DNA from: an uncultured Bacteroidales bacterium
GTDB lineage: Bacteria > Bacteroidota > Bacteroidia > Bacteroidales > UBA11471
Direction: 5' to 3'
Length of the DNA: 64,000 bases
NCBI GenBank assembly: GCA_947593515.1
Contig: CANQDQ010000002.1
Span: 179,471 to 243,470, forward strand
Part shown: positions 1 through 64,000 of the stretch, in pieces
Position numbering within the stretch: position 1 is the stretch's first letter
Layout: every line of letters starts with the position of its first letter
The notes under the pieces: model-generated
Told to the model about the DNA's origin: nothing
The model's input: the letters and a program-made list of their open reading frames with translations, nothing else
Database searches by the model: none
Translations under genes and position numbers: made by a program

Positions 1-2
1 CA

Positions 3-383
3 AAAGTGGAGTTTTACGTGCGGGAAGTTCCCGATATAGCGTGGGAGCTTTTGGACGTTGCCGACAAGCCGCTGACTATCGTCTATCCCGATGCGCGGAA
101 TTTGGCGGAGAACGTAACGGCTCAGGACGGAAGCGTGGGCATACGCATCACGAAAGAGGCTTTTTCGCAAAAATTGTGCGAGCGATTCCGCAAAGCCATC
201 GTATCGACCTCTGCCAACATAAGCGGTGCGCCCTCCCCCGCCTGCTTCGCCGAAATATCCGATGAGATAAAAGCCGCCGTCGATTACATCGTCGAATATC
301 GGCAAGACGACGAATCCCGTCCGCAGCCGTCGAGCGTGATACAACTCGGCAAGGGCGGACTGATAAAAATACTCCGTCCCTGA
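3..383 (+). CDS. tsaC: Threonylcarbamoyl-AMP synthase (Sua5/YrdC family), 3' part
   Basis: The 5' end lies outside the window, so only about the last 126 residues are seen. The conserved STSANISG block (the SxN motif of the YrdC fold) and the upstream stretch TIVYPDARNLAENV identify the Sua5/YciO/YrdC family. These enzymes make threonylcarbamoyl-adenylate from threonine, bicarbonate and ATP for the t6A37 modification of ANN-decoding tRNAs in the cytoplasm. The stop codon overlaps the next start by one base (position 383), so it is probably co-transcribed and coupled with the sugar transferase. A YciO-type paralogue without this activity cannot be excluded from the C-terminal part alone. Confidence 0.86.
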   Translation, partial: KVEFYVREVPDIAWELLDVADKPLTIVYPDARNLAENVTAQDGSVGIRITKEAFSQKLCERFRKAIVSTSANISGAPSPACFAEISDEIKAAVDYIVEYRQDDESRPQPSSVIQLGKGGLIKILRP

Positions 384-1801
384 TGAAACCCTACCGGCAA
401 ATAACCAAATACGCGGTCGGCGACCTGTTGATGACCAACGCGGGGTGGTTGATGTTCAACCTGCTCCGCTACCGCTTCATCGACTCGGCGAAAAACGCTT
501 TCGATTCGTTGTCGGCGTTTCTTTCGTTCCACACCGTCGTCGAAGGGCAGATACTGTTTCCACTCCTGTTCATGGGCATTTTCTATTTGTCGGGATATTA
601 CAATCGTCCGTTTTTGAAACAGCGTACTGAAGAATTTTTCATAACGGTACTGTCCATATTGGTAGGGACGCTTATCGTTTTCTTCATTGCCGTACTCAAC
701 GACCTGTACGGCGGGCAGTACAGTTACCTTACCTTTTTCGGTATGTTCGGTTTTTTGTTCGTATGCGTTTATACGTGCCGGGTCATCATCACCGGTCATG
801 CCAACCGCAAGATACATTCCCGCCGATGGGGTTACAATACGCTCATCGTTGGCGCCGGCAGACACGCCCGCAAGCTGGCGAACGAAATAACTGGCAGGCC
901 GAAATCGACGGGCTTCCTGCCGGTGGGATTCATCGCCAACGAATATGACGATATGTCGGACAACGATGCTCCGCAGCTTCCTGTTTTCGATATAGATGAA
1001 GCAGATAAACTCATCGAAGAAAAAAAAATCGAACGCATCATCGTCGCCATAGACCGGGACGATTGGCAGTCGCTGCAAGCGACCACCAACAACCTATACC
1101 GTCTCAACCTGCCGATTCTCGTACAAAACGAAGATTATGCCACGCTGTTTTCCCGCGTAAGAATGTCCGATATTCTCGGAATACCGCTTATCGATATTAC
1201 CACCTGTTCGTTATCGGACTGCCAGAAGAACATCAAACGGCTTTGCGACATCGTATTTTCGGCACTGGCACTGGTACTGTTGTCGCCGCTGTTTCTGGTT
1301 ATTGCCATTGTCATATGCGCGACTTCGGGTCGCCCCGTCATCTACAAGCAGACCCGCATCGGACGGCATCGGAAAGCATTCGTATTGTATAAATTCCGCA
1401 GCATGGTGGTGAATGCCGAGAAAGACATTCCCGAACTCTCTTGTGAGAACGACAAGCGGATAACCCCCATAGGCGCGTTCCTGCGCAAATACCGGCTCGA
1501 TGAACTTCCGCAATTTTGGAATGTGCTGCGGGGCGATATGTCGCTGGTGGGTCCCCGCCCCGAACGCGATTACTACGTAAAACAACTGTTGCAGCGAGTT
1601 CCGCACTATAATTTGATTCACCAACTGCGTCCGGGCATCACGTCGTGGGGCATGATAAAATTCGGATACGCCCGTAACATCGACGAAATGATAGAGCGGC
1701 TGCGTTATGAAATATTGTATCTGCAAAATATTTCGCTTTCGCTCGATTTGAAAATCATTTTTTATACCATAAGAACGGTATTTACAGGAAAAGGAATTTG
1801 A
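383..1801 (+). CDS. Initiating polyprenyl-phosphate sugar-phosphate transferase (WbaP/WcaJ type)
   Basis: A 472-residue integral membrane protein. The N-terminal half has several hydrophobic segments followed by a nucleotide-binding-like domain (YNTLIVGAGRHA, about residues 151-162). The C-terminal bacterial sugar transferase domain (about 285-472) shows the typical KFRSM, LDELPQFWNVLRGDMSLVGP and RPGITSWG blocks. By family it transfers a sugar-1-phosphate from a UDP-sugar to undecaprenyl phosphate, the first step of a capsule, exopolysaccharide or O-antigen repeat unit, at the cytoplasmic face of the inner membrane. The sugar cannot be read from sequence. It overlaps the upstream stop by one base and is followed after one base by the ClC gene, so the three are probably one transcript. 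Confidence 0.9.
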   Translation: MKPYRQITKYAVGDLLMTNAGWLMFNLLRYRFIDSAKNAFDSLSAFLSFHTVVEGQILFPLLFMGIFYLSGYYNRPFLKQRTEEFFITVLSILVGTLIVFFIAVLNDLYGGQYSYLTFFGMFGFLFVCVYTCRVIITGHANRKIHSRRWGYNTLIVGAGRHARKLANEITGRPKSTGFLPVGFIANEYDDMSDNDAPQLPVFDIDEADKLIEEKKIERIIVAIDRDDWQSLQATTNNLYRLNLPILVQNEDYATLFSRVRMSDILGIPLIDITTCSLSDCQKNIKRLCDIVFSALALVLLSPLFLVIAIVICATSGRPVIYKQTRIGRHRKAFVLYKFRSMVVNAEKDIPELSCENDKRITPIGAFLRKYRLDELPQFWNVLRGDMSLVGPRPERDYYVKQLLQRVPHYNLIHQLRPGITSWGMIKFGYARNIDEMIERLRYEILYLQNISLSLDLKIIFYTIRTVFTGKGI

Positions 1802-1802
1802 C

Positions 1803-3590
1803 ATGAAGAAACAAGATTGGCTTCTGAAAATACTGGTGTGGCGTGAAAAGCATATCAAGGAAAAAAATTTCATCTTGATATTGAGTTTCATTATCGGCGT
1901 TCTCGGAGCGTCTGCCGCATTCATTCTGAAAGAAGCCATACATATCATACAACTGCTGCTCACCGACCATTTTTCCGATGAGAAAGCCAACTATATGTAT
2001 CTGCTCTACCCCGTCATCGGGCTGCTGCTGTCGTCGCTTTACGTACGTTTCGTGGTAAAAGACAACATCAGCCACGGCGTTACGCGGGTGTTGTATGCGA
2101 TTTCCCAGCACAAAAGCCGACTGAAAAAACACAATATGTACAGTTCGGTGATAGCCAGCTCCATCACGATAGGATTCGGCGGTTCGGTGGGAGCCGAAGC
2201 CCCTATCGTATATACGGGTGCTGCCATAGGTTCCAATCTGGGGCGCGTGTGCCGCCTCGACCCGCGCACTTTGATGCTGATGGTCGGGTGCGGTGCGGCA
2301 GCCGGTATTGCCGGCATTTTCAAGGCGCCGTTTGCCGGACTGCTTTTCACCATCGAAGTGCTGATGCTCGATTTCACCGCAGCCACCATCATGCCCTTGA
2401 TCGTATCTTCGGCTACGGCGGCGACCATCACCTACCTGCTGTCTGACGGAAAAGCTCTGTTTGCCGGCATTCCCATTTTGCCGTTTACGTTCGACCAGCT
2501 CGGCTATGTTTTGGCATTGGGCGTTTTCTGCGGATTCGTTTCGCTCTACTTCACCCGCATGATTTATTTTTTGGAACGGCAGTTCAAGCGATTGCGAAAG
2601 CCGGTATGGCGATTCATCGCCGGCTCGGCGATATTGAGTACGACGATATTTTTCCTGCCTCCGCTTTACGGCGAAGGGTACGACTCCATTACCGTGCTGC
2701 TGCAAGGCGATGCACGCGCCATTACCGAAGGCAGTTTCTTTTATGCATGGAAAGAGAGCTTCACCGTATTGGCGGTTTATCTTGCCTTGATAGTCCTGTT
2801 CAAAGTCTTCGCTACGGCAGCGACCAATGGCGGCGGCGGTGTGGGCGGTACGTTTGCGCCGAGCCTTTACGTGGGTTGTATGGCCGGATTCCTGTTCGCT
2901 TTTGTTGCCAACCGTTTCGACATATTTTCGGACACACTGCTATCGACGACCAACTTCGCCCTCATGGGTATGGCAGGCGTCATGGCAGGCGTCATGCACG
3001 CGCCGCTCATGGCACTCTTCCTCACGGCGGAACTGACCGGCGGATACAGCCTTTTCCTCCCGCTGATGATTACTTCTGCCGTAGCGTTTTGGACGATTCG
3101 CATCTTCGAGTCGCACAGCATATACACCATGCGTCTGGCAAAAAACGGCGAACTCATTACCCACCACAAAGACAAAGCCGTGCTTACGCTGCTGAAAATA
3201 GACAGCGTCATCGAAACCGATTTTCTCTCTGTAAAACCGGAAATGACACTCGGCGATATGGTGAAAGTCATCGCCAAATCGCATCGCAACATCTTCCCTG
3301 TTGTCGATGAAGGAAATAAAATGTTGGGCATCGTCCTGCTCGACGATATACGGAACATCATGTTCCGCCCCGCCCTTTACGAGCGTTTCAAAGTACAGAC
3401 ATTCATGACCATACCGCCCGCAAAAATCGTGATAAACACGCCTATGGAACAAGTGATGAAAATTTTTGACGAAACCAATGCGTGGAATCTGCCCGTAGTC
3501 GATGAAAACGGGGAATATATCGGATTCGTTTCCAAGTCGAAAATCTTTAACTCCTATCGTCGGGTGCTGGTACATTATTCGCAAGACTAA
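1803..3590 (+). CDS. ClC-family chloride channel/transporter with CBS pair
   Basis: A 595-residue polytopic membrane protein with about ten hydrophobic helices. ClC signatures are visible: GSVGAEAP (about residue 126, ion-binding loop with the gating-position glutamate) and GGGVGGTFAPSLYVG (about 340). The C-terminal part (about 455-595) carries two CBS domains (SHRNIFPVVDEGNKMLGIVL and NAWNLPVVDENGEYIGFV), which in ClC proteins bind adenine nucleotides and modulate transport. The likely role is Cl- transport or Cl-/H+ exchange across the inner membrane. It starts one base after the sugar transferase and is followed 10 bases later by fmt, so it lies in the same gene string. Confidence 0.93.
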   Translation: MKKQDWLLKILVWREKHIKEKNFILILSFIIGVLGASAAFILKEAIHIIQLLLTDHFSDEKANYMYLLYPVIGLLLSSLYVRFVVKDNISHGVTRVLYAISQHKSRLKKHNMYSSVIASSITIGFGGSVGAEAPIVYTGAAIGSNLGRVCRLDPRTLMLMVGCGAAAGIAGIFKAPFAGLLFTIEVLMLDFTAATIMPLIVSSATAATITYLLSDGKALFAGIPILPFTFDQLGYVLALGVFCGFVSLYFTRMIYFLERQFKRLRKPVWRFIAGSAILSTTIFFLPPLYGEGYDSITVLLQGDARAITEGSFFYAWKESFTVLAVYLALIVLFKVFATAATNGGGGVGGTFAPSLYVGCMAGFLFAFVANRFDIFSDTLLSTTNFALMGMAGVMAGVMHAPLMALFLTAELTGGYSLFLPLMITSAVAFWTIRIFESHSIYTMRLAKNGELITHHKDKAVLTLLKIDSVIETDFLSVKPEMTLGDMVKVIAKSHRNIFPVVDEGNKMLGIVLLDDIRNIMFRPALYERFKVQTFMTIPPAKIVINTPMEQVMKIFDETNAWNLPVVDENGEYIGFVSKSKIFNSYRRVLVHYSQD

Positions 3591-3600
3591 AAACATTTTC

Positions 3601-4566
3601 ATGAAAAAAGAAGAGTTGCGCATCGTATATATGGGTACGCCCGATTTTGCGGTGGAAAGCCTCCGCCGCTTGGTCGAAAACGGGTACAACGTGGTCGGTG
3701 TCATCACGATGCCCGACAAGCCGGCGGGACGCGGACACAAAATACAATTCTCTCCGGTCAAGCAATACGCCTTGTCCCGAAATCTGCCCCTGTTGCAGCC
3801 CGAAAAACTGAAAGACGAAAATTTCCTTTCGGCACTGCGGGCATGGCGAGCCGACCTGCAAATAGTCGTCGCATTCCGTATGCTGCCCGAAGTCGTCTGG
3901 AATATGCCGCCGCTGGGCACGTTCAATCTGCACGCCTCCCTCCTGCCGCAGTATCGCGGGGCTGCGCCCATAAACCGCGCCATTATGAACGGCGATACCG
4001 TTACGGGCGCTACTACGTTTTTCCTTTCGCACGAAATAGATACGGGCGCTATTGCCCTGCAACGCTCCGTGCCTATCCTGCCCGACGACAATGCCGGCAC
4101 GCTGCACGACAAGCTGATGATGCTGGGCGCTGAAATGGTAACCGACACGGTCGATGCGCTTCTCGAAAACAGAATCGTGCGCATCGAACAACAGGAATTG
4201 ATAAACGAACCGCTGCGCCCCGCCCCCAAAATATTCAAGGAAGACTGCCGAATAGACTTTTCGCAGCCGGCGTATAAAATACACGATTTTGTGCGGGGGA
4301 TGTCGCCTTATCCTGCCGCATGGTGCTCGTGGAGCAACGGGCAAGAAACATTCGCTCCCGTAAAAATTTTCGAGACGGAAGTCGTAAAAAGCGGAAACGG
4401 AAAAGCCGTCGGCACGCTCCATACCGACGGAAAAACATTTATCGAAATAGCTTGCGGAAGCGGGGCGATACGATTGAAATCGCTGCAGCTGCCCGCCAAG
4501 AAAAGATTGTCCGTCGAAGAATTGTTGCGAGGATTCCCGTTAGACAACACGTGGATATGCGACTGA
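3601..4566 (+). CDS. fmt: Methionyl-tRNA formyltransferase
   Basis: This 321-residue protein begins with RIVYMGTPDFAV and contains the HASLLPQYRGAAPINRAI active-site block of Fmt, which uses 10-formyl-tetrahydrofolate to formylate initiator Met-tRNA. The C-terminal OB-like domain (from about residue 205) is present. The ATG at 3601 was chosen because it follows the ClC stop by 10 bases; an upstream in-frame extension would overlap the ClC reading frame by about 90 bases and has no homologous sequence. It is the last plus-strand gene of this block and is followed at once by a strong hairpin terminator. In the usual bacterial pairing fmt lies next to def, which is not seen here. Confidence 0.96.
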   Translation: MKKEELRIVYMGTPDFAVESLRRLVENGYNVVGVITMPDKPAGRGHKIQFSPVKQYALSRNLPLLQPEKLKDENFLSALRAWRADLQIVVAFRMLPEVVWNMPPLGTFNLHASLLPQYRGAAPINRAIMNGDTVTGATTFFLSHEIDTGAIALQRSVPILPDDNAGTLHDKLMMLGAEMVTDTVDALLENRIVRIEQQELINEPLRPAPKIFKEDCRIDFSQPAYKIHDFVRGMSPYPAAWCSWSNGQETFAPVKIFETEVVKSGNGKAVGTLHTDGKTFIEIACGSGAIRLKSLQLPAKKRLSVEELLRGFPLDNTWICD

Positions 4567-4613
4567 AAAAACAGCGGAGGTCGAATATTTCGACCTCCGC
4601 TGTTTTATTTTTT
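4567..4613. terminator. Strong bidirectional intrinsic terminator
   Basis: A perfect inverted repeat of about 18 bp (arms near 4567-4585 and 4589-4606, three-base TAT loop) is flanked by A-rich sequence on the left and T-rich sequence on the right. It sits between the convergent fmt and ugd genes and can terminate both. Confidence 0.9.
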
Positions 4614-4623
4614 ACCTACTATA

Positions 4624-5937
4624 TCAACGCCCGATGCACAAGTAGGTGAATCCGACTTTCTGCAACTCTGCGGCGTCGTAAATATTCCGACCGTCGATAA
4701 TCAGGGGAACAGACATGGATTCTTTTATTCTGTTCCAGTTCGGCAAGCGAAATTGTTTCCATTCCGTATGCACCAGCAGTGCGTCGGCATCTTGCACGGT
4801 CGCATACATATCGTCGGCATATTCCACCGTATCGCCTATGCGGCGCCGGCATTCGCACATCGACACAGGGTCGAAAACCTTGATGCGACAACCGGCTTCC
4901 TGCAAAAGTTTTATCGTTACCAGCGACGTGGCTTCGCGCATATCGTCGGTTTCGGGCTTGAAAGCCAATCCCCACACAGCGATGGTTTTGCCCGCCAGAT
5001 TTCCGTTGTAATAACGTTGCAGTTTGCGATAGAGAATGCTTTTCTGCGACTCATTGACTGCTTCCACCGCTTGGAGAACTTTCATTTCGTATCCCGATTT
5101 TTGGGCGGTTTTTATCAACGCCTTTACATCTTTCGGAAAACAGGAACCTCCATAACCGCAACCCGGATAAAGAAATTTCGAGCCTATGCGACTGTCGCTG
5201 CCTATACCCTTGCGCACCATATTCACATCGGCGCCTACCAATTCGCACAAGTTGGCAATATCGTTCATGAACGATATGCGCGTGGCAAGCATGGAGTTTG
5301 CCGCATATTTTATCATTTCGGCGGAGGGTATATCCGTGAAAATGACGCGAAAATTCTGCAAAAGGAAGGGTCGGTACAGGCGACTCATCATCTCTTTTGC
5401 CTGTTCGCTTTCGACTCCTACGACCACACGGTCGGGCGACATGAAGTCTTTTATGGCTACGCCCTCTTTCAAAAATTCGGGATTGGACGCAACGTCGAAA
5501 GGCACCGATACGCCCCGTTTATCCAGTTCTTCTTTTATTGCGTTTTTCACCAACAGGGAGGTACCCACCGGCACCGTGCTTTTGGTAACGAGCAACGTGT
5601 ATTTGTCGATATGACGGCCGAATGTGCGAGCTACGTCCAAAACGTAGTGCAGGTCGGCGCTGCCGTCTTCATCGGGAGGCGTACCCACAGCAGAAAAGAC
5701 GATTTCCACATCGTCGATACACGCTGCCAAATCGGTCGTGAAATGCAGGCGATACTCCTGCATATTACGCAGCACCATCTCATCAAGACCCGGTTCGTAA
5801 ATAGGAATTTCGCCTCGTCTAAGCCGGCTTATTTTTTCGGCATCTATATCCACGCAGGTTACATCGACTCCCATTTCGGCAAAACACGCGCCGCTGACCA
5901 ACCCGACGTAACCGCTTCCGACAACCGCTATTTTCAT
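4624..5937 (-). CDS. ugd: UDP-glucose 6-dehydrogenase
   Basis: A 437-residue protein with the N-terminal Rossmann motif VGSGYVGLVSG (residues 6-16) and the catalytic cysteine block GYGGSCFPKD (about residue 262). The central domain and the C-terminal UDP-binding domain (AVWGLAFKPETDDMREA) are complete. It oxidises UDP-glucose to UDP-glucuronate with two NAD+, supplying acidic sugars for surface polysaccharide. It starts 15 bases after the stop of the sugar transferase at 5953-6582, so the two form a minus-strand pair. A related UDP-sugar dehydrogenase with another substrate (for example UDP-HexNAc) is less likely, because the length and motifs fit the Ugd/TuaD class. Confidence 0.93.
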   Translation of the reverse strand: MKIAVVGSGYVGLVSGACFAEMGVDVTCVDIDAEKISRLRRGEIPIYEPGLDEMVLRNMQEYRLHFTTDLAACIDDVEIVFSAVGTPPDEDGSADLHYVLDVARTFGRHIDKYTLLVTKSTVPVGTSLLVKNAIKEELDKRGVSVPFDVASNPEFLKEGVAIKDFMSPDRVVVGVESEQAKEMMSRLYRPFLLQNFRVIFTDIPSAEMIKYAANSMLATRISFMNDIANLCELVGADVNMVRKGIGSDSRIGSKFLYPGCGYGGSCFPKDVKALIKTAQKSGYEMKVLQAVEAVNESQKSILYRKLQRYYNGNLAGKTIAVWGLAFKPETDDMREATSLVTIKLLQEAGCRIKVFDPVSMCECRRRIGDTVEYADDMYATVQDADALLVHTEWKQFRLPNWNRIKESMSVPLIIDGRNIYDAAELQKVGFTYLCIGR

Positions 5938-5952
5938 AATTCGATTTTTATT

Positions 5953-6582
5953 TCAGGAATTTTGATGCAAAGCCCCGAAAGTAAGAAACATTATTTTGAA
6001 ATCCAGCCATACACTCCATTGCTCCACATAACGAACATCGTATTCGACCCGCTTTCCCATTTGCCACAGCTCCTTAGTTTCGCCTCTGTATCCGGAGGCT
6101 TGCGCCCAGCCGGTAAGACCGGGTTTCACCAAATGGCGCAGCATATAATTGTCGAGAAGGGTTGAATACTCTGCCGTATGTTTGAGCATGTGCGGACGCG
6201 GACCCACAATTGCCATATCGCCTTTCAGTACATTGAAAAACTGGGGCAATTCGTCGAGGCTCGTTTTCCGCAAGATTTTTCCGATTTTCGTTATTCGAGT
6301 ATCGAATTTAGATGCCTGTATATTGTCGGCATCGTCGTTCAGGTGCATGGTACGGAATTTCAGGCATTCAAATTCCTTGCCCATATATCCGGTACGTTTC
6401 TGTCGGAACAGCACCGGTCCGCGCGAAGATATTTTTACGGCAACCGCCAACGGCACAAACCATAGTGGTGACAGCAATACCATCGGTATTGCCACCAATA
6501 AATCCATACATCGTTTTATGCGTCGGTTCATCAAGTTTTGCAAAGGGCATTTTTGCACCGACACGATATTTTGTTCTGTCAT
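5953..6582 (-). CDS. Short sugar-phosphate transferase, catalytic domain only
   Basis: A 209-residue protein made of one N-terminal membrane segment (about residues 25-50) and the bacterial sugar transferase domain: FRQKRTGYMGKEFECLKFRTM, TSLDELPQFFNVLKGDMAIVGPRPH and KPGLTGWAQASGYRG. This is the PglC/WecP-like minimal form, lacking the large N-terminal membrane region of the paralogue at 383-1801. By family it loads a sugar-1-phosphate onto undecaprenyl phosphate. It is directly upstream of ugd in the same operon, which suggests a surface glycan with a uronic acid. The first ATG was kept; a second in-frame ATG 17 codons later (MNRRIKRCM) is a plausible alternative start. Confidence 0.9.
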   Translation of the reverse strand: MTEQNIVSVQKCPLQNLMNRRIKRCMDLLVAIPMVLLSPLWFVPLAVAVKISSRGPVLFRQKRTGYMGKEFECLKFRTMHLNDDADNIQASKFDTRITKIGKILRKTSLDELPQFFNVLKGDMAIVGPRPHMLKHTAEYSTLLDNYMLRHLVKPGLTGWAQASGYRGETKELWQMGKRVEYDVRYVEQWSVWLDFKIMFLTFGALHQNS

Positions 6583-6636
6583 GAATGAAAGGAAGATATA
6601 GAATATAAACGTTCTTTCACGGTAAATATTGTTTAT

Positions 6637-8517
6637 TTACCGTAATTTTTCGTCTATCAAATCGATTTTCTGCACGAGCAGCTCCATATCTTCTTTCAGT
6701 TTCTCTATTTTACGTTCCAAATCTTTCACCATTTTATTTCCCGATTTCGAGGAAACATTGAGAAAGCCCATATTGTTTTGATAGGTTTGCAGGTCGCTTT
6801 TCAAATTTTCGTATGCGCGTACCAGACGCTCGCGCTCCCGGTAGAGTTTGTTTTGCGCCTGATCCGACGACGCCAGTTGTTCCACGTTTTCGACAAAGGC
6901 GTTCATACGACTGTGGTTTTCTTTTACATTCCAGCGTTTGAAATGAGCATCGACGGCATCTTGATACTGTTTGCGCAGCTTGTCTTTTTCTTTGAACGGT
7001 ACGTGCCCGACAGCCGCCCATTCCGTCATCAAAGTGCGGACTTGCGCCAGCCCCTCTTCTTTATCGACGGTTTCGTCTATGGCATTCAATTTCTCTATGA
7101 CAGCCTGCTTGGCAAACAGATTCGCCTGTTCTTCGTCTTTTTTCGAGGAGAAATTTTGTTTGCGGCGTTCAAAGAAATAATCGCACGCTTCCGTGAATTT
7201 TTTCCATACCGCATCGGAATATTTGCGGGGCACGGCACCGATGGTGCGCCATTCCTGTTGCAATTTCACCAGTTTATCGGCAGTCGCCCGCCAGTCGGTA
7301 CTCTCTTTCAACGCTTCTGCCTGTTCGCAAAGAGCCTTTTTCTTTTCGAGGTTGGCTGCCATATTCTCCTTCACCGACTTGTAATATTCGGCTTTACGGG
7401 CAAAGAATTGGTCGCACCCCTTGCGGAAACGCTCGAACAATTGCGTATTCACTTTACGGGTGGCAAAGCCTATCGTTTTCCAGCGTTCCTGCAAGTCGAG
7501 AATCGCTTTGGTTTTTTTGTCCCACTCGGCAAACGATTGCAAACCGTCGCAATCGATACTTTCCAATTCCTCGCAGATCGCGATTTTTGCCTGTTCGTTG
7601 GCTTGGGCTGTTTCTTTCAGACTCTCGAAATGCTGCTGGTACCGTTTGTTTATCACGGTCGATGCCTCTTTGAAGCGATTCCAGATGCTTTCGCGCAACT
7701 CTTTCGATACGGGACCTATGCCGCGCCATTCATCGTGCAAAGACTGTAACGTTTTGAACGACGCCAAAATATCTGCATTTTCAGCCAACGCTTCCGCCTG
7801 CTCGCAAAGAGCGGTTTTCTGTTCGAGATTTTTCTTGAAATCGTAATCGCGCAGTTCGTTGTGTATTTTGAGCAGGTCGTAAAAATTTTCGGAATAGGTC
7901 TGAAATTGTTTCCACAAGTTGCTCACTTCGGTTGCCGGTACTTCGACAATCTCTTTGAACTCCTGTTGCAGCTCTTTGAATTCGTTGTAATATTTTCCGA
8001 TATTGTCGGTATCGTTCAAAAACTCTTTTATACGGTCGAGAATAGCCCGCTTGCGGGTCAAATTGGCTTCACGCGCTTTCTCTTGGAGTTCGATGTACGC
8101 GCTCTTTTTCTCCTTGTAATCGGACAAGAGTTTTTTCAAATCCTCCTCCTGATCGTCGAAAGGTATTTGAAAATCGCCCCGTTCGTTTTCGGGCGTTTCT
8201 TCAAAAAGTTTATGGGCTGCCTCTATTTCTGCTTTCCGTATTTTATAATATTGTTGTTTCAACGATTCTATCTCGTCTTTTATCTCCTCTATCGGAGCTT
8301 CGAGCAGCGTTTTTATCCGCGCGACGATTTGTTCGCGCGAGTATTTTTCGGCGACAACCGGCTGTTCTGCCGCTTCGGTTTCGGGCACAGACGTTTCGTC
8401 TGCTTCCTGAGCAAGAGGTTCTGTATTTATAATTTCCTCTTTTTCATTTACTTCCGAATCTTTCGACAGATTCTCATCTACTTCATTTTTCTCTTGAAAA
8501 ATATCTTGTGATTCCAT
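6637..8517 (-). CDS. DUF349 repeat protein
   Basis: A 626-residue, highly charged, mostly helical protein. After an acidic low-complexity N-terminus (about residues 1-65) it carries at least five copies of the DUF349 repeat, recognisable by W-x-x-I/V-G-x-V/A-P/T-x-K/R cores such as DEWRGIGPVSKE, ERWKTIGFATRK, QEWRTIGAVPRK and TEWAAVGHVPFK. The C-terminus (about 550-626) is a predicted coiled coil. No signal peptide is seen, so it should be cytoplasmic. The family is widespread in Bacteroidota with no established role that can be read from sequence. It is preceded by the cas6 terminator and appears to be its own transcription unit. Confidence 0.9.
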   Translation of the reverse strand: MESQDIFQEKNEVDENLSKDSEVNEKEEIINTEPLAQEADETSVPETEAAEQPVVAEKYSREQIVARIKTLLEAPIEEIKDEIESLKQQYYKIRKAEIEAAHKLFEETPENERGDFQIPFDDQEEDLKKLLSDYKEKKSAYIELQEKAREANLTRKRAILDRIKEFLNDTDNIGKYYNEFKELQQEFKEIVEVPATEVSNLWKQFQTYSENFYDLLKIHNELRDYDFKKNLEQKTALCEQAEALAENADILASFKTLQSLHDEWRGIGPVSKELRESIWNRFKEASTVINKRYQQHFESLKETAQANEQAKIAICEELESIDCDGLQSFAEWDKKTKAILDLQERWKTIGFATRKVNTQLFERFRKGCDQFFARKAEYYKSVKENMAANLEKKKALCEQAEALKESTDWRATADKLVKLQQEWRTIGAVPRKYSDAVWKKFTEACDYFFERRKQNFSSKKDEEQANLFAKQAVIEKLNAIDETVDKEEGLAQVRTLMTEWAAVGHVPFKEKDKLRKQYQDAVDAHFKRWNVKENHSRMNAFVENVEQLASSDQAQNKLYRERERLVRAYENLKSDLQTYQNNMGFLNVSSKSGNKMVKDLERKIEKLKEDMELLVQKIDLIDEKLR

Positions 8518-8589
8518 TTTTCAAAAATTTAGATAGAAAACATTTTCAACCTACAAAATAAGGGAATTTTTTTCGATTTTGCCCAATAA

Positions 8590-8624
8590 AAAAACGACAT
8601 TTTTTGAAAAATGCCGTTTTTTCC
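8590..8624 (-). terminator. Intrinsic terminator after cas6
   Basis: An inverted repeat with arms at about 8590-8603 and 8607-8620 (one mismatch, three-base loop) is followed in minus orientation by a run of seven T. It lies about 20 bases beyond the cas6 stop and ends the PPIase-M16-cas6 transcript. Confidence 0.75.
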
Positions 8625-8641
8625 CTTTTTTCGGTCTTGTT

Positions 8642-9415
8642 TTACTCGTAAATCTCTATGCAGCCGAAGCCGAGACTTATCTTGTCGCCAAGTCCGGTAT
8701 TGTGTATCAATTGTTGCAAAACGGGGTGTAAAGTAAGGTGGAATTTGCACATATAACCAATGACTTTGGATTCTTCGCGCGTAAAACGTTTGATAAATAT
8801 GCCTTTCCGTTTGGGCGGAGCTATCAGCTCAAATTTGAGGTCGGCATCGAACGGAAATTCCTTTCCGTAAAAATAGCGGTATTTATCCAAGATGCTCCGC
8901 AGCAAAAGCTGTTCGTAATCGGGCGAATCGGGTCCGACATACTCGAAACTGCGATTGGCGCGCATACAGGTAATGACTATCGGCGACAACGACAGATAGG
9001 TCATGGTTTCGGTATATTCCACCGGATTGCTCTTGACGAGGGCATCGATTTTGAAGCCGACTTGCGAACGTCTGTCGCCGATGAGAATTTCCCGCTCTAA
9101 AAATATTTTCTGGAAAAATTCTTCGGTACCGCGCTCAGGCAGGGTAGATATCCACAACTGCACCCGTTTTGCCAGCACGTACAGGCGGTCTTCCTCCACC
9201 TTGATTTTGGGAATATAGAAATTGGATACCGACATCAATTTGTATTGGGTGTTCATTTCCGGCAAAAAGCCGTTCATTCCCAACCATTGTTCGTAGGCAG
9301 CCCTGTCTTCTGTCAGAAGTCGGTGAATACACGATGACAGTTCGTATTGATAACTTACCGGCAAAATGTTTCCCGAGTATTCCGACTGTACTGTTAGCAC
9401 TAATTTGAAACGCAT
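8642..9415 (-). CDS. cas6: CRISPR-associated endoribonuclease Cas6 (orphan)
   Basis: A 257-residue protein ending in the glycine-rich loop GLGDKISLGFGCIEI that marks the second ferredoxin-like domain of Cas6-type RAMP proteins. The N-terminus MRFKLVLTV and a histidine at about residue 31 (LSSCIHRLL), where catalytic His is found in many Cas6 proteins, also fit. Cas6 cuts CRISPR repeat RNA to give crRNAs. No repeat array, cas1, cas2 or effector gene occurs anywhere in the window. The start lies 25 bases after the M16 protease stop with a good AGAGAGG ribosome-binding site, so it belongs to a PPIase-M16-cas6 operon. It may serve a CRISPR locus elsewhere or act on another RNA. Confidence 0.88.
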   Translation of the reverse strand: MRFKLVLTVQSEYSGNILPVSYQYELSSCIHRLLTEDRAAYEQWLGMNGFLPEMNTQYKLMSVSNFYIPKIKVEEDRLYVLAKRVQLWISTLPERGTEEFFQKIFLEREILIGDRRSQVGFKIDALVKSNPVEYTETMTYLSLSPIVITCMRANRSFEYVGPDSPDYEQLLLRSILDKYRYFYGKEFPFDADLKFELIAPPKRKGIFIKRFTREESKVIGYMCKFHLTLHPVLQQLIHNTGLGDKISLGFGCIEIYE

Positions 9416-9440
9416 AATATTTCCTCTCTTTTTTATATTG

Positions 9441-10682
9441 TCATGATGCCAATGCTTTGTAATACAACGTCGAGCCGTTCGATGATGCGAATATCGAACG
9501 GGCAGTGCGTTGTAGGGTGTCGGGGGTGAGCCGACGGTATTTTTCCACTTCCGTGTCGATGGCTTCGGCTTTATCTATCAACTCGAAGTATGCCAAATTG
9601 GCAGCTTTATCTACATAACTCAAATTGGAAAACAGATAATTGGTTTCGAACTTATTTACGGTTTTGTTTATCTCGTTTTCCGATACGGGCATCTGCGCAA
9701 GAGCTTCCAACTCTGCCGTTACTGCTTCGTCGGCTTGTTCCGGCGTTACACCTTTGCAGAGGCGACCGTTTATAAGGAACAGTCCGGCATCGATGTCGCC
9801 CGTTATGCTGGCGTCGATGGCGGTAAAGAGTTGTTGCTCCATAACCAGCCGGCGGAACAGGCGCGACGACCTGCCGTTGGAGAGTATGTCCGACAACAAA
9901 TCGCACGCATGATACACGGCATCTTGCCTGCCGCCCATGTGATAGGCTTTTACGAGCGCGTCCGACGGCACACGACGTTCCACTTCGCGGAAGCGCGCTT
10001 CCGTCTGCTCCGGTTCTGCCGGAATATCTCGGACAGCTCTGTTTCGTCGGGGTATGGACGAAAACCATTTTTCTGTCAATTGCACGGTCTCGTCGAACGA
10101 TATATCGCCCACGACGGCAAGTATGGCATTGTCGGGAGCGTAATGCCGGTAAAAAAACGCTTTCACTTCATCGAGCGTGGCATTTTCTATATAGGATATC
10201 TCCTTGCCGATGACCGGATAACGGTACGGGTGCTGCCGATATGCCAATTCCCGTATGAGAGCCGGAATATCGCCGTAAGGCTGATTCAGGTTCCGCTGTT
10301 TGAATTCTTCTATGACGACTGCCCGCTGCACATCGAAACTGCGCTCGGAAAATTCGAGACTTTCCATTCTGTCCGATTCCAGCCAAAAAGCCGTTTCCAC
10401 ATTCCGACGGGGAATGATGGTATAATAGTTCGTTATATCGTTGCTCGTCCAAGCGTTGTTTTCGCCGCCGGCACGCTGCAATTCGGCATCGAAATCGGGA
10501 ATATGGGCGGAACCGCCGAACATCAGATGTTCGAAAAGATGCGCAAATCCCGTACCGCACGGCATTTCGTCGCGCGCGCCGACATCGTAAAGCAGATTCA
10601 GCGCTACCATCGGCGTTTCTTTATCGCGATGGTGCAACAGACGCAATCCGTTCGATAATCGATGTTTATTTACTTCTATCAC
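9441..10682 (-). CDS. M16 family zinc metallopeptidase
   Basis: A 413-residue protein with the inverted zinc motif HLFEH (about residues 47-51) and a downstream glutamate in AVVIEEF, typical of pitrilysin/processing-peptidase family M16. Both M16 halves (about 15-165 and 170-350) are recognisable. It has no signal peptide, so it is predicted to be cytoplasmic. It starts with GTG at 10682, giving MIEVNKHRLSNGLRLL, and overlaps the end of the PPIase gene by 17 bases, a sign of translational coupling. M16 proteins often work as pairs; no second M16 gene is adjacent. The substrate is unknown. Confidence 0.92.
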   Translation of the reverse strand: MIEVNKHRLSNGLRLLHHRDKETPMVALNLLYDVGARDEMPCGTGFAHLFEHLMFGGSAHIPDFDAELQRAGGENNAWTSNDITNYYTIIPRRNVETAFWLESDRMESLEFSERSFDVQRAVVIEEFKQRNLNQPYGDIPALIRELAYRQHPYRYPVIGKEISYIENATLDEVKAFFYRHYAPDNAILAVVGDISFDETVQLTEKWFSSIPRRNRAVRDIPAEPEQTEARFREVERRVPSDALVKAYHMGGRQDAVYHACDLLSDILSNGRSSRLFRRLVMEQQLFTAIDASITGDIDAGLFLINGRLCKGVTPEQADEAVTAELEALAQMPVSENEINKTVNKFETNYLFSNLSYVDKAANLAYFELIDKAEAIDTEVEKYRRLTPDTLQRTARSIFASSNGSTLYYKALAS

Positions 10683-11493
10683 CGAGTTGCAATACTTTTA
10701 CGCGCATTTTTATATCTTTCTCCGGTCGGTCGCCTGCCCGTGTGGCGACTGCCTGTATTTTATCCAAAACATCGAAACCCTCGACCACTTCGCCGAAGAC
10801 CGTATATTCGCCGTCCAAATGAGGAGCACCGCCTACGGTCGTATAGGTTTGACGCTGCTCTTCCGAGAAAAATTCCGTCGCCGATTTCGGCATCTGCGCC
10901 TTCACCTGCGCTACCAACTCCTCTTGCAAGGCTGCCAGCCCCGCCTGATCTTTGTCGCGGCGCATCTGCATGATTTCAGACCGACGCTCCGATGCCAGCG
11001 CATTGAAGAGCTGCTGCTCCTTGTATTGCATCATCTGGCGCGCCAAAGCGGCGAGTTGTCCTTCGGTGAACACATTTCCCGTAACGATATAGAACTGCGA
11101 ACCCGACGACTCTTTGCGCGGATTCACATTGTCGCTCTGGCGGGCGGCTGCCAATGCTCCTTTTTTATGATAATGGGTCGGGACTATCTCGGCGGGAATC
11201 GTATAACCCGGACCGCCCGAACCCAAACCGGCATCGGGCGCGGCATTCCGCGACTCGGGATCGCCGCCCTGTATCATAAAATCTTCGATGACCCGATGAA
11301 ACAGCAGGTCGTCATAAAATCCGGCTTCCGCCAACTTTATAAAATTATCTCTATGCGCGGGCGTATCATTATATAATTTGACAACGATTTCGCCTTTATC
11401 GGTTGCTATCGATACGTAAGTCGATTGTTTATCTCGGTCGGAACAAGCGGACATAAGCATGACAAATAAAGTAAAAAACAGGACTGGTTTCAT
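10666..11493 (-). CDS. Cyclophilin-type peptidyl-prolyl isomerase lipoprotein
   Basis: A 275-residue protein. The ATG at 11493 gives a lipoprotein signal ending in MLMSAC, so it is probably lipid-anchored in the envelope. Cyclophilin blocks are clear: FHRVIEDFMIQGGDP, GSQFYIVTG and HLDGEYTVFGEVVEG. Between the last two blocks is an insertion of about 80 charged, coiled-coil-prone residues (QMMQYKEQQLFNAL onward) that splits the fold. The reaction is cis-trans isomerisation of X-Pro bonds during folding of exported proteins. It is the first gene of a unit with the M16 protease and cas6; a -7-like element lies upstream at 11586-11593. An in-frame ATG 14 codons upstream would bury the signal peptide. 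Confidence 0.93.
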   Translation of the reverse strand: MKPVLFFTLFVMLMSACSDRDKQSTYVSIATDKGEIVVKLYNDTPAHRDNFIKLAEAGFYDDLLFHRVIEDFMIQGGDPESRNAAPDAGLGSGGPGYTIPAEIVPTHYHKKGALAAARQSDNVNPRKESSGSQFYIVTGNVFTEGQLAALARQMMQYKEQQLFNALASERRSEIMQMRRDKDQAGLAALQEELVAQVKAQMPKSATEFFSEEQRQTYTTVGGAPHLDGEYTVFGEVVEGFDVLDKIQAVATRAGDRPEKDIKMRVKVLQLGDRSK

Positions 11494-11585
11494 ACCGATA
11501 TTTTTAGATACGATTTCTTGTAACCACAGAAACATCTAACATTCTCGTCGATACAATTCGACCTCTTCTGTTTCCCAATACGGTA

Positions 11586-11593
11586 CAAATATA
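11586..11593 (-). promoter_or_regulatory. Bacteroidota -7 element for the PPIase-M16-cas6 unit
   Basis: Read on the minus strand this is TATATTTG, a match to TAnnTTTG. It is about 93 bases before the PPIase start. The -33 element is only partial (CTTG). Confidence 0.5.
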
Positions 11594-11674
11594 CGGTTTA
11601 CTTCATTATTCTGCAAGATTTTTCGATAAAAAAACATTTTACCGTCCAAAGTTTATTTTATGCAAAATATATCG

Positions 11675-11682
11675 TACATTTG
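11675..11682 (+). promoter_or_regulatory. -7 element for the cysQ operon
   Basis: TACATTTG matches the Bacteroidota -7 consensus TAnnTTTG and lies 82 bases before the cysQ start. Confidence 0.6.
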
Positions 11683-11764
11683 CCGTAAATTTTGTAAAAG
11701 ATTGGTATTTAACAGGGAAAATATCTCAAAAAAAGGAATCGTTGCGATTCGACATGGAATCTCT

Positions 11765-12565
11765 ATGACAGAAGAATTACTGTTGAAAGCCATACAGGCG
11801 GCATTGAAAGCGGGTGCCGAAATACGCCGCATCTACGGCGAAAGCGATTTCGGCATAGAACTGAAAGCCGACAACTCGCCGCTGACGATAGCAGACAAAC
11901 GTTCCGATGCCGTCATTCGGGAAGTTCTTTCCGCCACCCCCTACCCAATACTCAGCGAAGAGGTAAAGGCGCTCCCCTACGAGGAACGCCGCTTGTGGAA
12001 ACAACTTTGGATAGTCGACCCGCTCGACGGCACCAAAGAGTTCATCAAGCGGAACGGCGAATTTACCGTCAATATCGCTTTTGTGGAAGATGGGGTTCCT
12101 ATGTCGGGCGTTATTTACGTGCCGGTGAAAAAGATTCTTTATTTCGGCGACATTGCACGAGGGGCATACCGTATCGACGGAATAGAGGAAATTTCGCCGG
12201 AAATCTCATGGAACGATTTCCTATCTTCGGCAAAAAAACTGCCGCTGCCGACGCGCCGAAACCGTTTTACCGTCGTGGCTTCGCGCTCGCACCTTTCGCC
12301 GGAAACAGCCGATTTCATCGAAACGCTGCGCAAAAAACACCCGACACTCGAAACCGTGTCGATAGGCAGCTCGCTGAAAATCTGTCTGGTAGGTGAAGGC
12401 GCGGCAGACATCTACCCGCGTTTCGCTCCCACGATGGAATGGGACACGGCAGCGGGGCACGCCATCGTTCGCGCCGCCGGAAAGGAGGTTTGGCACACCG
12501 ACCGCCGAACACCGCTGCGATACAACAAAGAAGATTTGCACAACCCCTATTTTATCGTCGAATAA
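11765..12565 (+). CDS. cysQ: 3'(2'),5'-bisphosphate nucleotidase
   Basis: A 266-residue member of the inositol monophosphatase superfamily. The metal-binding blocks ILSEE, WIVDPLDGTKEF and EWDTAAGHAIV are in place. CysQ hydrolyses 3'-phosphoadenosine 5'-phosphate (PAP), the by-product of PAPS use, to AMP and so relieves inhibition of sulfotransferases. The ATG at 11765 was chosen because upstream codons have no homology and overlap the promoter. It is the first gene of the cysQ-cysC-cysD-cysN-sulfotransferase string, with only 10 bases to cysC. The context makes PAP removal far more likely than a general inositol phosphatase role. Confidence 0.93.
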   Translation: MTEELLLKAIQAALKAGAEIRRIYGESDFGIELKADNSPLTIADKRSDAVIREVLSATPYPILSEEVKALPYEERRLWKQLWIVDPLDGTKEFIKRNGEFTVNIAFVEDGVPMSGVIYVPVKKILYFGDIARGAYRIDGIEEISPEISWNDFLSSAKKLPLPTRRNRFTVVASRSHLSPETADFIETLRKKHPTLETVSIGSSLKICLVGEGAADIYPRFAPTMEWDTAAGHAIVRAAGKEVWHTDRRTPLRYNKEDLHNPYFIVE

Positions 12566-12575
12566 AACAAAACGT

Positions 12576-13175
12576 ATGGAAAAACACATATACCCCATTT
12601 TCGACCGTATGTTGCAGCGAAGCGACCGCGAAAAGTTGCTGGGACAGCGAGGCGTCATGCTTTGGTTCACGGGACTTTCCGGTTCCGGAAAAAGCACGTT
12701 GGCAATAGCGCTGGAACGGGAGCTGCACAACAGCGGCATCTTGTGCCGCATACTCGACGGCGACAACATACGCACGGGCATCAACAACAATTTGGGATTC
12801 TCGGAAGCCGACCGCGTGGAAAATATCCGCCGTATCGCCGAAGTCGCCAAGTTGTTCGTCGATTGCGGCGTCGTAACGATTGCCGCTTTCATCAGCCCGA
12901 CGGAACAGATACGGAAAATGGCTGCCGACATCATCGGGAAAGACGACTTCATGGAAATATACGTCAGCACCCCTATCGAGGTATGCGAGTCGCGCGACGT
13001 AAAAGGGCTTTACAAAAAGGCACGGCAGGGAGAAATCAAAAATTTTACCGGCATCTCCGCTCCTTTCGAGGCGCCGAAAAATCCCGATTTGTCGATAGAT
13101 ACATCGAAGCACACGCTCGAAGAAAGCGTAAATCTGCTTAAAAAAGCCATTTTGCCCAAAATAGCCACCTTTTAG
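12576..13175 (+). CDS. cysC: Adenylylsulfate (APS) kinase
   Basis: A 199-residue P-loop kinase with the Walker A motif GLSGSGKST (about residues 31-39), the DGDNIRTGIN substrate loop and the FISP and KGLYKKAR blocks of APS kinases. It phosphorylates adenosine 5'-phosphosulfate with ATP to give PAPS. The start at 12576 follows the cysQ stop by 10 bases; an upstream extension in the same frame would overlap cysQ heavily. This is the complete, active-looking APS kinase of the cluster; a second, decayed copy of the domain is fused to CysN downstream. Confidence 0.96.
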   Translation: MEKHIYPIFDRMLQRSDREKLLGQRGVMLWFTGLSGSGKSTLAIALERELHNSGILCRILDGDNIRTGINNNLGFSEADRVENIRRIAEVAKLFVDCGVVTIAAFISPTEQIRKMAADIIGKDDFMEIYVSTPIEVCESRDVKGLYKKARQGEIKNFTGISAPFEAPKNPDLSIDTSKHTLEESVNLLKKAILPKIATF

Positions 13176-13200
13176 TATTTCTTTGCTCGAAGAAATAGAC

Positions 13201-13208
13201 TACCTTTG
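13201..13208 (+). promoter_or_regulatory. Internal -7 element before cysD
   Basis: TACCTTTG matches TAnnTTTG 24 bases before the cysD start, in the 56-base gap after cysC. It suggests a second promoter for cysDN and the sulfotransferase. Confidence 0.45.
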
Positions 13209-13231
13209 CACCCGAAAACAAAACGAATAAA

Positions 13232-14140
13232 ATGCCTGAATACAAGTTGAGCCACCTGAAAGAGCTGGAAGCCGAATCGATACACATCATTCGCGAAGTG
13301 GCAGCCGAATTTGAAAATCCGGTCATGCTCTATTCCATCGGCAAAGACTCGTCGGTAATGGTGCGGCTCGCCGAAAAAGCCTTCGCACCGGGTCGGGTGC
13401 CGTTTCCCTTGATGCACATCGACTCCAAGTGGAAATTCAAGGAGATGATAGAATTTCGCGACAAATACGCCGCCGAGCATCATTGGAATCTGATTGTCGA
13501 ATACAACAAGGAAGCATACGAAGCCGGCGTGGGTCCTTTCACGCACGGGAGCAAAGTACACACCGACCTGATGAAAACGCAGGCGCTGCTGCACGCGCTC
13601 GACAAATACAAGTTCGACGCAGCTTTCGGAGGCGCCCGTCGCGACGAGGAAAAGTCGCGAGCCAAAGAGCGCATCTTCTCTTTCCGCGACCGCTTCCACC
13701 AGTGGGACCCGAAAAACCAACGCCCCGAATTGTGGGACATCTACAATACGCGCGTAAACAAAGGCGAATCCATACGCGTGTTCCCGCTTTCCAACTGGAC
13801 GGAGCTCGACATTTGGCAATACATACGGATAGAGAACATACCTATCGTGCCGCTCTATTTCGCCAAAGAACGACCGATTGTCAATATCGACGGCAACCTT
13901 ATCATGGTCGATGACGACCGCATGCCCGAAGAATACCGCAAACGGGCGAAAATGATGAAAGTGCGTTTCCGCACGTTGGGCTGCTACCCGCTGACGGGCG
14001 CCATAGAATCCGAAGCCGACACCATCGAAAAAATCGTCGAGGAGATGATGGTTACCACCAAAAGCGAACGGACGACCCGCGTCATCGATTTCGACCAAGA
14101 GGCGAGCATGGAACAGAAAAAACGGGAAGGCTATTTCTAA
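13232..14140 (+). CDS. cysD: Sulfate adenylyltransferase small subunit
   Basis: A 302-residue PAPS-reductase-fold ATP pyrophosphatase with the PP-motif [12 protein letters not shown] (about residues 35-46), [12 protein letters not shown] and [16 protein letters not shown]. With CysN it forms ATP sulfurylase, which makes APS from sulfate and ATP, driven by GTP hydrolysis on CysN. Length and ends match CysD. It is 11 bases upstream of cysN. The paralogue CysH (PAPS reductase) lacks these exact motifs, so this is the adenylyltransferase. Confidence 0.96.
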
Positions 14141-14151
14141 AATTCCGGCGT

Positions 14152-15909
14152 ATGAACGAAACGAAAAAAGATAAACTCAACATATCGGAGTTCCTCGATC
14201 AGGACGAGAAAAAAGACTTGTTGCGCCTGCTCACGGCAGGTTCTGTCGACGACGGCAAATCGACGCTTATCGGTCGCCTGCTTTTCGACAGCAAGAAATT
14301 GTATGAAGACCAGCTCGACGCCCTCGAACGCGACAGTAAACGCGTGGGCAATGCCGGCGACAACATCGACTACGCCCTCCTGCTCGACGGTCTGAAAGCC
14401 GAGCGCGAGCAAGGCATCACCATCGACGTGGCTTACCGCTACTTCTCCACCAACAAACGGAAATTCATCATCGCCGACACTCCCGGACACGAGCAGTACA
14501 CCCGCAACATGATTACGGGCGGTTCTACTGCCAATCTGGCGATTATTCTGGTCGATGCCCGCACGGGCGTCATCACGCAGACCCGCCGCCACACCTATTT
14601 GGTTTCGCTCTTGGGAATAAAGCATATCGTGCTTGCCGTCAATAAGATGGACTTGGTGAATTACGATAAAAACGTCTTCGACAAAATCGTGGAAGAGTAT
14701 CGTAAATTCGTAGAGCCGCTCGGCATACCCGATGTGGTGTGCATACCCCTCTCCGCCCTCAAAGGCGACAACGTGGTAGATAAATCGGAAAACATGACGT
14801 GGTACACGGGGCGCGCCCTGCTCGATTTCTTGGAAACCGTGCATATAGCCAACGACCACAATCTGAAAGATTTCCGCTACCCCATACAATACGTTTTGCG
14901 TCCGAATCTGAATTTTCGCGGATTTTCCGGCCGCGTAGCCTCCGGCGTCGTGCACAAAGGCGACGAAGTGCTGGCTATTCCGTCGGGCAAAAAATCGCGC
15001 GTCAAATCGATTACCACCTACGACGGCGAACTCGACGAAGCCTTTTCGCCGCAATCGGTTACGCTGACGCTCGAAGATGAGATAGACCTTTCGCGCGGAG
15101 AAATGCTCGTACACCCCGACAACGTGCCGCACATCAGTCGCTATTTCGAGGCAATGCTCGTATGGATGGACGAAAAAGATATGGAGCGCGACCAGCAGTA
15201 TTTCATCAAGCAGACCACCAACACGACCCGCGTACATATAGAACGGATACGCTACAAAGTCGATGTCAATACGATGGAACAGTCGATGACCGACGCTCTG
15301 ACGTTGAATGAGATAGGTCGCGCCGTATTCGTTACCAACAAACCGATATTTTTCGATTCCTATAAAAAGAACAAGAGCTGCGGCTCGTTCGTGCTCATCG
15401 ACCCGATAACCAACAACACCTGCGCGGTGGGCATGATTATCGATGAAGTGAAAAGTTCCGACCTCGCCTCGACCATCACCGAAGCCGACCGCAAAAAAAT
15501 GCAGGAAGGCGTATCGGCGGTAACGGTTGCAGAACGCGAAAAACATCTCGGGCACGAAGGTCGGCTATTCAGCGTGGTGGGCGACAACCTTGCAGCGCAG
15601 CGCGAATGCGCCTATATGCTGGAACGCCGCTTGTTCGACATCGGACATTTCGCCGTCGTGCTCGACGCCGAAACGTTAGGACTTAAAAATCGGGACAACG
15701 CGGCATTTGCCGCTATCGCCGAAACGCTCGTCGGACAGGGGTTGACAGTCATCTGCATCGACCTTTACGGCGAAGTAAAAGCCGACGCTTTCACTATCGG
15801 TATCGACAAAGAAACCTCGCAGCCGGTGGAACGCGACAAAAATTTCTGCACGATCAACCGGCAGCACATCGCCGAAGCCGTCGAAAACATCATCAACATA
15901 AAACTCTGA
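14152..15909 (+). CDS. cysN: Sulfate adenylyltransferase large subunit with decayed APS-kinase-like C-terminal domain
   Basis: A 585-residue protein. Residues about 22-240 are a translation-factor-type GTPase ([10 protein letters not shown]-loop, [12 protein letters not shown]), followed by two beta-barrel domains, as in CysN. The last about 117 residues (from about 469) align by eye with APS kinase: the [10 protein letters not shown] helix, VLDAE for the DGDN loop, [15 protein letters not shown] for the second helix-strand unit, and [12 protein letters not shown] near the end. The P-loop position reads [10 protein letters not shown], without GxxGxGKS/T, so kinase activity is not expected. 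A complete cysC lies two genes upstream. The tail may be a structural or allosteric remnant of a CysNC fusion. Confidence 0.94.
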
Positions 15910-15911
15910 GC

Positions 15912-17015
15912 ATGGGATTCAACTTTCAGAAACTACCGGTCAATACGCTGATAGGTGCCGATTGGAAAACCTTTTGTGAAGTTACGCGGGGACGTACCGT
16001 AGAGAAAGGGTACAAAGTGAAGTACGGTATGACAAAGGCATTGTGCCGGCTGTTGAGCCTTACCAATGCCATCGAAAACCGGCGTTTCGACAAGTGGCTT
16101 GCCGACAAACCCATCGAAAACGACCCCGTGTTCATTCTCGGACACTGGCGCAGCGGTACGACCTTTGTGCATAACGTTCTTTCGCAGGACAAACAATTCG
16201 GCTACAACACGACGTATCAGACGGTTTTCCCCCACTTGATGCTTTTCGGACAGCCTTTCTTCAAAAAAATGGCGACGCTCGCCATGCCGGCGAAAAGACC
16301 GACCGACAACATGGAGCTGAGCGTCGACCAACCGCAGGAAGAGGAATTTGCCCTGCTCAACATGACCCCCTGCAACTTCTACAACTTTTGGATATATCCA
16401 CACTATACGCAGGAATACAGCAAAAAATTCCTGCTGTTCGAAGATGCCACGCCCGAAGAAACGGCACATTTCAAAAAGATATTCGAGCGACTGGTAAAAA
16501 TCGCATTATGGAATACGGGCGGCGAACGTTTTCTCTCGAAAAACCCGCCGCACACGGGACGCATCAAAGTGCTGCTCGAAATGTTCCCCAACGCCAAATT
16601 CATCTATCTGATGCGGAATCCCTACACCGTATTCGAATCGACGCGGAATTTCTTTATCAATACCATACGCCCGCTCAAACTGCAAAATGCCTCCGACGAC
16701 GAAATCGTCGATAACATCGTAAAGGTGTATAGAGACCTCTATTTCCGCTATCAGGCAGACAAGAGCTTGATACCCGAAGGCAACCTGATTGAAATCAAAT
16801 TCGAGGATTTCGAACAGGACGCTTTGGCGATGACCCGCAAAATCTACGATACGCTTTCACTGCCCGGATTCGAGCAAGCCCGTCCCGCCATCGAAGCCTA
16901 TATCAATAAGAAAAAAGGCTACAAGAAAAACAAATACAGCTACGCTCCCGCCACCGTCGAAACGGTGGAAAAGAATTGGGATTTCGCACTCAAAGATTGG
17001 AATTACAGTCTGTAA
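15912..17015 (+). CDS. PAPS-dependent sulfotransferase
   Basis: A 367-residue protein with the 5'-phosphosulfate-binding loop GHWRSGTTFVHN (about residues 77-88) and the 3'-phosphate block YLMRNPYTVFEST (about 232-244) of the sulfotransferase_3 family. It starts 2 bases after the cysN stop and is the only PAPS consumer in the cluster. From memory of published work, Bacteroides thetaiotaomicron has a comparable cluster (around BT_0412-BT_0416) whose sulfotransferase sulfates sterols; the gene content here fits that. The actual acceptor, whether sterol, lipid or glycan, cannot be read from the sequence. No signal peptide is visible, so it probably acts in the cytoplasm or on the inner face of the membrane. 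Confidence 0.9.
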   Translation: MGFNFQKLPVNTLIGADWKTFCEVTRGRTVEKGYKVKYGMTKALCRLLSLTNAIENRRFDKWLADKPIENDPVFILGHWRSGTTFVHNVLSQDKQFGYNTTYQTVFPHLMLFGQPFFKKMATLAMPAKRPTDNMELSVDQPQEEEFALLNMTPCNFYNFWIYPHYTQEYSKKFLLFEDATPEETAHFKKIFERLVKIALWNTGGERFLSKNPPHTGRIKVLLEMFPNAKFIYLMRNPYTVFESTRNFFINTIRPLKLQNASDDEIVDNIVKVYRDLYFRYQADKSLIPEGNLIEIKFEDFEQDALAMTRKIYDTLSLPGFEQARPAIEAYINKKKGYKKNKYSYAPATVETVEKNWDFALKDWNYSL

Positions 17016-17038
17016 ATCGCGGAGCTGTTGCATTTTCG

Positions 17039-17077
17039 GAGAATCGCCGGTGGAAACATCGGCGATTCTCTTTTTTT
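17039..17077 (+). terminator. Intrinsic terminator after the sulfation operon
   Basis: Arms of 11 bp at about 17039-17049 and 17060-17070 with a 10-base loop are followed by a run of seven T. It closes the cysQ-sulfotransferase transcript. Confidence 0.85.
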
Positions 17078-17152
17078 CGGTTAATCTTCATAAAAAAGTC
17101 AAAGAAAATACTTCTTTTCCCTAAAATTTATTGGAAATATAAAGAATATTTA

Positions 17153-17191
17153 TTTCCTTTGAAGTGCATAATCCGTTTGTTTTACAAACGG
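17153..17191 (+). promoter_or_regulatory. fucI promoter region with palindromic operator candidate
   Basis: A near-consensus -7 element (TTCCTTTG, one mismatch) at about 17153-17160 is followed by a perfect palindrome with 8-bp arms, CCGTTTGT at 17173-17180 and ACAAACGG at 17184-17191, three-base spacer. The palindrome covers the expected start of transcription, the right place for a repressor such as a GntR-type fucose regulator. No regulator gene is adjacent. Confidence 0.5.
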
Positions 17192-17220
17192 CAATAAACG
17201 CTTGTAAATCTATAAACTAT

Positions 17221-18990
17221 ATGAAAAATTATCCGAAAATTGGAATCCGCCCGACCATCGACGGCCGTCAAGGCGGAGTGCGAGAAAGCCTCGAAGAAAA
17301 GACCATGAATTTGGCAAAGGCAGTAGCCGAGTTAATCAGCAGCAACCTGCGCAACGGCGACGGTTCGCCGGTAGAGTGCGTCATTGCCGACGGCACGATA
17401 GGTCGTGTCGGCGAGAGTGCCGCCTGTGCCGAAAAATTCGAACGCGAAGGCGTAGGCGCCACCATTACCGTAACGTCGTGCTGGTGCTACGGTGCCGAAA
17501 CGATGGATATGAACCCCTATTACCCGAAAGCCGTATGGGGATTCAACGGAACGGAACGTCCGGGCGCCGTATATCTGGCAGCCGTATTGGCAGGGCACGC
17601 CCAAAAGGGTCTCCCCGCTTTCGGCATATACGGACACGACGTGCAAGACCTCGACGACAATACGATACCCGCCGATGTGGCTGAAAAGATTCTGCGCTTC
17701 GCCCGCGCCGCACAGGCGGTGGCCACCATGCGCGGAAAATCGTACCTCTCCATGGGCAGCGTCTCTATGGGTATCGCCGGCTCTATCGTCAATCCCGATT
17801 TCTTTCAGGAATATCTGGGTATGCGCAACGAGTCGATAGACCTCACCGAAATTCTGCGCCGTATGCAGGAAGGCATCTACGACAAAGATGAATATGCCAA
17901 AGCAATGGCTTGGACGGAAAAATATTGCAAGGTGAACGAGGGCAAAGACTTCAACGTCCCCGCCAAAACGAAAAGCCGTGCCGAAAAAGACAAGGATTGG
18001 GATTTCATCGTGAAGATGACGATTATCATGCGCGACCTGATGCGCGGCAATCCCAAACTTCGCGAAATGGGCTTCAAGGAAGAAGCGATCGGACACAACG
18101 CCATTGCCGCCGGATTTCAGGGACAGCGCCAGTGGACGGACTTCCTGCCCAACGGCGACTTCTCGGAAGCGCTGCTCAACACGTCGTTCGACTGGAACGG
18201 CATACGCGAAGCCTTTGTCGTAGCGACCGAAAACGACGCCTGCAACGGCGTGGCGATGCTCTTCGGGCACCTGCTCACCAACCGCGCACAGATATTCTCC
18301 GACGTGCGCACCTATTGGAGCCCCGAAGCCGTAGAACGGGTTACCGGCAAGAAACTGACAGGACTGGCTGCCAACGGCATCATTCACCTCATCAACTCCG
18401 GTGCCACGACGCTCGACGGCACGGGAGCCTGCACCAAAGACGGACAGCCCGCCATGAAACCCTATTGGGAAATCTCCGAGAAAGAAGCCGAAGCCTGCTT
18501 GAAAGCCACGACTTGGTATCCTGCCAACCGCGACTACTTCCGCGGGGGCGGTTTCTCGTCGAACTTCCTTTCCAAAGGCGGAATGCCTGTAACCATGATG
18601 CGCCTGAATCTGGTAAAGGGTCTGGGTCCCGTGTTGCAGCTCGCCGAAGGCTGGACAGTGGACATCGACCCCGAAATACACAAAATACTCGACGAGCGCA
18701 CCGACCACACGTGGCCTACGACGTGGTTCGTTCCCCGTCTTTGCGACAAAGCGCCGTTCAAGGACGTTTACTCCGTCATGAACAACTGGGGTGCCAACCA
18801 CGGAGCCATAACCTACGGACACATCGGACAAGACCTTATCACGCTGGCGTCTATACTGCGCATACCCGTATGTATGCACAATGTCGATGACGAAAAGATT
18901 TTCCGCCCCGCTGCATGGAACGCTTTCGGCATGGACAAAGAGGGCGCCGACTACCGCGCTTGCGCCGCTTACGGACCTATCTACAAATAA
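17221..18990 (+). CDS. fucI: L-fucose isomerase
   Basis: A 589-residue protein beginning [24 protein letters not shown], the characteristic FucI N-terminus, and close to the about 591 residues of known enzymes. It is a Mn2+-dependent ketol isomerase that converts L-fucose to L-fuculose, and many members also accept D-arabinose. The ATG at 17221 was chosen because sequence upstream of it holds the promoter and palindrome. It is the first gene of the fucose cluster, followed 29 bases later by fucO. Confidence 0.97.
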
Positions 18991-19019
18991 AATATCATTA
19001 ACCCTTAAATACAAAAAAC

Positions 19020-20174
19020 ATGATTAACAGATTTGTTCTCAACGAAGTTTCCTATTTCGGACCCGGGGCGCGCGAAGTGCTGCCCAAAGAGGTAAAACGT
19101 CTTGGTCTGCACAAGGCTTTCGTCGCCACCGATAAAGACCTTATCAAATTCGGTGTGGCAGACAAAGTGCTTTCGGTGCTGAAAAACGCCGGCATTCCTT
19201 ACGAAGTGTTCAGCGATATAAAACCCAACCCGACGGTATCGAACGTGAAAGCCGGCGTAAAGGCTTTCGCTGCATCGGGCGCCGATTTCATTCTGGCTAT
19301 CGGCGGTGGTTCGTCCATCGACACCGCCAAGGCTATCGGCATCATCACCAACAACCCCGATTTCAGCGACGTGGTTTCGCTCGAAGGTGTAGCAGACACC
19401 AAAAAGAAATCCGTTCCCATTATCGCCCTGCCGACGACCGCCGGTACGGCTGCCGAAGTTACTATCAATTACGTCATCACCGACGAAGCGAATGAGAAAA
19501 AAATGGTCTGCGTCGATCCGAACGACATTCCCGCTATCGCTATCGTCGATGCCGAACTGATGTACACGCTGCCCAAGAGCCTCACCGCCGCCACCGGTCT
19601 CGACGCTTTGACCCACGCTATCGAAGGTCTTATCACCAAAGGCGCATGGGAAATGAGCGACATGTTCGAGATAAAAGCTATCGAAATGATAACGCGCTAC
19701 CTCGAAACCGCCGTGAAAGAGCCGACGAATGCCGAAGCCCGCAACGGCATGGCAGTGGCGCAGTATATCGCCGGTATGGCATTCTCCAACGTAGGTCTGG
19801 GCGTGGTACACGGCATGGCACACCCGCTGGGCGCCATATTCGACATACCGCACGGCGTAGCCAACGCCCTGCTGCTGCCCACGATTATGGCATTCAACGC
19901 TCCCGCCGCACTCGACAAATACGTAATCATCGCCAAAGCGATGGGCGTATACAAAGAGGGCATGAGCAAGGAAAAGGCTGCCGAAACGGCCGTCGAAGCC
20001 GTGAAAGCGCTGGCGATACGGGTCGGAATCCCGCAGCACCTGAGCGAATTAGGCATCAAGGAGAGCGACCTGCCGAAGCTCGCCGACTCCGCCATTGCCG
20101 ACGTCTGCACGCCGGGCAACCCGCGCGAAGTAACCCGCGATATCATTCTCGAACTTTACCGCAAAGTTCTCTAA
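19020..20174 (+). CDS. fucO: Lactaldehyde reductase (iron-containing alcohol dehydrogenase)
   Basis: A 384-residue group III alcohol dehydrogenase with the NAD-binding GGGSSIDTAKAIG block and the metal-binding histidines in DALTHAIEG and GVVHGMAHPLGA. In fucose catabolism FucO reduces L-lactaldehyde, made by fuculose-1-phosphate aldolase, to L-1,2-propanediol with NADH under anaerobic conditions. Its place between fucI and the mutarotase/FucP genes supports this assignment over other alcohol dehydrogenases. Confidence 0.94.
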   Translation: MINRFVLNEVSYFGPGAREVLPKEVKRLGLHKAFVATDKDLIKFGVADKVLSVLKNAGIPYEVFSDIKPNPTVSNVKAGVKAFAASGADFILAIGGGSSIDTAKAIGIITNNPDFSDVVSLEGVADTKKKSVPIIALPTTAGTAAEVTINYVITDEANEKKMVCVDPNDIPAIAIVDAELMYTLPKSLTAATGLDALTHAIEGLITKGAWEMSDMFEIKAIEMITRYLETAVKEPTNAEARNGMAVAQYIAGMAFSNVGLGVVHGMAHPLGAIFDIPHGVANALLLPTIMAFNAPAALDKYVIIAKAMGVYKEGMSKEKAAETAVEAVKALAIRVGIPQHLSELGIKESDLPKLADSAIADVCTPGNPREVTRDIILELYRKVL

Positions 20175-20241
20175 AAAACACCTCTGCGTTACGGCTGTGC
20201 AATGCAGCCGTAACGCACTTTTTATCAATCAACTACATATC

Positions 20242-20634
20242 ATGGAAACACCGAAGACAGGTTATCGGGTGCAGTCGTACAAGCAACCGGTGAAACGATA
20301 TTGCCAGACACTCGATTTGAAAGAAAATCCGGAATTGATAGCCGAGTACCGGAAACGGCACAGTGAAGAATATGCGTGGTCGGAAATCCTCGCAGGCATA
20401 CGCGAAGTGGGAATCCTCGAAATGGAGATATACATTTTGGGCTCTCGTTTGTTTATGATTGTGGAGACGCCCCTCGACTTCGACTGGGACACCGCCATGC
20501 AGCGGCTCGGCACCCTGCCCCGCCAGCAGGAATGGGAAGACTATATGGCTATCTTTCAGCAGGCTGCCGCCGGCGCATCGTCCTCTGAAAAATGGCGGCC
20601 TATGGAGCGTATGTTTCACCTTTACGATAAATAA
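20242..20634 (+). CDS. Sugar mutarotase of the L-rhamnose mutarotase family, probably for L-fucose
   Basis: A 130-residue protein of the RhaM/COG3254 family (KRYCQTLDLKENPELIAEYRKRH, EMEIYILGSRLFMIVET and a C-terminal W-x-PMERMFHL). These dimeric ferredoxin-like proteins interconvert alpha and beta sugar anomers. In a cluster with fucI, fucO and fucP the likely substrate is L-fucose ('type 2' fucose mutarotase), not rhamnose. The ATG at 20242 was preferred to one 15 codons upstream in the intergenic spacer. The gap to fucP is 8 bases. Confidence 0.85.
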   Translation: METPKTGYRVQSYKQPVKRYCQTLDLKENPELIAEYRKRHSEEYAWSEILAGIREVGILEMEIYILGSRLFMIVETPLDFDWDTAMQRLGTLPRQQEWEDYMAIFQQAAAGASSSEKWRPMERMFHLYDK

Positions 20635-20642
20635 TCTGCCTT

Positions 20643-21965
20643 ATGGAAGCGACAAGCAAAACCGCCAAACCGAAACTCGTCGAAAAAAAATATCTGGTTA
20701 CCTTTATCCTTATCACGGCGCTGTTTGCCTTGTGGGGATTCGCCAACGACATCACCAACCCCATGGTCGCCGCTTTCCAGACCGTCATGGAACTCTCCGC
20801 CGCCAAAGCCTCCATGGTGCAATTCGCATTCTACGGCGGCTACGCCACCATGGCAGTGCCTGCCGCGCTTTTCATTCGCCGGTACAGTTATAAAAGCGGT
20901 ATCCTGCTCGGGCTTGCCCTCTATGCCGTCGGGGCGTTCCTGTTCATTCCCGCCGCTGCCTATCAGCAATTTACCTTTTTCTGCCTCTCGCTGTATATTC
21001 TGACATTCGGACTGGCGTTCCTCGAAACGACCGCCAACCCCTTCATACTCTCGCTCGGCTCGAAAGAGAGTTCGACCCGCCGGCTCAACATGGCGCAGGC
21101 GTTCAATCCCATGGGTTCGCTCTCAGGCATGGCGGTCGCCTCGCTCGTCGTGCTGCCGGCTCTTTGGTCGGACAGACGCGACGCCGCCGGACAGATTCTC
21201 TTCAACACCCTTTCCGAAGCCGAGAAAGCCGAAATCCGGCTGCACGACCTCGCCATCATTCGCGACCCCTACGTGGCTATCGGCATCGTCGTATTGATAA
21301 TGTTCATCATCATCGCGTTGAAGAAAATGCCGCAGACCGCCCGTCGGGAAGACGGCACGACCGGTAAAGTGAGCGAGACCCTCTCCCGCCTCTGGAAAAA
21401 CAAAATCTACCGCGAAGGCGTATTGACGCAGATGTTCTACGTCGCCGCGCAAATCATGGTCTGGACGTTCATCATACAATACGCCGACAATCTCGGCATC
21501 AACAAAGCCACCGCCCAGAACTACAACATCATCGCCATGTCGATGTTCCTGTGCAGCCGCTTCATCAGCACCTTCCTGATGAAGTACATTAATTCGCACG
21601 TGCTGCTTGCCTGCTTCGGTGTAGGAGCGGCGCTCGCCACGTTGGGCACGATTTTCATCGTCGGCGTGGGCGGACTCTACTGCCTTGTGGCTATCAGCAT
21701 TTTCATGTCGCTCATGTTCCCCACCATTTACGGCATCGCCCTCGAAAACGTCGATGCGCAGGACACCACGCTCGGAGCCGCATTCCTCGTCATGGCAATC
21801 GTGGGCGGCGCGCTCATGCCGCCCCTGCAAGGCAGCATTATCGACCAAGGTACGCTGTTCGGACTGCCGGCGGTGAACGTTTCGTTCGTACTGCCGCTTA
21901 TCTGCTTCCTCGTCGTGGCGCTCTACGGTTACCGAACTTCGCGCATGAAAACACATAATGTATAA
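20643..21965 (+). CDS. fucP: L-fucose:H+ symporter (MFS)
   Basis: A 440-residue major facilitator with about 12 membrane segments. The FucP-type N-terminus is clear: ALFALWGFANDITNPMV, including the Asp in TM1 needed for fucose/H+ symport, and the conserved TTANPFILSLG with an acidic residue in TM4. It imports L-fucose across the inner membrane. It closes the core fuc cluster; L-fuculokinase and L-fuculose-1-phosphate aldolase are not present next to it and must be encoded elsewhere if the pathway is complete. Confidence 0.94.
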   Translation: MEATSKTAKPKLVEKKYLVTFILITALFALWGFANDITNPMVAAFQTVMELSAAKASMVQFAFYGGYATMAVPAALFIRRYSYKSGILLGLALYAVGAFLFIPAAAYQQFTFFCLSLYILTFGLAFLETTANPFILSLGSKESSTRRLNMAQAFNPMGSLSGMAVASLVVLPALWSDRRDAAGQILFNTLSEAEKAEIRLHDLAIIRDPYVAIGIVVLIMFIIIALKKMPQTARREDGTTGKVSETLSRLWKNKIYREGVLTQMFYVAAQIMVWTFIIQYADNLGINKATAQNYNIIAMSMFLCSRFISTFLMKYINSHVLLACFGVGAALATLGTIFIVGVGGLYCLVAISIFMSLMFPTIYGIALENVDAQDTTLGAAFLVMAIVGGALMPPLQGSIIDQGTLFGLPAVNVSFVLPLICFLVVALYGYRTSRMKTHNV

Positions 21966-21985
21966 CCTCAAAAATCCGATTCACG

Positions 21986-22519
21986 ATGATGTTCATGTAT
22001 CTTTCATTCATGCTTACAGTGATGTCTATTTTCATCATGGCGGCTTACGTAGCCGGCGTGTGCATCGAAATAAAGGGTGTGCCTCCCTCTATCAGCGCCA
22101 CATTTTTCAAACTGAAACACCGTTTTTGGTTCACGGCTACCATGTGGTCGGTTTCTCTCCTGCTTATCTATCCCATTATCATGGTAAGCAAGCCCCATAC
22201 GACAATCGCCGCCATCATCGCGATGGTCGGACTTTTCTTGGTGGGCGCCGCTCCCAATTTCACCGACAAACATCAGCGGAAGATACACATCACCGGCGCC
22301 ACATCGAGCCTCATCGGCTCGCAGATATGGGTCGGGTTCAACCTGCCCCTACTGCTTCTTGCATGGAGTGCCTACATACTCTATACCATTATCGCCATGT
22401 CGGTGCAAAAACAAGGCTCATTCACGGTGCGTTTCCTGCGGACGAACCCCCTGTTCTGGATCGAAATATTCTCCCTCGCCACCACCTACGCCACCATTTT
22501 CATCAAGCTGTTCGAATAG
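21986..22519 (+). CDS. Small polytopic membrane protein of unknown function
   Basis: A 177-residue protein with about five hydrophobic segments (residues about 5-27, 48-65, 72-90, 112-138, 155-175) and short polar loops, including APNFTDKHQRKIHITGA. I do not recognise the family. It follows fucP by 20 bases and precedes the operon terminator, so it is probably co-expressed with fucose uptake. Alternative ATG codons lie 3 and 9 bases downstream of the chosen start. No signal peptide or catalytic motif is seen. Confidence 0.75.
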   Translation: MMFMYLSFMLTVMSIFIMAAYVAGVCIEIKGVPPSISATFFKLKHRFWFTATMWSVSLLLIYPIIMVSKPHTTIAAIIAMVGLFLVGAAPNFTDKHQRKIHITGATSSLIGSQIWVGFNLPLLLLAWSAYILYTIIAMSVQKQGSFTVRFLRTNPLFWIEIFSLATTYATIFIKLFE

Positions 22520-22540
22520 CACCGACGCTCTTTCCCATTC

Positions 22541-22586
22541 CGCTCTTTCCGCCAGACGCCCGTTTTCGCGGAAAGAGCGTTTTTTA
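22541..22586 (+). terminator. Intrinsic terminator of the fuc cluster
   Basis: Perfect 12-bp arms at 22541-22552 and 22568-22579, a 15-base loop and six T. It ends the fucI-to-membrane-protein transcript. Confidence 0.88.
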
Positions 22587-22659
22587 TGCACTTTTTCTCG
22601 AACCGAAATAAAAAATTACAAGAATCATCATAAAATTTGCAAGCTACCCTACGAGAGTG

Positions 22660-22689
22660 TTTGCAGGAACGATATTTTTCGTATCTTTG
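22660..22689 (+). promoter_or_regulatory. Promoter for the structured leader of the LRR gene
   Basis: TTTG at 22660-22663 and TATCTTTG at 22682-22689, separated by 18 bases, form a full Bacteroidota promoter. Transcription would start near 22695, giving a leader of almost 290 bases before the LRR gene. Confidence 0.75.
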
Positions 22690-22981
22690 TGGCGATACGG
22701 GGAACGGCGGTTCTCCACAACCTATTGATTCGTAAAGCGTTTCGTTTTATCCTTTACAAGAAATTTCGCCAAAGTTTTGCATACAAGGATAGACAGTGCA
22801 AACGCTCATGCAGCCGATATGCGCCGTGAGGTGTTCATATATGGCAGGCGTGGGGTAGCTGTTTATTTGTATGCGGGTGTTTGGCGATACCTCTTGTAAG
22901 ATAAACGGAAATTGTTCCCACGCTTTTTATATTCCTTATTAACCGCCTTGTCGGGGAACAGCGGGCATAAATTTTTGAAAC
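22690..22981 (+). promoter_or_regulatory. Long structured 5' leader with terminator-like nested hairpin
   Basis: Between promoter and start codon lies about 290 bases without a supported gene. Near its 3' end is a nested hairpin: GCGTGGG (22848-22854) pairs with CCCACGC (22917-22923), GTTTAT (22861-22866) with ATAAAC (22901-22906), and GGTGT (22876-22880) with ATACC (22887-22891). The outer stem is followed at once by TTTTTATATT. This could terminate a small RNA of about 235 nt or attenuate the LRR mRNA. A further TATCCTT/AAGGATA pair lies upstream. A motif in this leader resembles the leader of the gene at 45057-45611. Confidence 0.5.
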
Positions 22982-25021
22982 ATGAAAAAACAGTATGTTT
23001 TTTGTCGCATGGCGCTGTTGCTGTGCGCGTGGTTGATCTCCTCAACGGCTTATGCCGAAATCTACTCCGGCGAATGCGGTGCCGAAGGCTCCAATGTTAC
23101 TTGGAAACTTGATACCGAGACGGGCGTACTCGAAATCTCCGGTACAGGAGCGATGAATTATTATGATTCTGCGCCATGGAGTGATTATGGTGGTATCGTT
23201 TCGGTAACGATAGGCGATAGAGTTACCACTATCGGCAACAGAGCTTTTCGGAATTGCATGGATTTGACGTCGGTAACGATAGGTAAGAGTGTTCAGACTA
23301 TCGGCTATGGGGCTTTTGGAGGTTGTATAGGCTTGCAAGAGATAACGATACCCAATAGCGTTACTACTATCGGCGACGGTGCTTTTTCCGATTGCTGGGG
23401 TTTGACGTCGGTAACGATAGGTGACGGCGTTACCTCTATCGGCTATTATGCTTTTTCCGATTGCTGGGGTTTAACGTCGGTAACAATACCTGAAGGTGTT
23501 ACCTCTATCGGCTATTATGCATTTTTCGGTTGTATGAATTTGGAAAAGTTTGACGGAAAATTGGCAACAGCCGATAATAGAAGTCTTGTCGTAAACGATA
23601 CATTGGTGGCTTTTGCACCGAGTGGATTGTCCTTTTATACTATACCTGACGATGTTAAAGTTATCGGTGAGCAGACTTTTTCCGGTTGCGAGGGCTTAAC
23701 GTCGGTAACGATACCTGAAGGTGTTACATCTATCGGTGACTATGCTTTTTCCGAGTGCAGGGGATTGTTATCGGTAACGATAGGCGCTGGCGTTACGACT
23801 ATCGGCAGCGGTGTTTTTTCCGCGTGCTGGGGATTGAAAGAAGTATGGTTCAATGCCGATTCTTGTGTTCAAATGGGTGTGTATAATGGTCATGGTGATC
23901 CTGTTTTCAAAGAGTGTTCGTCATTGACGACAATACATATTGGAGCGAATGTCAAACGGATTTCCAACAATGCTTTTTGGAGTTGCTCGGGCTTGACGGA
24001 GATAACAATACCTAATAGCGTTACGACTATCGGCAATAACGCTTTTCTCTATTGCAGGGGCTTGACGTCGGTAACGATACCCGAGAGTGTTACGACTATC
24101 GGTAGTGGTGCTTTTTCCGGTTGCGAGAGTTTGACATCGGTAACGATACCCAAGAACGTTACCTCTATTGGCAGTAGGGCTTTTTCCGATTGCAACAGCT
24201 TGACGGAAGTTTGGTTTAATGCCGACTCTTGTACGTACGGAGGCTTTGAGGGGTGTGAGGCATTAGCAACGGTACATATCGGAGAGAATGTCAAACAGAT
24301 TCCCGAAGATGCTTTTTCCGGTTGCGAGGGCTTAACGGAGATAACGATACCCAACAATGTTACCACTATCGACGACAATGCTTTTGCGGGTTGCGGCTTG
24401 ACGGAGATAACGATACCTAATAGTGTTATCACTGTCGGCGAGGGGGCTTTTTCCTATTGTACCGGTTTGACGACGGTAACGATAGGCGCTGGCGTTACCT
24501 ATATCGGTGAGCAGGCCTTTTCCGGTTGCGAGGGCTTAACGTCGGTAACGATACCAAAAAGTGTTACATATATCGGCGGCTATGCTTTTTCCCGTTGCGA
24601 GGGCTTAACGGAGATAACGATAGGCGCTGGCGTTACCTATATCGGTAGTGGGGCTTTTGAGAATTGTATTGGCTTGACGTCGGTAACTGCCTATAATCCG
24701 ATACCTGTAAATTTAGTGAACGAATATGAAGAAGATAATGCTTTTTGGGGTGTAGATTGCTCCAAGTGCACGCTCTATGTACCTGCCGAATCGGTAGAAT
24801 TATATAAAGCCGCCGAAGGGTGGAAGGAGTTCGGAAAGATATTGCCGATAGACGAATCCTCCGCCATTACGGAAACACGACAAGACAAAGCCGACGGACA
24901 CGTAACAGTGTATAACCTGCAAGGCGTATTGGTACTCGAAACCGATGATGCCGCCGACCTCAAAACGTTACAGAACGGCGCATATATCGTGAACGGCAAG
25001 AAGATGATAATCGTCCGATAA
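22982..25021 (+). CDS. BspA-like leucine-rich repeat surface protein
   Basis: A 679-residue secreted protein. Residues 1-25 form a signal peptide (LLLCAWLISSTAYA). The body (about 60-610) holds some twenty LRR_5-type repeats of about 23 residues with the core LTSVTIxxGVTxIGxxAFxxC, and two less regular inserts (EVWFNADSC) break the array. The C-terminal about 60 residues (VYNLQGVLVLETDD, LQNGAYIVNGKKMIIVR) resemble a C-terminal sorting or beta-sandwich domain found on exported Bacteroidota proteins. BspA-type proteins bind host matrix, mucus or other bacteria; the ligand here is unknown. The gene is transcribed alone from the structured leader and ends in a strong terminator. The repeats make it prone to recombination. 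Confidence 0.92.
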   Translation: MKKQYVFCRMALLLCAWLISSTAYAEIYSGECGAEGSNVTWKLDTETGVLEISGTGAMNYYDSAPWSDYGGIVSVTIGDRVTTIGNRAFRNCMDLTSVTIGKSVQTIGYGAFGGCIGLQEITIPNSVTTIGDGAFSDCWGLTSVTIGDGVTSIGYYAFSDCWGLTSVTIPEGVTSIGYYAFFGCMNLEKFDGKLATADNRSLVVNDTLVAFAPSGLSFYTIPDDVKVIGEQTFSGCEGLTSVTIPEGVTSIGDYAFSECRGLLSVTIGAGVTTIGSGVFSACWGLKEVWFNADSCVQMGVYNGHGDPVFKECSSLTTIHIGANVKRISNNAFWSCSGLTEITIPNSVTTIGNNAFLYCRGLTSVTIPESVTTIGSGAFSGCESLTSVTIPKNVTSIGSRAFSDCNSLTEVWFNADSCTYGGFEGCEALATVHIGENVKQIPEDAFSGCEGLTEITIPNNVTTIDDNAFAGCGLTEITIPNSVITVGEGAFSYCTGLTTVTIGAGVTYIGEQAFSGCEGLTSVTIPKSVTYIGGYAFSRCEGLTEITIGAGVTYIGSGAFENCIGLTSVTAYNPIPVNLVNEYEEDNAFWGVDCSKCTLYVPAESVELYKAAEGWKEFGKILPIDESSAITETRQDKADGHVTVYNLQGVLVLETDDAADLKTLQNGAYIVNGKKMIIVR

Positions 25022-25087
25022 CACGAATATTATAGCAAAAGAGCATAGAATGAAAAGAGAATTTCCTGAATAGATGATCTTTGACAC

Positions 25088-25126
25088 GCCGTCCTGCCAT
25101 GTGAATGGCAGGACGGCTTTTTATTT
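25088..25126 (+). terminator. Terminator after the LRR gene
   Basis: Perfect 13-bp arms at 25088-25100 and 25105-25117, a GTGA loop, then a T-rich tract. It separates the LRR gene from the convergent lipoprotein gene. Confidence 0.9.
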
Positions 25127-25193
25127 TCACCGAAAACAATAAAAAAGAGGCTGCCCGTATCGCGAAGGCAGCCTCTGCTCCACTCGGATAAAA

Positions 25194-25643
25194 TCACTTC
25201 AACCGGTGGAGCACATGGGCAGCTTTGCGCCCGAATTTCTTTATGTCGCGCCCCATGCCTACGAGCATCGAATCGCCCCGCGCCAGCAGCGAAACGTCCT
25301 CGCCGTTTTTGCCGATGAACACGATCAGCGTGTCGGCAGGCATACCGGGCACCGGCATCATCTGCGCCTGAATCATGACGCTAGTATCTGCCATCGTTGC
25401 CGAGTCGGTATACGACATCACCATTTGATATAGCTCATCGCCGCCGTTCATGGGCGTGAGTACGAACAGGTCGTAGAGAATGGCTTGCCCGTCGGCAGAT
25501 TCCGCCCACCCTTCGTAAATCGTAACCAGCGTATCATTGACCATCGCTTCGGCTTGCAGGCTTACGCTTTCGCCCTGCTGTTGCCGCGAATGGCACGCCG
25601 CCAGCAATGCCGGCGCCAAGAGTAAAAGAAACAACTTTTTCAT
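25194..25643 (-). CDS. Small predicted lipoprotein of unknown function
   Basis: A 149-residue protein. The ATG at 25643 gives MKKLFLLLLAPALLAAC, a clear lipoprotein signal with the lipidated cysteine at residue 17. The mature part (VNDTLVTIYEGWAESADGQAILYDLFVLTP and DTSVMIQAQMMPVPGMPADTLIVFIG) looks like a small beta-rich domain, reminiscent of NlpE-like folds but without their CxxC motif. It ends in a basic stretch (RDIKKFGRKAAHVLHRLK). The reading frame stays open far upstream, but only because it runs antisense to the TPR gene. No operon partner is seen; it is divergent from the TPR gene. Confidence 0.7.
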   Translation of the reverse strand: MKKLFLLLLAPALLAACHSRQQQGESVSLQAEAMVNDTLVTIYEGWAESADGQAILYDLFVLTPMNGGDELYQMVMSYTDSATMADTSVMIQAQMMPVPGMPADTLIVFIGKNGEDVSLLARGDSMLVGMGRDIKKFGRKAAHVLHRLK

Positions 25644-25790
25644 AGATGTAATTTTTATAAAACTTCTACTCCCTATAACAGACATCGGGTAAAATAGTTT
25701 GCCGGAAATTTCCGATTTCCGCCCCGCGCTGTTCGTAAAATCGTTTTGGCATAAAATTTGCAGGAAAATCGAAAAAGAGTTGTTCCCGAT

Positions 25791-28016
25791 ATGACTGTCG
25801 CCGAAATACAACACCGCTACCGCGAAGTGATGGCGCTCCTCGACGAGAAGCGGCTCAAAGAGGCGTTCGACCGCATTTCGGTGTGGCTTTCGATGCTCCC
25901 CGACGCGTGGCAGATTGCCGACAAACTGTCGGAGGCGGAAACCGCCTATCGCTACCTGACGCAATATATGCTCGACGGCTGCGACGACCCCGACCGCCAA
26001 CAGATGTACGGCAAGCTGATGCTTACCGCCTACACGTTGGCCGACCGCACGGAAGAGGCGCTGCTCGCCGCCGAATCGAATACGCTCTATTTCCAGAAAA
26101 AACGCTATTTCCGGCAACTTGCCGATGCATCGATACAGAGTGCCTGCAAAGCGCTGGACAAGGCTTACGACGAACTTTCGCTGCAACTGCTGGCGGAGGA
26201 AAACGACGACACGCGCGCCCGCCAAAAGCAGCTGCGCGAAAAAACGGAACGCGCCCGCGAAGAACTGTTTACGCTTATCTGGACGAACTATCCCGCGACG
26301 GAAGACGACTATGCGGCGCTGAAAGCCTGCCTGTCGCCCGACCGCTATCCGGCAGAAACGGCATCGGCTGTCGTCGCCGCCCTGTTGCTGAACCTGCTGC
26401 AACGCTACGACGAGCGGAAAATCGGCCTGCTCCTCTCCGCCTACACCGAATGGCGCGACGACGAAGTGCGGCAGCGCGCCTTGTGCAGTGCATTGATGCT
26501 GCTCTACATCTACCGCAGCCGCGCCGCGCTCTCGACCGCACTGACGGCGCACCTCGAATCGCTGAAAGAGCAAGAAGGCTTCGCCCGCGACACGCGCAAC
26601 ATATTCCTGCAACTGATACGCAGCCGCGAGGCAGAGCGCATCTCCAAAAAACTAACGGAGGAGCTGCTGCCCGAAATGATGAAGCTCTCGCCCTCGCTCT
26701 ACAAGAAAATAAACCCGTCGCCAAACGACGGCGAAGGCACGCCCGATAAAAATCCGGAGTGGCAGGAGTTGCTCGAACAATCGGGCATCGCCGACAAGAT
26801 AAAGGAAATGAACGACTTGCAAATGGAAGGCTCGGACGTGTTTTTGAGTACGTTCTCCAACCTGAAAAGTTTTTCGTTCTTCAACGACATCGGCAACTGG
26901 TTTGCGCCGTTCTATGCGGAACACAGCGCCGTGCAGGACATTTTCCCCGCAGGGGGCAGCGGCGGCGACACGTTTCTGAAACTGCTCGGCAGTTCGCATT
27001 TTCTCTGTAACTCCGACAAATATTCGTTCTGCCTGAGTCTGAAACAGGTTTCGGAAGCGCAGCGGCAGATGATGACCTCCCAATTCAACTCCGAAAGCGC
27101 CGACCTCGAACAGCTCGAAAAAGAGCGCACGAGCCTCTCCGGCGAGGAATTGAGCAAGAGCATCGCCAACCAGTACATTCAAGACCTTTACCGCTTCTTC
27201 AAGCTCCACAGCCGGCGCGAGGAGTTTTACGACCCGTTTGCCGAGCCTGTCGATTTGTTGCAGCTTCCGAGCCTGCAATCGGTTCTCGGCGACGAAAACA
27301 CGATGCGCCTCATTGCCGAGTTTTATTTCAAAAAAGAGTTTTACGCCGATGCCCTCGCCGTGTTCGAGCGGCTGACCGAGCAGTACGGCGCCGACAACGG
27401 AGTTTACCAAAAGACGGGCTACTGCCTGCAAACTCTCGGCGAATACGAAAAGGCGTTGAACGTCTACCTGCGCGCCGAAATGATACAGCCCGACAACCTC
27501 TGGACAATACGCCGCATCGCCGCCTGTTACCGCTCGTTGAAAAACAGCGCGAAAGCTCTCGTCTACTACCTGCGGGCGGCAGAACTGCAACCCGACAGTC
27601 TCGCCATCGGTCTGAACATCGGACATTGCTACGTGGAAGCGAAAAACTACGAGGAAGCGTTGAAATACTATTTCAAAGTCGATTACCTCGCCCCCGACAG
27701 CGGAAAGGCATGGCGCCCCATTGCGTGGTGTTCGTTCCTCGTGGGCAAGAAAGAGCAGGCGCAGCGCTACTACGAAAAGATTTTGAACGATAAGCCGACG
27801 GCAACGGACTATATGAATGCCGGACACGTGGAACTCGCTTTCGGACACGTGCGCCGCGCACTCGACCTCTACCGCGAAAGCCTCGCAGCCGAAGGCGGCG
27901 ACTTGCGCCGCTTCCGTGAAAATTTCAAGCAGGATATTCCCGACCTCGTGCGTGCCGGCATACGCGAGAGCGACATTCCCATTCTGCTCGACCAACTCCT
28001 GTATCGCGTATCGTAA
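25791..28016 (+). CDS. Large tetratricopeptide-repeat protein
   Basis: A 741-residue soluble protein. The N-terminal about 450 residues are helical with no family I recognise. The C-terminal part (about 500-690) contains at least five TPR units with signatures such as YADALAVFERLTEQYG, GEYEKALNVYLRAEMIQPDN, SAKALVYYLRAAELQPDS and NYEEALKYYFKVDYLAPDS. TPRs mediate protein-protein contacts. The ATG at 25791 was preferred to a TTG 33 bases upstream. It ends exactly where the convergent LtaS-like gene ends: the two stop codons abut at 28014-28016 and 28017-28019 with no spacer or terminator. No signal peptide is present. Confidence 0.85.
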   Translation: MTVAEIQHRYREVMALLDEKRLKEAFDRISVWLSMLPDAWQIADKLSEAETAYRYLTQYMLDGCDDPDRQQMYGKLMLTAYTLADRTEEALLAAESNTLYFQKKRYFRQLADASIQSACKALDKAYDELSLQLLAEENDDTRARQKQLREKTERAREELFTLIWTNYPATEDDYAALKACLSPDRYPAETASAVVAALLLNLLQRYDERKIGLLLSAYTEWRDDEVRQRALCSALMLLYIYRSRAALSTALTAHLESLKEQEGFARDTRNIFLQLIRSREAERISKKLTEELLPEMMKLSPSLYKKINPSPNDGEGTPDKNPEWQELLEQSGIADKIKEMNDLQMEGSDVFLSTFSNLKSFSFFNDIGNWFAPFYAEHSAVQDIFPAGGSGGDTFLKLLGSSHFLCNSDKYSFCLSLKQVSEAQRQMMTSQFNSESADLEQLEKERTSLSGEELSKSIANQYIQDLYRFFKLHSRREEFYDPFAEPVDLLQLPSLQSVLGDENTMRLIAEFYFKKEFYADALAVFERLTEQYGADNGVYQKTGYCLQTLGEYEKALNVYLRAEMIQPDNLWTIRRIAACYRSLKNSAKALVYYLRAAELQPDSLAIGLNIGHCYVEAKNYEEALKYYFKVDYLAPDSGKAWRPIAWCSFLVGKKEQAQRYYEKILNDKPTATDYMNAGHVELAFGHVRRALDLYRESLAAEGGDLRRFRENFKQDIPDLVRAGIRESDIPILLDQLLYRVS

Positions 28017-29840
28017 TCAACGGCTGCCCAAGTCGTCGTACAGTTTTTGCAGAAATGCCTGCGCCGATTTTTGACGGTCGGCAGCCTCGCTGCCTTCGGA
28101 GAGCGTCCATTGCTGCGACTCGCAATCGTATATCACGCGGTTTTCCGCATCGACATACCCCAGACCATCTTTATATGTATAGTAGGCAAACGCCCGCTGC
28201 GTGGTGTCCGCCATGTTTTTGCCGAAAGAAAAATCGGAATAGTCGATGTGCATCTGCGCCAGCAGCGTGGGCGCCAAATCTATCTGCGAAGCGTAACGCT
28301 CCACCACCCGATGCCCTTTCACCGCACCGCCGCACCACACCATCGGTATATGGTGGCGGCGCACCTCGTCTTCGCGTATGCCGGCAGGATAGCGCATCGT
28401 GTGGTCTGCCACGAAGACGACCAGCAAATCGTCCCACAGCGGCGTAAGGCGCAGGCTATCGACAAACGCTCCCAAACAGCTGTCGGTGTAAGCCACCGAA
28501 TTGAGATAGGGGTCTTCGTGCCGGCGCATCGGCACGTCGAAAGGCTCGTGGCTGCTCAGGGTAAGAAAAGTTTTCATAAACGGGTGCGGCGCCTTCTGCG
28601 CCATTTGCAGCACGTGGGGAAAAGAAAAGTGGTCGGGAACGCCCCATTTTGCCGTGTTTTCATCGGCGGGAAAATCGGTAACGGAAAAGACCGACCCGTA
28701 CCCCGTCGCATAAAAATAAGAACGCATATTGGTGAAATCGGCATCGCCGCCGTATATCATCTGCGTGTCGTAACCCGCCCCGCGCAGCGAGCGGGCAATG
28801 GCAGGCAGCGACTGCGACTTGGCAGGCACTTTCATTATCGACGTCGTGGGCTGCGCCGGATAACCGCTAAGCAGCGACACCAGCCCTCTGTCGGTGCGGA
28901 AGCTGTTCGCATAAAAATTGGAGAAATAGATGCCCTCCTCCGAAAGCGCTTTCAGGCGCGGCATCACGCCGGGCATATCGAGAATATGCCCCGTAAAACT
29001 TTCGAGTACGACCAGAATAATATCGGGGCGCGTGGTCGTGAGCCACGCCGCCGTATCGTCGGGAAAAACGACCGGACGCGGCGCCAGCGGGGCAAAAGCG
29101 GCATCGGCTTCGTCGTCGGACATGAAACGGTATTGCGATGCGAAATCCTTGCCTTTTGAAAGCGACGACATCAGGCTGAAAACCGGATTGATAGCCGCAT
29201 GATTCAACTCCATACGCTCACTGAAATAAGCCTTGCCCACATTCATCGTCGATGCCGAAACGCCACCCCGTATCGGCAGGAACAAAAAAGCTGCCATAAG
29301 CAGGCAGACGAGCGACACAGCCGTCTTGCGACCGGCGGTCGGCTCGGGCTTTTCATGCACCAACGGACGCAGCAGCCACCGGTCGAGCGGATAGCCGACA
29401 ACGATTACATAGACGAGTATGCCGAAAATGCCGCCCGCCAACTGTCCCGCCGACACGCTCGCCACCGCATCGGCAGGCGATTGCAGGTAAAACAGCGGCG
29501 TGGCGTCGATGCGGAATCCCCAATAGCCGTACAACTCGGCATCGCCGATGCAAACGGCGGCCAACAGCAAAACGATGATGCCGAAATATATCCGCAGTGC
29601 ATAGAGCAGCCACCGCCCGCCCGTCCACACCGACACGCCCGCGAGCAAAATCGGCAAAACCGTCAGGTAAGCCGCCACCGAAAAGTCCATCGGCAATCCG
29701 TGCCACATGACCCGACACCAGTCGACAAACGTCGTCGAAGCATACAAATCGCCCTGCCAGAGCATAAAAAGAGGCTTTTGCAGGAGGAATACCAGCACAA
29801 ACCAAAAATAAATTCCTGCTAAATACAACAGTCGAAACAT
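28017..29840 (-). CDS. LtaS-like membrane phosphotransferase (alkaline phosphatase superfamily)
   Basis: A 607-residue protein with about five N-terminal membrane segments (residues about 1-175) and a large extracytoplasmic sulfatase-fold domain. Active-site blocks include DIILVVLESFTG, NSFRTDRGLVSLLSG (putative nucleophile threonine in this region), TLSSHEPFDVP and FVADHTMRYPAG. LtaS proteins transfer glycerol phosphate from phosphatidylglycerol in Gram-positives. In Gram-negative Bacteroidota the homologues may modify periplasmic glycans or lipids with a phosphoalcohol. The gene is monocistronic with a TATCTTTG element upstream (29860-29867, minus) and is convergent and abutting with the TPR gene. 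Confidence 0.88.
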   Translation of the reverse strand: MFRLLYLAGIYFWFVLVFLLQKPLFMLWQGDLYASTTFVDWCRVMWHGLPMDFSVAAYLTVLPILLAGVSVWTGGRWLLYALRIYFGIIVLLLAAVCIGDAELYGYWGFRIDATPLFYLQSPADAVASVSAGQLAGGIFGILVYVIVVGYPLDRWLLRPLVHEKPEPTAGRKTAVSLVCLLMAAFLFLPIRGGVSASTMNVGKAYFSERMELNHAAINPVFSLMSSLSKGKDFASQYRFMSDDEADAAFAPLAPRPVVFPDDTAAWLTTTRPDIILVVLESFTGHILDMPGVMPRLKALSEEGIYFSNFYANSFRTDRGLVSLLSGYPAQPTTSIMKVPAKSQSLPAIARSLRGAGYDTQMIYGGDADFTNMRSYFYATGYGSVFSVTDFPADENTAKWGVPDHFSFPHVLQMAQKAPHPFMKTFLTLSSHEPFDVPMRRHEDPYLNSVAYTDSCLGAFVDSLRLTPLWDDLLVVFVADHTMRYPAGIREDEVRRHHIPMVWCGGAVKGHRVVERYASQIDLAPTLLAQMHIDYSDFSFGKNMADTTQRAFAYYTYKDGLGYVDAENRVIYDCESQQWTLSEGSEAADRQKSAQAFLQKLYDDLGSR

Positions 29841-29859
29841 ACGAATCCGTTTTTCTTTT

Positions 29860-29867
29860 CAAAGATA
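29860..29867 (-). promoter_or_regulatory. -7 element for the LtaS-like gene
   Basis: TATCTTTG on the minus strand, 20 bases before the start codon. A partial -33 (GTTG) lies 20 bases upstream. Confidence 0.55.
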
Positions 29868-29987
29868 GACAGGATTGCCGCCCATTACAACGAGAAAAAC
29901 AATATTAACATAAATTAAAAATATCAAAACCGCACAAGCCGTTTTTTATTCGGATATTTGTTTTCCGATTTTCATACAACATTCCCG

Positions 29988-32084
29988 ATGAAACGACTGT
30001 TATATTTTATTCTCATTTTCACCTTATTTGCTTGTAACGACATGACACAGAACAATCCGCTCTTGGAAAAATTCGATACGCCGTATGGCACGGCGCCGTT
30101 TGAACGCATAAAAACCACCGATTTCGAGCCGGCGGTTGCCGAAGCGATACGCCGGCATCAAAGCGAAATCGACGCCATCGTGCAGCAGCCGGAAGCTCCG
30201 ACTTTTGAAAACACGATAGAAGCGCTGGAAGCCTCCGGCAGCACGCTCGACCGCATCACGTCGATATTCTTCAACCTACTCAGCGCCAACGGCGACGACG
30301 AAATGATTGCCATTTCGGAGCGCATCTCTCCCCTGCTCACCGAACACGAAAACAACATCAATCTCAACGAAGCGCTGTTCCACCGCATCAAAACGGTCTA
30401 TGAACAGCGCGACACGCTGACGCTCACGCCCGAACAGCGCCGCTTGCTCGAAGAAACCTATTCGAGCATGGCGCGCAACGGAGCCAATCTCGAAGGCGAA
30501 GCCAAAGAAGAGTACCGCCGGTTGAGCAAGGAGTTAAGCCTCCTCTGTCTGAAATTCGAGTCAAACGAGCTGAAAGCCACCAACGCTTTTGAAATGATTC
30601 TCACCGACGAAAGCGAAACGGCGGGGCTGCCCCAAAGCGTACTCGATGCCGCAGCCATGCGCGCCAAAGAAAAGGGGCACGACAACGCCTATCTGTTCGA
30701 CCTCTCCTATCCCAGTCTTTCGGCATTTCTGCAATACTCGTCGCGTCGGGATTTGCGCGAAAAAATATACCGCGCCTACAACACCCGCTGCGTCGGCGGA
30801 GAGTACGACAACCGCGAAGTTGCCGAGCGCATTGCCCGCCTGCGCTACGAAATCGCCCGCCTGCTGGGTGAAAAAGATTATGCGACGCACGTGCTGCAAC
30901 ACCGCATGGCACACGACAGCGAACACGTATATGACCTGCTTCACCACCTGCTCGATGCCTACAAACCGACCGCCTTGCGGGAAGTGGAACAGTTGAACGA
31001 ATTTGCCTCGAAACTCGAAGGAAAACCGGTTACCGTCATGGGGTGGGATTTTTCCTACTATGCCGAAAAACAGAAAGATGCCTTGTATCATCTCAACGAT
31101 GAAATGCTGAAACCCTATTTCGAGTTGGAACAGGTGAAAAAAGGCGTATTCGGACTGGCGACCCGCCTGTACGGACTGAAATTCAGGAAAACGGACAAAA
31201 TACAGAAATACCACCCCGAAGTGGAAACGTTTGAAGTGTACGACGAAAACGACGATTTTCTCGGCATTCTCTACACCGATTTCCACCCGCGCGCCACGAA
31301 ACAGGGCGGTGCGTGGATGACCGAATTCAAAGGTCAATGGCTCGAAGCCGACGGCACGAACAGTCGTCCGCACGTCTCGTTGGTAATGAATTTCACGCGC
31401 CCCACCGACACGGTACCGGCGCTGCTCACCTACTACGAAGTAAGCACGTTCCTGCACGAGTTCGGACACGCCCTGCACGGATTGATGACCAACTGCCGGT
31501 ACGAGTCGCTCTCCGGCACGGGCGTCTATCGCGACTTCGTGGAGCTGCCCTCCCAACTGATGGAAAACTGGCTGCCCGAAAAAGAGTTTCTCTACACCTT
31601 CGCCCGCCACTACCAAAGCGGTGAACAGATGCCCGACTCGCTGATAGAAAAGATACGGAAGTCTTCCGCCTATCAAGCCGGTTACCGGTGCGTGCGGCAA
31701 CTCACGTTCGGTATGCTCGACATGGCTTGGCACACACGCGGCGCCGACGTTGCCGACATTACCGCATTCGAGCGCGACGCCGTTGCCGAAACCCAACTAC
31801 TCCCGTTCATCGACGGCACGCTCATCAGCACGCAGTTTTCCCACATATTCGGCGGCGGCTACGCAGCCGGATATTACGGTTACAAATGGTCGGAAGTGCT
31901 CGATGCCGACGCCTTCTCCCTGTTCAAGGAGAAAGGCATTTTCGACAAAGCCACTGCCGCATCGTTCCGCAAAAACGTGCTGGAAAAAGGCAATACCGAC
32001 GACCCCATGACGCTCTATAAAAACTTTCGCGGGCGCGAGCCGCAAATCGAAGCCCTTATGCGCCGCGACGGCATCATACAATAA
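29988..32084 (+). CDS. M3-family oligopeptidase (dipeptidyl carboxypeptidase type), lipoprotein
   Basis: A 698-residue protein starting MKRLLYFILIFTLFAC, a lipoprotein signal, so it acts in the periplasm or at the envelope. The thimet oligopeptidase-type zinc site HEFGHALHG lies at about residue 489, and the flanking blocks STFLHEFGH and FVELPSQLMENW fit Dcp. Such enzymes cleave C-terminal dipeptides from small peptides. The ATG at 29988 was preferred because an upstream in-frame start would mask the signal peptide. It is followed by a bidirectional terminator shared with the convergent rubrerythrin gene. Confidence 0.93.
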   Translation: MKRLLYFILIFTLFACNDMTQNNPLLEKFDTPYGTAPFERIKTTDFEPAVAEAIRRHQSEIDAIVQQPEAPTFENTIEALEASGSTLDRITSIFFNLLSANGDDEMIAISERISPLLTEHENNINLNEALFHRIKTVYEQRDTLTLTPEQRRLLEETYSSMARNGANLEGEAKEEYRRLSKELSLLCLKFESNELKATNAFEMILTDESETAGLPQSVLDAAAMRAKEKGHDNAYLFDLSYPSLSAFLQYSSRRDLREKIYRAYNTRCVGGEYDNREVAERIARLRYEIARLLGEKDYATHVLQHRMAHDSEHVYDLLHHLLDAYKPTALREVEQLNEFASKLEGKPVTVMGWDFSYYAEKQKDALYHLNDEMLKPYFELEQVKKGVFGLATRLYGLKFRKTDKIQKYHPEVETFEVYDENDDFLGILYTDFHPRATKQGGAWMTEFKGQWLEADGTNSRPHVSLVMNFTRPTDTVPALLTYYEVSTFLHEFGHALHGLMTNCRYESLSGTGVYRDFVELPSQLMENWLPEKEFLYTFARHYQSGEQMPDSLIEKIRKSSAYQAGYRCVRQLTFGMLDMAWHTRGADVADITAFERDAVAETQLLPFIDGTLISTQFSHIFGGGYAAGYYGYKWSEVLDADAFSLFKEKGIFDKATAASFRKNVLEKGNTDDPMTLYKNFRGREPQIEALMRRDGIIQ

Positions 32085-32104
32085 ACAGCGCAACGGAAAC
32101 AAAA

Positions 32105-32133
32105 AAAGAGCAAGGCGATGCGCCTTGCTCTTT
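32105..32133. terminator. Bidirectional terminator between M3 peptidase and rubrerythrin
   Basis: Thirteen-bp arms at 32105-32117 and 32121-32133 around an ATG loop, A-rich on the left and T-rich on the right, between convergent genes. Confidence 0.85.
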
Positions 32134-32153
32134 GTGTTTGAGGATAATACGGA

Positions 32154-32708
32154 TTATTTCTTGAAGTAACGGTTGTAGAGGCCTTCAAAGCCTTTGCCGT
32201 GGCGGGCTTCGTCTTTTGCCATTTCGTGTACGGTGTCGTGTATGGCATCATAGCCGAGTTCTTTGGCACGTTTGGCGATGCGCAGTTTGTCGGCGCAGGC
32301 ACCGCATTCGGCATCTTTGCGGGCTTCCAGATTTTTCTTGGTGTCCCATACCACTTCGCCCAAAAGTTCGGCGAATTTGGCAGCGTGTTCAGCCTCCTCG
32401 AAAGCGTAGCGTTTGAAGGCTTCGGCAATTTCGGGATAGCCTTCGCGGTCGGCTTGGCGGCTCATTGCCAGATACATTCCCACTTCGGTGCATTCGCCGG
32501 CAAAGTGGGCTTTCAGTCCGTCGGTAACCTCTTTGTCATCGACGATACCGTCGCCGATGTGGTGTTCGGTTACGAATTGCAGAGCGCCGTCGTTGCTGTC
32601 CAGTTCTTTGAATTTGGAAGCGGGTACGCCGCATTGGGGACATTTTTCGGGAGCGGTATCGCCTTCGTGTACATAACCGCATACGGTGCAGATAAATTTC
32701 TTTTTCAT
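32154..32708 (-). CDS. Rubrerythrin with N-terminal rubredoxin domain (reverse type)
   Basis: A 184-residue protein. The rubredoxin-like iron site comes first ([18 protein letters not shown]; residues 8-28) and the ferritin-like di-iron four-helix domain follows ([39 protein letters not shown]). This domain order is that of 'reverse' rubrerythrins of anaerobes, which reduce hydrogen peroxide to water in the cytoplasm. It starts 32 bases after the Fur/PerR-type regulator and is probably co-transcribed with it, an arrangement that suggests peroxide control. An extra cysteine pair (ECGAC, about 136-140) between the iron-ligand helices is a small oddity. Confidence 0.93.
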
Positions 32709-32740
32709 AATCTTTGGAATTTTGGGTTAATAATAGGAGT

Positions 32741-33154
32741 TTATTTGTTTCGTTTTTGTTTGCATTCTTTACATAATCCTTTGTAGTAGATTTGCATTTC
32801 CGATACCTCGAAGTCGGGAAAGGCGCAGGGCGCCGCAAGCGGTATCGGCACGTCGTATATCGCCCCACAAGCCTCGCAGCGGAAATGGGCGTGAGGCGCC
32901 AGTTCGGCATCGTAGCGCGACTGTTTCTCGTCGATAGTGAGCTGCCGCACGGCTTGATGTTCGAGCAGAAGGTTAAGCGTGTTATACACCGTCATGCGCG
33001 AGAGCGTGGGCATCTGCGGACTGAGTGCCGAAAATATAGCATCGACCGTCGGGTGTACGGGGTTGGCTATCAGGTAATCCATGATAGCGACCCGCTGCAT
33101 CGAGGGTTTTATGGCGTGTTCCAGCAGACGATTATAGCCGTTTCTCTCTCCCAT
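32741..33154 (-). CDS. Fur-family regulator, probably PerR-like
   Basis: A 137-residue protein with the Fur winged helix (HPTVDAIFSALSPQMPTLSRMTVYNTLNLL) and a C-terminal metal-binding dimerisation domain (PHAHFRCEACGAIYD and CKECKQKRNK, giving two CxxC structural zinc pairs). It binds DNA as a metal-loaded dimer. Its position directly upstream of a rubrerythrin gene points to a peroxide-sensing PerR role rather than iron uptake control, but this is inference. A full promoter precedes it at 33184-33215. Confidence 0.9.
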   Translation of the reverse strand: MGERNGYNRLLEHAIKPSMQRVAIMDYLIANPVHPTVDAIFSALSPQMPTLSRMTVYNTLNLLLEHQAVRQLTIDEKQSRYDAELAPHAHFRCEACGAIYDVPIPLAAPCAFPDFEVSEMQIYYKGLCKECKQKRNK

Positions 33155-33183
33155 TTATAACAATTATATTTTTTTATTCGTTA

Positions 33184-33215
33184 CAAATATACGGGAAATA
33201 TTTTATCCATGCAAA
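33184..33215 (-). promoter_or_regulatory. Promoter of the Fur/PerR-rubrerythrin unit
   Basis: On the minus strand, TTTG (33212-33215) and TATATTTG (33184-33191) are separated by 20 bases, a full Bacteroidota promoter 30 bases before the regulator start. Confidence 0.72.
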
Positions 33216-33351
33216 TATTTCGGGAAAATTTTTTTCAAAAAAGCGACGAAACACATTTCTAATTTTCTATTGAAGCTCGGGCAGCCCTGTTCGTTATCAT
33301 TTAATAATTGTTTTTCACAATTGAATACGGTATTATTTTTATGGAATTGTG

Positions 33352-33359
33352 TATTTTTG
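33352..33359 (+). promoter_or_regulatory. -7 element for the deaminase gene
   Basis: TATTTTTG at 33352-33359, 19 bases before the ATG at 33379. Confidence 0.5.
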
Positions 33360-33378
33360 TCAGATTTTAGATTTTATC

Positions 33379-33813
33379 ATGACAACAGATACAACCGAAA
33401 AACAAGCGCTCCTCGACCGCCGCTACATACGCATGGCGAAGATTTGGGCAGAAAATTCCTACTGCAAACGGCGTCAGGTCGGTGCGCTTTTGGTCAAAAA
33501 CAAAACCATTATTTCCGACGGCTACAACGGCACGCCCACCGGATTCGAGAACATCTGCGAGGACGAAACGGGACACACCTACCCTTACGTACTGCACGCC
33601 GAAGCCAATGCCATCACCAAAATAGCACGCTCGGGCAACAACAGCGAGGGCGCGACACTGTATGTAACGACTTCGCCCTGCATCGAATGCGCCAAACTGA
33701 TTATTCAAGCCGGTATCGCGCGCGTGGTCTATTCGGAAAATTACCGCCTTGCCGACGGTTTGGAACTGCTAAAAGCTGCCGGCATAACGGTCGATTTTGT
33801 AGAAGTTTCTTAG
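33379..33813 (+). CDS. dCMP/cytidine deaminase family protein
   Basis: A 144-residue zinc deaminase of the ComEB/dCMP deaminase type. The zinc and catalytic residues lie in LHAEANAI (HAE) and TSPCIECAKLII (PCxxC), with a further GYNGTPTGF substrate block. It most likely deaminates dCMP to dUMP for dTTP synthesis. The ATG at 33379 lies just after a -7 element, which excludes the longer in-frame extension. It precedes the S41 protease by 28 bases and may be co-transcribed with it. Confidence 0.92.
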   Translation: MTTDTTEKQALLDRRYIRMAKIWAENSYCKRRQVGALLVKNKTIISDGYNGTPTGFENICEDETGHTYPYVLHAEANAITKIARSGNNSEGATLYVTTSPCIECAKLIIQAGIARVVYSENYRLADGLELLKAAGITVDFVEVS

Positions 33814-33841
33814 TGTTTTTAATCCTGTTTTTATTCCGACT

Positions 33842-35467
33842 ATGAAAAAGAAAACGCTTGTATGGCTGCCGGTAATCATTGCCGTCTCCATTGTTCTGGG
33901 CATCGTCGTAGGACACCGCTATGCGTCGCCCTCGCTCGTCGATGAGCAAAATTTATTTTCCCTGACGCGGAACAAAATAGACAATTTGATGGACATCATC
34001 GAATATCAATACGTCGATACAGTCGATGCCGACGCGCTGATCGAAGACATCATGCCGCAAATTGTCGATGAACTCGACCCCCACTCCGCTTACATTCCCG
34101 CCGAAGATTTGCAGGCGGTAAACGAAGAATTGGACGGTTCGTTCAGCGGCATCGGCGTGCAATTCAGCATTCTCAACGACAGCATTACCATCGTAGGCAT
34201 CGTGTCCGGCGGTCCGTCCGAGAAAATGGGGCTTATGCCCGGCGACCGCATCGTAGAAGTCGATGATTCGGCATTTGTGGGAAAAGAGGTAACGAACGAC
34301 AAAGTATTGAAAAAACTGCGCGGCAAAAAAGGCAGTATCGTGAAGTTGGGCATCATACGGGCTACTTCGCCCGAAATGCTCACCTACGAAATCACGCGTG
34401 GCGACATACCGGTGAACAGCGTCGATGTGGCTTTCATGGCAGCGCCGGAAACGGGTTATATCAAAATCAATAAATTCGGCCGCACGACCTACACCGAATT
34501 TCTCACTGCCCTTGCCAAACTGAAAAGCCAAAACGCCCGCAAATACATTATCGACCTGCGCGGCAATTCGGGCGGCATACTCGAAATCGCCATCAACATG
34601 ATAAACGAATTTCTGCCGAAAGGCGAACTTATCGTTTACACCGAAGGAAAGGCATTTCCCCGCAGCGAAGCCGTATCGGACGGACGCGGCTCTTTCCGCA
34701 ACGACCAGCTCGTCGTGCTGATAGACGAATGGTCTGCCTCCGCCAGCGAGATATTCGCCGGAGCGATACAGGACAACGATCGCGGCACAATAATCGGTCG
34801 CCGCTCGTTCGGAAAAGGATTGGTGCAACAGCAGCTGCCTTTTGCCGACGGCTCCGCTGTACGCCTGACGATAGCCCGCTACTACACGCCGTCGGGACGG
34901 TGCATACAAAAAGAATACGAATTGGGACACGGCGAAGATTATGAAAAAGATATTCTGAACCGCTTCATACACGGAGAGTTCGACAGCCGCGACAGCATTA
35001 AGCAAATCGACTCGCTCGCCTACCGGACACGCTACGGGCGCACGGTATATGGCGGCGGAGGCATCATGCCCGACATATTCGTCGCCCGCGACACGACCGG
35101 CAATTCGCAATATCTCAACGATGTGGTGAACAAAGGACTCATTTACCAATACGCATTCAAATACGCTGACGAAAATCGCGACAAACTCGCGGCATACAAA
35201 GAGTACAAAAGCCTGCAAAAATATTTGCAGCAGCAGCCTATCCTGCAAGAATTTACGGCGTATGCGGCACAACACGGCGTAAAGCGCGACAGCCGGCAAA
35301 TTGAAACCTCGAAAAAGTTGCTGACCAACTATCTCGAAAGCTATATCGCACGCAATATCATCGGCGACGATGCCTTCTATCCGATATACCTCTCCGAAGA
35401 CAAAACCTACCTTAAAGCCGTAGAGGTGCTCGATGCCGACAAAGGATTCCCTATCGCTGCGGAATAA
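33842..35467 (+). CDS. S41 family carboxyl-terminal processing protease
   Basis: A 541-residue protein with an N-terminal membrane or signal segment (residues 5-25), a PDZ domain (about 85-175, FSGIGVQFSILNDSITI and SEKMGLMPGDRI) and the S41 catalytic domain. The catalytic serine lies in DEWSASASEIFAGAI and the lysine in RRSFGKGLVQQQLPF. Family members (CtpA/Prc) trim C-termini of periplasmic proteins. Its last stop base is the first base of the cyclo-ligase start (35467), so the two are coupled. Confidence 0.94.
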   Translation: MKKKTLVWLPVIIAVSIVLGIVVGHRYASPSLVDEQNLFSLTRNKIDNLMDIIEYQYVDTVDADALIEDIMPQIVDELDPHSAYIPAEDLQAVNEELDGSFSGIGVQFSILNDSITIVGIVSGGPSEKMGLMPGDRIVEVDDSAFVGKEVTNDKVLKKLRGKKGSIVKLGIIRATSPEMLTYEITRGDIPVNSVDVAFMAAPETGYIKINKFGRTTYTEFLTALAKLKSQNARKYIIDLRGNSGGILEIAINMINEFLPKGELIVYTEGKAFPRSEAVSDGRGSFRNDQLVVLIDEWSASASEIFAGAIQDNDRGTIIGRRSFGKGLVQQQLPFADGSAVRLTIARYYTPSGRCIQKEYELGHGEDYEKDILNRFIHGEFDSRDSIKQIDSLAYRTRYGRTVYGGGGIMPDIFVARDTTGNSQYLNDVVNKGLIYQYAFKYADENRDKLAAYKEYKSLQKYLQQQPILQEFTAYAAQHGVKRDSRQIETSKKLLTNYLESYIARNIIGDDAFYPIYLSEDKTYLKAVEVLDADKGFPIAAE

Positions 35468-36003
35468 TGGAAAAAGCAGAATTGCGACAGTTGGTGCGGG
35501 AAGCGAAAAAACGCCTCTCCGACGATGAAAAACGGAAAAGTGCGCGAATCATCGGCGACCGCATCGAAGCGCAGCCCTGCTTTGCCGCCGCCCGACGCAT
35601 ACTGCTCTACCATTCGCTGCCCGACGAAGTCGATACCCGCGTATGGCTCGCACGATGGCAGCACGTCAAAGAATTGTATCTCCCTGTCGTCGAAGGCGAC
35701 GACCTCGTTGTGCGCCGCTACCGGCAAGAGAGCCTTTCGGTCGGCTCTTTCGGCATCTGCGAACCCACAGGCGAAAATCTCGGCGACCTCTCCCGCATCG
35801 ACCTCGTCATCGTGCCCGGCATGGCATTCGACAGTCGCCGCAACCGGTTGGGACGCGGCAAAGGATTTTACGACAAACTGCTGGCTCATATACAGGCGCC
35901 GACGATAGGCGTGGCTTACGACTGCCAGCTCGTGCCGGAAATACCGGCAGCGCCGCACGACATACCCATGACACAGGTAATCAGCGAAAGACGCATATTC
36001 TGA
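35467..36003 (+). CDS. 5-formyltetrahydrofolate cyclo-ligase
   Basis: A 178-residue protein of the MTHFS/YgfA family. The ATP/folate-binding block DLVIVPGMAFDSRRNRLGRG followed by KGFYDKLL is diagnostic. It converts 5-formyl-THF to 5,10-methenyl-THF with ATP, recycling a folate by-product in the cytoplasm. It overlaps the protease stop by one base. Confidence 0.93.
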   Translation: MEKAELRQLVREAKKRLSDDEKRKSARIIGDRIEAQPCFAAARRILLYHSLPDEVDTRVWLARWQHVKELYLPVVEGDDLVVRRYRQESLSVGSFGICEPTGENLGDLSRIDLVIVPGMAFDSRRNRLGRGKGFYDKLLAHIQAPTIGVAYDCQLVPEIPAAPHDIPMTQVISERRIF

Positions 36004-36046
36004 AAATTTTCCTGATGAAGTAGTCGTTTTTTTGAAATAATAAAGT

Positions 36047-36054
36047 TATCTTTG
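36047..36054 (+). promoter_or_regulatory. -7 element for the kor operon
   Basis: TATCTTTG lies 22 bases before the ferredoxin start; an A/T-rich stretch precedes it. Confidence 0.6.
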
Positions 36055-36076
36055 TGTAAATTAAAAACCGATAAAT

Positions 36077-36304
36077 ATGGCAAAGATAAAAGGCGCTGTC
36101 GTCGTCGATGAAGAACGATGCAAAGGGTGCAACCTATGCGTCGTGGCTTGCCCCTGCGGCGTATTGGCACTGCAACCTAAAGAGGTGAACGACAAAGGTT
36201 ATCATTACGCATACATGAAAAATCCCGACGACTGCATCGGGTGTGCCAGTTGCGGATATGTGTGCCCCGACGGGTGCCTCTCCGTATATAAAGAAAAACA
36301 ATAA
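36077..36304 (+). CDS. korD: 2x[4Fe-4S] ferredoxin subunit of 2-oxoacid:ferredoxin oxidoreductase
   Basis: A 75-residue ferredoxin with two CxxCxxCxxxCP clusters (CKGCNLCVVACP and CIGCASCGYVCP). It is the delta subunit of a four-subunit oxidoreductase and carries electrons from the TPP-enzyme core to external ferredoxin. It is the first gene of the korDABC-like operon, 23 bases before the alpha subunit. Gene order and size match the 2-oxoglutarate/branched-chain 2-oxoacid class. Confidence 0.9.
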   Translation: MAKIKGAVVVDEERCKGCNLCVVACPCGVLALQPKEVNDKGYHYAYMKNPDDCIGCASCGYVCPDGCLSVYKEKQ

Positions 36305-36327
36305 ATGCAAAACAATTCATACACGAT

Positions 36328-37407
36328 ATGGCAGAAGAAGTAAAACTGATGAAGGGTAACGAAGCCATCGCACACGCGGCAATACGCTACGGAGCCGATG
36401 GATATTTCGGCTATCCGATTACCCCTCAGTCGGAAATCATGGAGACGCTCATGGAAGAAAAGCCGTGGGAAACGACCGGCATGGTGGTGCTGCAAGCCGA
36501 AAGCGAAGTGGCTGCCATCAATATGGTGTACGGCGGCGCCGGCAGCGGAAAGGCGGTTATGACTTCGTCGTCGAGTCCGGGCATCAGCCTCAAACAGGAA
36601 GGTATCTCCTATCTGGCAGGCGCCGAACTGCCGGCATTGATTGTAAACGTGATGCGCGGCGGTCCCGGACTGGGAACGATACAGCCGAGCCAAGCCGACT
36701 ATTTCCAGACTGTCAAGGGCGGCGGACATGGCGATTACCGCCTCATTACGCTGGCGCCCGCTTCGGTGCAGGAAATGGCGGATTTCGTAAAACTCGGATT
36801 CGACTTGGCTTTCAAATACCGGAATCCGGCTATCATTTTGGCAGACGGCATCATCGGGCAAATGATGGAAAAAGTGGTACTGCCGCCGTTCCAGCCCCGC
36901 CTCACTGACGAACAGATACGGGCTGCGCGCCCGTGGGCTGCCACCGGAAAAACGAAAAACCGCAAACGGAACGTCATCACTTCGCTCGAACTCGACCCCG
37001 CCCGCATGGAAGAGAACAATATCCGCTTCCAAGCCAAATACAGGGAGATAGAGAAAAACGAAGTGCGTTACGAAGAAATAGGTTGTGAAAATGCCGACTA
37101 CCTGATTGTGGCTTTCGGCTCGATGGCGCGTATCTGCCAGAAAGCGCAGGAATTAGCACGTGCCGAAGGCATCAACGTCGGGGTGCTCCGCCCCATTACG
37201 CTGTGGCCCTTCCCGAGCGAAATCATTTCGCACTACGCCGATAAGGTCAAGAGCATGATTTCGGTGGAACTGAATGCGGGTCAGATGGTCGAGGACGTGC
37301 GTCTCGCCGTGAACGGTCGCGTAAAAGTTGAACATTTCGGTCGGTTGGGCGGCATCGTCCCCACACCCGACGAAGTGGTAAATGCCATAAAAGAGAAACT
37401 TTTGTAA
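36328..37407 (+). CDS. korA: 2-oxoacid:ferredoxin oxidoreductase alpha subunit
   Basis: A 359-residue subunit holding the pyrimidine-binding and transketolase C-terminal domains (GYPITPQSEIMETL, EVAAINMVYGGAGSG, RGGPGLGTIQPSQADY). The enzyme oxidatively decarboxylates a 2-oxoacid with CoA, giving acyl-CoA, CO2 and reduced ferredoxin. Homologues are annotated KorA or VorB; 2-oxoglutarate is likely in an anaerobe with a partial TCA cycle, but a branched-chain 2-oxoacid is an alternative. It is followed by the beta subunit after 12 bases. Confidence 0.93.
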   Translation: MAEEVKLMKGNEAIAHAAIRYGADGYFGYPITPQSEIMETLMEEKPWETTGMVVLQAESEVAAINMVYGGAGSGKAVMTSSSSPGISLKQEGISYLAGAELPALIVNVMRGGPGLGTIQPSQADYFQTVKGGGHGDYRLITLAPASVQEMADFVKLGFDLAFKYRNPAIILADGIIGQMMEKVVLPPFQPRLTDEQIRAARPWAATGKTKNRKRNVITSLELDPARMEENNIRFQAKYREIEKNEVRYEEIGCENADYLIVAFGSMARICQKAQELARAEGINVGVLRPITLWPFPSEIISHYADKVKSMISVELNAGQMVEDVRLAVNGRVKVEHFGRLGGIVPTPDEVVNAIKEKLL

Positions 37408-37419
37408 AATCGAGAGGAT

Positions 37420-38175
37420 ATGAATGATATTGTCAAACCCGAAAATCTCGTTTACAGCAAACCGCGTCTGATGAACGACAATCCCATGCACTACTGTCCG
37501 GGTTGCAGCCACGGCGTAGTACACAAACTTATCGCCGAAGTCATCGACGAAATGGGAATGGAAGAAAACACGATAGGCATCGCACCCGTAGGTTGCGCCG
37601 TATTTGCCTACAACTATATCGACATCGACTGGGAAGAGGCGGCACACGGACGTGCGCCCGCCATAGCTACCGCCATCAAACGGCTGAATCCCGACAAAAT
37701 GGTCTTCACCTATCAGGGCGACGGCGACCTTGCCGCTATCGGCACCGCCGAAACGATACACGCCTGCAATCGCGGCGAAAATATCGTTATCGTATTCATA
37801 AACAACGCTATATACGGCATGACGGGCGGACAAATGGCGCCGACCACGCTCGAAGGAATGGTTACGGCTACCTGCCCTTACGGTCGCAACGTGGAGCTTT
37901 ACGGCTATCCATTGAAAATATCGGATCTCGTAGTAAAACTCGACGGCGCCTGCTACGTTACCCGTCAAAGCGTGGAAACGGCTGCTGCCGTGAAAAAAGC
38001 GAAAAAAGCCCTGCGGCACGCCTTTGAAAATTCGATGGCGAAGAAAGGCACTTCGTTGGTCGAATTTGTATCGACGTGTGTTTCAGGGTGGAAAATGTCG
38101 CCCGAAAACGCCAACAAGTGGCTGCAAGAAAATATGTTTGCCAAATATCCGTTGGGCGACTTGAAAAACGTATAA
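37420..38175 (+). CDS. korB: 2-oxoacid:ferredoxin oxidoreductase beta subunit (TPP-binding)
   Basis: A 251-residue subunit with the thiamine diphosphate motif GDGDLAAIGTAETIHACNRGENI (GDG to N) and the iron-sulfur/TPP region HYCPGCSHGVVHKL and NNAIYGMTGGQ. It binds TPP and forms the active site with KorA. It lies between the alpha and gamma genes in a tight operon. Confidence 0.94.
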   Translation: MNDIVKPENLVYSKPRLMNDNPMHYCPGCSHGVVHKLIAEVIDEMGMEENTIGIAPVGCAVFAYNYIDIDWEEAAHGRAPAIATAIKRLNPDKMVFTYQGDGDLAAIGTAETIHACNRGENIVIVFINNAIYGMTGGQMAPTTLEGMVTATCPYGRNVELYGYPLKISDLVVKLDGACYVTRQSVETAAAVKKAKKALRHAFENSMAKKGTSLVEFVSTCVSGWKMSPENANKWLQENMFAKYPLGDLKNV

Positions 38176-38194
38176 CAACCCAAACCTTATTCCG

Positions 38195-38737
38195 ATGAAA
38201 GAAGAAATCATTATAGCAGGATTCGGCGGACAGGGCGTCCTCTCTATGGGTAAAATTCTCGCCTATTCGGGACTTATGGAAGACAAAGAGGTTACATGGA
38301 TGCCTTCGTACGGACCGGAACAACGCGGCGGCACCGCCAATGTTACCGTCATTTTGAGCGACGAGCGCATCAGTTCGCCCGTACTCAACGCCTTCGACAC
38401 CGCCATTATTCTGAACCAGCCCTCGCTCGAAAAATTCGAGAGCAAAGTGAAACCGGGCGGAACGCTCATTTACGACGGATACGGCATACACCACGCCCCC
38501 TCGCGCACCGATATAAATATCTATTGCATCGATGCCATGGACGCCGCCACCGAAATGAAAAATGCAAAGGCTTTCAATATGCTCGTGCTGGGCGGACTGC
38601 TGAAAATCAAACCGATAGTAACGCTTGACAGCGTACTGAAAGGTTTGAAAAAATCGCTGCCCGAACGCCACCATCACTTGATACCGATGAACGAACAAGC
38701 CATACTCAAAGGTATGGAGTTGATACGCAAAATGTAA
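38195..38737 (+). CDS. korC: 2-oxoacid:ferredoxin oxidoreductase gamma subunit
   Basis: A 180-residue subunit of the POR/KOR gamma family (IAGFGGQGVLSMGKILAYSG at the N-terminus, SYGPEQRGGTANVTVILSD). The gamma subunit binds CoA and closes the complex. It is the last kor gene and is followed only 4 bases later by mtnN, so the nucleosidase and luxS may share the transcript. Confidence 0.93.
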   Translation: MKEEIIIAGFGGQGVLSMGKILAYSGLMEDKEVTWMPSYGPEQRGGTANVTVILSDERISSPVLNAFDTAIILNQPSLEKFESKVKPGGTLIYDGYGIHHAPSRTDINIYCIDAMDAATEMKNAKAFNMLVLGGLLKIKPIVTLDSVLKGLKKSLPERHHHLIPMNEQAILKGMELIRKM

Positions 38738-38741
38738 GCGC

Positions 38742-39428
38742 ATGAAAATCGGAATCATCGTTGCCATGTCGTCCGAACTTGCCTGCATACGGGCATTGCT
38801 TCATGACGGGAAAGAAGAACGATTCGGAAACGAAACATTCTTTACGGGAACGAACGGCACCCACCGATTGATACTCACCCAAAGCGGCATCGGCAAAGTG
38901 AACGCCGCCCTGCACGCGCAAACGCTTATACGGCGTTTTGAGCCCGACTGCATCATCAATACGGGTGTGGCAGGGGGCATCGATGCCTCGCTGCGCGTGT
39001 TCGACACGGTTATCGGCAGCGAGGTGGTGTATCACGACGCATGGTTCGGCGAGGGAAACGCTATCGGACAGATACAGGGGCTTCCTCCCCGCTTCGACGC
39101 CGACAAAGAGCTGTTGCGCAAAGTGCAGGCGGCTACCGCCGGAAACGAGCGTATATATAGCGGACTGATATGCAGCGGCGACCGTTTCATTACCGACCGG
39201 ACAGAACTGGAAAGCATCAAACGGAATTTTCCCGAAGGGCTGGCGGTCGATATGGAATCGGCGGCAATCGCTCAAACCTGCTACCTGCTCGACACGCCGT
39301 TTATCAGCCTGCGCATCATCAGCGATACGCCCGGCGTGGAAAATCATTTCGATCAGTACAACGATTTTTGGGAGAAAGCTCCGGAACAGTCATTTTCGGT
39401 TATTCGCCGGATTATAAATAATATATAA
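38742..39428 (+). CDS. mtnN: 5'-methylthioadenosine/S-adenosylhomocysteine nucleosidase
   Basis: A 228-residue protein with MKIGIIVAMSSELACI, NTGVAGGIDAS and the substrate-binding VDMESAAIAQTCYL block of MtnN/Pfs. It cleaves S-adenosylhomocysteine to S-ribosylhomocysteine and adenine, and also cleaves methylthioadenosine. It starts 4 bases after korC and ends 9 bases before luxS, whose substrate it makes. Confidence 0.94.
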   Translation: MKIGIIVAMSSELACIRALLHDGKEERFGNETFFTGTNGTHRLILTQSGIGKVNAALHAQTLIRRFEPDCIINTGVAGGIDASLRVFDTVIGSEVVYHDAWFGEGNAIGQIQGLPPRFDADKELLRKVQAATAGNERIYSGLICSGDRFITDRTELESIKRNFPEGLAVDMESAAIAQTCYLLDTPFISLRIISDTPGVENHFDQYNDFWEKAPEQSFSVIRRIINNI

Positions 39429-39437
39429 CGCTCTTTT

Positions 39438-39926
39438 ATGAAAAAAATTCCGAGTTTCACCATCGACCACCTGCACCTGTTGCGCGGCATCTATGTGTCG
39501 CGTAAAGATTATATCGGCGACGAAGTGGTAACGACATTCGACATACGCATGAAAGAGCCGAACCGCGAACCGGCTTTGGGGTACGGCGCCCTGCACACGA
39601 TAGAGCATCTTGCCGCCACCTACCTGCGCAACCACCCCGTGTATGCCGACCGCATCGTCTTCTGGGGTCCGATGGGCTGCTGCACGGGCAACTATTTTCT
39701 GATGCGCGGCGATTTGAAATCGAGCGACATCGTCGAACTTATGCGCGAGACATTTCGTTTTATCCGCGACTTCGAGGGCGAAGTGCCCGGCGCCGCTCCG
39801 CAAGACTGCGGCAACTACCTGCTGCACGACCTGCCTATGGCGAAATACGAAGCCGACAAATACCTGCGGGAGGTGCTCGACGTACTGACGGAAGCGAACC
39901 TGAATTATCCCGCGCAAAAAGCATAA
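39438..39926 (+). CDS. luxS: S-ribosylhomocysteine lyase
   Basis: A 162-residue protein with the iron-binding [14 protein letters not shown] (HxxEH), the active cysteine block [11 protein letters not shown] and the third metal ligand in [11 protein letters not shown]. LuxS splits S-ribosylhomocysteine into homocysteine and DPD, the precursor of autoinducer AI-2. With mtnN it forms the complete two-step activated methyl cycle branch. The length agrees with the usual 150-170 residues. Confidence 0.96.
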
Positions 39927-39929
39927 CGT

Positions 39930-40169
39930 ATGGAAAAAGATAAGGAAAATCACGACAGCGACAAAATCGTAGTATATAGCGGTTACAATACGCTTTCCGA
40001 AGCCTACGAGGCGCGCAATATACTCGAATCGTGCGGCATACCCTGTTTTATATCCAACGAAAATATGGCGACGGTATATCCGATGTTCGACTCGAATGTG
40101 GGCGGCGTGCGCCTGCATCTGTTTGAAAAAGATTTGGCACGCGCCCGCGAAATATTGCAAAAGCCGTAA
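39930..40169 (+). CDS. DUF2007 domain protein
   Basis: A 79-residue protein: IVVYSGYNTLSEAYEARNILESCGIPCFISNEN, then VGGVRLHLFEKDLARAREIL. This matches the DUF2007 ('putative signal transducing protein') fold, a small ferredoxin-like domain with conserved ExxxL and G-I-x-C positions. Biochemical function is unknown. It starts 3 bases after luxS, so it is probably in the same operon. Confidence 0.8.
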   Translation: MEKDKENHDSDKIVVYSGYNTLSEAYEARNILESCGIPCFISNENMATVYPMFDSNVGGVRLHLFEKDLARAREILQKP

Positions 40170-40190
40170 CCCGTTTGTAGAAAACAGCCC

Positions 40191-40592
40191 ATGCCACAAC
40201 TCCTCCCTTCGAAACATACGGCTCTGCAATTCAGTAAATTCGCCATCGTCGGCGTGTCCAACACGCTCATTTCGCTGGCGGTATTTTATTTACTGTACAA
40301 TCTCTTTTCCGTCGGTTACACGGCAGCTAACCTTCTCAGCTACATTGCTGGCGTCATCAACAGTTTCGTATGGAACAAGTTATGGGTGTTCCGCGCCAAA
40401 GAGGGAAACGTCTTGCGGGAAGCCATTTTGTTTCTGTTCGTATTTGCCGTAAGTTACGGCGTGCAATACGGCGTGCTGCATCTTTTGGTAGAGTATTACG
40501 GCATCAATCCCAACTGGGCGCAGCTGCCGGCAATGGTCGTTTACACCGTTGTCAATTATGTGTTAAACCGCGTTCTTACGTTCAAGAAATAA
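40191..40592 (+). CDS. GtrA family membrane protein
   Basis: A 133-residue protein with four membrane helices and the GtrA signatures FSKFAIVGVSNTLIS, NSFVWNKLWVF and VNYVLNRVLTFKK. GtrA proteins are thought to help flip polyprenyl-phosphate-linked sugars across the inner membrane. The GT39 glycosyltransferase gene starts 10 bases later, so the two probably work together on a periplasmic glycosylation. Confidence 0.9.
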   Translation: MPQLLPSKHTALQFSKFAIVGVSNTLISLAVFYLLYNLFSVGYTAANLLSYIAGVINSFVWNKLWVFRAKEGNVLREAILFLFVFAVSYGVQYGVLHLLVEYYGINPNWAQLPAMVVYTVVNYVLNRVLTFKK

Positions 40593-40602
40593 CCGCCCCG
40601 CC

Positions 40603-42306
40603 ATGAAACCTACTTCCCGAAATCTGCTGCTCGTCCTACTGCTTCTGATATGCGCCGGTACATTATTGACTATCATCGGATTGACGCATTTTCACACCAA
40701 AGGTGAACCCCGCGAAGCCATTGTGGCGGTAAGCATGATGCAGACGGATAATTGGGTGCTGCCCGAAAACAACGGCGGCGACATAGCCTATAAACCGCCG
40801 ATGTTTCATTGGCTGATAGCTGCAACGTCTGTGATATTCAACGGCGGAACGGTCAATGAATATACCGCCCGTTTTCCGTCGGCATTGGCGGCTATCGCCA
40901 TCGCCATAACGATGTTTTTGTTCTACTCCAAACGCACGAACAACAACCATACGGCATTTCTTTCCGCACTGCTGTTTTTGTCGGCATTCGAGGTGCATCG
41001 CGGTGCGACGGCAGCCCGTGTCGATATGGTGCTCACGGCATTTATCGTGCTGGCGCTCTTTGCGTTGTACCGCTGGTACGAAAAAGGGGCAAAAGGTTTT
41101 CCGCTGTGGGCGGTTTTATGCATGAGTGCGGCGACGCTCACCAAAGGTCCGGTAGGCATCGTATTGCCCTGTTTGGTTACCGGCGTGTTCATGCTGTTGC
41201 GACGGGAGCCGTTTTGGCGGACGTGCGGCAAGTTCGTCGTCATCGCCGTGGCGTCCTGCATACTGCCCGCCGTGTGGTATTACGCCGCTTACCGACAGGG
41301 CGGTGAAAATTTCATCGCGCTGGTCGTCGAAGAAAATTTCGGTCGCTTCACCGGCACCATGTCGTATAAGTCGCACGATGCGCCGCCGTTCTATTACCTC
41401 TACATCACGCTGGCAGGATTTCTGCCGTGGACGCTCTTGGTGCTGTTTTCGCTTTTCGCACTCCCCTATTCCCGTCTGAAAATAAAAGGGGGAAGCATCT
41501 TCAAAGCGATAAAGGAGAAAATCGACCGAATGGATGCCGTCCGGCTTTTTTCGGCAACAGCCATTCTCATCATTCTCTTTTTCTACCTAATACCCGAGAG
41601 CAAACGCTCGGTATATATCCTGCCCGTCTATCCGTTCATCGCCTATTTTCTGGCGGAATACATGGGCTATTTGGCAACCTGTCATCGGAACGTATGGCGG
41701 GCTTTCGGCATCGTACTCTCGACGTTGGCAGGCATCTTTGCCGTGCTGTTCGTGGCGTTGAAATGCGGTTGGGGCACCGAGCTGCTCCCGGCCGATTTAC
41801 GGCCGTACATAGTCGCGTCGTGGAATTTTTGGGACGTTGTCTGCCTGCTCGTTCTGGTGATATTTATATACGGTCTGTTCAAAAGCAAGGATATACAATC
41901 GAGCCGCAACCGTTACGCCTATTCGGCAATCGCGCTCTTTTTCTGGCTGCAAATCATCGCCGACACCGCCGTACTGCCCGACATTCTGAATGTGAAATCG
42001 GATTACACGCTGGCGCAGAAAGTGAAAGAAACGGTACCGCAGGGAAATATCTATTCGTATGTGAGCGTCCCGATGCTGCACTTCTTCGTCATCAATTTCT
42101 ACACGGACAACCGCGTCGTCATGTTCGAGACCGAGCAACCCGACGAAGGCTATCTCTTGGTGGGCAAGGGCGATTTCGCCTATATCCTCTCCCGCTATGC
42201 CGGCGACTACCGTTTCGAGGAGATGTGGGAAAGCGAGCGTCGGGGAAATGACATTCGCGACATTGTTTGTATGTACCGATTCCGTCGGGAAAAAGAAACC
42301 GAATGA
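40603..42306 (+). CDS. GT39/ArnT-type membrane glycosyltransferase
   Basis: A 567-residue protein with 10-13 membrane helices. The N-terminal catalytic loop HFHTKGEPREAIVAVSMMQT (acidic residue after TM1) and the PPMFHWLIA block fit the dolichyl-phosphate-mannose/ArnT superfamily. These enzymes use a polyprenyl-phosphate sugar donor to glycosylate lipid A, protein or other acceptors in the periplasm. It forms a pair with GtrA; the last bases overlap topB by four (ATGA at 42303-42306). The sugar and acceptor are unknown. Confidence 0.9.
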   Translation: MKPTSRNLLLVLLLLICAGTLLTIIGLTHFHTKGEPREAIVAVSMMQTDNWVLPENNGGDIAYKPPMFHWLIAATSVIFNGGTVNEYTARFPSALAAIAIAITMFLFYSKRTNNNHTAFLSALLFLSAFEVHRGATAARVDMVLTAFIVLALFALYRWYEKGAKGFPLWAVLCMSAATLTKGPVGIVLPCLVTGVFMLLRREPFWRTCGKFVVIAVASCILPAVWYYAAYRQGGENFIALVVEENFGRFTGTMSYKSHDAPPFYYLYITLAGFLPWTLLVLFSLFALPYSRLKIKGGSIFKAIKEKIDRMDAVRLFSATAILIILFFYLIPESKRSVYILPVYPFIAYFLAEYMGYLATCHRNVWRAFGIVLSTLAGIFAVLFVALKCGWGTELLPADLRPYIVASWNFWDVVCLLVLVIFIYGLFKSKDIQSSRNRYAYSAIALFFWLQIIADTAVLPDILNVKSDYTLAQKVKETVPQGNIYSYVSVPMLHFFVINFYTDNRVVMFETEQPDEGYLLVGKGDFAYILSRYAGDYRFEEMWESERRGNDIRDIVCMYRFRREKETE

Positions 42307-44357
42307 AAGTCTGCATCGCCGAAAAACCGAGTGTCGCCAAAGACATCGCCGAAGTGCTCGGCGCGAAAGCCCGCCGCGACGGCTATTTCGAGGGAAACGG
42401 CTACTGCGTAACGTGGACTTTCGGACACCTCTGTTCGCTCAAAGAGCCGCACGAATACACTCCGCAATGGAAGCAGTGGTCGCTTGCCGACCTGCCCATG
42501 ATTCCGCCCCGTTTCGGCATCAAACTCATCGACGACAAAGGCATCGAAAAACAGTTCGGCGTCATCGAAACCCTGATAAGTAAAGCCGATGCCGTCATCA
42601 ACTGCGGCGATGCCGGACAGGAGGGCGAATTGATACAGCGCTGGGTCATGCAGAAAGCCTCCTGCCGCTGCCCCGTATATCGCTTGTGGATTTCGTCGCT
42701 GACGGAGGAGGCGATACGCGAGGGATTCGACAACCTGAAAAAACAGGAAGAATTTACGCTCCTTTACGAAGCCGGACTGTCGCGCGCTATCGGCGACTGG
42801 CTGCTGGGCATGAACGCCACGCGCCTCTACACGTTGAAGTACGGACAGCGGCGCCAGATACTCTCTATCGGACGGGTGCAGACACCCACGCTCGCCCTTA
42901 TCGTGAATCGGCAGCGCGAAATCGAACAGTTCGTGCCGCAGCCCTATTGGGAGTTGAAGACGGTGTATCGCGACACCGTTTTCTCGGTAACGAGCGGACG
43001 TTTCGACAGCGTGGACGAAGGCAACAAAAAGCTCGCCGAGATAGAGAACGCCCCTTTCACCGTTACCGACGTTACCCGCAAAGAAGGGAAAGAGTTTGCG
43101 CCCCGCCTGTTCGACCTCACCTCGCTGCAAGTCGAGTGCAACAAAAAATTCGCCTTTTCGGCAGACGAAACCCTGCGCCTCATACAGGCGTTGTACGAAA
43201 AAAAGGTTACCACCTACCCGCGCGTCGATACCACCTATTTGAGCGACGACATCTACCCCAAGTGCGCCGGCATATTGCAGGCGGTGGCATCGCAGGCGGT
43301 CTATACGCCGCTGGTCGGCGCGCTCCGGCTCGACAAACTGCCCAAGACGAAAAAAGTGTTCGACAACAGCAAGGTTACCGACCACCACGCCATCATACCG
43401 ACGAATGTGCGTCCGCTCAATCTGTCGGACATGGAGCGGAAAGTCTACGACCTCGTCGCCCGCCGCTTCATCGCCGCTTTCTACCCCGACTGCCAAATCG
43501 CCACGACCACCGTGTCGGGCGACGTCAATGGCGTGGCATTCAAGACTTCGGGCAAAGAGATTCTCGTCGCGGGCTGGCGTGCCGTGTTCGACAAAGAACA
43601 AAACGACGACGCGGCGGGAAAAGAGGAGAACGGCGACGGCGTACTCCCGCCTTTCGTCAAAGGTGAAAGCGGCGCACACACGCCCACCCTCTCCGAGAAA
43701 TGGACGCAGCCGCCCAAACTCTACACCGAAGCCACCCTGCTGCGCACCATGGAAACGGCGGGCAAATTGGTGGAAGACGAAAGCCTGCGCGACGCGCTGA
43801 AAGAGAACGGCATCGGGCGACCCTCCACGCGGGCGGCTATCATCGAAACGCTACTCAAACGCAACTACATACGCAAGGAGCGGAAAAATCTCTCCGCCAC
43901 CGCCACCGGCATGGAGCTCATCGACACGATACAGGAAGAGCTGTTGAAGTCGGCAGAGCTGACGGGTATTTGGGAAAACAAGCTGCGCCGCATCGAACGC
44001 GGCGAATACAAGGCAGCCGATTTCCTGTCGGAACTGAAAACGATGGTTACGCAGATTGTAAACGACGTGCGCAGCGACCGCACCCGCCGCGTCATCACCG
44101 TCGAAGAAAAGCCGGCGGAAACACCTGCCCCGAAAGAGAAAAAGAGCCGCAGCGCGACCGCAAAAACGGCAGATACCGCCGCACCGTTGCGCTGTCCGCT
44201 GTGCGGGAAAGGCACCGTGCTGAAAGGGAAAAGTGCCTACGGCTGCTCCGAGTGGAAAGCGGGGTGTACCTTCCGCCTGCCTTTCGACCGCTGCCCCGAA
44301 GATGCCGACGATAAGACCTTGCGTAAAATAGTGAAAACCATTCACCCTAACTCGTAA
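42303..44357 (+). CDS. topB: DNA topoisomerase III
   Basis: A 684-residue type IA topoisomerase. The TOPRIM start MKVCIAEKPSVAKDIAEVLG, the NCGDAGQEGELI acidic centre, LSIGRVQTPTLALIV and the active-site tyrosine block TYPRVDTTYLSDD are present. The C-terminus (about 625-665) has a Cys-rich zinc ribbon (RCPLCGKGTVLK, CSEWKAGC). TopB relaxes and decatenates DNA. The ATG at 42303 overlaps the GT39 stop. A topB copy in Bacteroidota can be chromosomal or carried by integrative elements; nothing mobile is seen around this one. Confidence 0.94.
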   Translation: MKVCIAEKPSVAKDIAEVLGAKARRDGYFEGNGYCVTWTFGHLCSLKEPHEYTPQWKQWSLADLPMIPPRFGIKLIDDKGIEKQFGVIETLISKADAVINCGDAGQEGELIQRWVMQKASCRCPVYRLWISSLTEEAIREGFDNLKKQEEFTLLYEAGLSRAIGDWLLGMNATRLYTLKYGQRRQILSIGRVQTPTLALIVNRQREIEQFVPQPYWELKTVYRDTVFSVTSGRFDSVDEGNKKLAEIENAPFTVTDVTRKEGKEFAPRLFDLTSLQVECNKKFAFSADETLRLIQALYEKKVTTYPRVDTTYLSDDIYPKCAGILQAVASQAVYTPLVGALRLDKLPKTKKVFDNSKVTDHHAIIPTNVRPLNLSDMERKVYDLVARRFIAAFYPDCQIATTTVSGDVNGVAFKTSGKEILVAGWRAVFDKEQNDDAAGKEENGDGVLPPFVKGESGAHTPTLSEKWTQPPKLYTEATLLRTMETAGKLVEDESLRDALKENGIGRPSTRAAIIETLLKRNYIRKERKNLSATATGMELIDTIQEELLKSAELTGIWENKLRRIERGEYKAADFLSELKTMVTQIVNDVRSDRTRRVITVEEKPAETPAPKEKKSRSATAKTADTAAPLRCPLCGKGTVLKGKSAYGCSEWKAGCTFRLPFDRCPEDADDKTLRKIVKTIHPNS

Positions 44358-44361
44358 AAAT

Positions 44362-44886
44362 ATGTCCGGAAATCCACAGGAACTTTTCCCGCTCGTCGAT
44401 GAAAGCGGCGCCGTCGTAGGCAGCGCCACGCGGCAGGAGTGCCACAACGGCAGCAAGCTGCTGCACCCCGTCGTGCATCTGCATCTCTTCAATATGCGGG
44501 GCGAACTCTATCTGCAAAAACGGGCAATGCACAAAGACATTCAGCCCGGCAAGTGGGACACCGCCGTAGGCGGACACGTCGATTACGGCGAAAGCATCGA
44601 AGCCGCCTTGCGGCGCGAGGCGCGCGAAGAATTAGGATTGACCGGCTTCGAGCCGCAATTCGTGCAGCGCTACATCTTCAAGTCGGCAATCGAAAAAGAG
44701 TTGATACACACCTTCCTCACCCGCTGCGACGCCACGCCCGTGCCCGATCGCGACGAAGTGGAATGCGGCAGATTCTGGTCGCTCGCCGAAATCGACGCCG
44801 CATTAGGTCAAGGCATCTTCACGCCCAACTTCGAGAACGAATACCGCACCGTACTCCTGCCCCACCTGCGCGCCGCCGAGCCGTAA
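44362..44886 (+). CDS. NUDIX hydrolase
   Basis: A 174-residue protein with the Nudix box GGHVDYGESIEAALRREAREELG (G-x5-E-x7-REUxEExGU). The rest resembles isopentenyl-diphosphate isomerase-like Nudix proteins (LFPLVDESGAVVGSATRQECH, LFNMRGELYLQKRA). It should hydrolyse a nucleoside diphosphate derivative or act as an isomerase; the substrate is unknown. It follows topB by 4 bases and is the last gene of this plus-strand string. Confidence 0.9.
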   Translation: MSGNPQELFPLVDESGAVVGSATRQECHNGSKLLHPVVHLHLFNMRGELYLQKRAMHKDIQPGKWDTAVGGHVDYGESIEAALRREAREELGLTGFEPQFVQRYIFKSAIEKELIHTFLTRCDATPVPDRDEVECGRFWSLAEIDAALGQGIFTPNFENEYRTVLLPHLRAAEP

Positions 44887-44962
44887 TCGGAAAACAACTG
44901 CACGATACACGCTTTTTCCGATTAGCCTCGTCGCATTTTATAAATGATTTATAATACCCGAC

Positions 44963-45000
44963 CACAAACAAAGCGGGGCGACCATACGTCGCCCCGCTGC
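44963..45000 (-). repeat. REP-like palindrome, copy 1 (terminator-like)
   Basis: Perfect 11-bp GC-rich arms (44972-44982 and 44988-44998) around a CATAC loop. Read on the minus strand the stem is followed by TTTGTTTGTGG, so it can terminate the minus-strand gene at 45057-45611. A second copy lies at 46001-46042 with the same left flank (CCACAAACAAAGCGGGGCGA) but the loop in the opposite orientation (GTATG). Confidence 0.8.
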
Positions 45001-45056
45001 AATGTAGCCAAGTCAACTACAAATTATTCCGCTATCTCTCGCCGCAAAAAAATAGA

Positions 45057-45611
45057 CTATAAATCTTCGCCATTTGCTTGATTGTATCCATTGTCATAGA
45101 ATAAGAGAATGCAATATGTTCCAGGTAAATACCCCTCAATTATCATAAACCAAACAAGTCTTTTGTCATAATCCGATGCCAAAAGTTGTTGGCAATAAAC
45201 GGCTTCATAACGTTTATTGTTTACACTCATTTCATATGATATATCCTCACTTTCAGGTATAGTAAAATCTTCCGATGATATATATTTAGGGTTATTGGCG
45301 AATTGGTTACAAAGATTGTTGAATCTTATTTTGATATTTGTTTCATCAATTTGATTTTTATCCACTACCATTATCCGGTAAACTTTATTGTTATTCGTTT
45401 TGACGAAGATATAAACGTCCTGTCCGTTAAATTCTCCCTCCAAATCAGAGACTTCACTTTTTTGAAATCCTTTTGCTTGGAGTTTCCGTATCATTTCGGT
45501 TTTACTCCCATCGACGGGAATCCCTAAAAATTGAGTAACCTCTTTCTCTTGCTGCGCATATACCGCTATCGCAAATGCGAGCAACATCGTAATCGACAGT
45601 AATTTTTTCAT
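45057..45611 (-). CDS. Secreted protein of unknown function
   Basis: A 184-residue protein. The ATG at 45611 gives a signal peptide (KKLLSITMLLAFAIAVYAQ), so it is exported to the periplasm or outer membrane. The mature part starts QEKEVTQFLGIPVDGSKTEMIRKLQAKGFQ, which resembles small Bacteroidota domains that compare two states of a peptide-like binding region, but I do not recognise a named family. It is more AT-rich than the housekeeping genes. It has a long leader containing a 122-nt hairpin and a terminator-like palindrome after its stop. Confidence 0.75.
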   Translation of the reverse strand: MKKLLSITMLLAFAIAVYAQQEKEVTQFLGIPVDGSKTEMIRKLQAKGFQKSEVSDLEGEFNGQDVYIFVKTNNNKVYRIMVVDKNQIDETNIKIRFNNLCNQFANNPKYISSEDFTIPESEDISYEMSVNNKRYEAVYCQQLLASDYDKRLVWFMIIEGYLPGTYCILLFYDNGYNQANGEDL

Positions 45612-45692
45612 GTCATTAAATTTTGTGTCCCCCAGCTGCCACAAGGACATTCATAGAATACAGCAAAAGCGTGGAACTGCAATGCCACGTCT
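45612..45692 (-). promoter_or_regulatory. Leader segment with second hairpin and motif shared with the LRR leader
   Basis: On the minus strand, CGTGG (45685-45689) can pair with CCACG (45670-45674). The same segment holds ACGCTTTTGC (45663-45672), TGGCAG (45636-45641) and GGGGG (45629-45633), similar in order to ACGCTCATGC, TGGCAG and GGGG in the LRR leader at 22802-22855. The 3' CCACGC could alternatively pair with GCGTGG of the long hairpin, giving mutually exclusive folds. Confidence 0.4.
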
Positions 45693-45814
45693 TAGTTTGA
45701 GGGTCGTAGGAAACCGTAGATACAGATATGGGGTATAGCAGTCCACGCTTATCGCGTGGAAGCCACTATGCTATCTTTGTATCTAATCTGAAAATTTCCT
45801 ACGTTTTCAAACTA
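45693..45814 (-). promoter_or_regulatory. 122-nt extended imperfect hairpin in the leader of the secreted-protein gene
   Basis: The two ends pair: TAGTTTGA (45693-45700) with TCAAACTA (45807-45814), GTAGGAAA (45706-45713) with TTTCCTAC (45795-45802), AGATACA (45718-45724) with its complement (45778-45784), GATA (45725-45728) with TATC (45772-45775), ATAG (45735-45738) with CTAT (45766-45769), and TCCACGC (45742-45748) with GCGTGGA (45754-45760) around a five-base loop. That is about 38 base pairs with small internal loops. It lies between a minus-strand promoter and the gene, so it would be transcribed as 5' UTR. Confidence 0.6.
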
Positions 45815-45877
45815 CAAGATAAGCATAACGCTTCTTTTTTCAATAATATGTCGGATAAAGCACCCTTTATCCGTTCA

Positions 45878-45885
45878 CAAAGATA
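45878..45885 (-). promoter_or_regulatory. -7 element upstream of the hairpin leader
   Basis: TATCTTTG on the minus strand; a TTTG (45900-45903) lies 14 bases upstream, a short spacing. Transcription would begin near 45870 and run through the long hairpin into 45611. Confidence 0.5.
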
Positions 45886-46000
45886 ATAAATTCCATAAAC
45901 AAAACGTGCGCAAAAGCCAAAATTTTGTTCTTGCCGAAAATAGACTGTTTCAATACGTCGAGTTTTTTCGTGCTTTTCACTTATCAATACTTTATACCGC

Positions 46001-46042
46001 CCACAAACAAAGCGGGGCGACGTATGGTCGCCCCGCTTTGTT
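46001..46042 (-). repeat. REP-like palindrome, copy 2 (terminator-like)
   Basis: Perfect 14-bp arms (46007-46020 and 46026-46039) around GTATG. Its core is the exact reverse complement of copy 1 at 44972-44998, while the flank to the left is the same. It lies just past the stop of the outer-membrane gene at 46077 and is T-rich on both outer sides, so it can terminate either strand. Confidence 0.8.
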
Positions 46043-46076
46043 TTTTATACCTGAATGGCAGAAATCAGCGCTGCAA

Positions 46077-46676
46077 TTAAAAGACAAAACTCAATTTTGC
46101 ATTGACGGAATTTTTATATTCGTACCCGATCTGCCAGCCGGTATAATTCACGCCGATTGCCAACCATTTGAGTATCAAATAATCATAGCCGGCAGATGCC
46201 GATATGGCAAAGCGGGTGTTTTCTTCTTTCATCGTTTTCTTAACATCGAAATCGGAAATAGGTGCAACCGTTATTCCGTCTTTCGATTCTTTCGACACGC
46301 CCAATCCCACTGTTCCTTGCAAATATATTTTATGGCGGTTTATATGCAGCACATCGCCACCCAGCCCCAAACCTATCATATAATCGCGGACGCTGTTCAT
46401 CAAGTTGAAACTGTATGATATACCGTCTCTTTCGTATTCATCGAGTTTGCTCCCGTCATTGACACCGGCATGGAAACCGGCAAGAACGAAAATGCGATTG
46501 TGAACGTAATATTTGTATTCTATGCCGAGATCGTAACCAGTACCGTCCCACATTTCCGGAAAATATTCATACCCGCCGAACAGAGCGAACTGGCTCGTTC
46601 CCTTTTGCGCAAAAGCGTTCAGCGACAGCGAACAAAACAACAGCAGTACAACTTTTTCCATATTTTTCATCTTCAT
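46077..46676 (-). CDS. Outer-membrane beta-barrel protein
   Basis: A 199-residue protein with a signal peptide (MEKVVLLLFCSLSLNAFAQ) and alternating aromatic beta-strands typical of small OmpW/OmpA-like barrels (QFALFGGYEYFP, YDLGIEYKYYV, IFVLAGFHAGVN, KIYLQGTVGLGVS, FAISASAGYDYLILKWLAIGVNY), ending in LSFVF with a C-terminal phenylalanine as expected for BAM-inserted barrels. Function is unknown. The start at 46676 is used; an ATG five codons later is an alternative. It has its own promoter at 46696-46724. Confidence 0.85.
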   Translation of the reverse strand: MKMKNMEKVVLLLFCSLSLNAFAQKGTSQFALFGGYEYFPEMWDGTGYDLGIEYKYYVHNRIFVLAGFHAGVNDGSKLDEYERDGISYSFNLMNSVRDYMIGLGLGGDVLHINRHKIYLQGTVGLGVSKESKDGITVAPISDFDVKKTMKEENTRFAISASAGYDYLILKWLAIGVNYTGWQIGYEYKNSVNAKLSFVF

Positions 46677-46695
46677 AGTATTTGATTGTTTTTCA

Positions 46696-46724
46696 CAAAT
46701 ATAACGAAAAATATTATTTTCAAA
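46696..46724 (-). promoter_or_regulatory. Promoter of the outer-membrane barrel gene
   Basis: On the minus strand, TTTG (46721-46724) and TATATTTG (46696-46703) with 17 bases between, 20 bases before the start codon. Confidence 0.65.
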
Positions 46725-47000
46725 GCGAGCGGGCAATATTTTTCTACCCGAACTATAAAAAAAGAAAAAGATTTTCGGCTGTCGTTGCGACAATCCTCAC
46801 TCCCGTTTTCGGAAGCAAGCGTATGATTTTTTTCGCTTCGGCATAACGAATTGTTTTTCCTTTTTTTGTATCGTCCCCGCAAAGATAATATATAAAGATA
46901 GAAAAATAAAAACAATTTGCAAGAAATTTTTATATAAAATGCACATTCCCATAAAAAATTTATAAGAGGCTTGCATATCTTGTTTTATGCCAAAGCACTA
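46725..47000. other. AT-rich intergenic stretch
   Basis: No gene is supported between the barrel gene and the zeta-type toxin stop. A further minus-strand TATCTTTG lies at 46880-46887, which could start a longer barrel transcript or a small RNA. A short open frame downstream of it has no start codon or homology I can name. Confidence 0.5.
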
Positions 47001-47735
47001 TTATTTCATCTTTGATAAAACATATTGAAAAAACCAATTCGGCATTTGCTCTTGTTTCGGTGTCAAAGTCCGATTTTCATATTCTGCCAACAACTGCCAC
47101 ATTTCTTCACTATTATCAAAAAAATAGGCTCTGTCGCAAAGTGATAAAACATCAAATACATTCTCTAAGGATTTCGTGTATCGCTTCCTTATTTTTTCTT
47201 CCGGTACATCGTGCCCTCCTGAACAAACCCGTTGATAAACTCTTTTAATATTGATTTCAACATCTTTGGTCGAGATAAAATACAGATATATACGATACCC
47301 CAAAGATTTTGCCTGTTTGATATACTCAATCTTCCGGCTGTCAGACAATACCGTTTCTATCGTAAATTGGGGAACGACGCCTAACATATTTTGTCGAATG
47401 TATTCGGCTATAAAGGCAGAAATATATCCGTTGGCATATTGCTTCGGAATATACAAACAATTCTCTTTTATCTCCAATGCTTGTATGATAGAATCTGCAT
47501 CTTGCAATTTATCGAAAAAACTTGATTTTCTTAACGTTTTTACAAAAGACTCTTTATCGACATGAATTTCATAGTCATTAAAAGTCAATCCGCCAATAGC
47601 AAGTTTGTGTTGAATATCATCGGCATTAACAAAATATTTGCAACCGATTTTCTTATCAACGACATCGAAAATCGTTGATTTACCCGAACCATTCGGTCCT
47701 GCAAAAATTCTAAGCCGTTTTGTTGCCATTGTCAT
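47001..47735 (-). CDS. Zeta-toxin-like P-loop kinase
   Basis: A 244-residue protein with Walker A GPNGSGKST (residues 13-21), a conserved NADDIQHKLA block as in zeta toxins (substrate aspartates after the first strand) and ETVLSDSRKIEYIKQAKSLGYRIYLYFI in the middle. Zeta kinases phosphorylate UDP-N-acetylglucosamine or other metabolites and poison cell-wall synthesis. It starts inside the stop codon of a small upstream gene (ATGA overlap at 47732-47735), the usual layout of a toxin-antitoxin operon. A housekeeping P-loop kinase is an alternative reading. Confidence 0.82.
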   Translation of the reverse strand: MTMATKRLRIFAGPNGSGKSTIFDVVDKKIGCKYFVNADDIQHKLAIGGLTFNDYEIHVDKESFVKTLRKSSFFDKLQDADSIIQALEIKENCLYIPKQYANGYISAFIAEYIRQNMLGVVPQFTIETVLSDSRKIEYIKQAKSLGYRIYLYFISTKDVEINIKRVYQRVCSGGHDVPEEKIRKRYTKSLENVFDVLSLCDRAYFFDNSEEMWQLLAEYENRTLTPKQEQMPNWFFQYVLSKMK

Positions 47736-47986
47736 GGTAGCTGATATTCGCGTATCTCTATTTTAATATCTTTATTTTTGATATGTCCGATGATATACGG
47801 TTTATTATCTCTTATTTCCACGATATCGTGCTTTTGGGCAACGGTATAGGCTATATTATTTCGTTTTGCTTCGAGAATACCGGGATTTTGTCGCGGAAGA
47901 ATCGATTTTGTAAAGTTCCGAGATTCTTCACTCAACAATTTTACTTCCCTTTTACTCGGTTGTACATTTGTGTTTTTCCTTGCCAT
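47732..47986 (-). CDS. Putative antitoxin partner of the zeta-like kinase
   Basis: An 84-residue, basic protein (ARKNTNVQPSKREVKLLSEESRNFTKSILPRQNPG, then AYTVAQKHDIVEIRDNKPYIIGHI). No DNA-binding motif is certain and I do not recognise a family. Its stop overlaps the kinase start by four bases, so the two are translated together, and it is the promoter-proximal gene. Size and position are those of an antitoxin; the function is inferred only from context. Confidence 0.65.
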   Translation of the reverse strand: MARKNTNVQPSKREVKLLSEESRNFTKSILPRQNPGILEAKRNNIAYTVAQKHDIVEIRDNKPYIIGHIKNKDIKIEIREYQLP

Positions 47987-48005
47987 AATCCATTCTTTTT
48001 CTCAA

Positions 48006-48036
48006 CAAAAATACGCATTTCGGAGAAACATACAAA
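48006..48036 (-). promoter_or_regulatory. Promoter of the toxin-antitoxin pair
   Basis: On the minus strand, TTTG (48033-48036), 19 bases, TATTTTTG (48006-48013); about 20 bases before the antitoxin start. Confidence 0.7.
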
Positions 48037-48086
48037 TAAAATTGTTTCAATTAATTATAAAATACGCCAAATGCGTATATAAACGG

Positions 48087-48683
48087 TTAATCACCGCAGG
48101 GGATTTCGCCGTGCAAAATGCGGCTCACCGTATCGACCAAGAAACGGTGTTCGCACGCCAGTACGCGAGCCGCCAGCGTTTCGGCAGTATCGCCGGCAAG
48201 CACGGGCAGCGACGTCTGCGCTACGATTTCGCCCTCGTCGTAGCGCTCCTCGACACGATGTATCGTTACGCCCGTGCGGGTTTCACCGGCAGCCACGACG
48301 GCTTCGTGCACCCGTATGCCGTACATACCCTTGCCGCCGTATGCCGGCAGCAGCGATGGGTGGATATTGAAAATGCGCCGGCGGTAGCGGCGCAGCACCT
48401 CCACCGGCAGCATACGCATATATCCCAACAGAAATATCATGTCGGGAGCGGCGGCAGCGAGTACGTCGGTCAGTTTCGCCGCCAGCGCCTCGTCGCCGCC
48501 TTCGGTTTTCGTGCTCAGGTGGTAAGCCGGAATGCCCGCCTGCCGCGCCCGCTCCAACGCCTGCGCATCGGAATTGTTGCTGATGACGGCGCAGATGCGG
48601 GCGGCGATACGATGTTCGGACACGGCGTCGATAAGCGCTTGCAGATTGGAGCCTCCGTGCGAGGCGAATACGGCGATGTTCAT
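48087..48683 (-). CDS. purN: Phosphoribosylglycinamide formyltransferase
   Basis: A 198-residue protein with MNIAVFASHGGSNLQALIDA, IFLLGYMRMLP and FNIHPSLLPAYGGKGMYG, all typical of PurN. It transfers a formyl group from 10-formyl-THF to GAR in purine synthesis. The ATG at 48683 was chosen because the upstream extension overlaps nrdG. It starts 10 bases after the nrdG stop, so it is most likely the third gene of the riboswitch-controlled nrdD-nrdG-purN unit. Confidence 0.95.
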   Translation of the reverse strand: MNIAVFASHGGSNLQALIDAVSEHRIAARICAVISNNSDAQALERARQAGIPAYHLSTKTEGGDEALAAKLTDVLAAAAPDMIFLLGYMRMLPVEVLRRYRRRIFNIHPSLLPAYGGKGMYGIRVHEAVVAAGETRTGVTIHRVEERYDEGEIVAQTSLPVLAGDTAETLAARVLACEHRFLVDTVSRILHGEIPCGD

Positions 48684-48693
48684 AGGCGGGATT

Positions 48694-49185
48694 TCAGAGT
48701 TCCAGTTCGACAGCCCGCATTTCGCGCAAGGAGCGCGGCACGTCGATAATGCGCTGGTTGCGGCTGCCGCGAAAGCGCAGGGAAATATCCCGCTGCGCCA
48801 AGATGAACGGGCTATCGACAAGGACGTCGATATAGGAAAGGAATTTACGCGGTACGGGCTGCATCATCAGCGACTCGAAGAAGTAGCCGGTGTAGCACCA
48901 TATCGTCTTGTCGGTTTCGGTCTTGATGCGGGCAGCCAGCGCCGTCAGCGGCTCGGCTTGCAGCATGGGGTCGCCGCCGGAGAAAGTAACATTCATATCG
49001 GCTTCCCGTATCAGGTCGAAAAGTTCATCGACCGTGCGCATGGTGCCGTTGCGCATATCCCACGACTGGGGATTGTGGCACCCCTCGCAGCGATTTTCGC
49101 AGCCGGCAACGTAGATAGAGGTACGCAGACCGACACCATCGACCGACGTACCCTCTACTACATCGAGAACAGAAATGCGGCACAT
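48694..49185 (-). CDS. nrdG: Anaerobic ribonucleotide reductase activating protein
   Basis: A 163-residue radical-SAM protein with the CxxxCxxC cluster in AGCENRCEGCHN and the SAM-binding VTFSGGDPMLQ. It uses reduced ferredoxin or flavodoxin and SAM to form the glycyl radical on NrdD. The ATG at 49185 lies one base after the nrdD stop; a longer frame would overlap nrdD and lacks homology. Confidence 0.95.
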   Translation of the reverse strand: MCRISVLDVVEGTSVDGVGLRTSIYVAGCENRCEGCHNPQSWDMRNGTMRTVDELFDLIREADMNVTFSGGDPMLQAEPLTALAARIKTETDKTIWCYTGYFFESLMMQPVPRKFLSYIDVLVDSPFILAQRDISLRFRGSRNQRIIDVPRSLREMRAVELEL

Positions 49186-49186
49186 A

Positions 49187-51394
49187 TCATTTGTGGACGA
49201 CACGGTCGTGGAGTTCTGCCAGTTTCGCATGATTCCAGCGGTCGGTGGCGCCGACCAGATAACCGGTGATGCGTTGCAGACGGTCGATGTGCGTGCTGTT
49301 GCAGTTGGGGCACACTTCGAGCGACTCCTGCGCATCTTCGTATCCGCAGTCCATACAGCGGTTGCGGTTGTGGTTCACCGAGCCGTAGCCGATGTTGTAC
49401 TTGTCCATCAAGTCCACGATGTCCATGATGGCATCGGGATTGTGGGTGGCGTCGCCGTCGATTTCCACGTAGAAAATGTGTCCGCCGCGCGTCAGGTCGT
49501 GATAAGGCGCCTCGACTTCGGCTTTGTGTTTCGGGCTGCAATGGTAATATACCGGCACGTGGTTGGAGTTGGTGTAATACTCTTTGTCGGTAACGCCTTT
49601 GATGATGCCGAATTCTTTTTTGTCCTTAGCCGTGAATTTACCGGAAAGCCCTTCTGCCGGAGTCGCCAGCACGCTGAAATTGTGATGATAACGCTCCGAA
49701 AATTCGTTCGCACGGTCGCGCATATAGGTAACGATGCGCAACCCGAGCTCCTGCGCGGCGACATCTTCGCCGTGATGTTTTCCGGTAAGGGCAATCAGGC
49801 ACTCCGCCAATCCGATGAAGCCGATGCCCAGCGTTCCTTGATTGATGACGCTCTCTATCGTATCGGTCGGTTTCAGATTCTCGCTGCCGACCCACAGCAT
49901 CGACATGAGCAGCGGGAACTGTTTCGCCATCGTCGTTTTCTGGAAGTTGAAACGGTCGTTCAACTGGCGCGCCGTCGTTTCGAGCACTTCATCGAGTTTC
50001 GCGAAGAAGGCGTTTATGCGCTCTTCCTTGTTTTCAATAGACATACATTCGATAGCCAGCCGCACGATGTTGATGGTCGTAAACGAAAGGTTGCCGCGAC
50101 CTATCGAGGTCTTTTCGCCGAAACGGTTCTCGAACACGCGGGTGCGGCAGCCCATCGTCGCCACTTCGTATTTGTAGCGCTGCGGGTCGTCCGCCCGCCA
50201 CAATTCATGTTGGTTGAACGTGGCGTCGAGATTGAGGAAATTCGGGAAAAAGCGGCGGGCGGTAACTTTGCAGGCATACCGGTAAAGGTCGTAATTCCGG
50301 TCGGTCGGCAGGTAGCTTACACCCCGCTTCTTTTTCCATATCTGTATAGGGAATATCGCCGTAGAGCCGTTGCCCACGCCCTGATAGGTGCTTATCAAAA
50401 TTTCACGAATGATGCAGCGACCTTCGGCGGAAGTGTCCGTACCGTAATTTATGGAGCTGAATACCACTTGATTGCCGCCGCGCGAGTGTATGGCATTCAT
50501 GTTGTGTATGAATGCCTCCATAGACTGGTGCACCCGCCGCACCGTGCGGTTAATAGCCTGCTGCTTGATGCGTTCGTCGCCCGTCAGTCCGTCCAACTCC
50601 TTGTAGAGGTAATCGTCGATAGGCGCGTTGTAAAGGTGCGAATAATCGGCGTCCATGAATTTTTCCAACACTTTCACCTCTTCGATGTAGCTCAGCCGCA
50701 CGTAAGGCGCCAGATAGAAGTCGAAAGCGGGAATGGCTTGCCCGCCGTGCATTTCGTTCTGCACGGTCTCCATAGAAATACAGCCCAGTATGCTCGCCGT
50801 CTCGATGCGTTTGGCGGGACGCGCCTCGCCGTGCCCGGCGCAGAAACCGTTATTCAGAATTTTATCCAGCGGGTGCTGCACGCAGGTGAGCGACTTGGTG
50901 GGATAATAATCCTTGTCGTGAATATGGATATAGCCGCGTCGCACGGCTTCGCGCGACTCTTGGCTCAACAGGTAATCATCGACAAAAGGTTTGGTGGTTT
51001 CGCTCGCGAATTTCATCATCATGCCGGCAGGCGTGTCGGCATTCATGTTGGCATTTTCGCGCGTGATGTCGTTCGACTTGGCATTGATGATGTCGAGAAA
51101 CACATCGCGTGTCTTGGCTTTGCGGGCGATGCTGCGCTGGTCGCGATAAGCGATATATTTTTTCGCCACCTCTTTTCGGGGGCTTTTCATCAGCTCCATT
51201 TCCACCCAGTCCTGAATCTCCTCCACACTCATCTGTTCCCGTCCGTTGCAGGCTATGCGGTCGGTAATCTTACGAATCAGCGATTCGTCTTCGCCTTTTT
51301 CCGTCTGGAGCATTGCTTTGCGTATCGCCGCCATGATTTTTTCTTCATTGAAGCCGACGATGCGTCCGTCTCGTTTGATAATCGTTTGTATCAT
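49187..51394 (-). CDS. nrdD: Anaerobic (class III) ribonucleoside-triphosphate reductase
   Basis: A 735-residue glycyl-radical enzyme. It has an N-terminal ATP-cone (MIQTIIKRDGRIVGFNEEKI, about residues 1-95), the central reductase barrel and a C-terminal zinc site (CMDCGYEDAQ and CPNCNSTH) before the radical loop RITGYLVG (glycine at about 711). It reduces NTPs to dNTPs without oxygen and without cobalamin. The gene is preceded by a cobalamin riboswitch and followed by nrdG after one base. Confidence 0.96.
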   Translation of the reverse strand: MIQTIIKRDGRIVGFNEEKIMAAIRKAMLQTEKGEDESLIRKITDRIACNGREQMSVEEIQDWVEMELMKSPRKEVAKKYIAYRDQRSIARKAKTRDVFLDIINAKSNDITRENANMNADTPAGMMMKFASETTKPFVDDYLLSQESREAVRRGYIHIHDKDYYPTKSLTCVQHPLDKILNNGFCAGHGEARPAKRIETASILGCISMETVQNEMHGGQAIPAFDFYLAPYVRLSYIEEVKVLEKFMDADYSHLYNAPIDDYLYKELDGLTGDERIKQQAINRTVRRVHQSMEAFIHNMNAIHSRGGNQVVFSSINYGTDTSAEGRCIIREILISTYQGVGNGSTAIFPIQIWKKKRGVSYLPTDRNYDLYRYACKVTARRFFPNFLNLDATFNQHELWRADDPQRYKYEVATMGCRTRVFENRFGEKTSIGRGNLSFTTINIVRLAIECMSIENKEERINAFFAKLDEVLETTARQLNDRFNFQKTTMAKQFPLLMSMLWVGSENLKPTDTIESVINQGTLGIGFIGLAECLIALTGKHHGEDVAAQELGLRIVTYMRDRANEFSERYHHNFSVLATPAEGLSGKFTAKDKKEFGIIKGVTDKEYYTNSNHVPVYYHCSPKHKAEVEAPYHDLTRGGHIFYVEIDGDATHNPDAIMDIVDLMDKYNIGYGSVNHNRNRCMDCGYEDAQESLEVCPNCNSTHIDRLQRITGYLVGATDRWNHAKLAELHDRVVHK

Positions 51395-51439
51395 ATCCGT
51401 ATGAGGTATTAAATTTTACGTCCTGTTTCAGACGGGGAA

Positions 51440-51665
51440 GGTTTACACGACAAGCGATCTTGGAGCAGAGTTGTTGTGCAGCTTTCACCCGAAGCCGTTT
51501 CCGACAATGGCGCACCCGGCAGGTCTTCTGACTTGTTCCCTTTTGCCCGCCTTCCCGATGTTTCAAAATCAGTGGCACTTCGGGCAAAATTTTGTTCCGG
51601 AATTTACAGCTACGGGGATAGTTCCTGACTTTCACAGGATTCCCTTTTCATCTCTGAATTCGAGA
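51440..51665 (-). promoter_or_regulatory. Cobalamin (B12) riboswitch upstream of nrdDG-purN
   Basis: Read on the minus strand the region shows the conserved cobalamin-aptamer order: GGGAATCCTGTGAAAGTCAGG, then CCCCGTAGCTGTAAA, the B12-box region GCCACTG (about 51569-51575), a CGGGAAGG block and the closing GTCAGAAGACCTGCC. The core spans about 51510-51660; the sequence down to about 51440 probably forms the expression platform before the nrdD start at 51394. B12 binding normally turns such leaders off, here shutting down a B12-independent reductase when B12 is available. Confidence 0.88.
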
Positions 51666-51678
51666 ACCGAATGCGATG

Positions 51679-51710
51679 CAAATATATAATCGGGGAAATT
51701 TATTTCCAAA
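51679..51710 (-). promoter_or_regulatory. Promoter of the riboswitch-nrdDG-purN transcript
   Basis: On the minus strand, TTTG (51707-51710), 20 bases, TATATTTG (51679-51686), just upstream of the aptamer. Confidence 0.75.
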
Positions 51711-51943
51711 TATTTTTCAGAAAAGTTTTTCTTTTTGGAAAACTTTTGTTCTTCGACAAAAGTCAAGTAAACAATCGAATTTTACATATAAAATATTATT
51801 AATCAATATATTACAGTAATAAGATAAAGCGTTTTAATTTGTTAAAATGGAAAACTTTATGTTCAAAAACATTTTTCTTTTTCTATCACGAACATTATCA
51901 ATAAAATAATATAAATAGGATAAAACAACGAATTTGTTGCAGC
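51711..51943. other. AT-rich spacer
   Basis: Between the nrdD promoter and the stop of the lipid kinase I see only A/T-rich sequence, without a supported gene or clear hairpin. Confidence 0.5.
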
Positions 51944-52909
51944 TTAAATATCCAATTCGTGTTTGATCGTATCGACCACGTCGAATATCAACGATTGTAT
52001 CGGCTCCACAATCGACTTGCGCGGTTTCTTGCCCGGCACCAAAACTTTCAAGCCGCCTTTCACGCAGGAAATTTCTATTTTTTCCGGCATATCCACCGGT
52101 TCGCCGTCGAGGTGCATCACGCCCGACCGCTCCCGCGTAACGGTAAGCGCATTCGTCTCGAACGCTTTTACGTAAGGGCTGACCCACAGCCATTTGGTGA
52201 AAAGCTGCACGACAACGGGCAGCACATCTATCGGTGTAATGGGGTAAAGAATGGTAACATCGATTTTGCCGTCGTGCAAGTCGGCGCGCGGGGCGATATA
52301 GGCGTTGTTGCCATATTGGGCGGCATTTCCGCAAGCCACCACGAAGGCTTTTTCCTGTATCACGCCGTCGGCAGTCTCTATGCGGTAAACTTCATTCTTG
52401 TATTTCAGATATTCTTCGACGGCTTTTTTCACATAATTCATCGCCCCCCGATGCTTGCCTTCGGCAAATTTACGACTCACCCACGCATCGAATCCCATAC
52501 CGCAAGTACAGAAAAAGACTTTTTCGTTGGCTTTGCCGTAGTCTATCGATTCCACGACGGCGGTATCGAGCATCTGCAATGCCCGCTCCGGGTCGAGCGG
52601 AATGGAGAGGTGCCGCGCCAATCCGTTGCCTGAACCTATGGGTATGATGCCAAACGCCGTATCGGTGTGTATCAGCGAGCGTGCGACTTCGTTGCAAGTG
52701 CCGTCGCCTCCCACCGCCACGACATACGGATATTTTTTATCGACCGCCTCCTGCGCCAACAGCGTGGCATGACCGGCATATTCGGTATAGCATATCTCGA
52801 CATCGAAACGCGACGAGAGTATGGATGTTGCCCGTTCCGGTATGCGCTCTTTCGTGTGCGTACCCGATACGGGATTGATTATCAACAACATTTTTTCTTT
52901 CTCGTCCAT
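51944..52909 (-). CDS. Diacylglycerol/lipid kinase family protein (YegS/DgkB-like)
   Basis: A 321-residue protein with LLIINPVSGTHTKE at the start, the nucleotide-binding loop VAVGGDGTCNEVA and GSGNGLARHLSIP, the defining motifs of the DAGK catalytic family. It phosphorylates a lipid such as diacylglycerol, ceramide or sphingosine-like bases with ATP; Bacteroidota make sphingolipids, so a long-chain-base substrate is possible. A -7 element at 52934-52941 means a TTG at 52936 cannot be the start; the ATG at 52909 (MDEKEKMLL) is preferred, with an ATG at 52924 as alternative. Confidence 0.9.
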   Translation of the reverse strand: MDEKEKMLLIINPVSGTHTKERIPERATSILSSRFDVEICYTEYAGHATLLAQEAVDKKYPYVVAVGGDGTCNEVARSLIHTDTAFGIIPIGSGNGLARHLSIPLDPERALQMLDTAVVESIDYGKANEKVFFCTCGMGFDAWVSRKFAEGKHRGAMNYVKKAVEEYLKYKNEVYRIETADGVIQEKAFVVACGNAAQYGNNAYIAPRADLHDGKIDVTILYPITPIDVLPVVVQLFTKWLWVSPYVKAFETNALTVTRERSGVMHLDGEPVDMPEKIEISCVKGGLKVLVPGKKPRKSIVEPIQSLIFDVVDTIKHELDI

Positions 52910-52933
52910 TCCGTATATCGACATTACTTTTCC

Positions 52934-52941
52934 CAAAGATA
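52934..52941 (-). promoter_or_regulatory. -7 element of the lipid kinase gene
   Basis: TATCTTTG on the minus strand. It helps fix the gene start, because any start at or upstream of it would not be transcribed. Confidence 0.6.
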
Positions 52942-52992
52942 CGAGTTATCTTATTATTTACCAAAACAATTTTTATTTCCGCATAGTTTTGC

Positions 52993-53000
52993 TATATTTG
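52993..53000 (+). promoter_or_regulatory. -7 element of the HdeD-like gene
   Basis: TATATTTG, 76 bases before the start at 53077. Confidence 0.55.
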
Positions 53001-53076
53001 CTTGATGAAAAACGGCATGAAAGCGGAGCGTCCGCCCACGTTTGCCGCATAAAGGTCTAATTAAATTTTTAATCGT

Positions 53077-53595
53077 ATGGACTTTCTCATTAAAAATCCG
53101 CTTATACGCAACCTGCTCGTGATTGCTTTGGGCGGGGTGCTGATTGCTTACCCGCAACTCGGTCCGAAAATCGTCATCATGGTCATCGGAGCCCTGTTGG
53201 CGATACCTGCCCTGTTGGCGATTATCGGCTACATTTCGGCTAAAAAACAGAACGCGCCTCTCCCCGATTATATATTGGTAGAGAGTGTGGGAGCTTTGAT
53301 TCTGGGGCTGTTGATGCTGTTGATACCCTCGCTGTTCAGCACGATTATCACCATGACGCTGGGAATCATTCTTTTCTTGGCAGGGCTTTTGCAAATTCTT
53401 TCGTTAGCCCGCGCCGGACACGCGATGGCCATACCCGCAGTCATGTACATCGTTCCCGTGTTGATTGTCATCGCCGGCGTCATTACTTTCTTCAACCCGT
53501 TCGAGACGATAAACGCCATCATGATTATTTTCGGCATTTCGACGATTGTTTTCGGCATCACCGAAATCATTCGCTCCTACAAATACCGCGCTTAA
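53077..53595 (+). CDS. HdeD/DUF308 family membrane protein
   Basis: A 172-residue protein with six short hydrophobic helices arranged as repeated pairs (NLLVIALGGVLIAYPQLG, GALILGLLMLLIPSLF, AGVITFFNPFETINAIMIIFGIS), the pattern of the DUF308/HdeD family. In enteric bacteria HdeD is linked to acid tolerance, but the role in Bacteroidota is unknown. It is monocistronic and is followed by an AT-rich accessory gene. Confidence 0.85.
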   Translation: MDFLIKNPLIRNLLVIALGGVLIAYPQLGPKIVIMVIGALLAIPALLAIIGYISAKKQNAPLPDYILVESVGALILGLLMLLIPSLFSTIITMTLGIILFLAGLLQILSLARAGHAMAIPAVMYIVPVLIVIAGVITFFNPFETINAIMIIFGISTIVFGITEIIRSYKYRA

Positions 53596-53630
53596 AAACT
53601 GTATAGAATATTATATCTAAGTTGATTCTT

Positions 53631-55404
53631 ATGAATGAAATTGTAAGAACCTACGAAACTTATGCAAGCAAATGTAGTCAAGAAGCGATTTTTCTTAGAA
53701 AAAAGAGTAATTACTATGTAATAGGAAAGCTAATATCCTTTATATTATTTCTATATATCCTTTATATTACATATAAAACTCCCAATTATTATACGATAGC
53801 AATAAGTGTCATATTATTTATGATATATATAGCACTTGTAGTATTAGATAATAATTGCATAAATAAAATAGACCGACTGAAAAGAAAAATAACTATTTGT
53901 CGGAATGAACTAAATGCCTTAAAAGGAGATTTTTCTCCTTTTAGATCCGGAGATCGTTTTATTGACCCGGAACATGAATATACCTTTGATTTAGATATTT
54001 TCGGGAAAAACTCTCTTTTTAATCGATTAAATAACAATAACAGAAAAAGGAGAAACAGCCTTATCAAATAAGTTTATTCACTTATGCCAAGATGAAGAAG
54101 AAATTAAAAAAAATTCCGAAGCTATTGCAGAACTCAAACAAATGGTCGATTGGAGAATTTCTTTCTTAGCAAAAGATTTTGTGCCATATAATTTATTGGA
54201 GGTTGAGGTTATTCAGAGGAATGATAATTTTATTACAAAATCGATTTTACCATATATTTCTGTTTTACTTACTTTAGTATTATTTATTTTGGGAGTTGTT
54301 AATTACATTAGCTTGATTCCTTTTGCCATTATGTTCTTTTTGCAGCTATCCATCGGTTTATTTTCCTCAAAGAAATTAACATATCATGGAGTTAAAGCTG
54401 AACGCTTACAAAAAGAATATCAAGGATATTTTTATATATTAAAAATGTTATATCATCAGAATTTTAGTTCGGAAAAGATAAATGCAATAAAGAATAAATT
54501 ATTTAGCAATAGACATAATAGTCAAAAAGCATTTTATCAATTATCTAAAATTCTCAATCTGATTGATCAAAGAAACAGCCCTATTCTTTTTATCCTGTTA
54601 AATGGTTTCTTTCTTTATGATTTGATGTTGATAAGACAAATAAAATCTTGGAATATCAAATATTATGAATATTTAGATGTATGGATTGACCAGATAGCAG
54701 AATTTGACGCATTACTTAGTTTATCTATATATGCTTTTAATAACCCTGAAAACGTAAATGCTCAAATTCAAAATGAAACAAATTTAATATTAAATACAGA
54801 AGATATTTTTCACCCTTTTTTAGCTAATGGCAAAGCTATTAAAAATAATTTCTCTTTATATAGAGGCGACATTGCAATTGTTACGGGAGCCAATATGGCA
54901 GGTAAAAGTACTTTTTTACGAACTATCGGCGTAAATTATATATTAGCCTGTTGTGGCGCTCCGGTATGTGCGAAATCATTTACCTTTTCTATTGTTACTC
55001 TATTCTCAAGTATGAGAACAACAGATAATCTATCCAAAGATATATCATATTTTAATGCAGAGTTAATACGGCTTGAAAAGTTAATCAGGCATGTAAAAAA
55101 GCACCATTATACCTTGATAATCCTTGATGAAATATTTAAAGGCACCAATTCTAAGGATAAATTGGAAGGCTCAGTAATGTTCCTACATGAAATATCTAAA
55201 TATAATGTATCCGGAATAGTCGCTACTCACGATTTAGAATTATCAAAATTAGAAATGGAAGAAAATGAATCTAAATTCATTAATTTCTGTTTCGAAATAG
55301 AATTGTCTGATGAAATTAAGTATTCATATAAAATCAGGAAAGGAGTAGCTCAAAATTTGAATGCATCGTATCTATTGTCAAACATAATAAATAAATTGAA
55401 ATGA
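53631..55404 (+). pseudogene. Membrane-anchored MutS-like ATPase, frameshifted
   Basis: Two reading frames make one gene. Frame 1 (53631-54071) holds two membrane helices and DPEHEYTFDLDIFGKNSLFNRLNN, the entry to the MutS core. Frame 2 continues from about 54035 as TITEKGETALSNKFIHLC and includes two more helices and the MutS ATPase: Walker A TGANMAGKST, signature SMRTTDNLSKDISYF, Walker B TLIILDEIFKGTN and VATHDLELS. The break lies at an AATAACAATAAC tract (about 54027-54042), where one extra base explains it. No mismatch-recognition domain is present. Function is unknown. The gene is strongly AT-rich compared with its neighbours, which suggests transfer. A sequencing error or programmed shift cannot be excluded. 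Confidence 0.8.
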
Positions 55405-55475
55405 AAGTATTAATTGTAAATACATTTTCTATACAATCAACATTTTCATCGTTTAACACAGCATCTGTTTAATAA

Positions 55476-55504
55476 AAAATCCGGCAGCTATGCTGCCGGA
55501 TTTT
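55476..55504. terminator. Bidirectional terminator between MutS-like gene and DUF5606 gene
   Basis: Perfect 13-bp arms (55476-55488, 55492-55504) with a TAT loop, A-rich left and T-rich right, between convergent genes. Confidence 0.85.
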
Positions 55505-55508
55505 CTGT

Positions 55509-55937
55509 TTATTCAGCTTTCTTATCGACTTCTGGCGTCGCTTCTTCCTGTACGGAAAAGTCGGTGATGCCGCTTTGTATCAAAATATTGTACCAAGATA
55601 TGAGTTTGGCAATGTCGGTGGGATATACACGGTCTCTGTCGAAATCGGGCAGCACCGATGCCAGATAAGTACGCAACTCCTCTTTGTCGGCTTTGGGCGA
55701 AAGGGCGACAGGAGCGCCGTTCTCTTTTTCCTTTATTTTCGTAAGCACTTCGCTCAACGGCACTTCATCGGATTGCGTGTACATGGCTATATCGCCCAAC
55801 GAGGTAACTTTGTCGTGGCTATATGCCAAACCGCGTTTTCCGGTCGCCAGCGCCTCTACGACCAACGCTCCTCTTGCCTGCGCCACCATGCGGTAGAGAC
55901 CGGAACGTCCCGATATAGATAAAATCTTTTTCAACAT
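55509..55937 (-). CDS. DUF5606 domain protein
   Basis: A 142-residue cytoplasmic protein starting MLKKILSISGRSGLYRMVAQARGALVVEAL, the recognisable N-terminus of the Bacteroidota DUF5606 family, with an acidic tail. No function is established from sequence. It lies downstream of coaE in the nusB-yajC-ybbR-coaE string, a conserved neighbourhood in Bacteroidales as far as I recall. Confidence 0.85.
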   Translation of the reverse strand: MLKKILSISGRSGLYRMVAQARGALVVEALATGKRGLAYSHDKVTSLGDIAMYTQSDEVPLSEVLTKIKEKENGAPVALSPKADKEELRTYLASVLPDFDRDRVYPTDIAKLISWYNILIQSGITDFSVQEEATPEVDKKAE

Positions 55938-56019
55938 AGTTTTTACTTTTTCGATTTCGCTGCAAAAATAACAGGATTCGCCGTATTATTCAAAAAAGGC
56001 GCTCCAATTTTTATATTCT

Positions 56020-56601
56020 TTATATAAATCGGTTTTGTAATGCGCCGAGTATCTGCGAAATAAGCGGCGCTTTGTTGTCGTTGTGCAGCACGAGGGAGGC
56101 ATACCGTTCTTTGATTTCATCGCTCCATTGCGCACGAATGCGCTGCCGTGCTTCCTGCGCCGAACAGGAATCGCGCCGCACGATACGCGCCACACGAATC
56201 TCTTCCGGTGCTTCGACGAGCCACACGGCATCGACCATATCGGTGAATCCCGATTCTACCAATATTGCCGACTCCATGAAAACTATCGGTGCATCGCCAT
56301 GTACTTCTGTCCAACGGCGGAAATCGACGCGCACGGCAGGGTGCACCGCCGCGTTCAACCGCTCCAATGCCGACGCATCGGAGAACACTTTACCCGCCAG
56401 TGCGCGGCGGTCGAGCCGTCCGCCCGCATAAATGTCTGCGCCGAAAATTTCGGAAAGCTGTTTTTTCAAGGTTTCGTCGCCGTCCATGATTCTTTTGGCT
56501 TCGGCATCGCTGTCATATACGGCATAGCCCATCGCCCGCAAAAAGCGGCTGACGATGGATTTGCCGCTGCCTATGCCTCCCGTAATGCCGACAACCTGCA
56601 T
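56020..56601 (-). CDS. coaE: Dephospho-CoA kinase
   Basis: A 193-residue P-loop kinase with GITGGIGSGKS (residues 5-15), YDSDAEAKRIM and VWLVEAPEEIRVARIVRRD. It phosphorylates dephospho-CoA at the 3'-OH of the ribose, the last step of CoA synthesis. The ATG at 56601 was chosen over an upstream start that would overlap ybbR. It follows ybbR by 4 bases. Confidence 0.95.
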   Translation of the reverse strand: MQVVGITGGIGSGKSIVSRFLRAMGYAVYDSDAEAKRIMDGDETLKKQLSEIFGADIYAGGRLDRRALAGKVFSDASALERLNAAVHPAVRVDFRRWTEVHGDAPIVFMESAILVESGFTDMVDAVWLVEAPEEIRVARIVRRDSCSAQEARQRIRAQWSDEIKERYASLVLHNDNKAPLISQILGALQNRFI

Positions 56602-56605
56602 ACGA

Positions 56606-57604
56606 CTACCGTTTTTGTTCGAGCACATACTCCACACTGTCGGGAACGATTCGCAACACTTCGCCCGGCGCGCGAACAATTTTTACGGCAAGTTTCTCCG
56701 GCAGATTTTTCGTTTCTTTGTAATCGACAGCCACCCGTACATCGCGCTCCGACAATTTCGAGAAGCGACTCATCGGTATCACGCAATCGACCGTTACAGT
56801 TGCCGGAAAAGCGAGCAGCGAAACGTCGTGCGGCAGATTCCTTACGGCAATGGGCACGGTAAACGATTTCGTCGTCAACTCTTCGACGGGAACGGTTACG
56901 ACCACCTCGTCGGGAACCATTTTCACACCGTTCATTTTTTTCAACGGCACACGCTCTTTCCACGTGGCGGCAAGGTCGGCAACGGCGAAAGAGTCGGTCT
57001 CGACCTTGTTAATCGTTTTCAACATACGTTCAGGTGCATACACTTGTACGGAGTCTATATCGGTCGTGATTTTGCCGTTCTGGATACATTGCGGCAGCGT
57101 CGATACCGAACCTACGACCTGCACTTTCACCTTCTTCCCCACGCCTTGTGCATAATACACCGCCAGCGTATCGATGGATATGTAGGTCAGATTCGTCGTG
57201 TTTTTCAGACTTTTTTTGATTTGGTCTTTTATCTGCTCCGACGTGAGTATGAAAAATTCGTGATCGGTATGGTATTGGCGAAAATCGACCACAAACGCAG
57301 GTATTCCTTCGATATTGTAATTGAGTAGCACCGCCCCCTCGTCGCGCAGATGCACGGTTACGGTCGAAGGCAGGTCGTTGGTTACGATTATATCGTCGGG
57401 AATATTGGTGTATTTTATCGGTATGCGGTACGACGTGTTCATGTCTTCGCTCAGCGACTGCATTACCCAAAACAGGAAAGAAAGCGCCACAAAAAGCAAG
57501 AACGTGAATATTTCGCGCCTCCGCCCGCCTTGCACACGGACATTTCCATTGCCGAAAAACGCCTTAAAAAAAACGGCTGCCTGATTTAATTTTTTTTTCG
57601 CCAT
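56606..57604 (-). CDS. YbbR-like domain protein
   Basis: A 332-residue protein with one N-terminal membrane segment (FTFLLFVALSFLFWVMQSL, about residues 29-47) and extracytoplasmic YbbR repeats (PIKYTNIPDDIIVTNDLPSTVTVHLRDEG and KVKVQVVGSVSTLPQC). The homologue CdaR regulates the diadenylate cyclase CdaA in Firmicutes; whether that applies here is open, as no cdaA is adjacent. It sits between yajC and coaE. Confidence 0.88.
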   Translation of the reverse strand: MAKKKLNQAAVFFKAFFGNGNVRVQGGRRREIFTFLLFVALSFLFWVMQSLSEDMNTSYRIPIKYTNIPDDIIVTNDLPSTVTVHLRDEGAVLLNYNIEGIPAFVVDFRQYHTDHEFFILTSEQIKDQIKKSLKNTTNLTYISIDTLAVYYAQGVGKKVKVQVVGSVSTLPQCIQNGKITTDIDSVQVYAPERMLKTINKVETDSFAVADLAATWKERVPLKKMNGVKMVPDEVVVTVPVEELTTKSFTVPIAVRNLPHDVSLLAFPATVTVDCVIPMSRFSKLSERDVRVAVDYKETKNLPEKLAVKIVRAPGEVLRIVPDSVEYVLEQKR

Positions 57605-57698
57605 CGTGATTTTACGATTTTACGGGTTAAAGATAGGGCTTTTTATTCTTTTACGAATAAAAAGCCCACCTCTTTTTTTACCTTTTGAACTTGCCGCC

Positions 57699-58022
57699 CT
57701 ATTTTGCCGTAGCATTGACATCGGCAGCCGACGCATAAATGGAGGCTTTATCGACGGTAATGCGCACATTGTCGGCAATCTCCACGACAACGGTCGTGTC
57801 TTTTACGGCTTTCACTTTTCCGTGAATGCCGCCGGCGGTAATTATTTTCTGCCCTTCGGCGAGCGCTTCGCGGAATTTGCGGATTTCTTTCTGGCGTTTG
57901 CTCTGCGGGCGTATCATGAAGAAGTAGAAAATGGCTATCAACGCCACTATCATGATGAGCGAAGAATATCCTCCGCCTGCCGGTGCGGCAGCCTCTTGCA
58001 AAAGAATGTTCAATAGTGTCAT
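57699..58022 (-). CDS. yajC: Preprotein translocase subunit YajC
   Basis: A 107-residue protein with a single membrane helix (YSSLIMIVALIAIFYFFMIRPQSKRQKE) and the YajC cytosolic domain (GGIHGKVKAVKDTTVVVEIADNVRITVDKASI). It associates with SecDF in protein export. It starts 34 bases after the nusB stop. Confidence 0.95.
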   Translation of the reverse strand: MTLLNILLQEAAAPAGGGYSSLIMIVALIAIFYFFMIRPQSKRQKEIRKFREALAEGQKIITAGGIHGKVKAVKDTTVVVEIADNVRITVDKASIYASAADVNATAK

Positions 58023-58056
58023 AATCGTATGGTTTATGTTTAGTGAATAATTGTTG

Positions 58057-58977
58057 TCATTTTGTCAGTTTTCCCTCCTTTTTGAGCAGGGTGATTACGG
58101 CATCGAGTACGCCGTTGATGAAGTTTCCGCTTTTCGGCGTGCTGTACGACTTGGCAATCTCGATATATTCGTTGAGCGACACCTGCAACGGTATCGATGG
58201 AAATTCGGTGATTTCAGCCAGTGCGACGGCCATCACCACGATGTCCATGAAAGCGATGCGGTCGATTTCCCAGTTGCGGGTGAAGCGTTCTATCATGCTG
58301 CGGTTTTCCTCGTAATTCAACATCGAACGGCGGAAAAGCGTTCGTGCAAAATCGCGGTCGTCCTCGTCTTTGAACATAGGCAGAAGCTCTTGGTCAGCAT
58401 CGGACTTTTCGTCGAACCGTTTTACCGTTTTCAGCACGAAAGTCGAAATGATGGGCATATCGTCGTTCCAATAGAGGCTCTGCGCCTCCAAAAGCTCACC
58501 CAGATTTTCATCGGGGAATATCACCTGCTTATAGATGTTTTTCCAAAACGTGCGGTCGTTCTCGAAAGAATCGTCGGCAGCCAGATACTCTGCATACCAC
58601 TCCGAGTCGAGTATCTTGTCGAGCAGCCCGCGCAGATAGTTCGTATCGTCGCTCCACACCAGCGGACGCTCCTTGATATATTTCCGGAAGGCTCTGTTCT
58701 TTTCCAGCAGGGCGACAAAGCGGTTATCGACAAGCCTCGTATTGGGATATTTCTCGGCTTCCGTCGCCAAAAACTTGCTGCGGCCGGCATCGAGGCGCTG
58801 GGCTTGCAGCCGCGTCAGCTCCACCGGTATCAACAGAAGCAGGTGGTACAATTCATACGACTTTTCCAGACTTGCAAAAAGCTCTTTTTCAGCCAATTCC
58901 AAGCTCTTATCTTCGTCGATAAGACAAGAATAGACGATTTGTACCACTTTGGTGCGTATCAATATACGATTGATCAT
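58057..58977 (-). CDS. nusB: Transcription antitermination factor NusB, long Bacteroidota form
   Basis: A 306-residue protein starting MINRILIRTKVVQIVYSCLID. The NusB helical core is in the C-terminal part (about 185-300: KDEDDRDFARTLFRRSM, DRIAFMDIVVMAVALAEIT, PLQVSLNEYIEIAKSYSTPKSGNFINGVLDAVI). Typical NusB is about 140 residues; Bacteroidota carry an N-terminal extension of about 150 residues, as here. With NusE it promotes rRNA antitermination. The ATG at 58977 was chosen; a longer frame upstream runs through the spacer and lacks homology. Confidence 0.9.
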   Translation of the reverse strand: MINRILIRTKVVQIVYSCLIDEDKSLELAEKELFASLEKSYELYHLLLLIPVELTRLQAQRLDAGRSKFLATEAEKYPNTRLVDNRFVALLEKNRAFRKYIKERPLVWSDDTNYLRGLLDKILDSEWYAEYLAADDSFENDRTFWKNIYKQVIFPDENLGELLEAQSLYWNDDMPIISTFVLKTVKRFDEKSDADQELLPMFKDEDDRDFARTLFRRSMLNYEENRSMIERFTRNWEIDRIAFMDIVVMAVALAEITEFPSIPLQVSLNEYIEIAKSYSTPKSGNFINGVLDAVITLLKKEGKLTK

Positions 58978-59284
58978 ATCCCTTTTTCGTATTGTTTCGG
59001 GGGTAAAGGTACAACTTTTTTCAGAATCCGAGCGGTTACCCTGCGCAAAATCGCAATAAAAAAGAAGGTCCCGACTCTCACGAGCCGACCTTCCGAACTT
59101 GAAATATATCAAAAACAAGAAAGAGGATAACTTATTCATTTCGGAATAAGCAGGATAAAATACCAATGAAACACACAAAAACGAGAATCTTTATTGTTTT
59201 GATACTGCCCGAACGCCTTCGGGCGGCTTTCGATAATAAAAACAGCCGGACGATAAAAAAGTTTTTCAAAACGAAAAATTTTTA
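58978..59284. other. Intergenic spacer with two small hairpins
   Basis: No gene is supported. GAAGGTC (59064-59070) can pair with GACCTTC (59087-59093), with A-rich sequence to the left (T-run on the minus strand), and GCCCGAA (59207-59213) with TTCGGGC (59218-59224). The first looks like a terminator remnant for minus-strand transcription. Confidence 0.4.
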
Positions 59285-59314
59285 TTTGCCGGTCGGCGGG
59301 AAATCGTATCTTTG
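59285..59314 (+). promoter_or_regulatory. Promoter of the formate/nitrite transporter gene
   Basis: TTTG (59285-59288), 18 bases, TATCTTTG (59307-59314); 28 bases before the start codon. Confidence 0.78.
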
Positions 59315-59342
59315 TGCCGTTACTCTTTTGTAGAAAAATATC

Positions 59343-60122
59343 ATGAGCGTACTTGCGTCCCCCGAAATCGTCGCTGCGGCAGAAAATGCCGCCGGTCAAA
59401 AACTGAATTTTTCCGCACGAAAAACCGTCTTGCTGGCCGTTTTGGCGGGCATCTACATCGCTATGGGCGGACTGCTCTCGGTACTTGTCGGGTACGGATT
59501 CCCCTCACTGTCCGCCCACAATCCGGGTCTGCAAAAACTGCTGTCGGGGACGATGTTCCCGCTGGGACTTATTCTCGTGGTGTTCGCCGGAGCCGAGCTG
59601 TTCACCGGCAACAACGCCGTACTGATACCCGGATTGTGCAACCGCAAATACGACATCGGAGCGGTGTTGCGCAACTGGGGGCTTGTATATCTCGGCAATT
59701 TTGCCGGCGCCCTGTTTTTCGTGTATGTCATGATATTCTACACGGGGCTGCTCGATGCCGAGCCGTATCGTTCCGCCATACGCACCGTAGCCGAAGCCAA
59801 AGTGCATATGTCGTGGGGCGTAACCTTTGTAAAAGGCATCGGCGCCAACTGGTTCGTCTGTCTGGCAGTATGGTTGGGATTCGCCTGTCGCAGCGCAGCG
59901 GGCAAGTTCATCGGGCTATGGTTTCCCGTCATGGCTTTCGCGGCAATGGGCTACGAACACAGCATCGCCAATATGTTTTTCATTCCGTCGGGCATGTTGC
60001 AAGGCGCCGATGTATCGATTGCCGATTTCGTCGTGCGCAACCTTATTCCCGCCACGCTCGGCAACATCGCCGGCGGTGCGATTTTCGTCGGCGGACTTTA
60101 CTGGTACATCTACCGGAAATAA
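59343..60122 (+). CDS. Formate/nitrite transporter (FocA/NirC family)
   Basis: A 259-residue protein with six membrane helices and the FNT signatures GIYIAMGGLLSVLVG, AGAELFTGNNAVL, NWGLVYLGNFAGAL and KGIGANWFVCLAVWLG, then PVMAFAAMGYEHSIANMF. FNT channels pass formate, nitrite or HS- across the inner membrane. For an anaerobic fermenter formate is the likely solute, but no pfl gene is adjacent, so this is inference. It is convergent with the acyltransferase gene, with 14 bases between them. Confidence 0.93.
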   Translation: MSVLASPEIVAAAENAAGQKLNFSARKTVLLAVLAGIYIAMGGLLSVLVGYGFPSLSAHNPGLQKLLSGTMFPLGLILVVFAGAELFTGNNAVLIPGLCNRKYDIGAVLRNWGLVYLGNFAGALFFVYVMIFYTGLLDAEPYRSAIRTVAEAKVHMSWGVTFVKGIGANWFVCLAVWLGFACRSAAGKFIGLWFPVMAFAAMGYEHSIANMFFIPSGMLQGADVSIADFVVRNLIPATLGNIAGGAIFVGGLYWYIYRK

Positions 60123-60136
60123 TCACCCCCCCGCTC

Positions 60137-61279
60137 CTACCTGCGTCCCGTCAGCACCCGCAACAGTGCCGGCGTATAACGCCGCATCAAATAAAATGCC
60201 GAAAGCAAAAACGCAAGCGTCAAAACGACTGTGGAAATATGTATGAACAATAACGAGATGCTCGACGCCGGCTGCAAATATATGTATAAAAGTTTAAGCA
60301 GTTTTCCACATATCAACGAATGCGATACATAAATAAAAAAGCTCGACGATGCCAAGAACGGACTCGCTTTGCAATATTTCTTCCGTAACAGCCACGCCGC
60401 CAAATTATAGGCAAACAGCAATCCGAAAAATACATTCAAACTTTTTATCGTTTTGCAAATTTCAGGACACCAATGTACGGCTGCCACGTACGATAAGCCA
60501 AGAATCGAATACATGAACACCGACAACCGAAAATAGCGACCGAACTCCACCAACATATCCTTTCGGTTGATGCTCATATATGCGCCCCATGAGAAAAAGA
60601 AAAAAGCTCCGAAAAAGCCCAAAAAGTCTTGCCCTCCTTTATCAAAATATCCGTTAAAAAACCATAAAATACCCAACACCACCACGAACCAATAATTACC
60701 TCGTTTCATCAACCAATAAAGCAGCGGTGTACACAAAACAACAATCATCAAATCACGTACAAACCAAAGCGGACCATTTATTGGTCCTCCAGCTTCCGGA
60801 AGTTCTATTCCGAATAATTGTCCGGTATATACCCAGTAGCAGGAAAGAATATTCCCGAATGTAGGATTCCAAGACGACATAGGAGACGCCAAGAAAGATG
60901 CAAAATAAACTTGCGATACAACCATTAAAAGAAGGGATATCGTATTCCATATCAAATAAGGTATCAACAGGGTGTGTACTCTGTTTTTTAATTTTTGAAT
61001 ATATTTTTCCCTACTCCATTCCACCGAAAGAAAAAATACGAATCCAGAAATAAAAAAGTATATCGGAACACTTTGCTCTCTTAAAAATCCATCGATGAAA
61101 CATTTGATTTCCTCAAAGAACACAGCATTAGAGAAATCTATTTCATTACCATTGAAAATTATACCTGAACCTCTATTTGAAAATACGTGTATAATTACAA
61201 TCACCACCGCCAAGGGGAATCGTAACAAATCCAACGCCTGCGACCGTAAATCCGAACGGTCTGCTTTTTTCATTTCCAT
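60137..61279 (-). CDS. Acyltransferase 3 family membrane protein
   Basis: A 380-residue protein with about ten membrane helices. The N-terminus SQALDLLRFPLAVVIVIIHVFS carries the conserved active histidine of the acyltransferase_3 family (normally R-x10-H), and VPIYFFISGFVFF follows. These enzymes O-acetylate or otherwise acylate surface polysaccharides or lipids. Its base composition is more AT-rich than the housekeeping genes and it lies close to the tRNA-linked accessory region. The acceptor is unknown. Confidence 0.88.
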   Translation of the reverse strand: MEMKKADRSDLRSQALDLLRFPLAVVIVIIHVFSNRGSGIIFNGNEIDFSNAVFFEEIKCFIDGFLREQSVPIYFFISGFVFFLSVEWSREKYIQKLKNRVHTLLIPYLIWNTISLLLMVVSQVYFASFLASPMSSWNPTFGNILSCYWVYTGQLFGIELPEAGGPINGPLWFVRDLMIVVLCTPLLYWLMKRGNYWFVVVLGILWFFNGYFDKGGQDFLGFFGAFFFFSWGAYMSINRKDMLVEFGRYFRLSVFMYSILGLSYVAAVHWCPEICKTIKSLNVFFGLLFAYNLAAWLLRKKYCKASPFLASSSFFIYVSHSLICGKLLKLLYIYLQPASSISLLFIHISTVVLTLAFLLSAFYLMRRYTPALLRVLTGRR

Positions 61280-61586
61280 AAACTTATCCTCTTATTTTTT
61301 CTCGTAAAAATTTTTCGCCGCAAAATTAAAAATTTATAGAGAAACACCTCAAATATTTTAGTATAAATTAATGTTTATTTTCAACCATAAATTTACAGTA
61401 ACGTATTTCAGCATTTGCTTTTCGTCTAAAAATTTTCATTTATCTTTTTTTGCCGCAAAGATAAAAATAATATATGGGGCGAAAATATTTTTAGATTAAT
61501 TTTTTTTGTAAAAGAAAAAGGTTGCATTGCCGAAAACCACGAAAACGCGCATTCACAAAAATGTTCTCGCAGACAAACCTGAAAAA
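61280..61586. other. AT-rich spacer with a minus-strand -7 element
   Basis: No gene is supported. A minus-strand TATCTTTG at 61456-61463 could start the acyltransferase transcript with a leader of about 170 bases. The rest is A/T-rich. Confidence 0.45.
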
Positions 61587-61617
61587 TTTGTATTTACACG
61601 GAAATATGGTATCTTTG
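61587..61617 (+). promoter_or_regulatory. Promoter of tRNA-Pro
   Basis: TTTG (61587-61590), 19 bases, TATCTTTG (61610-61617), 24 bases before the tRNA. Confidence 0.8.
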
Positions 61618-61641
61618 CGGGCGAAATAAGACAACAGGATT

Positions 61642-61716
61642 CGGGGCGTAGCGCAGTCCGGTTAGCGCACCTGCTTTGGGAGCAGGGGGTCGCGGGTTCG
61701 AGTCCCGCCACCCCGA
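61642..61716 (+). tRNA. tRNA-Pro (anticodon TGG)
   Basis: A 75-nt cloverleaf: acceptor arm 61642-61648 with 61709-61715 and discriminator A61716, D-stem GCGC, anticodon stem CCTGC/GCAGG with loop TTTGGGA (anticodon TGG), T-stem GCGGG/CCCGC with loop TTCGAGT. CCA is not encoded. The sixth acceptor pair is C-A (61647 with 61710), an unusual mismatch. The 3' end borders an accessory region, so it may be an integration site. Confidence 0.95.
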
Positions 61717-62045
61717 CACTGAAAATCAGTTATTTGCGGGAACGCAGGTACTTGTTTCATTTATAGACGGAACACAAACGGAACACCGAATTTTCGTAAC
61801 AGGCAGTCGGAACACAGACAGAACATCGGCTGTTGAGGTATTATCCGTGCCGTTGTCTGGTTGGATAAAAGCGGGAGAATCATTTTTTACAGGATGCTGT
61901 TCCAACAAAGCAACGCAGCGCATCAGATTTCGGCTGACACACTGCATTGTTAAGGGATACGGGGTATAGAGGTGCGGCTATTGTTCAAAAGAGGTGCGAA
62001 AGTGAAAAATTTTTTCGTGTGTTTCCACTATGCCCTTCAACGGCT
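61717..62045. other. Region downstream of tRNA-Pro, possible island edge
   Basis: No gene is supported in this 329-base stretch; short open frames have no recognisable content. It holds an imperfect direct repeat (61769-61788 and 61809-61828). Confidence 0.4.
61769..61828 (+). repeat. Imperfect 20-bp direct repeat beside tRNA-Pro
   Basis: GGAACACAAACGGAACACCG (61769-61788) and GGAACACAGACAGAACATCG (61809-61828) differ at three positions and start 40 bases apart. Each unit contains two GAACA cores. They could be arm-type binding sites of an integrase that once used the tRNA gene; no integrase is seen here. Confidence 0.45.
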
Positions 62046-62216
62046 TTACCATTTGCCGAAAAATATCCCTTTCCCGATTAAACCAATCATCCCGATGATG
62101 ACAATAATGCCGAGAACGCCGCCTATCTCCTCTAATAAAACCAATAATCCCACGAACAGTACAATCAACAGCACAACCTTCATTATCGCCCATGTTTTCT
62201 CTTTCTGTTTTTTCAT
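62046..62216 (-). CDS. 56-residue membrane protein downstream of a DNA methyltransferase
   Basis: A short frame starting ATG at 62216 encodes MKKQKEKTWAIMKVV, then a long hydrophobic stretch (about residues 12-50, two likely helices with a short EEIGG turn) and ends GIFFGKW. The basic start followed by two helices is typical of small inner-membrane proteins. It starts 3 bases after the methyltransferase stop, so it should be translated from the same message. I do not recognise a family. Confidence 0.65.
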   Translation of the reverse strand: MKKQKEKTWAIMKVVLLIVLFVGLLVLLEEIGGVLGIIVIIGMIGLIGKGIFFGKW

Positions 62217-62219
62217 GGT

Positions 62220-64000
62220 TTACAGTATTACGATTTCTATCACTTTGCTGGTATCGATGCCGAGAATATCCACGACTTTCACCATAATTTTATAACGGCC
62301 CGGACGGTCGTACAGGTGCGGCGGAGCGGTCAGTTCGAGCATCGGCGACTGCTTCGTGCGAAAACTCTGCCATTCGTTCTCGAAGATGTAGTTGCCCGTC
62401 CATTCCTCGCGTACATTACCATTTTCATCGGTAATGCGGATTATCTCACGCTTGTCCTCATAATTGTAGTCGATAGCCCAATAATCGACCCAATCATGCC
62501 AATTTTCAGTCAGTATCGTTTCAGTAACGACACCCTCTTTGCTGACTTCCTTTTTAATAATCATACCGCCGTCGATAACGATGCGCGACCTGCCCGCCTT
62601 CACCTCGACGTTGTCCAAATCGTCCTGCGTATAGTTTGACACAAAGTTTGAGAGCGAAACGGTCAGACTGCGGTTTGCGACCTTGCATTGCGCATCGAGG
62701 TAGGCGACATCGTAAAAATGCACTTGGTTCCGTTCCACTGCCCGACGGTCGAACACATCGCGCGGGATATATTTCAACCTGAAATCGACACCCTGCTCCT
62801 TTAATTTCTGGATATATTGCGGGGTAAGCCCCATTTCGAACTCAAATCCGAGAACATCTACTGCCGTTATCATTCGGCTGCGACACGCCTCGAACAGATC
62901 TTCAAGACGGGTTTGCGTTACGGGCATATCCAACGCGCCGATATGCACGAAACGGTCGCCCTTTATGCCATGCAACAGGGGTGCGTTGTCGATGCGTTTC
63001 GCCTTGTAGGCTTCGAGAATCAGTTGGACGTATTGCTCCTCTTTGGGACGCAAATCTTCGGCGGACAAATCGTCCATGAAGAACTGCCGTTCATATTTGC
63101 CGAGATTGAGTACCTCAAATGCGCGATAGTCCTGACCCGCCTTGCAGCGGTCGCGTTGTACACCGATAAGCCGTTTGCGGGTAGTGTGTATGGCAAAACG
63201 TCCCAAATCGCAGGCAATCCATTTGCGGTTGAGTTTTTCGGCGACAGCGGCGGTTGTGCCGCTTCCGCAGAAAAAGTCGGCAACCAAATCGCCCTCATTA
63301 CTCGACGCCTTGATAATGCGCTCTAACAGGGCTTCGGGTTTTTGAGTGGGATAACCCAGTCGTTCTGATGACATTGGAGGTAATGCAGCCAAATCCCACC
63401 AATCCTCAGGAATTTTACCAAGTTCATTCGGTTTATATACTTTGCCATTTATTACAACTCCTTTACCAGATGTTTGATAACCGCCTGTTCCTTCGTATGG
63501 TATTCTAACAGCATCTGCATTGAATATCCACGAATTAGTTTTGGAATACCAATATATTGTATCATGTTTTTGTGAATATGTATTGTCGGCACGACCACCT
63601 TGACGATAACACCATATTATTTCATTTCTAAAATTGCTTTTTCCAAAAACATCATCAAGCATCAATCTGATTACGCTTGAAACACGCCAATCACAATGAA
63701 CATATATAGAGCCATTATCGGCTAATAGCGAGCGCATCAAGTGTAACCGCTCATACATCATTGCCAAATACGACGATATGCCCCGTCCCCACGTGTCCCG
63801 ATAGGCAATTTCTTCGATAACGCTCTGCTTCTTGGTTACGCTGTCATTGCCTATGGGAATATCGAATCCGAAGTCCGCTCCGACAGCAAACGGCGGGTCG
63901 ATATAGACCAATTTCAATCCTCCGACAGCCTCTATCGCACGGCGCATCGGACCGTTCAGCAATGAGGATATGACCAGCTTGTTGTCGCCCCATATCAGTT
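62220..64000 (-). CDS. Type III-like (beta-class) DNA adenine methyltransferase, 5' end outside window
   Basis: The frame stays open to the window edge (LIWGDNKLVISSLLNG precedes the first internal start), so the N-terminus is missing. The catalytic motif DPPF (in KLVYIDPPFAVGADF) comes before the SAM-binding motif DFFCGSGTTAAVAEKLNRKWI, the beta-class order of type III Mod enzymes. GYPTQKPEALLERIIKASS lies between them. The C-terminal about 280 residues, including a beta-rich end, are long for a solitary methylase and may recognise DNA or a partner. It methylates N6-adenine or N4-cytosine. A restriction (Res) gene would lie outside the window, if present. Confidence 0.9.
   Translation of the reverse strand, partial: LIWGDNKLVISSLLNGPMRRAIEAVGGLKLVYIDPPFAVGADFGFDIPIGNDSVTKKQSVIEEIAYRDTWGRGISSYLAMMYERLHLMRSLLADNGSIYVHCDWRVSSVIRLMLDDVFGKSNFRNEIIWCYRQGGRADNTYSQKHDTIYWYSKTNSWIFNADAVRIPYEGTGGYQTSGKGVVINGKVYKPNELGKIPEDWWDLAALPPMSSERLGYPTQKPEALLERIIKASSNEGDLVADFFCGSGTTAAVAEKLNRKWIACDLGRFAIHTTRKRLIGVQRDRCKAGQDYRAFEVLNLGKYERQFFMDDLSAEDLRPKEEQYVQLILEAYKAKRIDNAPLLHGIKGDRFVHIGALDMPVTQTRLEDLFEACRSRMITAVDVLGFEFEMGLTPQYIQKLKEQGVDFRLKYIPRDVFDRRAVERNQVHFYDVAYLDAQCKVANRSLTVSLSNFVSNYTQDDLDNVEVKAGRSRIVIDGGMIIKKEVSKEGVVTETILTENWHDWVDYWAIDYNYEDKREIIRITDENGNVREEWTGNYIFENEWQSFRTKQSPMLELTAPPHLYDRPGRYKIMVKVVDILGIDTSKVIEIVIL

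Follow-up and report, generated by a model that had tools for sequence, protein, structure and literature searches.

The question raised by this locus is what a long, almost complete hairpin is doing between a promoter and the start codon of a gene whose product has a signal-peptide-like start. The initial annotation of the window, the whole stretch of 64,000 nucleotides that was analyzed, had described about 38 bp of pairing at 45693-45814, placed between a minus-strand promoter (45878) and the gene at 45611, and had proposed either a new regulatory RNA or a MITE-like insertion. Both the hairpin and its placement were confirmed. On the minus strand, 45693-45814 has a predicted fold of -47.2 kcal/mol against a shuffle mean of -21.1 (z -8.09; 0 of 200 shuffles as good), with 43 pairs counted in six blocks of the printed structure; the promoter motif TATCTTTG occupies 45878-45885 and the ATG lies at 45611. 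The annotated interval, however, covers only P2 to P5, and the conserved unit extends further on both sides. The hairpin forms the central part of a longer unit (45611-45885, minus strand) in which promoter motif, 5' hairpin, core (168 nt), P6 hairpin and ATG follow one another. We take TATCTTTG to be the motif known as the Bacteroidetes-type promoter. Two folds are predicted for the core: fold A, which would be a long hairpin closed by P1 that leaves the segment CAGUUCC free, and fold B, which would consist of two hairpins, J.J45 and c.d. The features of the unit are as follows.

45878..45885, minus strand: promoter -7 box TATCTTTG; TAnnTTTG lies upstream in most copies.
45852..45873, minus strand: P0, the 5' hairpin directly past the promoter; its arms covary (z -4.8, 78 copies).
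45667..45834, minus strand: RNA-family core, 168 nt (model R1, 173.7 bits).
45828..45834, minus strand: a, the 5' strand of P1, pairing with d (a.d z -4.0, 18 dissimilar copies).
45814..45826, minus strand: J, partner of J45 in the two-hairpin fold (J.J45 z -7.6, 18 dissimilar copies).
45807..45814 (5') and 45693..45700 (3'), minus strand: the strands of P2; two-sided changes at 7 of 8 pairs.
45795..45803 (5') and 45705..45713 (3'), minus strand: the strands of P3; two-sided changes at 4 of 9 pairs, 2 invariant.
45768..45780, minus strand: J45, partner of J in fold B and of the 3'-side J54 in fold A; J.J45 z -7.6, J45.J54 z -6.2.
45754..45759, minus strand: b, the 5' arm of the apical hairpin P5 (from fold and alignment).
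45743..45749, minus strand: c (AGCGTGG), the 3' arm of the apical hairpin and alternative partner of d (c.d z -6.3).
45673..45679, minus strand: CAGTTCC, the 5' side of PK2, overlapping the c.d pairing; two-sided changes at 6 of 7 pairs (z -4.9).
45667..45674, minus strand: d (CCACGCTT), the 3' strand of P1, followed in the family by a U-rich tract (from tract counts and the P1 test).
45633..45642, minus strand: the 3' side of PK2, inside the P6 loop (from pair changes).
45627..45648, minus strand: P6, the hairpin 5' of the start codon (stem z -10.1, n=62; two-sided changes at 6 of 6 pairs).
45057..45611, minus strand: the downstream gene, 184 aa, with a signal-peptide-like start; no Pfam match.

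The surroundings contain further features. Near-identical GC-rich, terminator-like hairpins at 44955-45005 and 45995-46045 flank leader and gene, with their inner loop in opposite orientation, and are possible borders of an insertion or inversion. A gene pair at 47001-47986 (minus strand) presumably encodes a zeta-toxin-type kinase, judging from a GPNGSGKST motif, and a small upstream partner; its first gene has no match in the corresponding region of genome G004. A cobalamin riboswitch is found at 51501-51686 (minus strand, 112.4 bits).

A BLASTN search with 45680-45830 identified four places in the genome of origin, one of them being just a 5' fragment; of 60 genomes, 8 gave matches, including its own. 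A covariance model, R1, built from a 14-copy alignment, matched 109 of 393 genomes of the order, a scan in which only seven candidates per genome were scored, so that copy numbers there are lower bounds. The order is taken to be Bacteroidales, G027, a genome of the same order, sharing 39 of 39 sampled 50-mers with a Barnesiella record. In a sample of the phylum, 22 of 395 genomes were matched, 19 of these belonging to other orders of the same class. The 26 genomes chosen as carriers held between 1 and 16 copies each at E≤1e-3. Scanning named genomes for the 5' pattern gave at least 116 stretches; among the matches listed (80), 79 bear titles of taxa that we take to be Bacteroidales and one is titled Staphylococcus. 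The latter, a 2.6-Mb scaffold (L116), carries a Bacteroidales-type copy together with a lipoprotein gene, and its title looks wrong. The 5' pattern was also present in 13 viral stretches, and the element on seven plasmid and three phage records, one phage match comprising the promoter part only.

Incomplete copies were seen as well. The match in phage record MT836705.1 (4331-4389, 88%) is limited to the promoter and P0 part, which suggests that this unit also exists alone. At three loci (L004, L023 and L024) the promoter and P0 are followed by the beginning of the core, and the remainder is absent; these seem to be leaders that have lost the core, and L004 precedes a lipoprotein family that elsewhere carries the full leader.

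For comparative analysis, 98 of 116 model matches were used, leaving out 14 on the opposite strand, 3 that were cut off and 1 weak match. A second set of 47 matches contributed 44, after exclusion of 2 opposite-strand matches and 1 partial match. Removal of 3 more copies without flanks gave 139 copies, reduced to 78 at 85% identity.

The position of these copies is regular. Of the 139 copies, 124 have TAnnTTTG within the 90 nt preceding them, as against 6.8% of shuffles; the motif stands a median of 52 nt ahead of the core. When ORFs of 50 aa or more are considered, the first ATG lies 40-70 nt past the core in 79 of the 101 canonical copies and in 18 of the 38 divergent ones, whereas the same search on the diverging side, used as a control, returned 2 of 139. 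Among the fold A pair cells of 98 unique rows, GU/UG combinations number 537 and AC/CA 54, an excess pointing to an RNA of the window's minus strand, although this alignment was fitted to structure and part of the excess may come from the fitting. Judged by sequence, sense strand, 5' UTR position and ties to promoter and start codon are those of a cis-regulatory leader. A four-codon upstream ORF (AUG-CUU-AUC-UUG-stop) in the J segment, present in 76 of 101 canonical copies, is not claimed, 80 loci having been selected by a pattern containing that ATG; stops in it are no commoner than column composition predicts (0.78 versus 0.73).

With promoter upstream and start codon downstream at fixed distances, the MITE-like insertion envisaged in the initial annotation was not borne out. 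Several copies per genome, their occurrence on plasmids, phage records and viral contigs, and hybrids with identical 5' and differing 3' halves would all suit a self-spreading element, MITE-like or recombining as single-stranded DNA, but the copies hold a fixed position between promoter and ATG, favor GU over AC on one strand and carry a pseudoknot that reaches the start region. For these three reasons we rejected a MITE or DNA recombination site, which we regard as very improbable. The copies are not dispersed independently of host genes, and neither integron attC motif (R' GTTRRRY, R'' RYYYAAC) occurs in the window core. The same distances bear on a small-RNA precursor that would be released from the 5' end and act in trans. 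Some divergent copies do have a T-run directly past d and no near ORF; with an ATG 40-70 nt downstream in 97 of 139 copies and a family pseudoknot into the start-codon region, however, we consider such a precursor improbable.

That pseudoknot is part of fold A, in which the free CAGUUCC would pair with the P6 loop to form PK2; P6 ends about 16 nt 5' of the window start codon. In the 14-copy alignment, compensatory changes affect both sides of 18 of the 47 pairs of fold A. With MAFFT, 36 canonical copies were aligned without structure fitting, and in this alignment 23 of the 30 pairs of P2, P3, PK2 and the P6 stem have two-sided changes (177 cells versus a shuffled mean of 66); none of 500 shuffles reached any of five measures, and slid versions dropped to 33-54% paired. 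Alignment A6 combined the window copy with 35 of the 44 canonical representatives; hybrids, outliers and two further copies were excluded. P6 is the weakest helix, with 60.6% of its cells paired, and its stability is unremarkable (median z -0.36). A conserved secondary structure with compensatory changes, as looked for in a leader RNA, was found. The PK2 partner of L233, a divergent copy, overlaps an ATG. Extending P1 into the upstream A-rich stretch gave no clear pairing excess past the first core base. A local GTGG/CCAC hairpin before d, whose 5' arm varies without matching changes as judged by eye, was replaced by c.d and PK2.

The proposal of a new regulatory RNA thus gains support from one-strand covariation, promoter and start-codon spacing, two-sided pair changes and the lack of a match in Rfam 15, where no family overlaps the element at the gathering threshold or at E up to 5 or 1.

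Fold B draws on the same strands. J45 pairs with J or J54, c with d or b, d with c or a, and CAGUUCC with the c.d region or P6. Since c.d would occupy both the d strand and CAGUUCC, PK2 would be blocked; J.J45 would be excluded while the long helix stands, because J and J45 lie on either side of the 5' strands of P2-P4, an argument from geometry. When the duplex energies of 78 copies were compared with permuted ones, z was -13.1 for J.J45, -9.4 for c.d and -11.0 for PK2, with one of two controls reaching -3.9 in the divergent subset. A set of 18 dissimilar copies, among which there is no pairwise BLASTN match at E<1e-8, gave -12.1 for P2P3, -7.6 for J.J45, -6.3 for c.d, -6.2 for J45.J54, -4.9 for PK2 and -4.0 for a.d, while five controls fell between -1.2 and +0.8. 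Within the canonical copies fold B hardly varies (90.9% of its cells are paired, versus at most 52.3% in slid versions); 4 of 21 pairs covary there and as high a paired fraction arises in 26 of 500 shuffles, so that shuffles are not clearly beaten, and the canonical set is weakened further by J having been fixed by the search pattern in L082-L161. The weight of the test therefore falls on the divergent copies. Conserved, mutually exclusive folds were thus found, weakly so within the canonical copies.

The initial annotation had also suggested that the CCACGC/GCGTGG segments of two hairpins could exchange partners. The data support this idea, as c (AGCGTGG, 45743-45749) covaries with d (CCACGCTT, 45667-45674) in divergent relatives. 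Fold A alone gives no reason for c and d to vary together. A sequence-specific protein that reads both the AGCGTGG and CCACGCT words could also tie c to d. Natural hybrids provide a further view. L062a and L062b are identical in their 5' halves and 69% identical in their 3' halves, and for L062b, as for L065, the predicted fold is the two hairpins of fold B; L067 and L080 form a similar pair (100% and 70%), L080 being without predicted fold B. As predicted folds, these hybrids support fold B as a real fold.

Fold A is nevertheless the more stable, with -57.5 versus -52.6 kcal/mol for the two halves summed in the window and median values of -61.4 versus -50.1 kcal/mol in 44 canonical copies. 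All 44 canonical copies and 33 of the 34 divergent ones share this order of stability. This advantage suggests that fold B, if used, would likely be an early cotranscriptional state or be held by a factor, and fold B may be only a folding intermediate. The strong stability of fold A, together with 77 unrelated downstream gene families without a common Pfam family, would also agree with a passive leader, a stable 5' structure for mRNA protection or ribosome spacing that does not switch; the second exclusive fold and the covariation of the pseudoknot exceed what a stabilizer needs, and we think this explanation unlikely.

A further alternative is transcription attenuation. Here, d and the U-rich tract would form an intrinsic terminator when d is paired with c (or a), the other fold allowing read-through. 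The c.d helix is GC-rich, and the 12 nt after d contain at least 8 T in 21 of the 44 canonical copies and 22 of the 34 divergent ones, as against 3-4% of shuffles. Just 10 of the 44 canonical copies, however, have a T-run of at least 5 (divergent copies, 20 of 34), a helix precedes the tract in both folds, and the conservation of PK2 and P6, which lie beyond the tract, implies that the read-through RNA matters. We therefore hold attenuation to be possible but doubtful; from the sequences, it is a live rival, and a stronger one for the divergent copies.

The 120 downstream proteins fall into 77 families, and a Pfam scan of representatives of 66 of these 77 yielded 54 Pfam families, the commonest of which, LRR_5, has 3 members; no common Pfam family, and in that sense no shared function, appeared among the 66 representatives. 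According to a rough heuristic, N-termini like those of secreted proteins or lipoproteins are enriched: 76 of the 120 downstream proteins have one, compared with 187 among 740 further ORFs at these loci. One copy, on a Bacteroides uniformis plasmid, precedes blaMUN-1. The window gene product (45057-45611, 184 aa) gave no match in the Pfam scan. Its relatives in the genus include one with the leader (L264) and one with a divergent leader (L270), while four others (L266-L269) have no model match and no leader visible in the sequence. Because some relatives carry the leader and others none, it is an add-on. Conservation only upstream of one gene family, which had been named as a mark of a cis-regulatory RNA, was not observed, and the 77 families do not share the downstream pathway expected of a riboswitch.

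Taken together, the leader RNA is real, widespread and unclassified, the family and its two conserved folds being well supported by comparative sequence analysis. It is probably a bistable mRNA leader that controls translation or early termination of mixed accessory genes. In full, the explanation we favor, and consider fairly probable, is that the window holds a copy of an RNA family outside Rfam, a 5' leader of unrelated Bacteroidia mRNAs with its own promoter and two exclusive folds, and that switching between them alters expression. The leader would be transcribed from this promoter, and a move between folds A and B in the cell would change expression of the downstream gene, most likely through P6 being docked at, or released from, the start region at the translation step, with termination at the U-rich tract past d as a possible further route. 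More tentatively, the leader could be a class-wide, horizontally exchanged cassette of promoter and RNA switch that senses a common cell state and fits almost any acquired gene; accessory genes, coding mostly for envelope proteins and also for a beta-lactamase, would then be subject to a single post-transcriptional control, whichever member of the Bacteroidia carries them.

Gut Bacteroidia are abundant. Their translation starts generally lack Shine-Dalgarno sequences, which is established and also noted in PMC9723704. On both counts, a large leader with a pseudoknot just 5' of the start codon would be a way into message control in these bacteria. The leader is common to dozens of unrelated genes, blaMUN-1 among them, and has no Rfam entry; a literature search covering few subscription journals returned no recognizable description of it. 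If the leader does switch, a single signal would govern a large part of the accessory surface in these bacteria, and the module might become a genetic part for them.

Among known systems, riboswitches and other cis-acting leaders such as the T-box and the purine riboswitch resemble the leader in their 5' UTR location, in strand exchange between two folds and in having a pseudoknot near the expression region. The leader differs from the T-box and purine riboswitch in that dozens of unrelated gene families take the place of one pathway, and it is not known to bind a ligand. Flavo-1 (RF01705) and FopS (RF04319) are likewise multicopy structured RNAs of Bacteroidota, but they occupy other places in the loci and do not overlap the element; FopS was observed at L089:1865-1931 and L094:4662-4728, within about 5 kb of a leader in two Bacteroides genomes. 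Two palindromic candidates among the structured RNAs of Bacteroidetes, HMP2_4205 (132 bp) and HMP_4078 (109 bp), are treated as terminators or REP-like in the passages considered (PMC8040213). Like the leader's central hairpin, these are long palindromic hairpins; those passages mention neither a leader nor a pseudoknot or second fold. Judged by their descriptions, one of the two may correspond to part of the central hairpin.

Follow-up and report, generated by a model that had tools for sequence, protein, structure and literature searches.

A probably acquired and recently broken gene for a predicted membrane-anchored MutS-family ATPase of a widespread Bacteroidota family

What would a MutS-type ATPase do at a membrane, and how did a gene for one come to be both broken and unusually AT-rich? 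This question is raised by positions 53631-55404 of the window, by which we mean the whole stretch of 64,000 nucleotides analysed here (G000:C2:179471-243470), taken from a Bacteroidales assembly of 2.26 Mb in 44 contigs that is an estimated 99.4% complete. We put at roughly 0.7 the probability that this gene for a membrane-anchored ATPase of the MutS family was horizontally acquired and recently broken, that it belongs to a widespread and uncharacterised Bacteroidota family, and that the intact protein is a membrane-tethered clamp or remodeller. MutS domain V occurs in three genes of the genome: the split gene studied here and two open frames, of 942 aa and 854 aa, whose length and matches lead us to take them as MutS1 and MutS2, respectively. 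The features of the locus are as follows:

53631..54071, plus strand: 5' piece of the split gene, 146 aa, with the predicted N-terminal membrane hairpin and the start of MutS domain III; stop at 54071
53715..53846, plus strand: N-terminal pair of membrane helices predicted from hydropathy, at residues 29-47 and 54-72
53988..54174, plus strand: DLDIFG...SLF block, which corresponds to the initial part of MutS domain III and is split by the frame shift
54027..54040, plus strand: frame-shift site with two bases fewer than the intact relative L020, holding an apparent AATAACAATAAC repeat
54037..55404, plus strand: 3' piece, an open frame with the second predicted membrane hairpin, the lever region and MutS domain V
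54244..54363, plus strand: second predicted pair of membrane helices, in place of the MutS levers and clamp, from hydropathy and profile alignment
54877..55356, plus strand: MutS domain V ATPase, with Walker A at 54886-54912, Walker B at 55120-55131 and ATHD at 55222-55233
53596..55470, unstranded: putative inserted segment (DUF308 and DUF5606 lie about 90 bp apart in two genomes of the same genus)
55471..55509, unstranded: terminator-like hairpin; by eye, the empty sites have a hairpin of other sequence there

The Pfam MutS_V model matches the 3' piece with an E value of 8.3e-26, at 90.7-91.5 bits against a cut-off of 30.2, and the ATPase motifs are present, which places the protein in the MutS superfamily. 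The sequence-only reading, which had described a MutS-like ATPase split by a frame shift at 53631-55404, was thus right about both the protein and its position. The earliest usable start codon of the 3' piece lies at 54142 and gives 420 aa, in a frame that differs from that of the 5' piece. NCBIfam models of MutS, KamC and MutS2 also match the 3' piece, far below their cut-offs. In agreement with the claim that the gene is much richer in AT than its neighbours, the GC3 of its two halves is 0.20 and 0.23, compared to 0.56-0.70 in the six nearby genes measured. Note that a second AT-rich stretch, at 46-48 kb, holds two genes with a GC3 of 0.33 and 0.46, so the split gene is extreme yet not the sole AT-rich spot.

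Several other observations were made in the window. An AT-rich gene for a zeta-toxin-like kinase (Pfam PF06414, 2.8e-6) lies on the minus strand at 47001-47986, and an 84-aa ORF at 47732-47986, which has no Pfam match, overlaps and precedes it; the two could form a toxin-antitoxin pair in the AT-rich stretch at 45-48 kb. The nrdD gene for the oxygen-independent ribonucleotide reductase occupies 49187-51394, its likely activase 48694-49335, and a cobalamin riboswitch (Rfam RF00174, 112 bits) lies just upstream of nrdD, at 51501-51686 on the minus strand. Finally, arrays of imperfect 69-base tandem repeats at 23201-24646 perhaps belong to a repeat-rich surface protein.

An intact homologue was looked for and found at the same locus in the Bacteroidales assembly Lapin-001 bin46, the nearest named relative found. 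Its locus, L020, aligns cleanly to 49041-60161 of the window (11.1 kb, 96.9% identity) and carries the gene unbroken, as one frame of 591 aa that starts at the same ATG. Compared to L020, the window has two bases missing at about 54030. Six indels separate the two sequences over the 11.1 kb. By the gene calls made here, five of these, all single-base, are intergenic, and the two-base indel is the sole one within a gene.

The break, which is known from one assembly, lies where the sequence-only reading had placed it, but the AATAACAATAAC repeat named in that reading, present in two apparent copies at the break, is absent from L020. Since it is absent there, the repeat most likely arose as a by-product of the two-base deletion. 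It had also been proposed that slippage at this repeat toggles the gene on and off, and an apparent two-copy repeat does sit at the break. Such phase variation is hardly credible, however, because the repeat is missing from the intact relative, has two units only, and its 6-base unit is frame-neutral when a whole unit slips. A unit number that alters the frame and varies between strains was not seen in the comparison with this one intact relative. A programmed frame shift was also considered and was rejected, as the intact L020 gene needs none. A frame shift fixed in all strains would have pointed to simple decay, but the one comparable relative has an unbroken frame, which shows that the break is not shared by all strains. 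On this point G006, a third close relative, is uninformative, since its contig ends inside the preceding gene and no family member was found in its assembly. In a separate alignment, 45058-46662 of the window matches 5277-6893 of the G006 locus L155 at 90.7% identity with many gaps, the flanks being about 97% identical, and by this comparison it is a faster-changing spot.

Differences from L020 were counted simply, codon by codon, with no multiple-hit correction, and 8 of them are non-synonymous. Upstream of the break, 2 non-synonymous and 6 synonymous differences give a dN/dS of 0.086; downstream of it, 6 and 15, respectively, give 0.099. Both halves are thus constrained (dN/dS about 0.09-0.10), which means that the break is recent or that it is an assembly error; by these counts selection constrained the split gene until recently, or continues to do so in the latter case. 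An assembly or consensus error, the gene being intact in the organism, would account for the constraint on both halves and for the two-base indel being the one indel of the six that falls within a gene, and it would fit the intact gene at the same locus in L020. We consider it unlikely, although by no means negligible, because the surrounding 11 kb aligns cleanly to L020 and because a two-base deletion would be an unusual type of error if the assembly was made from short reads. Under the preferred reading of a real and recent break, the gene of the window strain is probably non-functional, barring the case in which the 420-aa 3' piece works alone.

What the intact protein might be was addressed through its relatives. 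Out of 79 distinct full-length relatives, 70 were aligned, mostly from the best-scoring loci. MutS_V is found in all 70 and MutS_III in 58 (Pfam, E 0.01); in the intact counterpart the MutS_III match reaches 18.7 bits, under the Pfam cut-off of 34.1. Neither MutS_I, MutS_II, MutS_IV and Smr nor nucleases are among the 18 families reported for the 70 relatives at E 0.01. The protein had been described as an ATPase core lacking the mismatch domain, and the second half of this description stands; the first does not, because 58/70 relatives match the start of MutS domain III and the protein is therefore more than an ATPase core. When the 70-row profile was compared with solved structures, domain III was matched over its initial part by residues 122-182 in MSH2 and by residues 128-174 in MutS, and residues from about 350 to 584 aligned to the end of domain III plus domain V, the usual domain borders of MutS being used. 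The stretch between the aligned parts, which holds the second hairpin, would thus stand for the MutS levers and clamp. The family can accordingly be described as proteins of about 600 aa with an N-terminal hairpin, the start of domain III, a middle hairpin and domain V, and the intact counterpart, aligned with 69 others, has all of these parts. Most residues of the ATPase motifs do not vary across the 70-row alignment.

The hairpins were predicted by a hydropathy rule, a 19-residue window with a mean of at least 1.5. Two such windows lie ahead of the domain III block in 67/70 relatives and one in the remaining 3/70, and residues 190-262 hold two windows in 51/70 and one in 19/70. The loops between paired windows are short, with medians of 5 and 2 residues. 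The rule must be regarded as loose, because windows also pass it in the lever part (21/70) and after residue 350 (23/70). As a control, none of 10 MutS1 or MutS2 rows from the same genus has a window pair, while four MutS1 rows have one window (the MutS1 rows being cut at locus ends). The predicted structure, with a mean pLDDT of 54, was unusable, and the helices are predictions from hydropathy and alignment. Measured as mean top-residue frequency, conservation is 0.30-0.40 in the hairpins against 0.61 in domain V, the highest measured; such weak conservation is as expected of anchors. Both pairs are retained in a Bacteroides finegoldii member of 604 aa; two Bacillota members of 536 and 551 aa, from Staphylococcus aureus and Ruminococcus albus, keep the middle pair and have one N-terminal window instead of two. 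The two pairs of membrane helices that had been noticed in the sequence are thus recovered by hydropathy, and the proposal of a membrane-type MutS rather than one of classic repair gains from these predicted hairpins across the family and from the unreported domains I, II and IV.

Next, the family was compared with known MutS-type systems. It resembles MutS1/MSH in its domain V ATPase, which has the GTN and TH motifs besides Walker A and Walker B, and in the alignment of both the start and the end of domain III. In contrast to MutS1, no mismatch reader (domain I), connector (domain II) or clamp (domain IV) is reported in it; there are two hydrophobic hairpins, with hydrophobic windows in the place of the domain IV clamp, and the length is about 600 aa rather than the 942 aa of the genome's long MutS frame. 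The NCBIfam mutS1 model gives 72 bits, far from its cut-off of 641.7. With MutS2, which is also devoid of domains I and II (PMC12292046), it shares that absence and a related ATPase. The intact counterpart nevertheless matches MutS2 more weakly than MutS1 (65 bits against a cut-off of 400), it has the hairpins, Smr is not among the reported families, and the window genome has the separate 854-aa gene taken as MutS2. KamC, the lysine 5,6-aminomutase reactivase ATPase (NF052383), is a MutS-type ATPase named for protein reactivation whose model is matched by 70/70 relatives; in the intact counterpart, however, the match spans residues 344-534 and reaches 83 bits, far below the model's cut-off of 300.

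By profile, the proteins annotated as 'MutS family DNA mismatch repair protein' in B. finegoldii and S. aureus, and as 'DNA mismatch repair protein MutS' in R. albus, are of the same family. The MutS8 subfamily of Ogata et al., 2011, is reportedly defined by phylogenetic grouping with the viral and Amoebophilus MutS8. It has been reported in Cardinium and in giant viruses (PMC5698495, PMC3749498), and many prokaryotic MutS subfamilies that lack domains I and II are described as largely uncharacterised in PMC12292046, which cites Ogata et al. 2011. Our search of the literature on MutS and KamC, which left most subscription papers outside, yielded no paper whose title or opening abstract lines deal with a MutS bound to the membrane. 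The window copy adds a new, broken member to a family already in existence, on which we found no study.

The family is widespread. A search with a five-row profile (E of 1e-40 or lower, shorter relatives counted) found it in 181/393 sampled genomes of the order and in 128/395 sampled genomes of the phylum. In the phylum sample, relatives with frames of 439-454 aa match the C-terminal half only (positions ~353-602). They are listed for 13 genomes, and in 8 of these a full-length member is present too; they are a probable subfamily without the N-terminal part. Among 72,556 plasmid records there were 82 matches, all below 60% identity, of which 6 cover at least 80% of the query. Three records of the plasmid set were examined: the B. 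finegoldii and S. aureus members sit among housekeeping genes, and the R. albus member is on a 420-kb plasmid typed as mobilizable. Moreover, 13 Staphylococcus plasmid records carry MutS-type ATPases; for those listed from S. epidermidis and S. capitis the match is confined to residues 305-583, and they are, judged by that match, mobile relatives of the ATPase half. The R. albus plasmid and the 13 Staphylococcus records together indicate that relatives do occur on plasmids. In phages, 27 matches were found in 50,697 records, none covering 80%, and a scan of viral contigs with the five-row alignment yielded no relative.

How the AT-rich copy reached its present site was examined in the same genus. 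Two of its genomes, G001 and G004, have matches to the flanking DUF308 and DUF5606 genes about 90 bp apart with, by eye, only a hairpin between them, as in an empty site. Both have a GC-rich homologue at another locus (GC3 of 0.74 for G001), beside a DUF1573 gene. At the corresponding place of the window genome (L151, 2164-3760) the DUF1573 gene adjoins aroB without the MutS-like gene. The DUF1573 region is also present in G005 and G006 and, as in the window genome, the stretches fetched contain no family member. None of the 7 genus genomes has both copies; no family member was found in 3 of them, two of which are less than 80% complete.

In a tree of 79 relatives, in which the window gene was represented by its intact counterpart, it pairs with a gene of G330, from another family of the order, with an SH-aLRT of 100 and 41-42% identity. 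The G330 region is AT-rich as well (29-43% GC in 1-kb steps). Holding the window gene with the G001 and G004 copies was rejected (p-AU 0.00017), as was holding it with the 13 rows of the wider G001/G004 clade with G330 outside (p-AU 0.0022). Placing the window/G330 pair inside the G001/G004 clade was not rejected (p-AU 0.51) and was 1.45 log units better than the free tree, and this placement leaves room for an old paralogy with losses. From the empty site, the tree and a GC3 of 0.20-0.23, it is most likely that the window copy was acquired by transfer into this lineage, and the transfer proposed by the sequence-only reading is the best account of the data. That an ancient second copy was kept here and lost elsewhere, with no transfer at all, we regard as improbable: it draws on the deep placement just mentioned, but it has to explain the empty site in both G001 and G004, a GC3 of about 0.2 amid genes of 0.56-0.70 and the lack of any genus genome with both copies. 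No transposase or integrase was seen by eye among the ORFs adjoining the gene, and a weak 8-base inverted match, also noted by eye, lies near both ends of the segment.

A patchy distribution and an apparent transfer would also fit a part of a defence or DNA-uptake system, as had been suggested, and in PADLOC the family itself matches mainly mad8 (46/70 relatives at E 0.001). In the one member with coordinates, however, mad8 matches over 47 residues of the ATPase. Homologue neighbours were analysed at 42 loci, and no neighbour cluster is common to more than 4 of them (at 41 of which the family member itself entered the clustering). A DUF1573-type cluster occurs in 3/42 loci, and DUF1573 is the commonest Pfam family, in 4 of 142 neighbour proteins, the scan covering 142 of 155. 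Against the same 142 proteins no PADLOC family was found in more than two, although single neighbours strongly match PDC-S02 (1.1e-130) and a CRISPR-associated PD_DExK model. Thus, neither a full-length defence match nor recurrent defence neighbours were found, nothing that would point to DNA uptake was seen, and we consider a defence or uptake role very improbable. Same-strand ORFs lie within 60 bp upstream in 15/41 cases and downstream in 7/41; the defence-island and operon readings find no support from recurrent neighbours.

The absence of domains I, II and IV from the reported families and the hairpins shared by the relatives lead us to propose that the intact protein is most likely a membrane-tethered, dimeric MutS-type ATPase working outside mismatch repair. 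In MutS proteins the heads form dimers that share their ATP sites, and the arms change position with the ATP state. By analogy, two copies would dimerise through MutS-type ATPase heads in the cytoplasm, and ATP binding and hydrolysis would open and close the arms. The arms would end in a short membrane hairpin in place of the DNA clamp, and the N-terminal hairpin would provide a further fastening to the membrane. The whole may act as an ATP-driven, membrane-tethered clamp or remodeller of a large partner complex, be it nucleic acid, ribosome or protein, rather than as a detector of mismatches. Such a clamp or remodeller is favoured because the hairpins, being short and poorly conserved, look like anchors and not like a transport path.

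The main rival to this proposal is a membrane-bound MutS that still acts on DNA, for instance by tethering or editing recombination intermediates at the membrane, in a manner comparable to MutS2. Membership of the MutS family speaks for it, as do the slightly positive return-lever segment (median net charge +4.5) and the precedent of MutS2, which according to PMC12292046 does without domains I and II. Set against these, the families reported for the 70 relatives include neither domain IV nor nucleases or Smr, and no neighbour cluster is found at more than 4/42 loci; on balance we find it doubtful, although less so than the other alternatives. As stated in PMC12292046, MutS2 rescues ribosomes, and MutS ATPases can therefore serve outside DNA. 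We suggest, tentatively and at somewhat less than even odds, that this MutS subfamily, derived from a DNA clamp, has become a machine of the membrane: with hairpins in place of its arm tips, it would act on the membrane itself or on a partner bound there, and would have no role in DNA repair. If so, it would represent a separate use of the MutS engine, beside mismatch repair, recombination, ribosome rescue and enzyme reactivation.

The interest of the finding thus lies in the family, of which the broken window copy is one instance. All three annotated records that we examined label its members as mismatch repair proteins, and the family seems to be without both of the parts by which MutS reads and holds DNA. 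If the family is indeed a membrane ATPase, many mismatch-repair labels are misleading, and laboratory Bacteroides or Flavobacterium would allow a new task of the MutS engine to be tested.
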